DNA of 64,000 bases from Calocera cornea HHB12733. Lineage: Eukaryota; Basidiomycota; Dacrymycetes; Dacrymycetales; Dacrymycetaceae. The stretch lies in the NCBI GenBank assembly GCA_001632435.1, contig KV424056.1:1-64000 (forward strand), written 5' to 3'. The position numbers were made by a program, and so were the translations under genes. Shown here one piece after another: positions 1 through 64,000 of this stretch. The notes below the pieces were generated by a model. That model had not been told where the DNA came from and made no database searches. It saw nothing but the letters and a program-made list of their open reading frames with translations. Every line of letters begins with the position of its first letter. The stretch's first letter is position 1.

Positions 1-14
1 TAATAAAATACATT

Positions 15-37
15 GATCTGGTCTTCATGACCAGATC
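15..37. repeat. Perfect 9-bp hairpin near the left edge
   Basis: GATCTGGTC is followed by a 5-nt loop and then its exact reverse complement GACCAGATC. The first 800 bases otherwise show no gene I can support. The hairpin could be part of a repeat that continues off the window or a chance palindrome. Confidence 0.5.
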
Positions 38-807
38 GATTACATACCAACCTGCCTGACGCAGATTATATCTAAGACGGGCTCGAAAGCCCTCTGCTAT
101 CGACGCGGGCGCCGGGGAACTTGCCCAGCGCGCGGGATTCCTCCTGGAATTGCCTGGACAGCAGGTAAAACAACTTATATCAGCTATACTAACGGCAGAG
201 GCTAACTAGGGTATCTCAAATTGCCTGAAAAGGCATTGTAGAACAGGTCACCTCGACCCGTTCTCATTCCGGGTCGTCGCAGGTCACCTGATGAGGCTGG
301 ACTGAACCCAGCCAAACGGGCCCTGACATGCAGTGTCTGTCTAATGTCGTTAATGACTTCCTTCTGCATCCCCGCCAACCTTGAGATGGTTTGGGGGTAC
401 ATCTGTGTCACGCCTACCCCAGGCCCGTCTTGTCATCGAGATTGGGTAACGTCGCACGGAGTCAGCAGTGTTTTGACCGACGGCTTTGATGTTCCGATGT
501 CCAGCACCGCATCGCAGCACCTGACGAAATGCTCTTTTGGGCTCAAAATGTGTATTGTTCTATTTGAAACAACGCCAAAGGCAAAGGTACCACAGACGTA
601 ATGGCAGTGATTAGAACATTGCTGTGATAGTGTACAAGGTCTCGCTCAACGTCCCCCACGATCTCACCTCATCGGCCCACGCTCCGTACAACAGAGAGGA
701 AGCACAAGGAGAACAACAGAACGACCAATAGAAGAATCCAGGGACCAGAGCAACACAAGGCTCTCACGACCGTGGTTCCCTCAATTTCAACGTTCCCCAA
801 TCAAGCT

Positions 808-1134
808 TCACGCAACCCTCGCCAGCTCATCCGGGGTCAGGTCGAGCACAAACATGTGCGACCTGTTGCTCTTCGGCTCGATGAGCTTAATCCCCTTCTT
901 GCCCGGTGCAGTCGGCTTGGTCGAGATGGCCGGAGCAAACGGACGGAGCGGACGAGAAGTAGGGAACATGTTCCGACGAGCCGGGATATTATCGCGTTGA
1001 GCAGCGGCATGGGCGGCGGACGGGTTGAGAGGGGAGGAGCCGTAGTGACCAGACAAAGGAGAAGTCGCAAGAGAAGCTGCATATATGCGGTCAGATAGGC
1101 GCATATATGCACGGAAATTGTGGAACTCACTCAT
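808..1134 (-). CDS. Small hypothetical protein (about 108 aa), doubtful
   Basis: An uninterrupted frame starts at the ATG at 1134 (MSEFHNF) and ends at 808 (ELARVA, stop). The product is basic, rich in Ser, Pro, Ala and Arg, with no signal peptide or membrane segment. I do not recognise a family. The C-terminal third (KKGIKLIEPKSNRSHMFVLD) reads like real protein rather than random translation, which is the main reason for listing it. An in-frame upstream ATG at 1161 would add nine residues. It stands alone in a gene-poor stretch. It could also be the last exon of a longer spliced gene. Confidence 0.35.
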   Translation of the reverse strand: MSEFHNFRAYMRLSDRIYAASLATSPLSGHYGSSPLNPSAAHAAAQRDNIPARRNMFPTSRPLRPFAPAISTKPTAPGKKGIKLIEPKSNRSHMFVLDLTPDELARVA

Positions 1135-4129
1135 GGCTACAGCAGTTGATACAAGTGACACGATAATATGAGGTTGGGAGGGGTTGGGGTATGCGAAGGT
1201 GCGAAGTGGCTGGTGGGGGAGTCCCGGTCAATTCCGGAGGTGAAACGAGGGAGGGAGGAGTGCTCACCAACTACAGGGGATATCTCAAGAGGCACGCAGA
1301 GAGAATACGGTGATGAGAGTGCGGGAGGGCCGTTGGGTTGTGTGGGGGGAGGGCGGGGAGCGTTCTGTGACAAGGAGCAAAAGAGTGAGATCGGTTGGGT
1401 ATTTGTAACCTGTGGGCACGGGGAAGGGGGCGAGGTGACGGAGAGGCCGGAAGCTCACTGGCGCGCCCAGGGCTTGACGCGCCTGGCCGGCCAGGCAGGT
1501 TCCTTGGATTTCTTTGGGGGTGGACCCCGATCACCCCGGCATTCTCCTTCCGGGCAAACCCTCTCGTACACGCTGCTTACGTCCGAGGCGCCGTCTCCCA
1601 ATCCACAGTCCAGACAACGGTAACAGCCACACGCATCCTTCATCCTGTATCTGTCAATCGTGACCCTCTGATTCTGACGTCGCCTGCTGCAAACCACCAC
1701 ATCGCCTCACCCAGATGTGGTGAAGCCTCTTGGCTCGCCCGGATTTGCCCGCCCGATTTGGTCTTCACCAGGGTCAACCCGAGCTCCCCGCAGGACGGGA
1801 TCAAACGGAGAAGTCAATGTGAAGAAAGGGTTCGTCCCCAGTGTAAAGTCACCATCATGTCGGAGCCCCGCAATAATGTATGCACGAACCTAATGCCCCC
1901 AGTTGGAACTGTCACTACCGCCGTGGGTCGTCCTGTCCACTCTCTGTCATCGGCATATCCGGCCATGTGTCTCTCCATAATCTTCGCGACATGGCTGGGC
2001 ACGTCTTCTGTTGCAGTCGGTCTTCTCTCCCCCTCGCCGGCTGTAGCCCGACTGGTCAAGGGTCAACCGGTTCACCATCAATGCCCTTGGAACTGCTGCT
2101 CCTGGCCGACCATATGGATCTCGGACTGGGTGGGCGTTTTCTACGTATCGTCTCGGCGCGGTAGAGAGGCAAATGACTTAACCGGTGCTAGCCCAGCGTG
2201 GTCCTCTCGTCCAGGGTCACACTGCCGCCTCACCACCTCAGGGTCGACGTCTGCCTGGTTCAGATGGAATGTAACCATCATGCTGGTCGCTGCTCTTGCT
2301 GTCGCGCTCGTCGCCTCGGCTAGTGATCCCACCGGTTGTCCCTGCGGCCGGCGGAGCGCGCGACCGGTGAGCAGACATGTCCGTGGTCGCCGTGACGTAT
2401 CGCGCCCTCCAGCCTGGCAAGTCAGCACCCAAGATCCGTCGCCATACCTGGGCCGCGCTCCACTCGCACGGACTTCCTTCCCTCTGAAGATTGTTGCTTG
2501 ACTATATCGCCCCGGCGTTAGATTACGATTCCACTCCGGTGCCAGTCTTAGCCCGCCCTATCCATCCCCTTCTCACCCGCGAGGGTCCCTTCATATCGCC
2601 GGTCAGCATTGTTTGCGATCTCCCAGCGGAGCACACGAAAGCGCACTAGCGTTGACAATACAACAAGTCATCATCCCTGGCATTGGTTACCGTTGGTTAC
2701 CTGGCAACGTGTGGGATAGCTTAGCGCCCAAGTCTCGCCCTGTGTAGTGTCGGTTACCGACAGCCTTGCGCTTGCTCCGTCCGCTATCGTGATTTTAATT
2801 TACGCTGCGTTCTCTTCTTCTGTTCTGATACCCTGATGCTCGGCTAGATCGAGTTCCATTTGGCTGGGCACCTCTTCCACCTTCGTGCATTGGTATCCCT
2901 TAAGCGAGAGTCATTGTTAAGAAAGCAAACCCTGAGGGGTACCGGTTAAACATCTTTGGAAGCAGTGCGTTCAATAACCGTCGCATTCTCTCGAAGGTGC
3001 AGAAAGATAATGGATAACAATGGATATAGAATTGGCCCCTCTAGACATCACACCTCGGATCAGCGTTGCAGGTAGCGACAGGCTCCAACTTGCCGAGCCC
3101 GGATGCCGGCGTTCGTTGATGAGGTGGGCGACCTTCCTCAATTGCGTGCCCGACGGATCGTCCGAGGAAGATTGCACCACATGCAGGGAAGGGCGAGGTC
3201 GTTGTTGATATTGGTTGTACAGGCGGCGAGGTGCGGTTGCACGAGGTGAGGACCCGGAAAAAGTACTAATCCGTCCCACGGATAAGGACGACATGGTCGG
3301 GATTCGACGTAGCCGGCGGCCCGGGCGCGCGTCGAGAGCCCAATCGAGTATGCGAGCATGGCGGGCCATTGGGACTCGTGTGGACGTGTGGGTTAGGTCG
3401 ACAGTGCGAAAGAACAATCCGGAAGCAAGGCAAAGACAGACGAGATATCGAGCGCCGGCCAAGGAGAGAGCAGAGCTCCGCAATGCTACTCGACGTAGAT
3501 TAGGAGCGTCCGCTCAAGAATGTACTTGCCCTCCTTGTACTTCTGCGATTGTTCAAATGCCTTGTCCTACGGACTTGTTAGTTCAAGATAAGGTAAGATA
3601 CATGTGGGCCATACATATTTCCAGCCGAGCGTCTGATTGCACTTGACGCAAAAGATGTCGCGAACGGTGTGCAAGCCAGTTGTCATCGCTCTATCCTCGG
3701 GTGCTCCTTCGACGACATTAACGCTGCAGTCTGATCAACACAGCTCCCGTGTGTGCGTTTTGTCACCTACACAAACTCAAAGAGATATGCCCTGCCATGT
3801 TGACCGTTGAACGCCTGCGGTCTACGTGAGATGGCACGCCGCATGATTAACCGCTGTACAAACCTTTGATATGATAGATTCGACATTGGCAATATGAGCA
3901 CGACATTTGTTGCAACCGAATATTTTCTTGCCGTTCAGGTACTCCCTCAATGTCATACCCATGTTGACTTATGAGTGGATAGTACGGTGTGCTGGCAACC
4001 TGTCGTGTTAGGGGCTACTGTACGCTCGCCCGCGTTACGAGCATGAATACGTTCCGGAGCTCGGCTCCGCGACTGGAGGCACTTGGCTGACAGCCCGCTG
4101 GAAGGCACACCCCGACGCCGGGGCGGAGG
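1135..4129. other. About 3-kb stretch without a supportable gene
   Basis: Several open frames overlap on both strands, the longest 1395-2501 (+), but they are Arg/Ser/Pro/Thr rich, match no family I know and have competing frames opposite them. I see no convincing chain of exons. The stretch 1440-2500 is GC-rich and contains short recurring words such as CAGGGTCA. I see no RNA gene here. Confidence 0.4.
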
Positions 4130-4565
4130 CGGCGGGAGCAAAGAGACAACTTCCCCGAGCGGAAGCAACACAACGAGGCTTCCTTTGCTCCCGATTGGGA
4201 ATCTTTGCTTTCCTGGGTAAGCTCTGCTTCCCCCTGACTTCATTTGCCTCCGCCGGAGATCTCACTCCGCCCGTAGATTTGCTTCCACAACAAGGGTCTG
4301 CCTCCGCCCCGCATTTTACCTCCCATTGGCAATTTACACCCGCTTTCAATTTACATCCGCACAAGTATTTGTTTCCGTAATTTGTATTTGCTTCCGCGGC
4401 CGAATTTGTCTACGCTTCTCAGTTCGACTCCGCTCCCCCGATTGCTTCCGCACAAAGTTCGCTTCCGCCTCTTCTTTGGCGTCCATGGAGCTGATTGCCT
4501 CCGTGATCCCATGACTTTGCCACCGTCTGAGAGTTCCTTTGCTCCCGCTTCTCTGTCTCCGTGAA
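4130..4565 (+). repeat. 18-bp TTTGCTTCCGC array, locus 1
   Basis: About twenty degenerate units share the core RTTTGCTTCCGC followed by 5-8 variable bases, so the core recurs about every 17-20 bp. Clear cores include ATTTGCTTCCGC, ATTTACATCCGC and GTTCGCTTCCGC. The left edge begins with two units in the opposite orientation (GGGAGCAAAG and GCGGAAGCAAC) before the array turns forward. The array ends about 170 bp upstream of the chromodomain gene. Translated frames across it look open because 18 is a multiple of three, but no frame is kept throughout. Confidence 0.75.
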
Positions 4566-4734
4566 GTATTTCCATACGGCTCGGAGCCGCGGAAGCAGGT
4601 GGCACGTGTCGTGCATCGGGCGCCTTTGGCGCCCTCCAGGGTCCCTTGTGGTGTCGCGACGGGCGACAAGCTCGCGTTATTCTCGAGCAAGTTCGTTCCC
4701 CACAGCATCGACGACGACGGTGAACGACACACTA

Positions 4735-7700
4735 TGAGCAGCGGGGCATCGGGTAGTAGCTCTGGAGAGGAGGAGGATGGTCAGTATGAAGTCGGTAAGC
4801 CTTCTCAGCATGTGTCGCCCTGGACGAGATCTCATGTTCGCCTATTAGAGTGCATTTACTCTGCCGAGGCGGTTCCAGACAAGCCGGAGGCCACGAAGAG
4901 AGAAGGGGACGAGAGCGTTTATCCTGGATGGGTACGTCAGCATATAACATCAAGCTTTCCACATGACCTAAGTCCCACTGTAGAGCTATCTAGTCAAGGT
5001 GAACTACTATCACACGGTGTCTGAGCTAGTGGAGGCTAACGTCCGTTAACAGTGGGCTGGGTACCCAGATTCCGAAAATACGTCGGTGTTGTTTACCTGG
5101 CTGCTATTCGAGATCTAACAGAAACTGCACCTAGGTGGGAGCATGAAGACCAGTTTGACGAGGCGACACAGGACTTGCTTGAGCGTTTCTGGAAAGCAGT
5201 CGGTATTGAAGGGGATCATGCCAACTACGCCTTCGGCACTCAATTCGATGCACCCCTAGCGTGGATAGGCGAGTCACTGCTATACTGATTGCGGATGTGA
5301 CCTAACCAATATCTAGCTGATGAGAAGAAGCGATTTCGTGAGGCAAAGGAGAGAGAAGAGAAACAGAAGAAAGGGAAGACCAAAGAAGTCACGAAAGGCC
5401 GTGCCCAAGAAAAGGCAGCTGTAAGCCGACAGACAAAGAAGAGCGAAGTATCTTCTATTGTATGTGATGCTTTGCCCAACAGTCTTCAATAGACTCACAT
5501 GGCTTGCTAGGCTTCGAGAAAGACAGTAGTAGCTAGTCAGCCGACTATAGCGACTCGGAGACCTCCACCCCCAAAGGCGGGCCAGCCCCAACTCAAGACA
5601 ACCGGAAAAAGTCAATCGGGCCGCAAGGCAAAGGCGAAGTCTGTCGACTTGCAGTCCGACTCTGACGGTCCTGACGAAGACCTGTCCTCTGCACCGCGCA
5701 AGAAGGGGAAGAAGAGGACGCGTGGATCCGCAAAGACAACTGTTGTTGTTGAGGCAGATTCGGAAGAGTTCATTTCTTCGGAAGAAGACGGGGCTGCGAC
5801 GAAACCTGGATTGAGAAAGGCACGAGTATCGAAAGTCGCTCCTACTGCCGAGACCTTGGAGGAGGACACGGCACATAACAGACGTCAGGCTCTCAGAGAC
5901 AAGCTTAAGGAAGCTGCCTTGAACCAACTGAAAGACAAGAGAAATCGCCGCCAGAACTCGATCGATCACACCACCGACGATAAGACCAAGTTGAAGAGTC
6001 TGTCACCGGTCGCGGAAGTGCTGAAGGAGAAGAAAGCATTTGCTCAACCCGCACGGCTTTGGAACGCTGCGAGTATGTTACATTCCTTTGGTATTGCACT
6101 ATGCTTATCTTGTTGTTAGCCTCGAAACCGTCACAATCTGGTGATGGAGCTACGGATACAGCCATGCAAGATGCAGGCGCTGATGGTCTTTTTTCGGGTG
6201 GCGAGGATGACGAAGATATGAAAGACCTCTTTGGGGACTCCCCTCCCCCCGCAGACGCCCCAGCCCCCAACCCTGCGACTGCAAACACAGAGCGTGCTGC
6301 AGCTCCGAGAACTGCGGGTCCGAGATCGTGGAAGGAGTCCAGAATCAAGTTCTACGATCCTGCTGCTGGCAAGCCCGCGCCGAAGACGCTCGACCCAGGG
6401 AACTCTCCCAAACCTATTCTCGCAAAACAAAAGATTCTCTCTCGTATCATGAACGCTGCTGCAGAAGGAGGCCCCGATCAGGTGATTGGCGAAGATACAG
6501 CGGAGATTGTGATGGAAGATGCGACCGGGGCTAGAGCGGAAGAAGACCTGCCGGATTATGATGAGGAATCTAACCCTGTGCCATCCATTCCAGCACCATC
6601 TTCCGCTGATGACGTGGCAATCCCGATTACGCGCTCTCCAGCAGGAGCCCATCCTTCAATGTCTCCTCTGGCCACGGGAAATCAAGAACATGTCAGAAAG
6701 ACCGAACCACCTGCAGTGGATGTCGTTGATCTTACGAAAATCAGTAGCGATCAACCAGAAACGTACGGCTTCCTTTTTTATTCTAAATATAGCGACTCAC
6801 GATTCTCAGTATTGATCTGATGGAAAGCGACCCAGAGGAGTAAGTGTTCATGAGAAGGACCGAGAATGAAACTAATGCGATCATAGAGGGCGTGCAGACT
6901 CGGACATTGTAATGTTGGATTCAACTGAGCACAGGTCCGTCGCGAGGTTTGGTCAGAAGCGTGGCAATCTAATGCTCTTTCACAGCGTCATCCCCGCGTC
7001 CATTTCTGCCTCGAATTCTGGCGTGTATTTTGCAACTATCTGGACAGCCGGTGAAGCCATCACCAATGTGAAACTCATGCAAGTATCAGCTCTCAGGAAG
7101 TTCGCCCCGAAGTTGACCTTCCTTTGTCGTGAGCATCGGCTGGATCTGGTCTCCTATTACTCCACAGCGACCATTCTCCCTGTGCTGGCTCAATCAAAAA
7201 TTCTCCAGACGGGTCTTCTGATGTTTGAGCCAATGGGTGCCGACCGTGGCACTGCCAACGCTTCTTTCCGAAATCTGGTGCATTGGCTACATGATCTGAG
7301 CTGGGTCAGTTTTACGTATATCCTTGCGCTATTGATGCTGAGGAATAATCTATGCAGGTCGCCGGTGCATATGTGGAGCAGCCCAACGAGAGGAAGAAGA
7401 GACTAATTATCCTCTTCCATTCAACAAACGTCGCCGTTGCACAGGCCTGTCAAGTGCCTCCATGGAGCTCGCGAGATGGCATTCTGATCGCTGCGGTTGA
7501 GCTTCCGGAGAGCGCTAATTGGTCACGAAATGTCATGGCTGTCGAGGACCAGCAAGCCAGCAAGCCCCCTGTTGTGGATCCCTCCTTCGTGCAGTACACC
7601 GTGGAGAAGTTGCAATTCCCGAGATCAACCCTCATAAACGAACTCTCTGGCAAGCCGTATTGTGTGGTTCCTGACCAATCGGCCGGCGATGTGTTCTTGA

Positions 7701-8778
7701 TGGAAGACGTCCGGAACCTTGCCAACACCCTCGACTACTTCAAAGCTGCGTCACGGGTACTGGGCGAAGTCATAGATCAAGAGACCATCGTATTCATTCA
7801 TCGAAGAGCTTTGCGCACTCTAAGGGACCAAATGCAAGAGATTATCCGCCTTCGAAAGTATCCGAGAGTATACTTCTACTGCTTTGGACTCGGCGATCCT
7901 GGGCAGAATGATTCCTTCGTTGAACGCGAGCCACGTCTCATCTCGCCAAGAGGTACGCTAAACGAATGCCAGATCGTATCTGGGTTCTCAATTCGCTCCT
8001 AGGTGGTATTCTCACCTTTACTCCGCAAGCACTCCTAGAAGATCCGGTGGGCATTGTCCAACTTGTGAATGATCTAAGCAAGAAACAGGGGTGGCAATGC
8101 TATATCATACCCCCTGTGTTGGCCGCATTGCAGGAGTTCAAGGATCCCCAGAATGAGAAGCAGTACGTCTGCATATCGCGGGTTCTAGTACGGGCTGACC
8201 AAATCCTGCAGAGCATGGGCAATTGTTACGTTGATGTTGGCATCAACCAAGCCAGAGGACCGTCTGATTCTAACAGAGTCCATTGACTGTGTTCGGGAGC
8301 GTCTTCGGGCGAAGGAACAAGTTGCCCATGTGGACGAGGATCAACTCCACGACAAGACTGCCTACATGTGGACCTTGGGTCAATTCGAGCTATTGGAAGC
8401 CGATGCAGGGAAGCTCCTTGACATGTGCCGTGTGGTCGCCACCGAGAATAGCACGACGATAAATAAGGAGGATGTGGTGAAGAAGATATTCGAGGATATG
8501 TTGTCGATGCAGAGGCAGCCGAGGCTTCTGGAGAGTTACCGAAGATTCGTGGTAGTCACATCCTCCGATCGAGAAGGGAAGGATGATTATCTGGTAAGCT
8601 GCAAACGAATCCTACAATTAACGCAGCATCCTTGCTGATTTGACTGCTGTAGAATCAACTGGACTGCTCTACAGCATCAGAGTTCTGGGAAAATGTACGC
8701 GCCGAGTTTGCAAGGGAGCAAGAGCTCGCATTTGTACAAACCCCCCCACTAGGAAGTATGGACGTGGATAGCCTGTAA
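4735..8778 (+). CDS. Chromodomain protein with large unassigned C-terminal region
   Basis: I assemble about 15 exons from ATG 4735 to TAA 8778, giving about 1,110 residues. Introns fall at 4795-4848, 4932-4983, 4999-5052, 5082-5134, 5269-5316 (GC-AG), 5460-5510, 6073-6119, 6763-6809, 6840-6886, probably 6935-6985, 7305-7356, 7953-8002, 8163-8211 and 8594-8652. The spliced N-terminus reads YEVECIY, then YLVKWAGYPDSENTWEHED and LLERFWK, a complete chromodomain with the aromatic cage positions (Y, W, W) that bind methyl-lysine on histone H3. A long Ser/Lys/acidic disordered middle follows. The C-terminal half (about 7000-8778) is folded-looking, with GGILTFTPQALLEDP and an all-helical stretch to the end. 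The layout recalls heterochromatin proteins such as Chp1 (N-terminal chromodomain, separate C-terminal domain), but that resemblance is only an inference. A nuclear chromatin-reading role is well supported; the partner complex is unknown. Confidence 0.85.
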
Positions 8779-8841
8779 TATGTATAATGGTCTCACTAAT
8801 GATGCTGCACTGTACTGTATCGCATATTGTACATGTAATGA

Positions 8842-9558
8842 CTACGTGTTGCTCCACAACAGCGTACGCAAATCCTTGAACTTCTCGGAGTCGTTGTAGA
8901 GATAGACCATGGAGTTGAACATGCCGGGCTGGATGGTCTCGGCGCGATGCTTGTAGAGCCACATGACAGCGCCCCAGCAGACGGCAGAGAAAAGGGAGAA
9001 CAGGCTCGAATCAGGAGGTATTGGCCGCCCAGGCTGCCTCTTGTCGGCCGGCACGACAGAGCGAGGGATGAGAGCGGCAACGACGCGTGAGCAGACATAC
9101 AGCACGATCTGCGAATACACGTCAACGCAACACCCAGAGATTGAGTGAAGGGAGCTGGCCTGCTCGTTGACAGCTGTCCTGCTCCCGAACACGAGATAGC
9201 CTCCTATCAGACCCGAGATGAACGTGTCCGACGACCGCTCCTTCCCGCCGTTCGCGCGGCGCTGCAGAACGCACAACGCTTTATATAACGAGACGAATTT
9301 CGCGAGATTGAGCGCGTGCTGCTTCGTCAGGCGGTAGATTACTCGGATTCGTGATTTCCAGCTATGATGAACGACGTGAGCCCTCGAAATGCGCTGGCAC
9401 CGATGTGACACTCACTCGCCACGACCAAACAGCAGGGACATGATCAAGGCATGGGGAAAGCGGATCTTGACACCGTACACAAATCCATTTCGGGCGCCCT
9501 TGATGATGCTGAACAGATCATGGTAGGCTGGGTTGGATATGAGGGCGTTCAGATCCAT
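8842..9558 (-). CDS. PXMP4: Peroxisomal membrane protein 4 (PMP24/PXMP4)
   Basis: Exon 1 runs 9558-9416 and starts MDLNALISNPAYHDL. A GT-AG intron lies at 9362-9415, and the rest runs to the stop at 8842. I infer a GC-AG intron at 9109-9159 because removing its 51 nt joins AVNEQ to IVLYVCSRV, as in the family; it is a multiple of three, so read-through would insert 17 residues. The product of 203 residues matches PXMP4 in order: IKGARNGFVYGVKIRFPHALIM, the LVFG segment, the AVCWGAVMWLYKHR region and SMVYLYNDS near the end. PXMP4 is a Tim17-related multi-pass protein of the peroxisome membrane; its exact substrate is not settled. It is divergent from the BTB gene, with an 18-bp array between the two starts. 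Confidence 0.85.
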
Positions 9559-9917
9559 CGTGTGTACAGGACGCGGGGGGAAAAGCGGGGCAGTTGAGAG
9601 GGAGGGAGACAGGAGGGCGGGCGGGGAGCACTGTGGGCAGACGATCAGCACATATGGCAGGGCGGGTGTGGCACCCTGAATAGCCGGAGCTTCCTTTTCA
9701 CGCGCATCTCCACACCGTGAAACATTCCGGATTAACTTCACTTCCGAACATGGGCCCTGAGGCTTGTCTCCGCTGGTATCAATTGCCCGCGACAAGAGCG
9801 ACAGGCTCAGGTTCCACCGGCTACAGTACCACATAGCCACTGCGTAGCCACTAACCCTAAGCAGCTGACTTTATTACTCAAACGAGCTGTTGTCCTTCTG
9901 TACTTCGGTCCAACAGC

Positions 9918-10375
9918 TTGTTTCTGCTTCATGGTTTGCTTCCGCCTAATAGCTTAATTCCGCGTTGTAGTTTATTTCCGCTCAACCATTTGCGCCCGTT
10001 CAGAGGTCTGCCTCCGCTGAAATATTTGCTTCCACATGCTTTGCGTCCGTTTAGGTGGTTGTTTCCACTAAACTCATTTGCTTCCGCTCAAGAGCTTGGG
10101 GGCCTGCTGGTAATTTGCATCCGCTTCCTGGTTTGCTTCGCAAAATTGTACTTCCGCTCCCTTGCTTGCTTCGGCTTAGTAGTTTGCCTCTAGCTTGGAC
10201 TTTACTTCCGTTAGGCAATTTGCATCCCCTGAACCTGTTGCTTCCGTTCTTCATTTGCGTCCGCACATTATTTTCCTCCGTCCCAAATCTGATTCCGCGA
10301 TGAGCCACACCGCCTTTTCGAGATCTGCATCCGCTCTTTTAGTTTGCTTCCGCTATAGGGGTTGCTTCCGTTACA
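9918..10375 (+). repeat. 18-bp TTTGCTTCCGC array, locus 2 (cleanest phasing)
   Basis: About 23 units lie head to tail. Between 9938 and 10080 successive units are almost all exactly 18 or 17 bp: GTTTGCTTCCGCCTAATA, GCTTAATTCCGCGTTGTA, GTTTATTTCCGCTCAACC, ATTTGCGCCCGTTCAGAG. The first 12-13 bases are conserved and the last 5-6 differ in every unit. The array sits in the divergent gap between PXMP4 and the BTB gene and ends near GAGCGCAGAGCG, a motif also seen at the end of another array (about 32311). Confidence 0.8.
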
Positions 10376-10557
10376 GGGCTACTTTTAGTCCCGAGCGCAG
10401 AGCGTTTGTTGTGAGAGGTCCTCCGGCTGCGGGCCTGCCCCCGGCCGTTTCGTTCCGGATCGAGCCGACCCTGACGACGGAGGAACACGTCGGGGACGCG
10501 CTGCGGTGACAACTCTACACGTCGACCTGCAGCGACGGCTGCACAGGAGTCAAAGCG

Positions 10558-10564
10558 TATAAAT
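10558..10564 (+). promoter_or_regulatory. TATA box of the BTB gene
   Basis: TATAAAT lies about 60 bp upstream of the ATG at 10619, a plausible distance for a fungal core promoter. Confidence 0.45.
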
Positions 10565-10618
10565 GATGTGATACCACCTTGGACCGCCTACACACCTAGA
10601 TTGGCTCACCTGCATACT

Positions 10619-11494
10619 ATGGCGACTGCTGAGGAAGTTTCATACTCCTGCCCCAATGCGGATCTAACCATTCGATCATCGTTGGACGGCGCGACCTTTC
10701 CGGCACGGTCTTCATCGCTTGTTTCCGCTAGCATTGTCTTCGACGACATGTTCAGCATCTGCACGCCCACGGATAGTCCCGTCATAGATCTCCTAGAGCC
10801 ATCGGGTACCTTGCTTCAGCTGCTGCAATTCATCCATTATCCGCCCAGCCCCTATTCGGCAGAAGACACGCCCCTCCCGGTGGAAACGATCTCGTCCCTG
10901 CTCACGCTGGCCGACAAGTACCAGTTCAAGACGCATTTCCTCGATACGATCCACACGCACCTCTCAGCCCACATTGCATGGTTTCCGATGCAAGTATACG
11001 TGCTGGCGACACGCTGTGATATCCCCGATATGGCGGATCAGGCAACAGCGTATCTCCATCGCCCGCCGCTCTCAAAGTGGCCGGAGAGCATCATCAAGGC
11101 GCTGCCGTCTGCCCAAGCTTATCACACTGTACTTCGACTCCAAGCACACCGGATGGAGAAGTTCCGCGAGATCCTGCTCGCCGAGGATATCTTCCCACAC
11201 GGCTACGGCAATTGCCTCCTTCATGGACCCGCGACAGCCAAGCTCTGGGAAAGAGCACGAAGGACGATCGCTACTCGGCTGGATGCTGGATCGGACGTAG
11301 GCGAAGAGATGCAGCAATCCCTCCTTACTTCCGTGGCTCAATGCAATGCTTGCGGGATGGCGCTCAATCGTGCCGTCGACATGTTGAAGGTGTGTCTGGT
11401 CTTGCCTTCCGAAATATCCGCTAATCATTGCTTGCAGTACAAGTGTGCTCGTGTAGCCAAAGTGGCAAGTCGGGTTCCACCAGAGACGTCATGA
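10619..11494 (+). CDS. BTB/POZ domain protein
   Basis: The ATG at 10619 starts MATAEEVSYSCPNADLTIRSS. One 48-nt intron (11390-11437, GTGTGT to CAG) is in frame; removing it gives 275 residues and the stop stays at 11494. Residues about 12-110 have the BTB pattern: DLTIRSSLDGATFPARSSSL, FDDMFSI, PVIDLLEPSGTLLQLLQFIHYP, then a helix ending LADKYQF. The remainder is alpha-helical with a Cys pair (CNACG) near the end. Many agaricomycetes carry families of short BTB proteins like this, of unknown specific role; BTB folds mediate dimerisation and cullin-3 binding. No Kelch, MATH or zinc-finger region is visible. Confidence 0.85.
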   Translation: MATAEEVSYSCPNADLTIRSSLDGATFPARSSSLVSASIVFDDMFSICTPTDSPVIDLLEPSGTLLQLLQFIHYPPSPYSAEDTPLPVETISSLLTLADKYQFKTHFLDTIHTHLSAHIAWFPMQVYVLATRCDIPDMADQATAYLHRPPLSKWPESIIKALPSAQAYHTVLRLQAHRMEKFREILLAEDIFPHGYGNCLLHGPATAKLWERARRTIATRLDAGSDVGEEMQQSLLTSVAQCNACGMALNRAVDMLKVCLVLPSEISANHCLQYKCARVAKVASRVPPETS

Positions 11495-11650
11495 CCTTCC
11501 ACTCTTCATCCTCTTCTACCGAACTCGTGCACGGACTAGCTGATTGTCATCTGTATTCCATCTTGCAACGAATCGTCAATGTACATAATAGAGTTGTTGG
11601 GACACCTGAAAACAGAAAACAGAAACGGAACGAGCGCACATCGCTTAACT

Positions 11651-13087
11651 TCAAGCCTTCTTGTCACCCTCCTCCTCCGGCTTCGCCGGCTGCTCACCCT
11701 TTCGCATCCAACCCATCCTTGCGACGACATACTCCTGGCCGATGACTTCCACGCCTACGCGTATAGCTTCGACGACCATGTCCTCGACCCACTCGTTGTC
11801 ATCCCAAATGTCGAGCCACTCGACAGGCACGCCCTGCGTGACCTGCGTATGTAACAATGTGTGGGTAGGATCGGACAGGTGTAGGAGAAACTGGAGCTGT
11901 CGCTTCGAAGGCGCGCTCTCGCTCGTCGCGCTCGGGTCAAGGGAGAGCGAGGAAAAGTATGGCTGGATGCGGAGAAACACGCTGGAGTAGGTTGTCGGGT
12001 TCTGCTGAGATACGGCCCGCGAAGAGGTAGGCTTCTCTGCATGAGACTTGATCATGTCTTCCAAGTTTGCCTGAAACGCGAATGAGTCAATAGAATTAGG
12101 GGACGAAGACACAGCCGACGACCGTCGTAAGGGATCGGATGGAGGTGAGAACATACCTGGGCGAGCTTAAGAGCCTGCTCGTATCCCTCAACGCTGTGTA
12201 AATCCCTCTCCCCCTCATACGACGGTCCTTCTTTCGGCTTCGACTCGTTCCCCTTGTTCACCACCAGATCACCGCCATCAACTTGCTCCATGATCTTGGT
12301 CAAAGAGCGATAGACAAGAGATTCGACACCCTCATAGCCCTGCATGTCGTGACTGAGCCACACTTGGATCACCTCATGCTCAGCTATGGGGGGCGCGACG
12401 GCATTGAGTATCTCGGTGAATGTGCTGATGCCAGCGGTCCTGAGATCCTGACCTGCGCGAATGTTAGCCAAGGTGCGCAGTCAATGGACTGCTGCTGAAC
12501 GTACTCAGCTTGTCCAGATTGGCACTCTTCACATATCCCATGACGCCATCGGTCCACTTCTTGGCCTGCTCATTGGTCTGTAACTGCTTCGCCTGTTCTT
12601 CAGCCACGGTCCTCGCCTGCTGCAAAGCAGAGCTCGCAGTAGACCACAAGCCGCCGACGCCACTCCAGCCCCATCCACCCTGAGAGGGCGTGCGGTCATG
12701 TCCGGGAACTTGCGCCACAGCAGCCTGCTGAGCCTGCTGACGCGCGCTGGGTATCGGACTCGCGCGGTTCGAGCGTGCCGAGTCGGTGCTGCCCCGTGCC
12801 GCACCCGGCGCTAGCGTGGGGCTGATACCTGGGGTAGCAGATGGCGGGCGGGAGGTGGACGCGGCGAGGATAGATGCGGTGGACTTGGGAGGCTCTGAGC
12901 TCTTCTGTGTGATCTCGTCCAAGAACGCGAGGACGTCGGCTGTCTCGCCAGGCGCCGGGGCCGTCGCAGCGGTGGCTGACGGCTCGGCCGGCGCGCCTGT
13001 CGCCGGAGGCACAGGTGTGAACGAGTCAAGATCGTCGAGGAACTGAAGGGCTTCTTCAGCCTTGGACGTCGGCTTAGATGCAGCCAT
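11651..13087 (-). CDS. MTC1: Mtc1-like protein (maintenance of telomere capping 1 family)
   Basis: Three exons (13087-12505, 12452-12157, 12070-11651) give 432 residues. Introns 12453-12504 and 12071-12156 have GT-AG ends. The start MAASKPTSKAEEALQFLDDLDSF gives the conserved N-terminal EALxFLDxLD segment. A Pro/Ala/Ser-rich linker follows, then GGWGWSGVGGLWSTASSAL with coiled helix, and a conserved C-terminal half including WLDIWDDNEWVED and VGQEYV-like residues. In yeast, Mtc1 is a cytoplasmic/COPI-associated protein whose loss is synthetic sick with cdc13-1; its biochemical job is unknown. The frame continues upstream to an ATG at 13192, but the start at 13087 fits the family better. It is divergent from the GRGGAGN gene, with an array between them. 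Confidence 0.75.
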
Positions 13088-13262
13088 CCTGAAAGAGAAA
13101 GGTGACTGAGGTATATGCTGCGCGACGATAGGAGGGCGGGTGATGGCGTTGAGCCGCCCGCAACGCGAAGCCACTCTGACGAGCGGGACCAATCACCGAC
13201 TATCACGGCGCGATCAAAGCGACTCGGACTCTGCTGGGACTCTGCTGGACCCTACCATCACG

Positions 13263-14036
13263 TCAGTTTGCGTCCGTCAAGTGAGCTGGTAGCGACGGAA
13301 GCAAAGAGGGTCTCAGCGGAAGCAACTCGCGCTCATTGACCGAGCTGGGCCGGAAACAAAAGAGTCGGTCCTTAGCTCCCGGCTTGGGTCCACTTGTTTC
13401 CGCGGGGGCCTCCTCTACCTCCGCTCAACCCATTGCTTCCGCTGTAGTTATTTGATTCCTCCCTGTATTTGCTTCCGCTTCGCTCATTTGCTCCCGTCAT
13501 AGCATTTGCATCCGTGTTGTTAATTCGTCTCCGCCTTCTTTATTTGCCTCCGTGACTGTCACTTGCTTCCGCTCAAATACGTCCTGCCGCTGTTGAGTTG
13601 TCTCTGTGGCTTGCTTTTGCCTCCGCTCCAGGAATTATCTCCGTGTGATTCATTTGCTTCCTTTGTGTCAACTACATCCTATACTACATTGGCAAGAGCT
13701 GGAACATTTGCCTCCGCTTGCAATATTTACTTCCGCGCCTGCACCTACTCCTACTTAGTTTTTTCACCTCCCGGACATTCTGCCTCCGCTACCAATATTC
13801 AGTTCCGTCTCAGACATCTACTCCCGCAGAGCACTTTTGCCTCCTGCCTTTTTGCCTCGGCACAAAATAGTTGCTTCCGTGACCCACCGCAACTTCTGCT
13901 CTGGAGTTTTACCTCCACTGGTCTAGCTGCCTCTTCAGGGTCCATTCCCTCCCACCTTTCTATATTTATTTACCTCCGTTCTGACTCCGCTCAGAGTATT
14001 TGATTTTGCTTGGGATCCGTCTGACGGACGCAAACT
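13263..14036 (+). repeat. 18-bp TTTGCTTCCGC array, locus 3, with inverted ends
   Basis: About 30 degenerate units lie between the divergent Mtc1-like and GRGGAGN genes. The array opens with CAGTTTGCGTCCGTCA near 13265 and closes near 14022-14036 with the reverse complement TGACGGACGCAAACTG, so its outer units form a terminal inverted repeat. Just inside the left end two more units are reversed (GACGGAAGCAAAG, AGCGGAAGCAACT). The bulk (13396-14000) is forward, for example TATTTGCTTCCGCTTCG and CATTTGCTCCCGTCAT. Confidence 0.75.
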
Positions 14037-14412
14037 GAGGCAATGCTGAATGATGTCTGCTACCGGTGCGCACTGCCGCTTCTCTGAAGTCTTCACCACT
14101 AAACTAGTAACAGACTTTTGTGCTGGCTGCCCAACAGCGTACGATATACACCCTGGGCCCGGATGAGCCAGATATCTGGTCCCCCTTGCTGGAGCGCTTT
14201 GGACCCAAGCCAAGCCAGTTCCACAACGCCAAGCCTTACCGGGGACGATAGGGACCCCTCCCGACGTCACTGCTGCTCAGTCATGGCTGGACCCCGCTTA
14301 GGACTCATATGTGTGGTTCATATACGTCAGCCCCTAAGTCCACTACCTCACGCACTTTACTGCGGGCTTGGCAAAGGCTTCCACCAAGAGCTTTACTCGA
14401 TAAGACCAATGT

Positions 14413-14424
14413 CATATATATAGG
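14413..14424 (+). promoter_or_regulatory. TATA box of the GRGGAGN-repeat gene
   Basis: CATATATATAGG lies about 65 bp upstream of the ATG at 14488, a good position for a core promoter. Genes of this family are often strongly expressed, which would fit a canonical TATA element. Confidence 0.5.
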
Positions 14425-14487
14425 ACGGGGTGCGCCAGCCGCCGGCTGCTGCTCATCTGGAACCCCAGTACTTGCACAGAACCCACA

Positions 14488-15062
14488 ATGCCTCATACTG
14501 ACGAGCATCATCTGACTGGAACTCACGGCCGTGGTGGTGCGGGCAACAAGGGTGCGTCCATGGTGCTTTGTCCAGCAAGAACCCCTCTCTTACCCGAAAA
14601 CATAGGCGGCTACTATGTCGGTGACGCCGATATTGATCCGCAAGTGCTGCACGACAGCACCCTCAAGTCCTACCATCCTTATAGCAAGACCGATGGAATC
14701 CCTATTGAGGGAGGGCCCGTTAAGGAGGATGTTACCAGTACTGGACGTGGGGGAGCGGGAAACATGCACCCGTGAGTCTCCGATCGCAAACGTGCCCTAA
14801 GAAAGCGCCTAAATATTGAGTTCTAGTGACCATCACCATCATGACATTGATGAGGGAGAGGGAGCTCTGAGGACCGGGCTCGGTGCCACGCACGACACGG
14901 GACGTGGAGGTGCGGGCAATATCGAGCAGGCTGAGAAGACCAGCCTCAAGGACAAGATCAAGGGTGCGTGTGTACAGTATCTGTCATAAGCGGCCATTCT
15001 CATGGCCAGCAATAGCCAAACTAGGTAAAGATATCCACGCTGAGCACGTTGAGGATGCGTAG
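14488..15062 (+). CDS. GRGGAGN-repeat protein (DUF3602 family)
   Basis: Four exons (14488-14551, 14606-14771, 14827-14963, 15025-15062) with GT-AG introns give 134 residues. The motif GRGGAGN appears three times: near the N-terminus (THGRGGAGNK), in the middle (STGRGGAGNM) and late (DTGRGGAGNI), the hallmark of the fungal DUF3602 family. The C-terminus is charged (AEKTSLKDKIKGKDIHAEHVED). No signal peptide, membrane segment or fold is apparent; the protein is small, hydrophilic and probably disordered. The family has no established biochemical function; some members are linked to stress or conidia. Confidence 0.85.
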
Positions 15063-15222
15063 GACACTCCTTCAGAGCCATCGACCAATACAGTGGTGCT
15101 TATGTTCTACGATAATAGATACATTCGTTCCGTCCAATTGCTACAGCTACGCTACTCGTACACCAGCGTCGTTTCTTAGATGTTTTGGCAAATCCATGAG
15201 AGGGTATCTCTTGTGAAACAGG

Positions 15223-17107
15223 CTACACCACCTCTATGTAGTTCGCAGGAAACATGCCTTTGCGGCCAGCTATAGAGCCAGTCCACCTGGAGCTTTGTCA
15301 GTTTGCAGCTCACGCAGGACAGCGAGGCGGCTCACCAGTCGTCCGTGGAAGTTGTCTTCTTGGTGATGATGATCACGTCACCTTTGCGGAAACCCAGGTC
15401 GCCGGACTGCTGCGCTTCGAAGTTGTACAACGCGATGCCCTTCCCCAAGCCGAGGTCTGGCGCCTTGAGATCCTTCTTCGTACTGAGCAGCCTGATGGGG
15501 CCAGGCCGCGGCTCGGGCTCGGGCTCGGACTCAGGCTCGTCGTCATACTCCTCCGTCTCGCCGAATTCGTCAAAGATGTCGACCGGTTTCGGCGGTGGAA
15601 GGTTGGAGGACGGCCGCCGCCCGTTCGTCGACGAAGAGAAGAGGGACTTGGACGGCGCGTACGGGTCGAACTCGTCCATGTCCAGGCGGTTCTTGTATGC
15701 GGGCTCCCGGTCCCATTCGTCCATGTCCCTGCTCTTCGAGTCTAGCCTTTTGCGGCCATTCAGGAAGGAGTTGTCCTCTTCAAACTCGTCCTCGCGGTCT
15801 CGCGGCAGCCCCGGGGTCGACCGGCTGGAGCGTGAACGAGGGCGAAGGCTAAGGTTGCTAAAGCGGCTTAGACTGTTGGAGCGCTCGCGGGACAGAGTGC
15901 TCTTGAAGGGGTCCGGGTTGTCGTCGAAGCCTTTCCCGTAGTCGTAGTCCGTGGCACTGTATCCATCCACCTCGAGCGGCTTGTTGTTGAAGATGGCGCT
16001 GTTCCGGCTCGCCTTGCTTCCGAACAGACTGCGCCGTCTTTGCATTCCTGGCCTGGTCGGCGAGACGGCAGTGAAGTCGTGATCTGGGACCTCGGGGAAG
16101 TAAGAATCATCGCGGTCAGAGGAGCGCTTCGTCCCAAACGGGCTCGAAAGAGCGCGTCGCCTGTTCTTCTCCAGCGGAGGGGTGCCTATCCCGCCAAAGG
16201 CATACGGAGCCCCCATCCCGCTCGGACTGTACGGGTTCGGACTGGCGATCCAGTCGTCGGGCTCCTCGGAGACCCACTTGTGTCCGCCGGGCATGCCGGT
16301 GCAGGCGTCGAGAGCGCGGATGAGCGGGTCGGCCCAGTGCGGGGGCGGGATGACCCCGCTCAGCAGCTGCTTGGCCGTCACGTCTTCGTCGTAAGCGATC
16401 GCGTTGGCGTCCTGCCGCTCGACGAGGATAGAGCCTTCGATGGAGACTCCACCGAAGAGGCCCTTGGTCTTGGAGTATGAATACATCGTCGCGAGTTTGC
16501 CTTTGGTGTTCAGCGAGCCGGACGCCTCGCCGTTCCTGCCCAGCGGACCTACGGCGATGGACATGTTTCCGCCGAGTGTGAGGGAGCCGGCGCTCATGAA
16601 GCTTCGGACAGCCTGGATGTGGGGTCAGAGGTGAACACAGGGAGCACGAAGCATGGAGCGCACCGATCGAGAGTTGAGCACGACGAGGAAGTCGGTAACC
16701 TCTGCTCCCGCCTGGCCACCAAAGCCCATCCCGGCAGTGCCAATGGCGCTCGGGGCAGACCAGCTCCCATCATCCAGCCTTGCAATGACGATTCCACTGC
16801 CTGCCCTTGCAGAAACTACGAAGCCGGCTTTGAAGACGGTGAAGATCTGTGGGTGATCAGACCCTTGCTGAATGCGGCATGTATCAATGTCTACTCACGG
16901 CAAAGCCCCTCGCATTCTGGAGAACTTGCCTTGGGATGACGCCGTCGAGGCCGTTGTTGGAGCTGTCGACGAAGGACTCGACTGCGCATTGGTGAGCGAG
17001 CGACGCTTAGGGATGGGGTGAGACAAGTGCGTACGGATCTTTGTGCATTTCTGCACTTCCTTGGGCAGGGGTACGGGGATGGGTGAGTTGAGTTTTATGA
17101 GTGGCAT
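15223..17107 (-). CDS. LSB3: SYLF-SH3 actin patch protein (Ysc84/Lsb3 type)
   Basis: Five exons (17107-17035, 16981-16899, 16846-16664, 16612-15336, 15286-15223) give 559 residues. The N-terminus MPLIKLNSPIPVPLPKEVQK leads into the SYLF (DUF500) lipid-binding domain, residues about 10-230: SFVDSSNNGLDGVIP, RGFAIFTVFKAGF, GSGIVIARLDDGSWSAPSAI, MGFGGQAGAEVTDF and SAGSLTLGGNMSIAVGPLGR. A long Ser/Arg/Asp-rich disordered linker follows. Residues about 500-559 form an SH3 domain (ALYNFEAQQSGDLGFRKGD, then DDWWTG and GMFPANYIEV). Ysc84 and Lsb3 bind PIP2 membranes and Las17/WASP at endocytic actin patches. The final exon supplies half of the SH3 domain, so the intron at 15287-15335 is well supported. 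Confidence 0.9.
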
Positions 17108-17695
17108 TCAGGCTTAATGAACAGGAGGAGGAGGGAAGGGATTGGGCGGAGAGAGGGCGCCGGGAAGGGAGAGGGATAATGAGGGGGAGAGGGAGGAGTG
17201 GGATTGTGTCATTGGCCGAGGCGGGAATAGTCGGCTGGGCGGGGAGCCGTGTGGGTGTGAGGGAGGGCGCTGCGGGCCATGATGTCTCTCCGCACTCCGT
17301 AATGTGAAGCGGGCACGTTCTCGACTGCGTGGGCCCGCTGATGAAAGCTCTGGGGTGCCCGGGGGGTATCAATATGCGCCTATCCTTTGTGTGGGCCGGC
17401 CATGGGGAGGGGCGCCGACGAATAAGCGGGCCGAATGCGTCATGGCACCGTCGTCCATGTGCCGATCTAACCCCAGCGGGCTGCCCCTCACACGCCGGCT
17501 CAGCCACCGAAGCCTGACCGACCCGCTTCCTGTGCCTGCGCACGCTGACACGCTGACGCGCGTGGCCTCACATCAGCAGCACATCGCCTGGGCGACATCG
17601 CTCGCGAAGAGACGCCCGTGGTTGTTCAGCTCGGTGACCGCCACTCGACGCGTCTCCTCACCCCTGCCCCCTGCGACGACGGCGACGGCGACGCG
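17108..17695. other. Divergent intergenic region between LSB3 and HbrB genes
   Basis: The 588 bp separate two divergent starts and should hold both promoters. It is purine-rich on the plus strand at 17115-17230 (GGAGGAGGAGGG, GGGAGAGGGAGG). I see no clear TATA box. An in-frame ATG at 17618 could extend the HbrB protein by 26 residues. Confidence 0.4.
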
Positions 17696-19436
17696 ATGAA
17701 GTCAAGGACGGCTACAAACCGCGCTGCCTCGCCGTTGCCCCCCGCCCCTCCCAGGCCACTCTCGCCCTCCTCGCAGCTCTCCCTCCTCCCGGCCGCATCC
17801 GACATCCCTCGATCCCGCGCCTCCAGCGACACCCCGCGCCCCGTCATCCGCCAGCAGCCCCCATCGCACTCCCGCTCAGGCTCACCCCTCCCAGAGCACA
17901 GGCTGCTCACAAAGCCGCGCAGATCCCCCGGGCCCCTCCAAAGAGGGCAGACCGTCGAGGTGCCCTCATCGCTCTCCACCGCCCCGTCCTCCTCGTCCTC
18001 CTTCCACCCCTTCCAGCCCACCCGCTCCCAGTCCTCCCGCCCAGACGGCACCTACCCGTCCTCGCACTCCCTCCTCCGCGACAACGCCGTCTCCCCCATC
18101 CCACAAAAGTCCCCACAAAAGTCATTGCGCAACTATGACACAAAGCACCTCCGCAGCGAGCTCGATCGACTGGGCTTCCTGCCCCACCTGCCCTCGTCAC
18201 CCCAGCTCGGACTCCCACACTCTCACTCGCATCACATCACCATTCCACATCTCGGCGCACCGCTCGCATCATCCACATCCCTCGCCGCCGCCCTCTCCCC
18301 TCAACCAGCCTCTCAGCTACCATCCCTCTCCTCCGCCCATGCCCAGCTCGCGTCACAAGGCGAGCCTTGGCCCCTCCTACACGTCCATGTCCTCCCCCTC
18401 TTCAATGGCGAGCCCCTTCGATGTCCGATTGAGGACCTCAACGTCCTCGTGCGCAACCACCTCCACGCCGCCATCTCCCGCAGCCCCAGCAAGGTCATGC
18501 AGATGATGGAGGCCGACCTGAACGAGCTCGTCTCCACGGGCATGGTCACGCTCAACGCGGGCCTGCACGCGCTCGAGGGGGACAAGCTGCTGGCGAGGCT
18601 CGTGGACAAGTGGGGCTTCTTCTACGGCCAGGTCCTCCCGTATGTCGAAGGGGTGTTCCTGCCCTTCCAGACCGATCCTCTTCTCAAGGGACTCCGCTCA
18701 TCAGCGAAGCGAGTCAAGGATCAGACTGACGAGGACACGACGATTTCGGCCCCAGCAAACAGAGTGGACGTCAGGATGCTTGTGCTGCATGCCTTCCGAG
18801 ATCGGGTGCTCGATGGACTGTACCCAAAGCTGTTGATGCATCTCAGGAGTCGAGACTTTGAGAAGAACGCTCAGTGGGGCCCCAAATTCCAGCAGATGTG
18901 AGTCAAGCCGTCTTCTTACTGCTCTCCTGCGCTAACACGTGCCCAGGCTCCTTGTTCTGATATCCTCCTCGGCGAGCCAGCCTAATGCGGCACCGACCAC
19001 TGCCCATCTCCTGCTACGCGCTTTCTCGCCGTCTATCCGACCACTGCATGGCCAATACGCATACCAGTCCCCGGTTTCCCTCCCATCCTTCTCTTCCGCC
19101 TCGCTTTCGCGACCGCGCGACCGGCGGGGCCGCATTGCTCCGAAGAACTACGCCGAGTCCTTCCAATGGCGCGAAGACGACGACTCAACAGGCGACGGCG
19201 ACGTCGAGGAGACGCCGAGAGTGGGTGCATTCGTGGTGGGAAGTGCCATGCCTATGGGACTTGGCGTGCAGGGTGGATGGGGCTTGGGCTTGGGAGCGGG
19301 CGATGATGGCAGGCTGGAGCCGGTCAATAGTGGAGGAGAGGAGGACGATGAGGACGATACGCCACAAGACGATATGATGGCACGGGCCGGCGCGGACAGG
19401 ATCGGTCTTGCGCAACCATATGCTTCCCGGCTTTAA
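17696..19436 (+). CDS. HbrB-like TORC2 subunit (Bit61/PRR5 family)
   Basis: Two exons (17696-18897, 18947-19436) give 563 residues. The first 250 residues are Ser/Pro-rich and disordered. The HbrB domain spans about residues 250-420: ALHALEGDKLLARLVDKWGF-type text, with LNVLVRNHLHAAI before it and FYGQVLPYVEGVFLPFQTDP, RMLVLHAFRDRVLDGLYPKL after it. It resumes after the intron with LLVLISSSASQPNA. The tail is Gly- and acid-rich. HbrB/Bit61 and mammalian PRR5 (Protor) are accessory subunits of TOR complex 2, acting in polarity and plasma membrane signalling. The Met at 17696 is chosen because the upstream extension from 17618 is Arg-rich and unlike the rest. Confidence 0.85.
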
Positions 19437-19656
19437 TGTATTCATTTGCACTTGACACTATGGATAGATTGGACCATCACAGACAGGCGTGCAGCCTTGG
19501 ACAATTATGAAGCCCGTCTGGAGCAGGAGGCTAGGATTACCCTGTCTGTCGCCAGTCTTCCCGGCAGTTCGTCGGGAATCCGGGGTCAAGGTCCCTGAAC
19601 CGCTCGGGCGACCTCCACTCTGTACACCCCACCCACCACATGATGTAAGGAGTGCA

Positions 19657-19666
19657 GCTATAAGTA
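19657..19666 (+). promoter_or_regulatory. TATA-like element of the aldo-keto reductase gene
   Basis: GCTATAAGTA lies about 90 bp upstream of the ATG at 19750. Confidence 0.35.
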
Positions 19667-19749
19667 GTCCAGGTTCGACTCGTGCTGGCAACATTGCCCT
19701 CAATATCCATCTGCTCTGCGCTCGTTGCATCCACCGTGCCCTAAACACC

Positions 19750-21183
19750 ATGGCGAAGATACCAACAGTCACACTGAACACCGGGCAGAAGCTGCCCATC
19801 ATCGGTGCTTCCACTGCTCTCCGCATTGATGCGCCTTAACTCAGACGAGGATGCGCTTAGGTCTGGGTACTTATGCTGGTCCAACTGAGGATCTGCAGAG
19901 TGCTGCTACTCCTTGGATCCTTAGTGCGCTCCAGGTGAGATCGGCCCAACGCGGCGTGTTGAAGCTCATCATTCTATCGTCTAGGTCGGCTATCGGGTAC
20001 GCTGAAGAAAGCTCTTTGGGCGCACCCAGGCTGATGACCTCTCAATAGCACATCGACACCGCATATAGTAGGCAACTAGACTTCGCTCTGACATCGCTCT
20101 GACGCCTCATGATCAGGCTACCATACGGAGAAGTCTGTCGGTGAAGCCGTCAGGGCCTCCGGTGTTGCCCGCGAGGAGCTCTTCATCACTACCAAGCTTC
20201 CGTATAGCACATCCCCAATTTTTGGGACTATATAAGATGGACTGATGTATGGTTAGAAATAACCACCATGGTTGTGTGCGAGAATCCTTGGAGATGAGCT
20301 TGAAGGACTCTGGACTAGATTACTTCGACTTGGTGAGTTCCCTGTTCAAGTGCTGCAAATTGCTGACCCCAGTAGTATCTGATGCACTGGCCGATGGCTT
20401 TCGAGCTCAGTGGTATGAAAGTGGACCTGTATATGCGCTTGATCTTCATTATTGATTTCCAGATGAGTTTCCTGACCCGGTAAATGACGGCAACTTCAAG
20501 GTGCTCGAACACCCAAACTATGTGGAGACGTGGGCCGAGATGGAGAAGCTCCTAGACACGGGCAAAGTCAAGGCAATAGGCGTCTCGAATCTCTCTTTGA
20601 AGACGTGCGTGCGATTTTCTGATGACTTGGACGAGCCTAATGGCACAGGTGTAGCCTTCCGGTTCTTCTTGAGAGCGCGAAAGTCGTCCCGGCCGTCAAT
20701 CAGGTCGAAATCCATCCACTTTGTGCGCAGTTCGAGCTACAGAAGTACTGCGAGAGTAAGGGAATACACGTTACCGGATATTCTGCCACGGGTAAGTGAA
20801 CGCGCGCTCTGAATATAAGCACTGCTCATCCCAATTACCATCTTCACAGGCTACGCGCCGGTTCAGAACCATCCCGAAGTCAAGAAGATAGCTGAGAAGC
20901 ATGACACCTCCCCGGCTCAAGTCTCGTTGGCATGGGCCGTCTCTCGTGGTATCAGCATTTTACCGAAGAGTACCAGCGTAGAGAGGCAGAAGTCGAACCT
21001 CGTTGTAAGTGCCCGAACTTCTGCACGGTTGAGGATATCCCATGAGATATTTGCATGGCACAGTTGCCGAAGCTGGACGAAGAAGATATCAAGACGCTGA
21101 ACAGCCTGGATGAGAGAAAGCATCTATGCCAGTACCCAGGTCCGAAAACTTACGGATGGACATACGAGGAACTGGGCTGGTGA
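19750..21183 (+). CDS. Aldo-keto reductase
   Basis: The ATG at 19750 begins MAKIPTVTLNTGQKLPIIG. About 11 exons follow, with introns at 19805-19860, 19935-19984, 19997-20048, 20068-20116, 20202-20256, 20333-20375 and further ones to about 21061, ending at TGA 21181-21183 (EELGW). The full AKR catalytic tetrad is present: Asp and Tyr in HIDTAY, Lys in TTKLP and His in LMHWP. The substrate region has AKVVPAVNQVEIHP, and the cofactor motif is ILPKSTS, which binds the NADP(H) 2'-phosphate in this superfamily. The fold is a soluble (alpha/beta)8 barrel reducing carbonyls. The true substrate cannot be told. The exons coding the active-site loop are tiny (12 and 19 nt). The length of about 300 residues is normal for the family. 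Confidence 0.88.
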
Positions 21184-21664
21184 GATTGTGACCTGCGGTA
21201 ATGACAGGGTGGCCATGCCAATCTGGTCAACATGGCACATGATGAAACGAACAGGAGCGCATATGGCGCATTATGTATAATGAACATCGCATCGTTGAGA
21301 CATGATGCAGTCCCGATGCGCAGTTGTGCTCGGACGATCCAGTTCCTCTCTGACCCCCTGCATATACTTACTTACTGTATATGTTCCTCGCTGGATTATC
21401 TCAGTGACCGGACGCAGAGACCTCCACTTGCCTGCTGCTATCTGCACGTGATCCAATGCAGCCAGGAGGGACCGAAGCCGGCGGGATTGGAGCAGGGGAC
21501 CCAGCGGGCGCGCACGCGTCATGGCACGTGGGGACCACCCACATACCCGTAGCGGCGAGCGCCTGCGCCGCCGCATACACTCGCCAGTCCCGTACCATCT
21601 CTCTCGTTCAGTGTACCCTCACTCTGTCTAACGACCTTCCCGTCCTCCCCACTGCACGGCCGCC
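21184..21664. other. Intergenic region between the reductase and the RhoGAP gene
   Basis: The 481 bp contain no gene I can support. It probably carries the terminator of the reductase gene and the promoter of the F-BAR RhoGAP gene. A pyrimidine-rich stretch (about 21590-21665) lies just before the RhoGAP start. Confidence 0.4.
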
Positions 21665-24600
21665 ATGGCCAACGACATGCCACAACATCTAGTGCCTTGG
21701 TTTGACCACCATCTCAAAGTCCTCAACGACTCGTACATGGCGTTCTTCCAAGAGAGGTGCGGGCACCCTCCTATTCTTAAGCGCTAATCAGACTGACGTA
21801 CAGCCATGCAGAGCAAGGCTGGAAGAGAGCTAGTTAGTCTGTAGTCATATGCTCAGTGATGCGTTCTGACATCTACTTAGTGTCGACTCGCTGTTCAAGC
21901 TATACACTCGCGCCAAAGGGATCGACGCCCAACTCGAGTGAGGGCTGCCTTCCTTTGGAGCAGATGTGTCAGATGTTGACAGTATGCCCAACAGTCGAGT
22001 TGAGACGAGCTCTACACGTCTGGCATGGAGAGAAGTGCTGGGAGAACTGGAGCACGAGGCAGCAACGCATTCTGCATTTATCGAATCGATTAAGAGCGAT
22101 GTGATCACACCGTTATCGGTGTTCAAGGTAAGACTGGTCTCAACATAACATTGCCTCCAGCACTCATGTCTCATAGGATACGCAAGAGCGGACGCGTAAA
22201 CGCATCAAGGAGGATATTAAGGAGAGCTATCAGCGGTATCATGAGATGGCAGATAGCATTCTTCCGAGATTGAAGAGGAACTACGTGAAGAAGTGTCAAG
22301 ACGTTGAGGTACGCTCAAGCAGCACACGCAAGAGGGATATACTGATTAAGACGTTGCGTAGGATCATCGGGCTCAAGAACGAGCCGTGGAGATGCAGAAG
22401 CAACTGCTCTCCACACCGATGTCGCCTCCCCAAGGACCCAGCACCTCTTCATCGAATCTGAGCGCAGCGCCGCAGCCCGTGTCTCCAATACCATTGCCGC
22501 CATCTACAGCAGCACCCGTGCAGCGAGCACGATCACCATCAGCATCAGGAGGACTCTCTGACCTAGCACAACATGGGAAGAAGCAATTCGGCCAACTCAT
22601 GAACTTTCTCAATGAGCGAAGAGATGGCAGGGAGGGCAACGGCCCCTTACCCAAAGACGTACCGACGTTGCCTAGTGCTGAGCGGAGCAGTGGTCCGGGA
22701 CCCATCCGAAGTGTCAAAGCCAAGCGAGAAGCCGACGAAGCCGACAAGGAATACAGGAGCGGTGTGTTCCATCTAGAGACTCTCCGGCTACGAAGAGAAA
22801 AGATTCTGCTTGCGGGATACACGAGTCTAGAAGAACTGGTTAGAGAGTCCGCAGAAGTTGTCCAGCAAGCTCTCAGCAAGTACAGCGATGTCCTGGAAGT
22901 GACCGCCACAGCGAATGCTTCTCTTGCCCGTGACTTGCAAGGCAGCGTCGAAGGCATAACTCCTGCGAGAGACGGTGAGAGTCGACTGCCTAATTCAGCA
23001 CCACCCGAATCTCTGACGTCCGTTCTCTGTAGCCTCTCTCGTCCGAGCGGCAGTCCCGAACGCTGTCGCCAATGCTCTGCCGAAGAGGGTCTTATACTGG
23101 AATTATTCCGTGGGCGAATGCAATGATCTCATATTTGGAGTCAGTCTCGTGGACTACGCGACCGCCAGAAGTCTCCCAGACGGTAGGGCTCCGGATCTAG
23201 TATTGAAGTGCATTCAGGAAGTGGAAGCACGAGGTCAGACGGTCACGATTTTGTCCTCCACATGTGATTGCTGATACACTCTCCAGGCTTGGAGTCTGAG
23301 GGGATCTATCGTGTAAGTGCAGCTCACCGTTATCCTTTCTCTGCTTATGCTCTTGGAAGGTATCTGGCCGACATGCCGCAGTGCAGGAGGTACAAGATAC
23401 TTATTCTCCATTAATGTGCTTCCTTGACTTATTGGTTCTCCAGATGATGCACAAAATTGAAAGGAACGAGACAGAGTTCAACTTCAATCATCTTCTGGAT
23501 GATGTCTACACGATTTGTTCACTTTTGAAGGTCAGCTCTCATCCTGCTTGGCTATGTCCAATGAACCGATGTAGCCGCAGTTGTATCTCCGAGAATTACC
23601 CGAACCTGTTTTTCGCTATCCGCTCCCGGATCGCTTACAATATAGCGAAAAGCGAGGTTAGCTTCATTGATCGAAGCTGGCGGACAACGCTCACACTCTC
23701 TGACAGAGGAACACATCTCCAATAATCTCCTTATCCTAAAGTCCAAACTGCGGCGGCTACCCGCGGTGCACCAAGCGACTCTACGGGTTCTTATCGAACA
23801 TTTGGCGAAAGTTGCCAGCCGGAGCATTCAGAACAAGATGGATGCAAAAAACCTTTCACTGATCTTTGGCCCTGTTGTATTCGGTGAAGATGAGATGCCG
23901 AAGAACGGAGACGTATTGAGTGTCGGAATGGCCAAGGTTAGTATATGCTGTCGAACGAAACGGAGCCCTCTGACTAGTCTGTCAGGATACACTGATGGAG
24001 GACCTCATAAATTTTGCTCCCCTAGTGTTCTCAGATCAGAGTACCGCTTCACCTGCCCGCCCGAAATCACCACCGCTTCCGTCTGCGCCAGAAAATGAGG
24101 CACCGGCGGCTGGTCCGAGGGGCAATCCGTACGGCACAGAGCATAGCTCATTCGTCGTTATTCCCCCACGGGAGAAGGACTTTGCACCGACGATGCCAAC
24201 CCGTGCAGCTACGGCAAACAGTATTCATCCTTCCCGCAAGGCATATACCCTCAACACGACAGAAACCGTACCAGCGCGTCAATCGAGGCAGCCCAGGCTG
24301 ACACTGGATACAGTTGACACGCCCTCCCAGTTGTCCAACGATAGCGGTCGAGACGATGAGGAAAAGACGGCGATTCCAGGGCGTTCTTCCCACGAGTCCC
24401 CTGAGTCGACGAAAAGCCCGCTGACGGCGAGCCCCACGAAACTTCAATCTAGCCCGGTCAAGAGCCAAAGAACGAGCCCGCTCAGCGTCACAACTTCACT
24501 GCCGTCGCAGAGCTTCCCCGCTGAGCGGGAGACCGGTTCGACCACAACTTCCCCAGCCACTGCGGAATCGTTTGAATCCACGAAAACTTCATTCTCTATG

Positions 24601-24669
24601 CAGCAGTTGACGCCCCCGTCGCCTTCAGGCTCCGAAACGATACCTGAAGCTCGGATTGTGGCTGGTTAA
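21665..24669 (+). CDS. F-BAR and RhoGAP domain protein (Rgd1/Rga8 type)
   Basis: Many exons run from ATG 21665 (MANDMPQHLVPWFDHHLKVL) to the stop at 24669. The first intron starts at 21757. The N-terminal part is an F-BAR-like coiled helical region (SLFKLYTRAKGID, WREVLGELEHEAATHSAFIE, KRIKEDIKESYQRYHEMADS). A Ser/Pro linker and a second helical segment (ADKEYRSGVFHLETLRLRRE) follow, then the RhoGAP domain (about 23120-24000) with the catalytic arginine in ESEGIYRVSG, YLRELPEP-like text across an intron, and NKMDAKNLSLIFGPVVF. The tail is a disordered Ser/Thr/Pro region with many SP/TP sites. Such proteins bind membranes and stimulate GTP hydrolysis by Rho-type GTPases in cell-wall and polarity control. 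The order F-BAR then RhoGAP, with no visible DEP domain, fits Rgd1/Rga8 rather than Rgd2. Confidence 0.85.
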
Positions 24670-24943
24670 GCTTGAGCAATCTTCTTCAATTTCTCCCTAA
24701 CTTGGTCGAACATCTTCCTTTGCATGTACCATCTTGTAAGTTCATGGACGCAGCAACCCACACATACCCCAGAACGTTGATTAGGGTGAGACATAGATCA
24801 ATACAGTAATGTACATACATTGGACTGTCTACAGGTGGGAAGTCTACGACGTTAGCCTGACGCAACCTGCTCGTGTCTGACGATAACGACAGGAAGCCTC
24901 GATGCAACTCATCTTCCGAACAGCGGTGTGGCCAACTCCGTCC

Positions 24944-27546
24944 TCAAGAGCGGTAGCGCGGTTGTCTGGTTTCGAAGACGCTGAGCGTTTTGGCCCACTG
25001 TATGACTCTGATGTGTGCCATCACTCTGGGTACAGGCTCAGCCTGCGCCCGCGTTAACAGGGTTGCAAACTTACTTGTCAGGAGAGAAACCGTGCACTTC
25101 CAATCCTTCGAGGGTGGTTGCCCTCGAAAGCGCCACATAGGCTTGCCCTGGGAGACGAGTCCGTTGGATAGAACCCGGAGGCAGCAAGGAAACCTACCTT
25201 TCTCGAAGACCTCCGAGAGGTCTATCTTGACGCGCTCCAGTGTTTGTCCCTGAGCTTTGTGGACCGATAATGCCCAGGCAAGGATGAGGGGCACCTCGGA
25301 TATCCAACTTGGTCAACCCAATCACCACGATTGGATTTATGACAACATACCTGGTCCCGCTGCGCCTCTGCCTTACCCTTGACGTTGACCACAGAAAACT
25401 GCGTCGGTTGAACGAGGACAACTTGTCCAGTGTTGAACTTAACGATTGGCCATCTAGAGTTCGCAAGCTCTTCAGGATGCACCTTGCCGTCGCTGAGCGA
25501 GACCTTCGGGACACGGCCGTTTTGAGCCCACATCGGCACGTCTGCCTCTTGTGCACGACCGAGTTCGTAGCCATTGTCTCTAGCCTCCAAAGGCGTGTTG
25601 AATCCTACCACGACGCCTTGTGACCCGTTAACAAGAGAGCCCTGTTCAAGATTCTGCGGTGCGATCATCAGTGGCCCGCTGTCATTCTACATGATCCTCT
25701 TACTGCCACTAGCATCACTTGAGCGCCTTCTTTCAGAGTGATGGATGCTGGAGCAACGACATTGCGATCCAGCTTCTTCGTGGCGTCTGCCGGTGAGAGG
25801 GGATTGCCGCGGATGTCGGTTCCAGCAAAGTCTCGAGCGATGAATTTATAAGGTGGGGACCGTAACAGAGCGAGCTTCTGATCATTGGCCCTCTTGACTT
25901 GATCTTTCTTCGGAAATCTACGAAAGTCTTAGGAATGTTGGCAGGTACGCTAGCGATACTGCACTCACATCCGTGTAGGTTCGATGCCATCGGCGAAATT
26001 CAAAGGCCGGTCAAGGTTACGAAAAGCAGCGATTGCCGCTGGTCCGAGTTGTCCGGTGCGTGCTTCATTCAGCATGTCAATGAAGACTGAAAATCAAATC
26101 GGTCAGCGTTCTCTGAGATGTGCAGTCACACACGAACCTTGCTCCTTCTGTCGGAAGACGTGTGTCAGGGTAAACCTCCAGGGCACGGCATCCTTCCAAC
26201 AACGCGCTTCGAAGGCAAATGTGATTGGTACTTTGACGTTGTCAAGCTCATCCGGCACAGGCGGCAATTGAAAGAAGTCTCCGCAGAATACGAGCCTGGG
26301 AAGAAATAAGAAATCAGAAATCGGAAATCGAACGCGGCACTGTGTCTTACTGCAAACCGCCAAAGGGTTGATGTGGGTTGTGCCGGACGCGTCTACCGAT
26401 ATAATCGAGCTTGTCAAGCAGCGCACCATCACACATCGAGACTGACAGAGGTCAGGCGGGGCCACTACAAATGAAAAGAACGCACTCTCGTCAACGATCA
26501 GCGTCACGGTGTCGAGCCACCGTCGTCGAGCAAACCCACCCAGCTTCAGGTACAAGTCTTCAGCATCCCCTTTCCCAAGTCCGATACCTACACACTCGGT
26601 CAGAAAGTCGAGATTGCCAACACAACCCCTCGCACCTGCCCAGGAATGCAGCGTACAGCCTCCTATATTCACCGCGGCGATGCCAGTAGGTGCTGTGACT
26701 CCTGTCTCACCGCTGCCGTGAGGCGGTAAAGCCCGGATGATCTTTCGAAGCAGAAATGACTTTCCGGTGCCTAGAAGGAAGGACACGGTCTCAGTAAGAC
26801 ATCCAATTACCAGAAAGTGAAGCTAACCTGCAGATCCAGTGAAGAAAACACTCTTGTGTTGCCGCACGACCAGGTCGAAGATGTGCTCCTGCTCAGGGGA
26901 TAAAGGTCCTTCGGCAACCAAGGCTGCTTCGGCTCTGACAGATTCTGGGAAGCCCTGACTGTGCACAGGCAGCGGGGGCTCGGAGTCCGGGTCCGAGTCA
27001 CTCAACAGCTCTAGCGCATCTGGGCCGGGCACTTCTTCAATATCACTGGAAGAGTCCAGAAGGTAAATGACTTCATGCGTGTGCGTGTGTGATCGTTCAG
27101 TAGGTGAGAAGGTACTGGAATGGAATGGAACAGGTAAAAGTGAAGAGGCGGGGATAACATTGTTGGGCTGCCTGCTCAGGATGGGGCCCGCTTGAAGATT
27201 TGCTTCGGCAAAGATCAGCTTTACTCACGACGAGCAAGGGTATCTGAAGTTACCTCCAGGAGAAGTGTCCCGCATCCAGCGCTCTGCGTCAGGATAGTTA
27301 TCGAATTTCTTGTATCTTGCGCGCGACAATCCTTTCGTCTTATCGTTGCGAGAAGCCGAGGTTAAGAAAGAGAAGTTAATCACGAGAAGGACGCAGGCTC
27401 ACGGCTCTTTCACACTGTTCAGGCGAGTTAATGAGTCACCGGCATTGACGGTGCTAACCAAAACAAGAGCTCACATCTTCCCAGGTAGAGTATACGAATG
27501 GACCACCCCGCCCAACTCGAACTGCATAGAAATATGCCCTTGGCAT
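24944..27546 (-). CDS. PIF1-like DNA helicase with RNase H1-type N-terminal domain
   Basis: The start at 27546 reads [19 protein letters not shown]. Splicing gives STWEDCERA, then [15 protein letters not shown], a complete RNase H1 N-terminal (viroplasmin-like, RNA/DNA hybrid-binding) domain of about 50 residues. An acidic linker ([22 protein letters not shown]) leads to the SF1B helicase: Walker [23 protein letters not shown] (motif Ia), LIVDES (motif II), [11 protein letters not shown] (motif III), LTHVFRQ (motif IV), then [16 protein letters not shown] (motif V) and [14 protein letters not shown] (motif VI). The stop is at 24944 after a last short exon. PIF1 helicases unwind 5'-3', resolve G-quadruplexes and R-loops and act in nucleus or mitochondria. 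All core motifs are intact, so it should be active. Intron count is about ten; exact joins in the middle were not all traced. Confidence 0.85.
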
Positions 27547-27947
27547 GGTGTATGTGTAACGGCAGCCGGAAACCTGCAGACTCGGGGAAGCCGATAAGGC
27601 AAAGCGTGGGGATGAGGGGCCTGTTACCCCTGAGTCAAACGCGTTCAACATTACAGTCATCCGCGCGGAAACAGTTTTTCTATGATAGAGATTCTGGCCC
27701 GTACAAATTACAGTGCTATGGAAGTCGACCTTCGGAGACAGCTTTGTGCGAGCCTCTTTCAATGTTCCCCGTCTGTATCGAAACGTCGATGGACCGCCAT
27801 CGAAAATACATCTTGCGCATCGCTTGTGTCGCGCGAAGCGCACAAGGGCCAATGATTCTACGCTGCCCATCTCAGAACGTGTCTGGTACCCTAATATAAG
27901 ACTCAGACAAACACAAAGCACGTAACAAGTGTGCTGCGTACGCTGAA
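27547..27947. other. Intergenic region between PIF1-like and mL43 genes
   Basis: The 401 bp separate the start of the helicase gene from the end of the mL43 gene (both minus strand). Frames are open on both strands but resemble no protein I know. It should contain the helicase promoter. Confidence 0.35.
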
Positions 27948-28461
27948 CTATATTTCAACCGGCTTCTCCACGTGCATCCCACTCCAAATACCCCTAACGC
28001 TCTCCGTAGTGCTCTCCACGGGCTTTTTCAGCGGGCGGATCTTGGCTCCGGAAGAGTCCAGCAACAGCTTGACCTTCTCCGCGATAGCGGTAGGCTGGAA
28101 ACCGTTCAGAGCGATAACCTTGTCTCGTCCGTTCACTGGATCAAGGATGAGCTTAGCACACGCGATTGAGCGGAGAGAGCGTACAATAGAAGCCTCTGAC
28201 AACAGGATGTTTATAGGAGCGCTTGAGTAGAACAACCTCGACGTGGGGATTTGTGGCTGCGAGGTCCTCTATGTTGTTGAGGATGTAGGTTCGAGCATGG
28301 GCGTTTGATGGCCAGAAGTCGCAGTACTCGAATACGAGCTTGCGTAGCTGGGGAACGTAGACGGCATGCCCTGGTCTTGAGGAGAGCGATCCCCTGAGTA
28401 CTTGATGTCGCGCGGGTTTTGAGACGGCCGCGGCTGCTGTTGTCGCCGCTCTCGTCGCCAT
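27948..28461 (-). CDS. MRPL51: Mitochondrial large ribosomal subunit protein mL43 (L51/S25/CI-B8 fold)
   Basis: Two exons (28461-28185, 28135-27948; intron 28136-28184) give 154 residues. The N-terminus MATRAATTAAAAVSKPARHQ is basic, Ala/Ser-rich and lacks acids, as expected for a mitochondrial presequence. The core has the thioredoxin-like L51/S25/CI-B8 pattern: LRKLVFEYCDFWPSNAHART, NPHVEVVLLKRSYKHPVVRG, then FYLNGRDKVIALNG formed across the intron. The C-terminus IWSGMHVEKPVEI resembles mL43 tails. The same fold occurs in complex I subunit NDUFA2, but the basic C-terminal extension and presequence favour mL43. It shares a 266-bp divergent gap with the next gene. Confidence 0.8.
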
Positions 28462-28727
28462 GGATGGCTTCGAGTAGTGACAGTTGAAGTTGGCCAAAGG
28501 GGAGCGGCGGGTTGTACAAAGTTGGTGTAAGAGGCTGTGCCGCGGGATCAGAAGTGGGTGAGACTGTGAAACTGCGAGTGTCGTGGCGCGCGTCGATTCC
28601 CTCCTCATCCTCTTCCTCCGTCGCCCACCCTTCCTCCAACGACGCGACGCGCCGCGACTTCGCCTCCCAGCATAGGGACCGACGACAACGCAGGCGCCCA
28701 TTCCTGCTCCCATTCAGAGCGCCCACA

Positions 28728-31278
28728 ATGCAGCGAGCAACTCGCTCGGCCGCTCCTGCCACCGCACCAACGGCCTCTCTCCAGCCCACACCCATCAAGA
28801 CACCCGCAAAACGAGGAAGAAAACCAAGGCAGGCCCAGGAGACCGCGCAGCTCGAGTCGACCGAACAAGGCGACACCTCAATGGACCACCCAGTTGCGGC
28901 CTCGCAAGAGGACGAAGCGATCTCCCCTGACCCTCAGCCGTCGATACTAGAGGTGGACAGATCCGACTTGACCGACAAGGTCATTGACGTGGACGAGAAC
29001 GAGATCCCTGTCCTCATGTCCTCCGAGGAAGCTCATATGATCCTCGACGTCCTCGAGAAGTACGCCGAGTCCAGTGTGCATGGCCCCGGCCACTCTGACA
29101 CCTCTCATCTGCAGGATTGATGCTGATGGTCTGCTTGATCAGTCGGTGAGCGTTGCGGCCGTTGTTTTCAGTCAGTCCAGCTCGGACCAACACGAGGTGT
29201 CATCCACCTTGCGATCCCTGCTGGATCAGTCGAATGACGTCTCCCTGCGCCATATTTATGTTCGTACTTAGCAGCCGTCCAATCGTCCGGGCTATGGGTC
29301 TGATTATTTGCTTAGAAAGCCGCGCAGAACTTCACATTGCGCGTTGCCCCAAGATCCCGACGACGCTCCGCTGTTATTGAGCGTACGAAGAAATTCTGCG
29401 ACCTGCTACACCAGTTGTTACTGGAGCTTATCCAATCGAAAGGAGCCGTGTCAGGGCAGCGTGTCGATCTAGAGGTCCTGCAAAACGACATGAAACGTAT
29501 GTTTCTCCTGTCCTGTCCTGTCCTGCGACTGTGGCCAACGAATAATAGAACCGCCTTCAAACTCGCCATACTACGCACTCTTCCAGCAGCTTGGCCGCCC
29601 AGCTGGAACCTACTTTTCCTCTCCTGCACAGCTGTCGAAGGACCAGCTTGGGAGGCTGTCGTTGGGTACGCCATCACCAGTGGACTGCACCGACAGCGAG
29701 ACTGATGGCAATTCAGGCCAGGCAGAGACGGTTGCGGTCGTACCCACTCAGTTGTTGCCGTCTTCAGATATTCCGACGCTGAGCTCGCTGGTGTCTCATC
29801 GCATCCCGAAGAGTCGTCAGATTGAGTCCCTATCCACCGGTATGTCATGTTATGATTCGTGCGTTCGGCTTCGATTAACATATACTGCAGTGAAGCGCCT
29901 TCCGTATGACCCTTTCGGGTCTTTCGCCCCGACGTACGCCACCGACGCTGCCCAAGTCGAGTCATATGACACTATTCTTGCGCGTCAGGCTGCAGCCGCA
30001 TTTCGCAGATGGGAGAAGCGAGATTGGCCGAACTTCCGCCGCCTTCGTGAAGTCAAACCTGCGACTCGAAGTAGGAAGAGCCGATCCGGGAAAGTGGAAA
30101 GGGAGTCCAGTAGGGGTCAGAAAAGAGCCCGCGAGAACGACGACGACGAGTCGGACAGAGTCAAGCGTCGCAAATTCGGTGACGAGCCCATTGCAGCCCT
30201 GGAAGGTAATGCCGCACCGCCGTTGGCGTCGACTGCCGACACATGCACTTCCATCGTCCCTGAAAACACGACCTCAGCTCCCCACGATGAGGCAGTCATC
30301 GATCCGTCACTTTTGGAAGCAGATCTGTTGAAAGAGGTCGAGTCCATTCTGGGACAAGGAGATGGCCAGCCTCAAATAGACCAACTCCTGCATGAGAACG
30401 CAGAGGCGTTGCTTACCCTTCGCACGCTGCAAGACATCAGATTGCGCACAGACGGAAAGGTCACAGAAGAATTGGCAGAATTTCAACTAGGTACGTTAAG
30501 CTTGGCTCTCAATTATGTCACTCTTGACCGACACCTTCTCACTTTTGTAGCAAAAGCTATCGAAGGAAGCCTTTCCATGCTGGTAGACTGGCAGCCTCGA
30601 TCATCGCAAAACCCTCAAATCCCTTCGTTGGCCCCTGTACAAGCCGTTCTCTCAAAAGTCGAGAGGATACTTCCTCTGGAGCCCGTGCCAAGCTACAAAG
30701 GCATTCTAAAGCCAAACTCCGCAGCACTGAAGGATAACACGACTATCCGGATTGCAGCCAGCAATACGATTGCCAATACACACGCATTTGCGTCGACACC
30801 AGGCACCTTCGGTACTGCTACACCCGGCTCGCAACGATTTGCCCCTCGCCATCCCAGTTACCCTCATGCTACCTACCCTTCGGCACAAGCAGCTTCATAT
30901 CCACCTGTGTATGCTTCCCAGGCTTATGCCTCATCGCATGCTACAACACAAGCATATAGCCAGTATGCCGGGGGGTACGGAGTGAATGGAAACTCCTATG
31001 CCGCCTCTGCATACTCGGGCTATGCCTCTTCTCCTCAAGGCTACGCCGCTTATCCAAGCTACGCATATGGTGTCGGGGCTGCCGCATACCCAACGGGAAC
31101 TTATACCCCGACGCAACATAGTACTGCTCGCCCTTCGCAAACCACGGCTCAGGCATGGAGCTATGCTGCCCACACACCCGCGGCAGCGCTCCCCCCCCAC
31201 ATGCGAACAGCTGCGAGTCGCCCATCAGGCTACAGCACGCCTACGGCTCAGCCTTATGCCCCGTGGTCAAAGGCTTGA
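28728..31278 (+). CDS. Unrecognised nuclear protein with Tyr-rich prion-like C-terminus
   Basis: The ATG at 28728 begins MQRATRSAAPATAP, followed by an AT-hook-like basic patch (TPAKRGRKPRQ). Exons I can follow end at stop 31276-31278. Introns begin near 29050, 29264, 29497, 29839 and 30491; the donor of the first is weak. The middle is helical (ERTKKFCDLLHQLLLELIQ, then YYALFQQLGRPAGTYFSSPA), with RLPYDPFGSFAPTY and RRWEKRDWPNFRRL. A nuclear-type basic stretch (DRVKRRKFG) precedes a second helical part. The last 150 residues are low complexity, rich in Tyr, Ala, Ser and Gly with repeated [S/A/G]Y (ASQAYASSHATTQAYSQYAG, SAYSGYASSPQGYAAYPSYA), and almost free of charge. That composition is typical of phase-separating domains such as in FUS. 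I do not recognise the family; a chromatin or transcription complex subunit is a guess. Confidence 0.75.
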
Positions 31279-31454
31279 TTTCGCAGGTTTTGTTGAAGCT
31301 GACTCTTCTTGCCTATACCTTCTTTGTTGTCTGCCGCCTCATTGTATTCTTACCGGGTGTTGGCCGGTGGGATAGGGCGGAAATCTCATTGCTTCCCGTC
31401 GCGAATTGCCTCATTAGGAAGAGCTTCTGTGCCACCAGTATTACTCTCGAGCTG

Positions 31455-32480
31455 CACACCCCTTGCTTCGCAAGGGGTTTTGGGTGGAGAGCTCGTACCC
31501 TGCTATTCACCAGAGCGCTTGGGCTTCAAACATACCTCGGTTTACTACTCCCTTGTCCATGTCAAGAACGTTGCCTTCCTTTTCTTGCTCCCGCGTGAGG
31601 GACGTTTTGCTTCCCCTTGGTGGTTTGCGTCCGTCGGGGGTTTGGCTTCCGCGTCCCCGTTTGCTTCCGCTAGCACGTTTGCTTCCGTCTCTCAGCTTCC
31701 TTCCGCTTTGCAATCTTCTTCTGGTCCATGGTTTGCTCCCGCTGGTGGGCATGTTTACTGTATTGCGCAGTGAAGGTGAGAAATAGCTCCGAGCATAGCC
31801 CCCTGAACGGAAGCATTTTTGAAAGGTCAAGTTGAAAAATAAGGGCCTTACATTTTCAACTTTCCCTTATGGAAAGCTCGGACCCGACGTTAGTCCGACC
31901 ATAGGTGAGCTATTAAGTGTCTGGAAGATGAAATGAGGTCCTTTGACAGTGTTACATGTTTAATTGGACAAGTAAAAAATGGGCCCCGTTACACGTTACA
32001 CTGTCATCTTCACTGAGCAGTACAGTACTCGTTGTGGTTTGCCTCCGTTGAGAGATTTGCATCCGCTCCAGATTTCGTTCCGACCTCAATTCGATTCCGC
32101 GACTACATTTGATTCCGTATTCATACTTGCCTCCGTTACATTCTTTGCTTCCTCGGCATAATCTACATCCATGCCGTGCTCTGCTTCGGTTTGGACATTT
32201 GCCCCGCTACACGATTTACTTCCATGCCCTAATCTGCTTCCGATTGCCTATTTGCCTCCGCTTCATAGGCGACTTCCACTTTTAGTCTTTGCTTCCGCTC
32301 TCCGGTTCTAGAGCGCAGAGCAATTGTCACAAAAAGTTGGAAATCCTCCGATTGCCGGCCACGTGAACCACATGCACTGTTCTACCTGCGGCACGCCGTC
32401 GATGTCCTCGGCAGCACGGGACAATGGGACACATGAGGGAGGCAAAGCCACCTTATCCTCGCTTCTTGTCCTGATCCTTT
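31455..32480 (+). repeat. Composite array element: conserved left end, 18-bp array, conserved right end, MITE inside
   Basis: The left end (31455-31530; CACCCCTTGCTTCG, then CTCGTACCCTGCT and CACCAGAG) matches the left end of the array element at 39813. The 18-bp units occupy about 31610-31745 and 32040-32305 and are split by a MITE at 31756-32027. The right end has GAGCAATTGTCAC at 32318-32330 and CCACGTGAACCACATGC at 32359-32375. It stays similar to the 40261 copy as far as CCACCTTATCCTC (about 32460). It lies between two plus-strand genes. Confidence 0.65.
31756..32027. mobile_element. MITE family 1, copy A (272 bp, TA-flanked inverted ends)
   Basis: The ends TACTGTATTGCGCAGTGAAG and, reverse-complemented from the other side, TACTGTACTGCTCAGTGAAG match at 18 of 20 positions. 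Both begin with TA, which suggests insertion at a TA dinucleotide as in Tc1/mariner elements. The interior has no ORF. A second copy (38514-38769) is over 90% similar by eye over most of its length but lacks about 28 bp near the left end. This copy interrupts an 18-bp array, so it arrived after the array formed. Confidence 0.7.
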
Positions 32481-32609
32481 CAGTATATAGGTTGGTCGTT
32501 ATGTCATCCTACTAGGTGACTTGCCTTGCTATGAGACGTCCTCTGGGCGGTGTGGCGTATCTATAGGCATGGCTCAGGAGTCTCCTCCGTTTACTCCCAT
32601 GTCCAGGAC

Positions 32610-33115
32610 GACTTGCCCGGCGGAAGCAATGACACCTAGCTTTGCTCCCGTTTGAAGACAGTATTTTGGCAGAAGTTAAGTGCCGCCGCTGAGAACGATT
32701 GGCTTTCCGTTTCATGTGAATTGCTTCCGCTTGACGGAGTTGCCTCCGTTGAGGTCTACATCGGCCAAAGGGGATTACAGTGCTTCCCGTACCGATACTG
32801 CGTCAACCTCAAGGGGACTTCTGTTCTAGCAAGATTGCATAGACTTGACAGAGGTGCTTCCGCCACAACAAATGCCTCCGCCTACTCAGGAATACTTCCG
32901 CTGGTGAAGGGCTGCTTCCGGAGAGAGCCATTCATTCCGCTCACTCCGAATGCTGCCGCTATCTAGGAATCTCTGGGGTAAAGGCAGATGTCTCCGCTCA
33001 TAGAGATTACTTCCGCGTAGTTCAGCTGGCTCGGGGCAATCAATCGACTTGCTTCCGCTTAGGAGAATGCTTCCGCTTCGGATGGGTACTTCCGTTCAAG
33101 AGAATTACTTCCGTC
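32610..33115 (+). repeat. 18-bp TTTGCTTCCGC array, locus 5
   Basis: About 18 degraded units lie upstream of the MFS gene. They start with a reversed unit (GCGGAAGCAATG), then run forward, e.g. AATTGCTTCCGCTTGACG, AGTTGCCTCCGTTGAG and ACTTGCTTCCGCTTAGG at 33049. Spacing is less regular than at locus 2, suggesting an older copy. The last unit (ATTACTTCCGTCC) lies about 355 bp before the start of the transporter gene. Confidence 0.65.
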
Positions 33116-33468
33116 CAGAAATGGCCAGCCAGAGAGCTGCCCAGTATGTATCATTGTCCCATTATTATCACTCATCTCTTGCCCAGGGGGGGCGCGACAG
33201 CGGTTGAAAATAAATAGAGGAATGCTACCAGACAAGCACGGAAGAATTTGCGGGCGTGTCCCAGATCGGCTGTGCGCAAGGCCGCGCCAACGCACGCGCT
33301 TAGGGGCCGGCTTCTTCATCAGCTTGTGCCCCAGCCATCATTGAATGCAACATCGGCCTCACAGACTGATTATTCCATCGATCTGGCTTATATCGGTCAC
33401 GCTCGGGGCCTCGCAAAGGCGGCCAGTGCTGCTTGAGCACCTTCGCTCTCCTCTCTCGCCTCTCGCTC

Positions 33469-35526
33469 ATGCCGGCCTTCAAACAATGGATGCATAGCCG
33501 ACCTCTCGGACTCAATTGGCGGAGTGGCATTCCTTATGTTACTCTGGGTACGTAAACAGTCCCATGGCTCACGGTCCTGGATGGAAAATGTCTTCCATGC
33601 ACAGTTGTGGCTCTGGGCATCGCAGTAGACGGGCTGGTATACTCGCTGCCTGTCGCCGTGATTCCGTTCCGTACGTCAAGATGCAAACGTCATTCTGTCT
33701 GCTCTAATCCGGATCGGCAAATAGAGCTCGGGAAACTGGGCTATACCGAGCTCTCTTCCAAAACCGGATGGCTTCTTTTCGCATACGTAGGTGTCATCAA
33801 GTTCTATTAAGCCGCTTCGATCTAATTGGACCGTCCAGGCCGCCGGAGTGGTTGTTTGTGCGTGTCTGTTTTGTACCCCGATCTTTTCTTGTATTGTAGC
33901 TGAAAGTCCGGGGCATAGGCACCGCGCCCATTGCCTACGTGTCAGAGAAGTATGATGCACGCCGCCTTCCTCTCGTGTTTGCCCTTGTCGCACTGCAGGG
34001 TACGCTTCTGCAAGTTGCAGCACGCGCTTTCTGGACATGCTGACCTGCGCTTCCAGGATCCCTCATAATGTTCATGCTTGCACCGAATTATGCCTTGATG
34101 CTTCTGGCAAGGGCCCTTCAAGGAGCGGCCTCGAGTATCGTATGGACTGTTGGCATCGCGCTGGTGTCGGTAGTCTTTCACTGCACCACGTGGTTGCCTC
34201 AATATTGAACCATACTTACAGCTGCGATGTGGTCCCGACTCACCGATTAGGCCGTATGTGAACATCCTGAGCCTTTTCTATGGACTCCTGATTATACTAT
34301 AGAGCAGCTGGGCCTCGCGGTGACCGGACTGTCCCTTGGGTACAATCTCAGCTCTCGTATCTCCATCCTCTTCTTGACGCTTGTCCAGGTCGGTTGCGGG
34401 CCCCCCTCTAGGAGGAGTTCTGTATCAGAGATTTGGATTCTACGCCCCTTTTATTCTTGGTATAGCGCTGGCTGTCATTGATCTCGCTGCACGGCTTGTT
34501 GTCATTGAGCCAAAAGTGGCCAAACGATGGGTGCGTACCAGCGCAATGGGTTAGCCTCCATGCTTAACACACTCATATAGCATGAATTGCATGCAGAGGA
34601 CCGCGAGAGTAGGCAGGTTGTTCGCGACCATGTAGAATTATCTGGCGGCCCCTCAACATGTGGCGAAACTACAACCGCACTAGCTCAACAAACCCCTTCG
34701 TCGGCACGGTCGCAGCCACCCGTTGCATCATTTCGCCCTATACTCTGTATGCTATCCTCGACACTTGCATTGACAGCCTGCTTCAATACGTTTATTTATG
34801 GTTTGATATTCGGGGCTTTAGATGCGACTTTACCGCTTCGCCTGTGGGACGAGTTTGCATTCACTTCTCAGATGGTTGGTATCATCTATATCGCCGCCAT
34901 CGTTCCCACAGCCTTTTGTGAGTGCCAGTGCTGAGGGCTGAGAGGTTAAGATGTTGAAGCGCCATGACAGCAGGGCTCATTACCGGCTGGATCTGTGACA
35001 AAAAAGGATCGAAATGGGTCACTGTGTTTTTCGAGCTGGCCGCCATGCCCTGGTTTGCCCTTTTGACCCTGCCGCGATCACTGGCCTTATTTATCGCGTG
35101 TCTGGCTCTCGGATGTGAGTGCAGCAGTCATACGATCTAGCCATCCTGATGTGTCAACCTCAGGCTTCTTCGCGAGTGGCATTGTCTCTCCCGTCATGGC
35201 CGACTTTGCTGCAGTTGCTCGCAATATGGAAGGCATCGGGTATGCCCATGTTTACGGCGCATTTAATATTGCCTTCAGCATCGGTGGGCCACATTGCCAT
35301 CTGAAACCGAAACGCGCTGAGTTCGGACGTAGCTGTGGGCATCGGGCCGGTCATTGGCAGTCAAATGTATGATCACCTCGGGAATGGGTGGACGGCCGTG
35401 TGCGTTTTTTGTCTCGCCAGCATCGCCGCTGGTGTGGGACCTACTTTTTTCTTTTCTGGCAACGCATCCAAGAAAGACCACGGAACAACGAACACGCTAG
35501 AGGACGCGGCGCGACCACCAGAATAA
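33469..35526 (+). CDS. MFS transporter (vesicular amine transporter-like, SLC18 type)
   Basis: The ATG at 33469 starts MPAFKQWMHSRPLGLNWRSG; more than ten short exons end at 35526 (DAARPPE). Membrane helices visible after splicing include LVVALGIAVDGLVYSLPVAV, TGWLLFAYAAGVVV, LVFALVALQGTLLQVAAR, GSLIMFMLAPNYALMLLARA, GFYAPFILGIALAVIDLAAR, ILCMLSSTLALTACFNTFIY, MVGIIYIAAIVPTAF and VFFELAAMPWFALLTLPRSL. The A-like loop reads YVSEKYDARR, and ARALQGAAS is the usual helix-4 text. A central hydrophilic loop (HAEDRESRQVV) separates the halves. The family exports amines or drugs by proton antiport; the substrate is unknown. Frames are intact after splicing, so I see no sign of a pseudogene, although exact splice joins near 34200-34400 are uncertain. 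Confidence 0.75.
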
Positions 35527-35694
35527 CAGCAGTGGGGCGTTTCGGTCGTGGAATGGGCACTCGTACATTTAAACTAGTGGGAGCATCGTTGGCGTGGTAT
35601 ACATTGGTTCATGAGCTGTAAACTGTAGCCTAAGTGTTACAGAAGGAAGCAGGCATGCCGCCTCACCCAATCCTCTGAGTCAGGCGTGAACTCT

Positions 35695-37189
35695 CTATCG
35701 TCCCGGGTACTGGGGATAGCCAGGAACAGGGTAAGCAGCAGATTGTTGAGGTTGCTGTGCCTGCTGCTGCTGCTGCTGTTGGACTGCAGGCTGGGCTTGC
35801 TGCATATGGGCCTGCGGATGCACATGCTGTCCATAGGTGTATGGAGGAACTTGAGCATACTGAGCAGGTATGGGCTGAGCAGCGAACGTCGGATGATGAC
35901 CCTGCTCCTGATAAGCACCATGGCGTGCCATGTTAGGGTCGTTCATCGCAGCATATTGATATGGCTGGGGTGCCGCAGCGCGTGCTCCTGGAGCATTCGA
36001 GGGCTGCGGCATGTATACCGACTGACCATTCGGAAGCATGTGGAAGACGGGCGGAGGCATTACACCGACCGGAACGGGTTGAGGAACACTGGATGAATTG
36101 GGATGATGGGCAGTCGGATCAGTGAAGTAGGGATGGAAGAGGGCGTCCAGGGCATTCGGCCTAGAAGTAGGATCGAACTGGAGCAAGCGATCGATTAGGT
36201 CGCAAGCTAAGTCGACACTGAGCGTCTGATCATCCTGCGGTGACACCGAGCGCTCACCTTGAGCTGATGCACCAGGCAGAATGTTGGGCCAGGGCACTTT
36301 TGGGAAACGTGGATAGGATTTAAATTGGATATCAGGCTACCTCGATGGTCAGCAAAGTTCGGCTCATGCATAACAACGTGACTGACGGTTTCTTGGGCCA
36401 TCTTCTTGATGACTCTGTCTTCCGGGGTCCCAATAATCTTCATGATAGCCAGGAGCTGGTCGGGATTGTCTCGACCTCTGAACAGAGGCATTCCAGTAAT
36501 CATCTCCGCCATAATGCAGCCACAGGACCAGATGTCTATCGCGGCATCGTAATTGCGGGAGCCCATTAGCACATCGGGCGCTCGATACCACAAGGTTACA
36601 ACCTGGAGGAGGTAAGTATAACAAATTGACGTGCAGATGTTGACTGCTGACCTCATTAGAATAGGTATTCACGGGTACCCCATAGGCGCGCGCAAGACCG
36701 AAGTCGCCAATCTTGAGTTCGCCCTTCCTGTTGATCAGAAGATTCTGGGGCTTCAGATCGCGATGGAGGACACGGTTGTCGTGGCAGTATGCAGTTCCAC
36801 GCAGCAATTGATACATGAAGCTCCGCACAGTCGCCGGATCCAGTGCCCCACGGACCCCATGCGTGTCCATGTATCTCTTCAGATCCTGCTCGCAGTACTC
36901 GAACACCAGAATGAGTTTGTTCTCCGTATGAATAACATCATGTAGATGCAAGATGTTGGGATGATTCAGTTCTTTCATGAGCGAGATCTCTCTGATCGCC
37001 GTCGAAGGGGTGCCTTCCTCTGGATCGAGGTGGATCTCCTTGAGAGCAACAATCTCATTCGTCACTCGGGACCGGCCCTGCGAAATGCGTGAGCAAGTCG
37101 GCAACCATCATAGTCGGCAAGAGTGCGGTCACCTTATATACCGTGGCATAGGTCCCCTCTCCCAGCTTCTCTAGTTGAATGTAATTCAT
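35695..37189 (-). CDS. PHO85: PHO85-type cyclin-dependent kinase with Gln-rich tail
   Basis: The ATG at 37189 begins [20 protein letters not shown], the Gly loop. Then come VALKEIHLD (catalytic Lys), [14 protein letters not shown] (cyclin-binding helix), [12 protein letters not shown] (HRD), [10 protein letters not shown] (DFG), [18 protein letters not shown] (T-loop end, APE region) and [15 protein letters not shown]. About five introns; one falls between NEV and VTLWYRAPD. The kinase domain ends near HPYFTDP. The last 110 residues are Pro/Gln/Tyr-rich with a run of seven Gln followed by AQQPQQ, which is not typical of yeast Pho85. Pho85 kinases control phosphate response, polarity and glycogen metabolism with various Pcl cyclins. 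The stop is at 35695. Confidence 0.92.
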
Positions 37190-37448
37190 CGCTTCCGCAG
37201 ATTCGATAGCGAGATTATTGATGTGTCGCCACGCCCAGCTGAAGAGACGCGGTAGAGTTCAAGTCACGAAGAAAGGGGTTGCGCCCAATGACGCGTGCCA
37301 CGCAAGAGGCCGCCACCAGTAGTATAGTACATCCGAGGTCTACGCGCTGTGCTTGCCACTGTGCATAGGCACGGAAGCACTTCTGCCTCCGCAACTGCCT
37401 CCGTACACTCAGCTTTCCGGGTGCAGATTAGGAGGTCTGAACCCGTGA

Positions 37449-37972
37449 GAGGTGTTTCCCAGGATAGCACCCGTCCGGAGGCAGAATGACTGAGGTAGTA
37501 GCACTCCGGGTGCAGTTTCCCCAAATAGCACTTCTTGGGTTCTAAGTACACCCTATTAGTTTTCCACGAAGGCAAAGTATGCTTGAAACCCCATTATGTA
37601 GGTTAGAATGGAAGTAATTCCTTCTCCAAGGGAGCTATTTTTCAAAGTCCAACATGCACCCCATTGCATAACAGAAGCACAGGTGGCGGAACAGCTAGCA
37701 GATTTGTTTTCAATTTGGGAGAGTCAGCAGACCCTCTTTGTATGTACAACAAATGAACAGACAGTAATGCTTCGAAAAGTAACCATTTTGTGCGAGGAGA
37801 GAACATACACACTTACCAGCGAGGCTGGTTTCAAAAAATAAGTCCTTAGAAGGGCGGAGGTATCTTGGGTGCACAATGAAGAGGTAATTCCTCCGATAGC
37901 ACCTGCCCAGAGGCAGAGTGGCTCAAATAGCACTCCGGGCGCAATTTCCCAGAGTAGCACCGTTTTAGCGGG
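37449..37972 (-). mobile_element. MITE family 2, copy 1 (about 525 bp, long inverted ends)
   Basis: The outer parts form an imperfect inverted repeat of about 85 bp: GATAGCACCCGTCCGGAGGC near 37465 is matched from the right side by the reverse complement of GATAGCACCTGCCCAGAGGC near 37900. The whole segment aligns in inverse orientation with 60763-61292, about 80% by eye, including the interior (AAGTCCAACATGCACC, GAGTCAGCAGACCCTCTTTG). There is no ORF, so it looks non-autonomous. Confidence 0.65.
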
Positions 37973-38317
37973 AGAATGTCTCTCTCATGTGCACAAGATT
38001 AAGAGAGCTGTATTATGCCTCCGGTCATCTAAGGAACTTATGTTTCAAATTCATCCTCATTAAGGTGGCATATGACAATTATGTATTTTCTTACATTTCA
38101 GTCTTCAGAGGGAATGAGGAGTCATTGCCGAAAGGTCACATGAACAAATACCAATCAGCTCAGGAGACAAGCTGTTTCTGTTGTGTCCACTGCGTTCATG
38201 CAGTGCAAAGTAAGCTGGGTTTGAAAACAAGCTGCCTTTAGGGAGGAAGCAGCCCTTCCAATGCCATGTTCCTGCGGTGAATGAGGGAGATTTTGTCGCC
38301 ACCTAGATAGCAGTATC

Positions 38318-38513
38318 TTAGCGCCTTAAGAGGCGCTATTCCAGGAAATTGCGCCCGTTTGCGCCCGGAATGCTAGTTCAGTCACTCTGCCTCCGGCCAG
38401 GTGCTATTCGAGGAAATACCTCCACGACAAATGGTTTGCCCGCCCCAAAAAGTGCTATTTGAGGCAACTGCACCCAGAGTGCTACTTCAGTCTTTCCGCC
38501 TCCGGACAGGTGC
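38318..38513. mobile_element. MITE family 2 fragment (two end segments)
   Basis: Two successive segments match the terminal parts of family 2: 38318-38412 resembles the right end of the 60763 copy, and 38420-38513 is nearly identical to the reverse complement of 60784-60878 (GTGCTATTTGAGGCAACTGC, CTCCGGACAGGTGCTAC). The second segment is cut exactly where MITE family 1 copy B begins. Confidence 0.6.
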
Positions 38514-38769
38514 TACTGTATTGCACAGTGAAGGTGAGAAATAGCTCCAAGCATAGCCATAAAGTTGAAAAATAAGGGCGACGGGCCGTTACAGTTTTCA
38601 ACTTTCCCTTATGGAAAGCTCAGACCCGACGTTAGTCCAACCTTAGGTGAGCTATTAAGTGTCTGGAAGATGAAATGAGGTCCTTTGACAGCGTTACATG
38701 TTTCAATTGGACAAGTAAAAAATGGGTCCCGTTACACGTTACACTTTCATCTTCAATGAGCAGTAACTT
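38514..38769. mobile_element. MITE family 1, copy B
   Basis: It starts TACTGTATTGCACAGTGAAG and keeps the interior of copy A (GACCCGACGTTAGTCC, GAGCTATTAAGTGTCTGG, GTTACACGTTACACT). The right end is degraded (GAGCAGTAACTTA instead of GAGCAGTACAGTA). It lacks about 28 bp that contain GGAAGC in copy A. Two 18-bp core motifs (GATGCCTCCG, ATTTGCCTCCGCC) follow immediately at 38784-38815. Confidence 0.65.
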
Positions 38770-39002
38770 ACTCTAGGTATTACATGATGCCTCCGTTCGT
38801 CATTTGCCTCCGCCTACAGGCTACTTCACGCGATTTGGCGTCCACTGTTCAGTCTTCGTTCTGGTGTATCTTCTCTTCATTCGGACGACCAGCATCATCC
38901 AACCCCCTTCACCTTGCGGCTACCTTGAACAGAGGCAGAGAAAGCGAACTCTTGGATTGCTGTGTTCCCGCATCACGGGCTGTGAGGTTTCGCGCTCAAG
39001 GG

Positions 39003-39614
39003 CGCGACTCACTCTCCTCGGCTGGGGACATCTCGGCATCCCATTCGTCGAATGTAGAGGGGAAGAAGAAGCTGGCCACGTTGGTCTCGAGAGTAGGAGC
39101 GTTGGCCCAAGGGATCGAAACTCTCGCGAAAGCGGGTATGAGCGGGGGCGAGTTAACTCGACGAGGCGACTCAGTCTCAAGACTGCAGGACGAGTGCGCG
39201 AAGCTGGGTGAGATGGTGGTTGCAGCGCGCGCAAGCAGCGCGCGTCAAACTACGTTCATGGCCAACATGGACCCTGCACCGACTGCCGACAGAGTTGCAC
39301 TGCTCGGGGCAACGAACGCTCCAATAACCAGAGTGTTTGGATCTCGCCCACGGACCCCTCAGGAGACAGAGCAAACACGGCCCCTGGACGATCGCGGGGT
39401 ACTCCAGTACCAGCAGCTGCAGATTACTCAGCAAGACACTCAGCTTACTCAGCTCAGCACAATACTGCAGCGACAGATGCAGCTTGGTGTCGCGATCGGC
39501 AGTGAAATAGAGGATCAGAATCGAATGCTGGACGACCTGGCGTCGGATGTCGATCGGACTGGGGCGAAGCTGGGGAAAGCCAGGAAGCAGCTGGGCCGGC
39601 TGGAAGGGAAGTGA
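39003..39614 (+). pseudogene. 5'-truncated copy of the VAM7 gene (SNARE part without PX)
   Basis: The sequence repeats codons for about the last 203 residues of the intact VAM7 gene (52955-54022), from RDSLSSAGDIS to the stop, and lacks the PX domain. The frame remains open upstream into unrelated sequence, back to an ATG at 38784, giving a possible 276-residue chimera. Its upstream part (MMPPFVICLRLQ and on) shows no homology that I recognise and has no evident promoter. It is most simply a duplication-generated fragment. Confidence 0.8.
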
Positions 39615-39812
39615 AGAACGTTCTGGTCAGCGTGTGCAGGAGGATGCTGCAGGTAAGCGGAGCACTGACGAGTGCTGTGACTGAGAGGGATCCGCGGGAA
39701 GGGTTGTGTCCAGCACGAAGAGCAAAGATTGTTGCTACATATCCTCCATATGTGCATCAAAAGCTTCTTGCCTCATCCATGCAACCCTACTACAATAGAC
39801 ATTAACGAGTCA

Positions 39813-40455
39813 CACACCCCTTGCTTCGGAGGGTGTCTGGGTTGAGAGGTCGTACCCTGCTGTTGACCAGAGTGTTAGTAGGTCCCAAATATACGTTGAT
39901 TTTCTCCGGTCTCCATCTCAAAGGACTGGTTGCTTCGATAAGAGGATATTTCTGCTCCCGCCCGGAGGTTTGCTTCCGCCCGTAGCTTTACTTCCCCGTC
40001 CTACATTTGCATCCGTTGATTACATTTGGTTCCGCTTCTGTTTCCGCGTACCTGTTTGATTCCGTATATACGTTTGCTTCCGCTTTTGTGTTTGCTTCCG
40101 TGTCATAATCTGCTTCCGATTTACCATCTGATTCCGCTGAGCAATTTACTTCCATGCCCGGATCTGCTTCTGCTGGTTATTTGCCCCCACTAGGGAATTT
40201 ATTTCCATGCCATAATCTGTTTCCAATTGGCTAAGTTGCCCCGTTCTCCGCCTCCTTGTAGAGCAATTGTCACACAACTCGGAAGTTCTCCCATTGTGGG
40301 CCACGTGAACCACATGCTCTGCTCTTCCCGCGCTCGCGCATGCGCACACACCGTCCCTACACTCGGTGGCACGCAGAGAGGGACTCGGGAGGGGAGGCTA
40401 ACCCACTCGCGCCATTTCACCACCTTATCCTCTCGCTTCTTTACTGACCCATCCT
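39813..40455 (+). repeat. Composite array element in the left arm
   Basis: The left end CACACCCCTTGCTTCGGAGG with TCGTACCCTGCTGTTGACCA resembles 31455-31530. About 14 units of the 18-bp repeat follow at 39955-40250 (e.g. GTTTGCTTCCGCCCGTAG, GTTTGCTTCCGTGTCATA). The right module has GAGCAATTGTCAC at 40261-40273 and CCACGTGAACCACATGC at 40301-40317. The mirror copy is at 52114-52756. Confidence 0.7.
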
Positions 40456-40699
40456 TTCAAGAACAGATGGAACACTGATGAGTGCTGTGACTGACAGCAA
40501 CATACAGGTGGGATTGCATCCATTAGGGAGAGCAAAGGTGTCGCTACATATCCTGTCTCTGCGCATGTTTCCATCCTCCTTCCTCTGTGCGGCCTCCCTG
40601 CAGCCTTGCCTAGCATAGACATTGACTAAGATCCTGATGCTGGCTGTGAGTGAGTACAATCTATGGGGTAGGCTGCCTTGAGGAGGAGAACCTGAAGAC

Positions 40700-42640
40700 T
40701 GCTGCACTGAAACTGTTCCCATTGCAACTTCTGCTTATGGCTCTTCCATGCCCCCTCCTCTACAGACCTCCCAACTGTACAGGGTCAAAAACATCCCAAT
40801 AGCTCTGTGAACAAGCAGGCTTTCCTGGAGGAGCAGATGCAAAAATTGTTTGGGCACAATCTATTCTATCACAACTTTTGGTCATATCTCTGCCATGCCT
40901 GCTCCCCTGGATGTCCCTTGCTTGTGGACTTGTCAATGGAATAATATTCATGTGTGAGACAAAGGAGGACCCTTGGGGATGCCTCCCTGAAGGAGCAGGA
41001 ACTGGAAGTTGTTCTTGTCCCATCTGTTCTCTTGCAACTCTTGGCCATATCTCTTCTGTGGCTGCTTCCCTAGACATCCCCTGCTTGTTGACCATCAATG
41101 GGACCCTTATGTATATCCAGAATGCACAGGAGCCTTGGAGTTGCTTCCCTTGACAAGCAGGAGCCAAAAATTGTTCCTGTTCAAATTGTTTGGTTGCAGT
41201 TTTTAGTCATATCTCTCCCATGTAGGCTTCCCTCATAATCCCCCTGTCACATACGGTCAATGGCAAATGAATAATGTATGGGACAAAGCAGGACCTACCA
41301 GGGAACACTCATGGTGGAGCAGCAGTCAAAAGTTGCTTGGATTCAATTTGATTAAGCATAACTTTTGGTCATATATCTGCCACAAATGGAGCCTTGGTAA
41401 GGCCCCTGCTATGGACCATTGATAGGGTGTATTTGATGCATGGGAATGAGCCAGACCATTAGGGCAGCTCAAATGGTGAAGGAGCAGTCAATAGTTGGTT
41501 TCACTCTACTTGATCAAGTGCAACTTTTGGCTGTATCTCCTCCAGGGTGCATCCCCTAGAAATGCCCCTCAGACACCTCATGCATAGGGTGCATCTGATG
41601 TGTGGGAGTGAGCCGGACATTTAGAGGAGTGATTCTGGTGGAGAAGCAGCCAAGAGTTGATTGGCTCAATCTGCTCAACTGCAACATTTGGTTGTATCTC
41701 TTCCAGGGTGCATCCTGTTGTAGTGCCACTATTACACCTCATCAATGGCAGCCCTTATCTTGTGTTGGAACATGCCAGACCCGTAGTAGAGCTCACTGTA
41801 AGGTTCCCTTACTCACATTGTATCTTCTATATCCTTCTCCGGTCCCTTCCCTTTGCCTTAGTGGCTGTGACTCCCCTGCTAGGGATCTTTGCCACATCCC
41901 TCTTGCATTTGCTTCCTTATCCTTTCCCTTGTTGTACCACCACTCCTGTACTGCATCTTGACATCTTGAAATACAGAACAGTCTTAACAGTATTTGGGAG
42001 CGACACTATCTGGATTGGGTCATCAGTGAGGACTGTTTCAGTGGTCCTTTCACTCACCTGTGGAGCAACAGCCAAAAGTAGCTTTCGGTGAAGTGAATCA
42101 TGTGCAACTCTTGGTCATATCTCTCACAGATGCAAAACCCTGGAAAGGCCCCTGTTATGGACCATCAATGGGATGTAGTTGATGCGTGAGATTGAGCTGG
42201 ACCCATGTGGGGAGCTTAAAGGTGGTGGAGCAGTCAAAAGTTGCTTCAACTCGATTGTATCAAGTGCACCTTTTGGTCATATCTCCCTGAGGAAGAAACC
42301 CCTGGTAGCACCCCCAATACACCTCATCAATGGTGCCCTTATCCTGTGTGGAAACAAGCTGGACCCCCAGGAAAGCTCAAGTGGTGGAGGGGCAGTCAAA
42401 AGTTGCTTTGACTCAGTGCAACTTTTGTTCATATCTCTGCCACAAGATCTTCTTCCCCAGTGACTCCACCCACATGTACACTCAAAACTCTCAAGCGATA
42501 ATACTCTGAGCAAGTAGAGCCCAGTGTGCATCTCAATTGGTGGAGGAGCAGCAGTCAAAGGTTGCTTTAGTACAATCTGCGCAAGTGCAAATGTGGGCCA
42601 TATCGCTTCCACAAGCAGCCTTCCCTTGTCTACTACCAAT
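40700..42640 (+). repeat. Degenerate tandem array, about 160-bp unit, left arm
   Basis: The phrase GCAACTTTTGGTCATATCTCT recurs in degraded form near 40876, 41034, 41200, 41357, 41525, 41690, 42105, 42270, 42420 and 42590, i.e. every 150-173 bp apart from one gap filled by a solo LTR. Each unit also carries GGAGCAGTCAAAAGTTG about 20-25 bp before it, so CAAAAGTTG and CAACTTTTG form a hairpin-like dyad in each unit. Other shared text includes TATGGACCATCAATGG. No frame is conserved. Confidence 0.75.
41797..42052 (+). mobile_element. Solo LTR (256 bp) with perfect 5-bp target duplication
   Basis: It begins TGTAAGGTTCCC and ends GTGGTCCTTTCA. The flanking 5-mers are identical: CTCAC at 41792-41796 and CTCAC at 42053-42057. 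The 3' 120 bp (ACAGAACAGTCTTAACAGTA, TCAGTGAGGACTG) are related to the LTRs of the full-length element, but this LTR is shorter. It interrupts the 160-bp tandem array. A mirror copy lies in the right arm. Confidence 0.85.
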
Positions 42641-42907
42641 TCTTCCTTCTACTTTCTACCCATGCCTTCATATGCTGTGCACCCTTCCTTGACTTTAGTG
42701 GTGTTGTATACCCCCTTGGTCACGTGACTCACACGCCTACCTCTTGCCCAATCCTTTCTCATGTTGTCCCTATCTGTTTCCTTTGTTGTACCTTCATCTC
42801 TAGTACTGTACTTCAGACCTCTGGCAATACAGAACTGTCTTAACAGTACTTTGGAGTCCTACCAGAAACAGGATCAATCAGTGAGGACCTCAGCAGGGGT
42901 CCTCTCA
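42627..42907 (+). mobile_element. 5' LTR of the older, truncated Ty3/Gypsy element
   Basis: Its end (CAGAACTGTCTTAACAGTAC, TCAGTGAGGACC, GGTCCTCTCA) is related to the LTRs at 44027 and 49235, and it is followed by the same leader text (CTTTTTTACTGTTATCTCTG) and then by gag. The left boundary is approximate. The inner border of the inverted repeat (42901) falls six bases before its end. Confidence 0.65.
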
Positions 42908-43189
42908 CTTTTTTACTGTTATCTCTGCTCTGTCCTCTGACATCTGAAGAGTCTCAGCAACACAGCAAATTTTCCTGCATTCTCCAGCAACAATACACCA
43001 CGCTGGATCTGCTCTCCTACTTAGCCTCTCCACTCTCCCCACTTGCAACATCAACTCCCCTTGCTCTGTCTCCCACCAGTGACAGCAGCCAGGACCCTCT
43101 TGATCTCCTGCACGCTCCCACCACCTCTGCAAGCAGGATCAACATCATCCATCCCCCCTTGCCAACACTCTCAGCAAGTAGCTCAGAGA

Positions 43190-44026
43190 TGGGTTTGGAT
43201 AGTGTGTCTCTGTTGGATAGCAGAGAGCCAGAGGATGTGAAGGAATGGGTTGGGTTGATGGAGTTGTGGTTGGAGGCAAAGGAGGTGGATGATGCCAAGC
43301 AGGTGCTGAAGGCACAGGCCGGTCTCAGGGAGCCTGGCCTTGTTGCTTGGTATTGCTTGGAGAAGCCCACCACCAGGCTATGACCTTTGCCAACTGGGAC
43401 AAGGAGCTCATTGCCTATGCCACGCCCACCAACTACCTCAATGATCTGCTGGATGACCTGCGTACTTGCAAGCAGTCCAGCACCCAAGATGTGGACACAT
43501 ACAGCCATGATCTTCATTCTGACAACAACCACCTTGACTCAGCCAACAGGCTGAAAAGTGACCAGCTCTGCACCATCATCCGGTCTGGAGTGAAGGAGGA
43601 TCTTTGTGGTTGCCTGCACTTGGATCCTACCCTTTGTGCTACTGCCACCGTCAAGGACCTTGCTTCTGGCCTTGCCAAACTTGAAGAAGCCCTCAACCTG
43701 GACAACAAGAGGTTCAAGGCTGCATGCAACCTCCCACCACTAGAAGAAGGAACAGAAGCACACCAGACCACTAACACTCCAGTCCAGACACACCCCAACC
43801 CCCATAACACTCATGGTTCCACCCCTACAGCATCCACTGCATCTTTCCCCTCCAAGCTAACTGAGCTGGAGTGCAAGTATCTCACCACTTTTGATGGCTG
43901 CAACAAGTGTTGCAAGATCAGGACTGGTGGGCCTCATGCCAACTGCAATTTTGCAACGGCTGAGGAGGCAAAGGAGGTGGCAAGGAAGGCTGCAGAGTGG
44001 GATGCCCGTGGTCAACCTCAGCCAGC
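43190..44026 (+). pseudogene. Truncated gag of the older Ty3/Gypsy element
   Basis: Two frames carry gag text similar to the gag of the downstream element: MGLDSVSLLDSREPEDVKEW in one frame up to about 43380, then a frameshift, then AMTFANWDKELIAYATPTNY to DARGQPQPA. It keeps the zinc-knuckle-like CNKCCKIRTGGPHANC. It is cut at 44026 by the 5' LTR of the full-length element at the same point where the other gag continues DARGQPQSSKK, so the full-length element is inserted in this gag. Nothing of its pol remains here. Confidence 0.8.
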
Positions 44027-44459
44027 TGTAAGACTTGGCCACTCCATCTTACTCTGTTGCTGAAGACTGACCCATCACCACCTGTCACTTTGCACTCCTT
44101 CTATCTTGCTCCCCTCAATTCCTGGGTATGCTATAGAAGGGGATTTACCATCTATGCCTCTCACTCTTTCATTCCACACTGGCCATATGTTTTTTTATAA
44201 TTTTGCTGTAGCCAGCAAACAGTGTTGTAGAGTGCAGGCACCAGACTCCAGCCGGTCCCTGACTCTTGCGCAGCCTGACTCTGCTGGTCCCTTGACTCTG
44301 CTGCACCGGGCTCATTGGTCCCTGATCCTTTCCCTCATTGTACCACCACTCCTGTACTGCATCTAGATGTCTTGAAATACAGAACAGTCTTAACAGTACT
44401 TCAGGAGCGACATCTACTGGATTGGATCATCAGTGAGGACTGTTGCAATGGTCCTTTCA
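44027..44459 (+). repeat. 5' LTR of the Ty3/Gypsy element
   Basis: It starts TGTAAGACTTGGCC and ends GGTCCTTTCA. The TATA-like site at 44132-44139 reads TATAGAAG where the 3' LTR has TATAAAAG, so the promoter copy that would drive the element is mutated. It follows directly on the interrupted gag of an older element. Confidence 0.9.
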
Positions 44460-44648
44460 CTTTTTTACTGTTATCTCTGCTCTGCAACTTGTCTCTGCAT
44501 GGCAACAACACTCTGAACCAATGTCAACAACATCACTACCACTCTGGACCGGCTCTCTCTCTTCACAGAGACATCCACACCACTTGCCACCTCCACGCCC
44601 CATGCTCAGTCACCCACCAGTGACAGTAGCACTGACCCTCTTGACCTC

Positions 44649-46394
44649 TTGCGCTCCAACACCACGACAATCAACTACACCCGTGTTATTTCACCACCCT
44701 CTCCAACACTATCAAGCAGCAGTTCAGAGATGGGATCTGACAGCATGCCTCTGCTTGAGAGCAGGGAGCTCAATGAGGTGAAAGAGTGGGTTGGGCTTAT
44801 GGAGTTGTGGCTTGAGGCAAGAGAGGTTGAGGCGGGCAAACAGATGCTCAAGGCGCAGGCTGGGCTCAGGGAGCCTGAGCTCATTGCCTGGTACCGCCTG
44901 GAGAAGGCCACCTACCAGGCCATGTCCTTTGCAGACTGGTCAAAGGAGCTCCTTGCCTATGTGACACCTACCGACTATCTCAACAACCTGTTGGATGACC
45001 TCCGCACTTGCAAGCAGTCCAGCAACCAGGACATTGACACCTACATTCGTGAGCTGCGCTCCGACAACAACAGACTCGATGCAGACAACCAAGTGTCTGG
45101 TGACCAGCTCTGCACCATCATCAGAGCTGGTGTCCTGGAAGACCTCTGTGCACGCCTGCACTTGGATGACAAGCTACAGGCTACCAAGTCTCTCAAGGAG
45201 CTTGCCTTGGGTCTGTCCAAACTCAACAAGGTCCTGAATCTGGACAACAACCACATCAAGGCTGCAACCTCTCACCACTATAAGAGAGAGCAGAAGCACA
45301 CCCAGACCAGCTCTGCCTCCATCCCAATGTGTCCTGGTGCTACCACCCAGACCACCATGTCCTCATCTACCAACACTACCTTTGCAGCCAAACTTACCAA
45401 CTTGGAACGCAAGTACCTCACTACCTTTGATGGCTGTAACAAGTGTCGCAAGATCAAGACAGGCGGACCGCATGCCAGCTGCAACTTTGCCACAGCTGAG
45501 GAAGCCAAGGAGGTTGCACACAAGGCTGCTGAATGGGATGCCCGTGGTCAGCCCCAGTCATCCAAGAAGACCAGTGATGTCAAGGTCAAGGTTGAGGCAC
45601 GTGCCCCCTCCTCCCAGAATGCCAAAGCCACCAAGGCCACATCTAAGAAACCCAAGAAGCTAATCTTGCCTCCCAGCTCCTCCAATGAGGCTGATACTGA
45701 CATCAGCTCTGAAGAGTATGCCTCAGCTGAGGATGATGTGTATGTCAGCACCAATGTGGCTACTACCACAGTGCCCTTCCGTGTTTCCCACCGCTCTGAA
45801 GACGCGCTCATTGACTCCGGTTGTTCTGCTCTCCTCATCTCAGATCTTCTGGCAACTGAACTCAACCTGCCACATTGTCAACTCCCCCAGTCCCAGGTGG
45901 TGGAGCAGGCATTGAGAGATGAGAAGGGGAGGCAACACAAGTTGAGAGAATATGTTGAGCTGGCGCTGTATCACCCCAAATCACACTTCAAGACTTGCAA
46001 ACTACCATTCAAAGTTGCTCCCTTAGATGGACAATATCTCATTCTTGGCACCCCATTCCTTAAAGAATATGACATTGTGCTTGAGTTCTCTCCACCCGCT
46101 GTCATCCTCAAGAGCTTGGGCTACAGCTACAACATGCTCTCTGGCAGGACACAGACTCAGTCCACTCTCAACTCTGTTGCAGCACTGCTTGCAGCAATCT
46201 GTGTGGCATTGCATTGCAGCAAAGACTTGGAGCCTACTGAAGACCTGCAGCAAGCAAACCAGAGACTCATGACAGAGTACTCCAACCACTTCCCACCGGA
46301 CATCCCTGACTTGGGACCAGTGCCACCAGCACTCCCAAGAGAAGACTTGGATACTGCCCACATCCAGCTGCAAGACCCAAGGAAGAAGATATGA
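44649..46394 (+). pseudogene. Retrotransposon gag-protease segment
   Basis: An open frame of 581 codons. Gag helices include VKEWVGLMELWLEAREV, AWYRLEKATYQAMSFADWSK and YLNNLLDDLRTCKQSSNQD. A cysteine motif CNKCRKIKTGGPHASC has spacing C-X2-C-X8-H-X2-C, unlike the usual C-X2-C-X4-H-X4-C knuckle. The aspartic protease signature is ALIDSGCSALLISD, with ILGTPFLKEYD as the second conserved segment. The frame stops at a TGA (46392-46394) in the conserved KKI-(Arg)-PKVYSCP region leading into reverse transcriptase; an ancestral CGA changed to TGA is the simplest reading. Translation probably began at 44649 or at the Met at 44730. Confidence 0.85.
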
Positions 46395-47778
46395 CCCAAA
46401 GTATACTCATGCCCTTGCCATTACCTTGCCGCATTCCAGACACTCATCCAACAACACCTGGATGCCGGGCGCATAAGGATGTCCAAGTCAGACAGTGCAT
46501 CACCTGCATTTGTCATTCCCAAGAAGGATCCTACCGTCCTACCCCGCCTTGTCATTGACTACCATGCACTCAATGCCAACACTGTCAAGAACAAGTTCCC
46601 ATTACCCAAGATTGATGACATCCTTGACTTGGCAGGCAATGCGCGCTATTGGGGCAAGATAGACATGACCAACTCCTTCTTTCAGACACAGGTTCACCCA
46701 GATGACATTGCTCACACTGCATTCACAACCCCCATGGGCATGTATGAATGGCTGGTGATGCCAATGGGGTTCTGCACTGCTCCCAGCATTCACCAGCATC
46801 ACATGATCAAGGCCTTGAACAATCTCATTGGGCGGTTCTGCCATGTCTACATGGACAACACACTCCCTTGAAGAGCATCATGTTCATTGTGCTCAGGTGC
46901 TGCAAGCACTCCACAATGCAAACCTGTACTGCTCTCCCAAGAAGACAGAGCTGGTCACAACCCGGTTGGAGTTCTGTGGGCACATCATCTCCCGGGCAGG
47001 CATCTCTGCCAACCCAGGCAAGACAACAAAGATCCAACAATGGCCCACGCTGACATGGGTCAAGGATGTGCGGGCATTCCTTGGGTTAACCCAATACCTG
47101 CGCAAATTCATACCACACTTGGCAGAACAGACCACCATCCTCACACCCCTGACAACCAAGAAGGTGGAGAAGAACTTTGTCTGGACAGACTGCCATGCAA
47201 AGGCATTCCAGGGAATCAAAGACACCATGACCTCTCTGCCCGTACTGTGTCCTCTTGACTTTGAATCTGGCTACCCTGTGCATGTTACCACCGATTCAAG
47301 CAAGATTGGCATTGGGGCAGTCCTCAGCCAAGGGCCAACCTGGGAGACGTCATGGCCCATTGCCTATGAGTCACACCAGATGACTGGCGCAGAACAGCAC
47401 TACCCGGTGCATAAACAAGAACTGCTTGCCATTGTCTATGCACTCAAGAAATGGTACTACCATCTCTTGGGCACACCGTTCCACATCTACACCAACCACC
47501 AGTCCCTGCATCACCTCCCATCCCAGAAGGACATGTCTGCCTGTCAGTCATGCTGGATGGAGTTCCTGGCAGAATATGACTTCAGTCTGAAGTACATTTC
47601 CAGCAAGATCAACACTGTTGCTGATGCTCTATCACACTATCCGTACAATGCAACACCAGAGGTGCATGTCAACTATGTGGACACCAGACTGTCTACAAGC
47701 CAAGCCATGCTGTCATCCACTTTCACCAAAGCGGTGTGCCAGGGTTACAAGATGGATGATTTTTTCTCCAAACTGTGA
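46395..47778 (+). pseudogene. Retrotransposon reverse transcriptase and RNase H segment, broken
   Basis: In the gag frame, after the stop, come ASPAFVIPKKDPTVLPRLVI, LPKIDDILDLAGNARYWGKI and EWLVMPMGFCTAP. The catalytic YxDD box is damaged: FCHVYMDN is followed by a frameshift, so the second catalytic Asp and the next few residues are missing. Reading resumes in the +1 frame with LEEHHVHCAQVLQAL, then FLGLTQYLRKFIPHLAEQT and RNase H text (HVTTDSSKIGIGAVLSQGPT, ELLAIVYALKKWYYHLLG, ADALSHYPYN). A second TGA ends this part at 47776-47778. The enzyme cannot be functional. Confidence 0.88.
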
Positions 47779-49146
47779 CACAACCTGTCCAGGATTCCCA
47801 ATGCTGTCAAGCGAGACCATCTGCTCTATATTGAGGACAGGCTCTGCATACCAGATGTGCCCGAGCTGTGCAAGAAGGTCATCCATGATGCACATGATGC
47901 CATTGGACACTTTGGCAAAGCCAAGGTCCTTGAGGTGGTGCACAAGTCATTCTACTGGCCACACATGCAACATGCTGTGCACAAGTACTGCAAGTCCTGT
48001 GATGCATGTCAGCGGTTCAAGAGTCCAACTACAAAGCCTGCTGGTCCACTGCATACACTAGCAATTCCCTGGCAACCCTTCACACACATTGCAATGGACT
48101 TCATTGGCCCCTTTGTCACATCAACTGGACATGATACCATTCTCACTATCACCTGCCACTTGACCTCCCAAGTGCGCATACTTGCCATGCACAGTACACA
48201 CACAGCAGAACAAGTTGCACAACTGTTCTTTGACAACTGGGTCTGTCAAGGCATGGGTGTTCCGCAAGAGATTGTCAGTGACCGGGACAGACTCTTTGTC
48301 TCCAGGTTCTGGCAAGAGCTGCACAAGCTCCTGGGCACAGACATTAAGATGTCTACTGCATACCATCCACAGACAGAGGGGGCAAGTGAATGCACCAACA
48401 AGACAGTTAACCAGCTGCTGCGCTACCATGTAGACCGTCACCAGAAGGGCTGGCACAAGGCATTACCTTGCATTGAGTTTGCCATCAATGACACCACCAA
48501 TGCATCTACCAGCAAGACACCCTTTGAGCTCACATTGGGCTGCTGCGCACATGTACTCCCACCAATCCAGAGTGCCACACTGGATGAGCTTGATGTCCCT
48601 GCTGCTGCTGACTTTGTGAAGCGCATGCAGGGAGATATCCAAGAAGCCTGTGACAACTTGCTGGTAGCCAAGACTCAACAAGTGCACCATGCCAATCAAC
48701 ATTGTGCTCCGGAGCATGGCTACTCTGTTGGAGATCAAGTCATGTTGAACACCAAGAACCAACGTGCTCAATACAAGGTGCAAGGCAAGAAGCGGTCTGC
48801 CAAGCTCTTACCACGCTATGATGGGCCCTGGACTGTCATCAAGGCTTACCCAGCAACATCAACTTACAAGCTCAGCATGCCAGACTCCAATGTGCATCCT
48901 GTCTTCCATGGTGGCCTCTTGTGCCCATACATTGCCAATGATTCTACCACATTCCCCAACAGAGACCCACCATGTCCTGGATCTGTCCTTGTAAATGAGC
49001 AAGAAGAATACCATGTTGAGAAGATTGTGGATGAGAAGGTTCTGCATCGCAAGCAATACTTCCTCATTTGCTGGGCTGGCTACTCCATGGCAGACAACAC
49101 ATGGGAGCCAGAGGAGAACCATCTGCAATACAGTACATCTGGATAG
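47779..49146 (+). pseudogene. Retrotransposon integrase segment with C-terminal chromodomain
   Basis: The frame is open from the TGA to the stop at 49144-49146. The HHCC zinc domain is present (HDAHDAIGHFG ... CKSCDACQ). The DDE core has Asp in MDFIGP, Asp in VSDRDRLF and Glu in HPQTEGASE. The GPY/F region reads LLPRYDGPWTVIKAYPATST, then VFHGGLL. The chromodomain is YHVEKIVDEKVLHRKQYFLI followed by CWAGYSMADNTWEPEENH, with the aromatic positions kept. Chromodomain integrases target integration to heterochromatin. This segment alone looks intact, but it depends on upstream broken parts for expression. Confidence 0.88.
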
Positions 49147-49234
49147 CTGGCACCAAGAACATCCACCTCTCCCACTCACACGTCAGCATGCTCAATGAGC
49201 CAACACTCCGGAGCATGCTCTCAGTGGGGGACAG

Positions 49235-49667
49235 TGTAAGACTCGGCCACTCCATCTTACTCTGTTGCTGAAGACTGACCCATCACCACCTGTCACTTTG
49301 CACTCCTTCTATCTTGCTCCCCTCAATTCCTGGGTATGCTATAAAAGGGGATTTACCATCTATGCCTCTCACTCTTTCATTCCACACTGGCCATATTTTT
49401 TTTTCTAATTTTGCTGTAGCCAGCAGACAGTGTTGTAGAGTGCAGGCACCAGACTCCAGCCGGTCCCTGACTCTTGCGCAGCCTGGGTCTGCTGGTCCCT
49501 TGACTCTGCTGCACCGGGCTCATTGGTCCCTGATCCTCTCCCTTGTTGTACCACCACTCCTGTACTGCATCTAGACGTCTTGAAATACAGAACAGTCTTA
49601 ACAGTACTTCAGGAGTGACATCTACTGGATTGGATCATCAGTGAGGACTGTTGCAGTGGTCCTTTCA
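49235..49667 (+). repeat. 3' LTR of the Ty3/Gypsy element
   Basis: It starts TGTAAGACTCGGCC and ends CAGTGGTCCTTTCA. A TATA box (TATAAAAG, 49340-49347) is intact here. About 13 differences from the 5' LTR were counted by eye over 433 bp. It ends directly at the right arm of the inverted repeat. Confidence 0.9.
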
Positions 49668-50516
49668 GACCCCTGCTGAGGTCCTCACTGATTGATCCTG
49701 TTTCTGGTAGGACTCCAAAGTACTGTTAAGACAGTTCTGTATTGCCAGAGGTCTGAAGTACAGTACTAGAGATGAAGGTACAACAAAGGAAACAGATAGG
49801 GACAACATGAGAAAGGATTGGGCAAGAGGTAGGCGTGTGAGTCACGTGACCAAGGGGGTATACAACACCACTAAAGTCAAGGAAGGGTGCACAGCATATG
49901 AAGGCATGGGTAGAAAGTAGAAGGAAGAATTGGTAGTAGACAAGGGAAGGCTGCTTGTGGAAGCGATATGGCCCACATTTGCACTTGCGCAGATTGTACT
50001 AAAGCAACCTTTGACTGCTGCTCCTCCACCAATTGAGATGCACACTGGGCTCTACTTGCTCAGAGTATTATCGCTTGAGAGTTTTGAGTGTACATGTGGG
50101 TGGAGTCACTGGGGAAGAAGATCTTGTGGCAGAGATATGAACAAAAGTTGCACTGAGTCAAAGCAACTTTTGACTGCCCCTCCACCACTTGAGCTTTCCT
50201 GGGGGTCCAGCTTGTTTCCACACAGGATAAGGGCACCATTGATGAGGTGTATTGGGGGTGCTACCAGGGGTTTCTTCCTCAGGGAGATATGACCAAAAGG
50301 TGCACTTGATACAATCGAGTTGAAGCAACTTTTGACTGCTCCACCACCTTTAAGCTCCCCACATGGGTCCAGCTCAATCTCACGCATCAACTACATCCCA
50401 TTGATGGTCCATAACAGGGGCCTTTCCAGGGTTTTGCATCTGTGAGAGATATGACCAAGAGTTGCACATGATTCACTTCACCGAAAGCTACTTTTGGCTG
50501 TTGCTCCACAGGTGAG

Positions 50517-50772
50517 TGAAAGGACCACTGAAACAGTCCTCACTGATGACCCAATCCAGATAGTGTCGCTCCCAAATACTGTTAAGACTGTTCTGTATTT
50601 CAAGATGTCAAGATGCAGTACAGGAGTGGTGGTACAACAAGGGAAAGGATAAGGAAGCAAATGCAAGAGGGATGTGGCAAAGATCCCTAGCAGGGGAGTC
50701 ACAGCCACTAAGGCAAAGGGAAGGGACCGGAGAAGGATATAGAAGATACAATGTGAGTAAGGGAACCTTACA
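50517..50772 (-). mobile_element. Solo LTR, mirror copy in the right arm
   Basis: This is the reverse complement of 41797-42052, including the flanking CTCAC target duplications (GTGAG on this strand). The solo LTR therefore existed before the inverted duplication. Confidence 0.85.
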
Positions 50773-52113
50773 GTGAGCTCTACTACGGGTCTGGCATGTT
50801 CCAACACAAGATAAGGGCTGCCATTGATGAGGTGTAATAGTGGCACTACAACAGGATGCACCCTGGAAGAGATACAACCAAATGTTGCAGTTGAGCAGAT
50901 TGAGCCAATCAACTCTTGGCTGCTTCTCCACCAGAATCACTCCTCTAAATGTCCGGCTCACTCCCACACATCAGATGCACCCTATGCATGAGGTGTCTGA
51001 GGGGCATTTCTAGGGGATGCACCCTGGAGGAGATACAGCCAAAAGTTGCACTTGATCAAGTAGAGTGAAACCAACTATTGACTGCTCCTTCACCATTTGA
51101 GCTGCCCTAATGGTCTGGCTCATTCCCATGCATCAAATACACCCTATCAATGGTCCATAGCAGGGGCCTTACCAAGGCTCCATTTGTGGCAGATATATGA
51201 CCAAAAGTTATGCTTAATCAAATTGAATCCAAGCAACTTTTGACTGCTGCTCCACCATGAGTGTTCCCTGGTAGGTCCTGCTTTGTCCCATACATTATTC
51301 ATTTGCCATTGACCGTATGTGACAGGGGGATTATGAGGGAAGCCTACATGGGAGAGATATGACTAAAAACTGCAACCAAACAATTTGAACAGGAACAATT
51401 TTTGGCTCCTGCTTGTCAAGGGAAGCAACTCCAAGGCTCCTGTGCATTCTGGATATACATAAGGGTCCCATTGATGGTCAACAAGCAGGGGATGTCTAGG
51501 GAAGCAGCCACAGAAGAGATATGGCCAAGAGTTGCAAGAGAACAGATGGGACAAGAACAACTTCCAGTTCCTGCTCCTTCAGGGAGGCATCCCCAAGGGT
51601 CCTCCTTTGTCTCACACATGAATATTATTCCATTGACAAGTCCACAAGCAAGGGACATCCAGGGGAGCAGGCATGGCAGAGATATGACCAAAAGTTGTGA
51701 TAGAATAGATTGTGCCCAAACAATTTTTGCATCTGCTCCTCCAGGAAAGCCTGCTTGTTCACAGAGCTATTGGGATGTTTTTGACCCTGTACAGTTGGGA
51801 GGTCTGTAGAGGAGGGGGCATGGAAGAGCCATAAGCAGAAGTTGCAATGGGAACAGTTTCAGTGCAGCAGTCTTCAGGTTCTCCTCCTCAAGGCAGCCTA
51901 CCCCATAGATTGTACTCACTCACAGCCAGCATCAGGATCTTAGTCAATGTCTATGCTAGGCAAGGCTGCAGGGAGGCCGCACAGAGGAAGGAGGATGGAA
52001 ACATGCGCAGAGACAGGATATGTAGCGACACCTTTGCTCTCCCTAATGGATGCAATCCCACCTGTATGTTGCTGTCAGTCACAGCACTCATCAGTGTTCC
52101 ATCTGTTCTTGAA

Positions 52114-52756
52114 AGGATGGGTCAGTAAAGAAGCGAGAGGATAAGGTGGTGAAATGGCGCGAGTGGGTTAGCCTCCCCTCCCGAGTCCCTCTCTGCGTGC
52201 CACCGAGTGTAGGGACGGTGTGTGCGCATGCGCGAGCGCGGGAAGAGCAGAGCATGTGGTTCACGTGGCCCACAATGGGAGAACTTCCGAGTTGTGTGAC
52301 AATTGCTCTACAAGGAGGCGGAGAACGGGGCAACTTAGCCAATTGGAAACAGATTATGGCATGGAAATAAATTCCCTAGTGGGGGCAAATAACCAGCAGA
52401 AGCAGATCCGGGCATGGAAGTAAATTGCTCAGCGGAATCAGATGGTAAATCGGAAGCAGATTATGACACGGAAGCAAACACAAAAGCGGAAGCAAACGTA
52501 TATACGGAATCAAACAGGTACGCGGAAACAGAAGCGGAACCAAATGTAATCAACGGATGCAAATGTAGGACGGGGAAGTAAAGCTACGGGCGGAAGCAAA
52601 CCTCCGGGCGGGAGCAGAAATATCCTCTTATCGAAGCAACCAGTCCTTTGAGATGGAGACCGGAGAAAATCAACGTATATTTGGGACCTACTAACACTCT
52701 GGTCAACAGCAGGGTACGACCTCTCAACCCAGACACCCTCCGAAGCAAGGGGTGTG
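52114..52756 (-). repeat. Composite array element in the right arm
   Basis: This is the mirror of 39813-40455: 18-bp units read as AGCGGAAGCAAAC-type words on the plus strand between 52319 and 52614, with the GAGCAATTGTCAC module at 52296-52308 in reverse. It lies about 200 bp downstream of the VAM7 stop codon. Confidence 0.7.
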
Positions 52757-52954
52757 TGACTCGTTAATGTCTATTGTAGTAGGGTTGCATGGATGAGGCA
52801 AGAAGCTTTTGATGCACATATGGAGGATATGTAGCAACAATCTTTGCTCTTCGTGCTGGACACAACCCTTCCCGCGGATCCCTCTCAGTCACAGCACTCG
52901 TCAGTGCTCCGCTTACCTGCAGCATCCTCCTGCACACGCTGACCAGAACGTTCT

Positions 52955-54022
52955 TCACTTCCCTTCCAGCCGGCCCAGCTGCTTCCTGGCTTTCCCCAGC
53001 TTCGCCCCAGTCCGATCGACATCCGACGCCAGGTCGTCCAGCATTCGATTCTGATCCTCTATTTCACTGCCGATCGCGACACCAAGCTGCATCTGTCGCT
53101 GCAGTATTGTGCTGAGCTGAGTAAGCTGAGTGTCTTGCTGAGTAATCTGCAGCTGCTGGTACTGGAGTACCCCGCGATCGTCCAGGGGCCGTGTTTGCTC
53201 TGTCTCCTGAGGGGTCCGTGGGCGAGATCCAAACACTCTGGTTATTGGAGCGTTCGTTGCCCCGAGCAGTGCAACTCTGTCGGCAGTCGGTGCAGGGTCC
53301 ATGTTGGCCATGAACGTAGTTTGACGCGCGCTGCTTGCGCGCGCTGCAACCACCATCTCACCCAGCTTCGCGCACTCGTCCTGCAGTCTTGAGACTGAGT
53401 CGCCTCGTCGAGTTAACTCGCCCCCGCTCATACCCGCTTTCGCGAGAGTTTCGATCCCTTGGGCCAACGCTCCTACTCTCGAGACCAACGTGGCCAGCTT
53501 CTTCTTCCCCTCTACATTCGACGAATGGGATGCCGAGATGTCCCCAGCCGAGGAGAGTGAGTCGCGTTTGTACAGATCTGCTCGTATGTCCCGGACCAAG
53601 GCCTGGAGCGCGCCTTGCTCCTCAAGCCAGGAGGCAGACGTGAACGCGTCCTGCGGCCGCGAGGCGGCTTGCGATGGCAGGGGGACCTGCAGAAAGTCCA
53701 AGAACGCGCGGTGGTTCCGCCATTGTGGATCCTTCGCCGCTAAAATGGCTCGCAGATAGGCCTCCAGGCCCACGCGCCGCTCTTCGATAAGCTTCTGGTC
53801 GTTGATTTGTCGACGAAATGATAGCGAAATGGAGTGTTTAGGGGGGAGAGGCAACGGAGGATTACCGAGTTCGCCGTGCAGATCGACGAAGTCGGAATAC
53901 CGATGCCAGACTTCCCAGGCTCGTACAGCAGCCTGTACTTGGATTTCGTATTCGGTATGAGGGGAAGGGTCAGAGCAGGTTGCTGCAGTGCGGATATAGA
54001 TTCCTTGGATGGTGGTGGCCAT
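52955..54022 (-). CDS. VAM7: VAM7-like PX domain Qc-SNARE
   Basis: A single exon from ATG 54022 to the stop at 52955 gives 355 residues. Residues about 1-118 form a PX domain: TEYEIQVQAAVRAWEVWHRY-SDF, PPLPLPPKHS (the proline-rich loop), SLSFRRQINDQKLIEERRVG and FLDFLQVP. A helical linker follows. Residues about 285-350 form a SNARE coil: QLQITQQDTQLTQLSTILQR, then AIGSEIEDQNRMLDDLASDV with the ionic-layer Gln. There is no membrane anchor, as in yeast Vam7, which binds PI3P through PX and drives vacuole fusion with Vam3, Vti1 and Nyv1. The last 203 or so codons and the 3' flank are duplicated in inverse orientation at 39003. It is head-to-tail with MCM3 on the same strand. Confidence 0.92.
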   Translation of the reverse strand: MATTIQGIYIRTAATCSDPSPHTEYEIQVQAAVRAWEVWHRYSDFVDLHGELGNPPLPLPPKHSISLSFRRQINDQKLIEERRVGLEAYLRAILAAKDPQWRNHRAFLDFLQVPLPSQAASRPQDAFTSASWLEEQGALQALVRDIRADLYKRDSLSSAGDISASHSSNVEGKKKLATLVSRVGALAQGIETLAKAGMSGGELTRRGDSVSRLQDECAKLGEMVVAARASSARQTTFMANMDPAPTADRVALLGATNAPITRVFGSRPRTPQETEQTRPLDDRGVLQYQQLQITQQDTQLTQLSTILQRQMQLGVAIGSEIEDQNRMLDDLASDVDRTGAKLGKARKQLGRLEGK

Positions 54023-54154
54023 GGAGGTAGAGTGCAGGAAGGAGATGTGCGGTCATGACAACATGGTCGTATTCGCCCACGCTCGCTGCCCCTGTGAGAA
54101 CATATGAGTCCCTGGAGAGTGGAACTACCAGCAAGGAGCTACGGCAGCAAAAGG

Positions 54155-54337
54155 CTCCGCTTACTCCCGTTTGCTCCCGTTTGCTCCCGCCACTTGCATC
54201 CTCACGTGCAACACACCAACGGAGAATCACAGCTACTTACTGTAGGTTACAGTAGTGCATGTATGGCCCCAAAAGAGCGACTGTCACAAAACCAGAGTTG
54301 AGTCCCGGTTACAGTCGCCGCCACGTGCACAACATGC
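54155..54337 (+). repeat. Remnant array and conserved right module upstream of VAM7
   Basis: Three cores occur in a row (ACTCCCGTTTGCTCCCGTTTGCTCCCGCC region, 54160-54190). About 85 bp on come GAGCGACTGTCAC (54275-54287) and CCACGTGCACAACATGC (54321-54337), the same pair of motifs as at 32318 and 40261. It lies between the start of VAM7 and the end of MCM3. Confidence 0.6.
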
Positions 54338-54466
54338 GCTACTCTGGTTTACTGCAATCGTAAGCAATATCAAAGAGGCACATCGACGAGTACATGTTTG
54401 GTGAGACACAAGGGATGGACAAGGTAAGAAAATAGAGAAGACACAGATCTACGCTGCATGTACTTT

Positions 54467-57228
<2,762 letters not shown>

Positions 57229-57389
57229 CGCGGGCAAGGTGAAAGTCGCAAGGGTAAGGGAACAGAACGCGTCCGTAAGGACTCCACGACGCGACGCGAC
57301 ACGACTCACATTAACTCACGGATGCTAACGCGTGCCTTCAGCGCGTGTCCGTGTTTCTGACGCCCTGAGTACGCGGCAGAGCTTAGGTA

Positions 57390-57867
57390 ATTCATTGTCT
57401 TTGCTTCCGCGCCCCACCGAGAAATTGGCCGTATCTTTTCTTTTCTTTGAAGGTTGTAGGGCTTCTTGCTCCAGCTTTGGGTAGATTCTACTTCCGTTTT
57501 GGTGTCTCTGCTTCCTTTGGAGCAAGACGTAGTGAGGCGGGATGGGAGCGAAGAGACTTGCAACCAAGCGGAATCAAATATTCCATGGGGAAGCAAAAGG
57601 CTTTACCGGAAGCAAATTAACCCGAAGCGGAAGCAGAAATCACTTCCGTAGAAGCAACACCTGTTCAATGAAGCGGAAGCAAGACATTCAAGCACGGAAT
57701 TAAAGACACATCTCAGCAGGAGCAAATACTGAAATCTAATTACTTCCGTGTGGTATGCGTTTCGTTATGCTTCCCCAGAGCAGGGCCGTGAGTTTCCCTG
57801 ACAAGGGCATGGGAGTATACGGAGATACACTGGTAACCTATGCAGCAGATTGCGAAGCGATTGTCAC
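57390..57867. repeat. 18-bp array locus with mixed orientation and end module
   Basis: One forward unit (CTTTGCTTCCGCG near 57402) is followed by reversed units: AAGCGGAATCAAAT, ACCGGAAGCAAATT, AAGCGGAAGCAGAA, AAGCGGAAGCAAGA (57560-57700), and forward ones again (ATTACTTCCGTG near 57740). GAAGCGATTGTCACGAAACTC (57854 onwards) is the conserved end module. It lies between the MCM3 start and the SUR7-like stop. Confidence 0.6.
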
Positions 57868-58046
57868 GAAACTCCCGAGTCCTCTGCTACTCTTCCCCTG
57901 AAAATGATGCGGGAACCAGTCCGTGGATGACATAGTTTCAGTAAGCCGCTGCGTCCACCAATCGCCCGAACACAGTACAAGACTGTCCTTGCCTACGATG
58001 CATTTTCGCACCATCAAACCCATCAACGGTCTCAACTCTATGTACC

Positions 58047-59500
58047 TCACCTGGACGGAAGAGTCCCTTGTCGTATTGCAGTCGCTGGCGTAGTAGGGAG
58101 GGGTTTCCGCGATGGCACAGCACTCTGCGACATTTGCCTCGTCGGCGGGACTGCTCCTTTCCGTGCGGAGTAGGTGTTGTACGATGTCTGCCGTTCCGCG
58201 CTCGGTCTTGGTCGCGCAGGGACGCTGACCTGGGTTGATTGTCGTGTCTCTATCGGTCGTGCTGGTGTGCTTGCTCGGCTCGCTTGTCGAGATGATGTCG
58301 CCCTACTGTTTGTCTTCGCCGTGCCGGCGGCGCCATTGCCGCTGGAAGCACGCCGAGAATTGGCCAGCGCCCGAGACTTTGGCGGATAGTACGTCGGATC
58401 CTTGTAGCGTCTGCCGGATACGTGGCGGTCTAACCTGACTTCGTGGGGCCGAAGAGCGCGATCATAGGACACGAAGCTTATGACATATGGCACCAGAGAA
58501 ACGACGAGAATTGCAAAAGCCGCCCAAATAAGCCACAGAGAGGTACCATGAGACAGGGAAATCCCAAGGCAGCTTCCACCGGCGGCAGTGGTCGTGTTGA
58601 TTTGCATTGCACTTTGGACAACTGTGGTCCAGAGGGCGCTGCCAGCTAGGACAAGTACGATCGAGACTATGATGAGGGACATGGCTATCGCAAACGTGAT
58701 GCGATGGTGCTTGATGGCCCTATGTAACATGTAATAAATGAGCGAGTTAGAGCGCATTCTATGCCAAAGTAACCCACAATACGGTGCCCAGCAAGGCACA
58801 TATCGTGCCAATGAAAACGAGGTAGAAGCCGACGTTGGACAAATTACCGAGGTAGTCGTTATTCGTGAATTGCGTTGTCTGGGGGATGGTAAATTGGGAT
58901 CTGTTGTGGACCATGAGCCCTCAGCATCCCGGTCGACAGAATGCGCCGACGTACATTGTGCTTGAATTGCTCAAGATATCCGAAAGCATTGTATCAAGTG
59001 GGGTGAAACGGTATCCAAATGTATGGTTTGTGCATTGGACTGCTGTGACGTTGGTCACCACGGACGCGCAATAGCTGAAGAATCCCCAGGAATAGGTGTC
59101 TCGCAACCCCATGTGCAGCCCCAGAGGTGCTGAAGCATTGGCTTGGTACATTCCCGGGAAGGGATCTCCGGTTGAGTTTTCGAGGCATGATCTGATTGCA
59201 ACATCCGTGAATCGAAGCCTGACGGGGTTCAGTAGGGGGCGTACGCAAAATTCGTAACGTTCATAGAGACCATGCTCAGGCTGCTGGGCAGCTTGCTAGT
59301 GTTGATTTGCCCAACCTGTGCCAAAATCTTAGCTCGCATTCTTGTACCAAGACGTCGGACTCACGTGAGCAAATATGAGCAAAATAACTGCTATCAACCT
59401 GGATCGCAACTTAGCGTTGTCCACGAACTGGTTGCCAGACACAGCAGTGCACGCACGATAGTCCTTGCGCAATGCCGATCACGACGGGTCCCTTGACCAT
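58047..59500 (-). CDS. SUR7/PalI family membrane protein
   Basis: I place the start at 59500, with an 18-nt first exon (MVKGPV), a 55-nt intron (59428-59482), and FVDNAKLRSRLIAVILLIFA as the first membrane helix. The extracellular part has several Asn glycosylation sites (NVTNFA, ENSTGD, NASAPL) and the family core YSWGFFSYCA. Three further helices read VGFYLVFIGTICALLGTVL, ITFAIAMSLIIVSIVLVLAG and LWLIWAAFAILVVSLVPYVI, preceded by GISLSHGTS. The cytoplasmic tail of about 130 residues is Ser/Arg/Pro-rich (ATSSRQASRASTPARPIETR), with a stop at 58047. SUR7-type proteins mark eisosome membrane domains; PalI/Rim9 act in pH signalling. The long tail leans toward PalI/Rim9, but the assignment within the family is open. 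Confidence 0.82.
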
Positions 59501-60762
59501 GTTTGGGCGACAATATCATCCACACCCGCTCAACCCCGCCCTCGCGCTAGAAGGTGATGGTGAGCTGACAGCAAAGCGTCGCTTCGTCCCTGACTATATA
59601 CGCTGCACGTCGTGGGGATGTTGGAGGACCTCGAGGCGGGAGTCGGCGGCACGAGGCAGCCCCAGGGTCTCGTAGTCCCTGACCAAATGGAGATAGCCGA
59701 TATGCCCGCCACGGATTGTAGGGGGTCGTTTTGGACAGTAAAAGTGCAAAATCGGTATATACCTCCATTAGGGTTAGCGGCAGTGCATAGATTTGACTCT
59801 TGGCCCGCCGCAGGCGACGAACTGCAGAGTGGCCATCCGACCCTGGGAGCGAAGCCGAGCATTTATTGTTCGAGGGACGCGGCGCGGTTTGGAGCCTCTC
59901 AATAATAATAGGTTATATAGAGCTGAGGGTGCCAAGTGCAAATGTGGATTGAGCTGCCTTTGGGACAGAACTCTCGTCACTGGTCTGGCCGTAGCGGGCT
60001 CTACCGTGGCGTGAGCCCCGGTCCTTCCGTCCTTATCAGCCAGGACAAGCAATCCAACAACCTTTGGGTCCAAAGGGCGCAGTGGATGGCCTACTGAGCG
60101 GACAACATGCACACCGAGGCTCTAATTGCCAGCAGAGGACAACGTGGACCCCGCGCGTAGAAGTTGAGGTTCCGAGTTTCGTGACAAACGCTCACTGCGT
60201 GCTGGAGGGGTTAATTCCTCCGGTGACCTGTCTACGGAGGCAGCACAAGTACTCCTAATCATCGGAAGTAGGTTACGGAAGCGGAAGCAATACAGCCGAA
60301 GTACTGGATGACTTGCCGTGGGCATCTGCGAGTGTAGTCTGCGTGCACGCAGATTTCAGAATCACGTCATGCCGGCCCTCCGTTCTCAACATTGGAACTC
60401 CGAGGCACTCGCAAATTTGAAATCTAGAAGAGGGGGGGGGGACCCCCTCTCCTAGAACGGCATCTAAACACAGATTCAAGTTTGCATATATAGGATGTGT
60501 TATTTTGATCTGGAGCCAAATTGAGCAGACAGGGAAGCAGGGACTGCCCTTCCTGATTGGTAGATGGGTCTTACACAGATCTACGACTTATCTATGTTCT
60601 GCGCCCTACAGGAAGAGGCCCACTTTATAGATTTATGATTTCTTCCGCCCGAAAACGCAGATCTAGGATTTAGGGCCACGGCAAGTCATCCACTGTACTA
60701 ACCAGCAAACGTGCCCTGCGTCACCTGTCGTCACCAGGCCCTGTCAGTGTGCACTTTTCCCT
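59501..60762. other. Intergenic stretch with a remnant array module
   Basis: I find no gene. At 60168-60193 the array end module appears in reverse (TTTCGTGACAAACGCTC), and 60265-60300 holds two reversed units (TACGGAAGCGGAAGCAATAC). A run of ten G's at about 60431-60440 is the longest homopolymer noticed. A stretch near 60510-60660 has TAGATC/AGATCT words (ACAGATCTACGA, GCAGATCTAGGA). Confidence 0.4.
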
Positions 60763-61292
60763 TGAGGTAATTCCTAGAGTAGCACCTGTCCGGAGATGGA
60801 AAGACTGAAGTAGCACTCCGGGTGCAGTTGCCTCAAATAGCACTTTTTTGGGTGGGCAAACCGTTTGTCGTGCACTCAAGATACCTCCGCCTTACTAAGG
60901 ACTTATTCTTGGAAACCAGCCTACCTGGTAAGTATGTTTGTTCTCTCCTTGCACAAAAAATTGTTACTTTTTGTAACATTATGGTGTGTTCATGTGTTGT
61001 ACATACAAAGAGGGCCTGCTGACTCCCCCAAAATGAAACCAATTCTGCCAGCTGTTCTGGCACCTGTGCTTGCTGTTGTGTAATGGTGCACATGCTGGAC
61101 TTTGAAAATTAGCTCCCTTGGAGGTGGAATTACTTCCATTCTAACCTGTATGATGGGGATTCAAGTGTACTTTGCCTCCGACGAGAACTAAGATGTACTT
61201 AGGACTTAATGAGTGCTAATTGGGGAAATTGTCCCCGGAGTGCTACTGCAGTCATTCTGCCTCCGGACAGGTGCTATCCTGGGAAATACCTC
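60763..61292 (+). mobile_element. MITE family 2, copy 2
   Basis: The ends form an imperfect inverted repeat of about 85 bp: left AGTAGCACCTGTCCGGAGAT and AAGTAGCACTCCGGGTGCAG; right side (reverse complement) GATAGCACCTGTCCGGAGGC and CAGTAGCACTCCGGGGACAA. It is about 80% similar by eye, in inverse orientation, to 37449-37972. There is no ORF. Confidence 0.65.
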
Positions 61293-61966
61293 CTTTTTCC
61301 TTCGTCATCAAGGGTGAGAAGCCTGCGCACTTGCGCTGATAGGTCCGGATATAACTCTAAACCCCGACAGGCCTTAACTAATGTTGACTTACATTGTTCC
61401 TTACTCCTGAGGGCTTCACAGCACTTCTTGAGGTATCACAAGTGGTTGCTTTCAAGCTTTTAATCACTATCGGCTGGATTTCCTCATAACATCTCCCTCT
61501 GAATTGCGCACTTAACCTAGTGAAGTTTTGCATCCGGGGAGGTATTTCCATGTATGGTATTGCTCACACTTAGCTGGCTAGTACAGTAAATATAATGTGG
61601 CCGTACTGAAGCATATTTTATCAGGAGCAGAAATGTGGCCAAGCGGAACTGAAGGACACGAAAGATACTTCCGTTCCTCTAGCCGCTTCCGTAAACTCTG
61701 TTTGATCTCGATCATATGCATGACGGACCATACATACCTCGAGCAAATGATGTATGTAACACGGCACAAAGTGCAATGCATGAGATGGATATTTGATACA
61801 AGCATGATGGGAGGCATTCCAAAAGGGGCAGCCTTTCCTCACTGTCCAGCGAGTCTCATAACTGGAATGTATCCGTGCAAATTAGGCAAAGAAATCGAGA
61901 TCGAGTGAGTGCGGCAATGGAGCGAATAAGAGACTGAAAAGTCAAGTCCATGTGCGGTGAAAGTCC
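61293..61966. other. Intergenic stretch downstream of the glucan synthase gene
   Basis: No gene seen. A short group of 18-bp-type cores lies at 61622-61698 (CAGGAGCAG, ACTTCCGTTCCTC, CGCTTCCGTAAAC). The 3' untranslated region of the FKS gene should start near 61966. Confidence 0.35.
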
Positions 61967-64000
61967 TCAGATAGAATCACAGAATGAGCATGAAACATTG
62001 AGCATGTTGCGGAAAATGGCGGCTTTTAGACAATATCCGTCAGTAGCGAAATGCGAAGGCATGGAGATGACTCACGTATAGCGATCAACGCCACAAAAAT
62101 AGCAAGAACAAGTGCATAAACGATTGTGTACTTGATCACAATGTGTCTGCGATTCTTCTTCTGCTTGATTGAATATAAAGGCGCCCGAATTTGCTTCGAT
62201 GGCCGCAGCCAGAACAGCACTGCACGACGGTTAGCATTGTACGTTAAACAAAGAAAGGCACACGTACTTGTAGAATGCAAACGGTCCACGAACGGAATGA
62301 TCATGGGTATGGTGCACATGAACAGAAGTACGTGTCCGAGTAGGAAATCTCCGCTCCAGAGAGAAAGTTCGACGATCTTGACAACAAACTCTCTCGCCGG
62401 TTGGGACATTATGTGGTGACCAAGGCCACGTCCATACCACTTGCCTGTCCACCATGCCCTGTTTGTTTCATCGTTCTTGAACTCTCGGCTTATGAAGACA
62501 GAGATAAGGGTCTTGTGAATGGCACGCTGGATGAATATCACGGCAAGGAGACCAAGCACAGCATGAGACACATCCCACGACTCCAGGAACCACAAGAACT
62601 CGAAGAAAGCAACCATACCTATAGAGAATGTCAGTCAGTCAACCGATCAGAGCTTGCACACAAGTGACTCACCGACGACAGCTGCAAAGTGGGCGCTGGC
62701 AGCCATGACGGCACCGAATTTGACACAGGCGGTGCTCAACGCAGGTCCAAGGAATATGGATACCATGAATAGCACGATGAGGACGGCCATATTCCAAACA
62801 ATGGGCCCCAATGAGACGATTGCGATACGGACGATCGGGTTTGCAGATAGGCCAGTCTTCGGATCGGGGAAGGACTTCACGAACATGTAGGCGATAATGA
62901 ACAAGATCGCCATGATCCATGGGAAGATGATCTCCGAGAATAGCACAGCACGCCAGGAAGCGCGAGGCACATCACCACCCGTCAACGGCTCGGAGCGCTG
63001 ACCAAGGCGCTTCTTCTTGTAGCCGGTGATCATCGTGCGGCTAAGGCGACAGTAGCCGATCCAGGAGTTGCTGTGTTGCTTTGAATTGCCGCGAGACATC
63101 CATCGCAAGTATTCCCGGTAATCGATGATGAAGTCCGCGAAAGAGAACATGTGCGGGTTGAACAAGAACGGAGCAATGCATAGCGCCAGGACAGAAAGCC
63201 AGAAGTAGATCAGATGTGGCATCCAGATCGACAGTGTGGCATATAGCAACATCAGCAGGGTCCGCGCACCGAGGTAAATACTGGGACCAGCGAAACGCGA
63301 GTAAAGGATGCTGAACGAGATGCGCGAAGTAGCAAAACCACGACCCGTGGCGATGTAGCGCGCCCCGCCGAATGTCAAGTTGCTGAGAATCGAGTGACAG
63401 TAGATCTGAGTAGAAAACACTTCGAACAAGGGGGAGAGGGACAAGAAGTGTTTGCCGAGGCGAAGCAGAGCACGGCCGGTTCCTCGCTCAGTGAGTTCTG
63501 TGGTTATGATGAGCGAGATAGCACCGATATGATGTGGTGCTACTAACCTTGAAGGAAAAGAGGGAAGAAGGCGATGAAGAACACCAAAAAGATGCTGATA
63601 ATACAGTGCTGAATCCACAGGAAAGTGGGGATCAGGTTGTAACAGCCTGGTTGTCCACCAAGCACATCGCCATTCGCGTTTGTCTTGCAGACTGTGAGCT
63701 GCTTGTTGAGCGTTCCAAGGAATACGACTATGGTTCATGCATTAGCGTACTGCCTCCTTCGAAGACAACAATGAAAACTCACGCGCCACCATGAACAGTT
63801 GGACGGAGGCAATAACGAGTATGTTGTTGATATGGAAGCCGGGATGACCATAATAGAAGGTCATGAACCTGTCGACGGGCAATTGCGTTCCAAGGTAATA
63901 GTACTCCCTGGATAGCATCTGCTCGCCCATGCCGGTACCGATCTTCGTCTGGAAGTTGAGAATAGTGCCAAATCCAAGATCACGACCCTTGCCACACTGG
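61967..64000 (-). CDS. FKS1: 1,3-beta-glucan synthase catalytic subunit, C-terminal part (cut by window edge)
   Basis: The frame enters from the right edge and ends at TGA 61967-61969. The first residues visible are those of the conserved cytoplasmic block ([52 protein letters not shown]). A series of membrane helices follows ([106 protein letters not shown]). [20 protein letters not shown] and [13 protein letters not shown] are typical FKS text. Introns include one near 63550-63735 and one at about 62618-62668. FKS makes cell-wall glucan from UDP-glucose at the plasma membrane and is the echinocandin target; the N-terminal hot-spot regions lie outside the window. The final exon ([11 protein letters not shown]) is less certain than the rest. 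Confidence 0.92.

Follow-up and report, generated by a model that had tools for sequence, protein, structure and literature searches.

Arrays of an 18-bp unit in the jelly fungus Calocera cornea are probably the interior of Foldback-like elements related to KDZ DNA transposons

The transposons En/Spm (TNPA sites) and Ac/Ds (AAACGG sites), which belong to different superfamilies, carry numerous short motifs near their ends to which proteins of the element bind, and these sites are not known to have a fixed 18-bp period. By its design Galileo appears to be the nearest published analogue of the arrays described here. According to passages of PMC3688188, the THAP domain of Galileo leaves an 18-bp footprint that covers +63 to +80 in the terminal repeat, and tandem repeats of the long terminal repeat contain additional THAP sites for the transposase. 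The elements of Calocera cornea resemble Galileo and other Foldback-like elements of the P superfamily in having terminal repeats, internal tandem repeats and several, here putative, binding sites, but Galileo has a P-superfamily transposase and four long repeats, two of them with a site (passages of PMC3688188), whereas the Calocera arrays consist of 10–40 short units with randomised spacers. They also resemble Tetris of Drosophila virilis, described in part of PMC4079207 as a foldback element whose building blocks produced tandem repeats, with the difference that these gave rise to satellite DNA. Among KDZ-type elements, 8-bp duplications are described for Zisupton (passages of PMC12730594), and 241-bp terminal repeats with 8-bp duplications for KDZ1 of Cryptococcus (passages of PMC12810828). 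Full-length relatives in Calocera are like the fungal KDZ elements of these two papers, with terminal inverted repeats, 8-bp duplications and a CxC-type cysteine cluster, whereas the array elements differ in having no convincing target-site duplication and short interiors made of the array. The main texts of PMC12730594 and PMC12810828 do not contain the word "subterminal", and no arrays are described in the passages available from them. A full-text literature search for the letters of the motif gave no fungal repeat among the matches listed, judged by title, and searches on fungal tandem repeats, KDZ, foldback elements and Dacrymycetes gave no such arrays among the matches listed, judged by titles and opening lines. 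The first-pass annotation of this DNA knew of no named fungal repeat of this form, and within the literature searched this holds for the array itself, but not for the elements sharing its ends, which belong to the KDZ superfamily.

The window, that is the whole stretch of DNA analysed, comprises 64,000 nucleotides (C143:1-64000) of the 32.1 Mb assembly, in 302 contigs, of the jelly fungus Calocera cornea HHB12733, a basidiomycete of the Dacrymycetes. The arrays, which are found throughout the genome, are built of an 18-bp unit with a conserved core, (R)TTTGCTTCCGCT, and a nearly random spacer. With up to three mismatches TTTGCTTCCGCT has 146 matches on the + strand of the window and 68 on the - strand, and the + strand spacings peak at 18 (33 pairs), 36 (26), 54 (22) and 72 bp (16), while five first-order Markov simulations of the window give 22–34 + strand matches each and 2 pairs in total at spacings of 80 bp or less. 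The 18-bp arrays claimed in the first-pass annotation are thus confirmed by spacing peaks at multiples of 18 and by the nine arrays of at least five units called in the window by a PWM scan (Table 1), and the comparison with randomised sequence that it proposed places the 18-bp peak in the window and in none of the five simulations. TRF reports the arrays of the window as short fragments only. In the whole genome there are 188 copies of the exact core 12-mer and 4 of its reversed control, and for a three-unit pattern the corresponding counts are 47 and 0. In 228 kb, made up of the window and of loci picked for containing the core, 84 arrays with 1690 units were called, and after adding motif-selected loci and dropping mirrored copies the set comprises 91 arrays with 1810 units, the majority of the loci having been selected by the exact core 12-mer. 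The median array has 22 units in 456 bp and the largest 40 units in 954 bp. An estimate of about 376 arrays in the genome, with an error of possibly twofold or more, is derived from the 20 motif-selected loci, which contain 12 arrays and 6 exact 12-mers.

The array at 9917-10372 has a Tim17-like ORF (-) and a BTB-like ORF (+) as neighbours, both slightly under the Pfam cut-offs, which agrees for this locus with the statement that all arrays lie between genes; for the other arrays it was compared with a partial ORF list only. A coding repeat could be ruled out because the unit spacings mix 17, 18 and 19, and a search against Rfam at the gathering threshold gave no match to a known RNA family in the window. 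No allelic copy of 8800-11500 was found for a rate comparison, the stretch matching nothing but itself. A home-made coding-potential scan gave 11 segments, compared with 5 when the control was reversed sequence, and is too weak for gene mapping.

Table 1. Arrays and terminal-repeat matches located in the window.
Feature	Position	Strand	Basis
18-bp array under study, 22 units, single orientation	9917..10372	+	PWM scan
Terminal-repeat match, outward, right flank of 9917 array, 6-bp gap	10395..10435	+	local alignment score 45
Array, 22 units, mainly +, inverted units at ends	4131..4599	+	PWM scan
Array, 28 units, inverted block close to left end	13267..14067	+	PWM scan
Left part of array interrupted by MITE-like insert, 9 units, the last (on -) within the insert	31584..31817	+	PWM scan
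Right part of array begun at 31584, 11 units	32038..32299	+	PWM scan
Outward flank of 31584-32299 array, inner part of terminal repeat and extended flank	31412..31569	-	nhmmer E 1.2e-07 (31502-31569), 2e-19 (31412-31514)
Outward terminal-repeat match right of 31584-32299 array	32310..32385	+	nhmmer E 3.8e-17
Array, 11 units	32853..33115	+	PWM scan
Weak outward flank match, ~200 bp left of 32853 array	32567..32654	-	nhmmer E 2.7e-06
Array, 16 units	39951..40227	+	PWM scan
Outward flank left of 39951 array	39780..39939	-	nhmmer E 2.9e-05 (39866-39939), 2.7e-13 (39780-39873)
Outward terminal-repeat match right of 39951 array	40257..40327	+	nhmmer E 2.1e-17
Mirror copy of 39951 array within 3.9-kb inverted duplication	52342..52618	-	PWM scan
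Outward terminal-repeat match of 52342 mirror array	52242..52312	-	terminal-repeat match
Terminal-repeat match directed away from remnant 54160-54190	54274..54347	+	nhmmer E 7.7e-06
Array, 11 units, mainly -, + units at either end	57487..57777	-	PWM scan
Outward terminal repeat right of 57487 array	57794..57886	+	nhmmer E 1.8e-14
Terminal-repeat match directed away from remnant near 60270	60132..60204	-	nhmmer E 5.2e-08

Core and spacer were compared in 375 "middle" units, each with a good unit on either side and taken without selection on its own core. In these units five of the six spacer columns contain 0.00–0.04 bits and the last 0.28 bits (A/G), in agreement with the R noted earlier. In the 339 in-phase units core positions 3, 7, 8, 9 and 10 are kept at 86–97% and the others at 58–81%, with the three weakest at 58–65%. 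The unit had been described as a constant core with a variable remainder, which is correct as to the random spacer but not as to a uniform core. The mean identity of the core to its consensus is 0.795 in phase and 0.756 over all 375 units, and core pairs are about 69–70% identical at each lag from 1 to 8 while the spacers are nearly saturated. This last difference, and the unequal keeping of the core positions (97% against 58%), would suit arrays maintained by the host, in which a host protein, acting for example at chromatin boundaries, in silencing or in chromosome pairing, binds a core under present purifying selection. We consider such maintenance unlikely, as the identity of the core is comparable with the values found for the terminal repeats presented below (0.65–0.92), so that both may have decayed alike.

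Adjacent spacers are slightly more alike than spacers of different loci (identity 0.316 against 0.261, n=315, and 0.298 against 0.256, n=1127), indicating that the units were formerly copied whole, and at C8:199699-199920 whole-unit amplification is visible in a series in which the first three units have one spacer and the next four another. Replication slippage had been dismissed because it copies whole units, an argument not supported in view of this plain amplification and of the weak residual identity of adjacent spacers. The same two observations might be taken to mean that the arrays are ordinary decayed minisatellites, produced by neutral slippage long ago, but we find this hardly credible, since neutral decay would not randomise six columns and yet keep their neighbours, and since dozens of loci have a common core with little or no common spacer and are bordered by conserved outward flanks. 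Apart from C8:199699-199920 the units are not homogeneous over their whole length as in a minisatellite, the spacer identity within runs being 0.27–0.30. Spacer runs are also little shared between arrays, with 56 matches of at least 15/24 against 31–34 when the spacer columns were permuted; spacer homology between arrays was rejected, the small excess being attributed to composition or to very weak ancestry.

A recurrent flank, GAGCGCAGAGCGATTGTCACGAAACTCGGAAGTCCTCC, is located at the edges of the arrays. Allowing up to three mismatches, 21 bases of it are found at 39 places in the genome and the control at none, and a first motif scan gave 35 matches against 5 in shuffled sequence at an equal threshold. 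A terminal-repeat profile, built from nine array-flanking seeds and used at E 0.01 with mirrored copies dropped, has 56 matches in the loci examined, of which 44 have an array of at least five units within 400 bp and 12 have none. In 41 of the 44, the nine seeds included, the array lies solely on the inner side of the outward-pointing repeat; it is on the outer side in two (C240:18693 and C13:297103) and on both sides in one (C5:318298). The repeats are 65–92% identical to the model consensus. Counted from the arrays, 35 of the 91 have a terminal repeat where it is expected and no more than 400 bp away, 7 of them at both ends and 28 at one, and the remaining 56 have no repeat detectable by the profile at E 0.01, in flanks that often extend only a few hundred bases. 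The profile misses decayed copies, as the array at 9917 is counted among the 56 and yet has a right flank, at 10395-10435, that aligns with a score of 45, where 5000 shuffles reach 30 at most. Array remnants suspected earlier at 54160 and 60270 are each adjoined by a terminal-repeat match.

The sequence of about 95 bp that flanks the arrays also forms the ends of four full-length elements of 8–11 kb, located on contigs C75, C5, C18 and C90. The element at C75:17938-26061 is 8124 bp long, has the motif at both ends, which the profile finds with E 6.4e-21 and 4e-13, and is immediately bordered by the 8-bp duplication AACTAACG. At C5:194450-204239 the profile finds both ends, and at C18:97533-107545 and C90:25196-35772 one each (E 4.1e-18 to 6.9e-14); the missing C18 and C90 ends were predicted from the distance between CxC5 and the tip, and were found in the 1.5 and 1.3 kb examined there. 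Both ends of the terminal inverted repeats are thereby identified in all four coding elements. The C5 and C18 elements have the 8-bp duplications GCACACGA and CGCGGACA, respectively, on either side, and the C90 element has GGAGATGT, if its right tip is set 2 bases beyond the aligner's placement; with this shift a perfect target-site duplication (8/8) borders four of four elements. The right-hand gene of the C75 element codes for a KDZ-transposase cysteine cluster of the CxC5 type (E 3.4e-24), and the next frame piece has a KDZ match at E 0.029, below the cut-off. A CxC5 domain is also located inside the C5, C18 and C90 elements. The genome contains at least 51 KDZ-domain matches and 31 CxC5 matches, which are stretches and not elements, and because 0 of the 51 KDZ-domain matches listed are inside the four elements, their filing under KDZ rests on CxC5, the terminal repeats and the duplications.

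The array core is present in all eight ends of the four coding elements, in one orientation and starting 68–89 bp from the tip, with PWM scores of 14.6 and 16.9 in C75, 12.0 and 14.6 in C18, 16.9 and 12.4 in C90, and 12.0 and 8.1 in C5. A score of 14.6 is reached at about 5 per million sites in simulated sequence and one of 8.1 is expected in about 5% of ends, the C5 end with 8.1 being not significant alone. This sub-terminal motif is probably a binding site for the transposase. The earlier suggestion that the core is read by a protein thereby gains indirect support, since the core is found in all eight ends and its positions are unequally conserved. A second protein, encoded at the other end of the C75 element (L104:187-963), has no Pfam match and contains a compact cysteine cluster; it is a candidate for the protein that reads the core.

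In many array elements the conservation continues outward, to about model position 240, in a flank that is not seen in the coding elements, and as this flank lies beyond the tips of the latter, the ends assigned to the array elements and their insertion are putative. In this extended flank (model positions 164-240, for example 31412-31514) there is a short hairpin, CCCCTTGC-GAA-GCAAGGGG, which matches exactly in both the window copy and the consensus of the model, and near-exactly in some other copies. At tips defined by the coding elements none of five two-sided array loci has an 8-bp target-site duplication matching 8/8, the best being 6/8, and four further pairings in the window, of ends of different loci, reach at best 5/8. 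At the extended ends of 7 pairs, one of them a mirror copy, the matches are no better than in random pairing, the one 8/8 word, at the 39951 locus and its mirror, being set against 24 such cases in 300 random pairings.

With no convincing target-site duplication placing an array inside an inserted element, it might be supposed that KDZ-type elements were inserted into or beside older arrays, and that the flank and not the array is KDZ terminal repeat. Of the 24 terminal-repeat matches at loci fetched by the motif and not by arrays, 12 have an array on the inner side, in keeping with a place inside the element, and 1 on the outer side; the other 11, six of them ends of the four coding elements, have none and would favour such insertions. 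We judge such insertions very unlikely, because in nearly all of the 44 cases the array is confined to the inner side, because the terminal repeat itself contains the core, and because the orientation of the array blocks follows the repeat. Beside terminal repeats with the inner part present, the block is oriented as the repeat's own motif in 27 of 30, nine of which are model seeds; a seed contains one array unit, and the orientation next to seeds is therefore partly built in. Among matches starting at model position 15–30 the block agrees with the motif in 9 of 11. Where the inner part of the repeat is lost the block is reversed in 8 of 12, as would result from the spreading of one half-array to the opposite end. 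Over the 91 arrays the layout is one-way in 65, "><" in 21, "<>" in 2 and three-block in 2, with 1 having none, and the difference between 21 and 2 has p=6.6e-5. Inward growth from both ends should give blocks that face each other, and the excess of "><" over "<>" agrees with this, but most arrays run one way.

In our view the arrays probably form the inner part of Foldback-like elements that are non-coding and have KDZ DNA transposons as relatives. The homologous terminal repeats by which non-autonomous KDZ elements are recognised are present, as the array-flank profile hits the coding elements with E 6.4e-21 to 4e-13 and 35 of 91 arrays have the repeat; since the array elements have no convincing target-site duplication, a defining feature of KDZ, they are graded as KDZ-related rather than as proven KDZ insertions. 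The core would be a putative binding site of the transposase or of a helper protein of the element, which in non-autonomous derivatives may have been multiplied inward from one or both ends by tandem duplication of whole units. It would have been kept while the elements were mobile and needed recognition, when amplified sites might be favoured or tolerated, and the spacer, as a mere distance read by nothing, would have drifted to randomness. Arrays with no detectable repeat should then be older or end-deleted copies, and most copies may now be immobile and decaying. Against this explanation stands the little sharing of spacers in spite of the identity of 65–92% between terminal repeats and consensus, which simple copying of whole elements would not yield, together with the 56 of 91 arrays with no detected repeat and a core quality that is independent of how far the terminal repeats have decayed (Spearman -0.06, p 0.70, in 41 repeat-array pairs with some arrays entered twice). 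The variance of the core score between arrays is 1.32, slightly above the maximum of 1.29 in 1000 permutations. The flat core quality indicates either that the copies are similar in age or that the core is still held, and this independence of terminal-repeat identity, like the number of arrays with no detectable repeat, speaks for maintenance by the host; the outward KDZ-type repeats with arrays on their inner side and matching block orientation indicate instead a mobile origin. The two could be combined if former transposon ends were adopted by the host and a cellular, perhaps KDZ-derived, protein now reads the core, with present selection in hundreds of arrays, a doubtful reading on the present evidence.

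Several other repeats are found near the arrays. The array at 31584-32299 is split by a MITE-like insert at 31756-32030 with TACTGTA/TACAGTA ends, relatives of which are located at 38514-38773 and C4:73242-73523. A second dispersed family, of semi-repeated AGTAGCACTCCGGG blocks with about 75–95% identity among copies, adjoins arrays at several loci; it is found in the window at 37449-38520 and, inverted, at 60775-61292, and in the flanks of C3:160028, C3:190014 and C5:318342. Four array loci have near-exact inverted duplicates 10–13 kb apart, namely window 39003-42901 and 49668-53566 (3899 bp, 100%), C37:168389-171449 and 179935-182995 (3061 bp, 99.87%), C65:132300-133653 and 145767-147120 (1354 bp, 99.93%), and the pair at C8:263059 and C8:273461, with flanks of 260 and 319 bp at 100%. 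These mirrored loci may be real inverted duplications or assembly errors, and as rate clocks they were rejected, being too alike at 99.87–100% identity. The inverted arms in the window enclose a Ty3-like element, and the left arm has only the downstream part of a PX-domain ORF. Direct repeats of 300 bp, 98% identical, are located at 44027 and 49235 in this Ty3/gypsy-like element (43300-49700), which also has weak frames of gag-like, RNase H and integrase-chromodomain type.

If the preferred reading of the arrays as the interior of KDZ-related elements is correct, they would constitute a fungal, KDZ-related counterpart of the Foldback/Galileo design, with dozens of site-like units at an 18-bp step and drifting spacers. 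Such elements may be overlooked by a tandem-repeat caller, as the TRF fragments in the window illustrate. From the 375 aligned, unselected units the sequence that a putative reader protein would prefer can already be predicted. As core and spacer alternate in the same DNA, the arrays offer a ready test of selection on a motif after the death of the element, and should adoption by the host be true, the core would have been held by selection long after the ends of the elements and the spacers had decayed.
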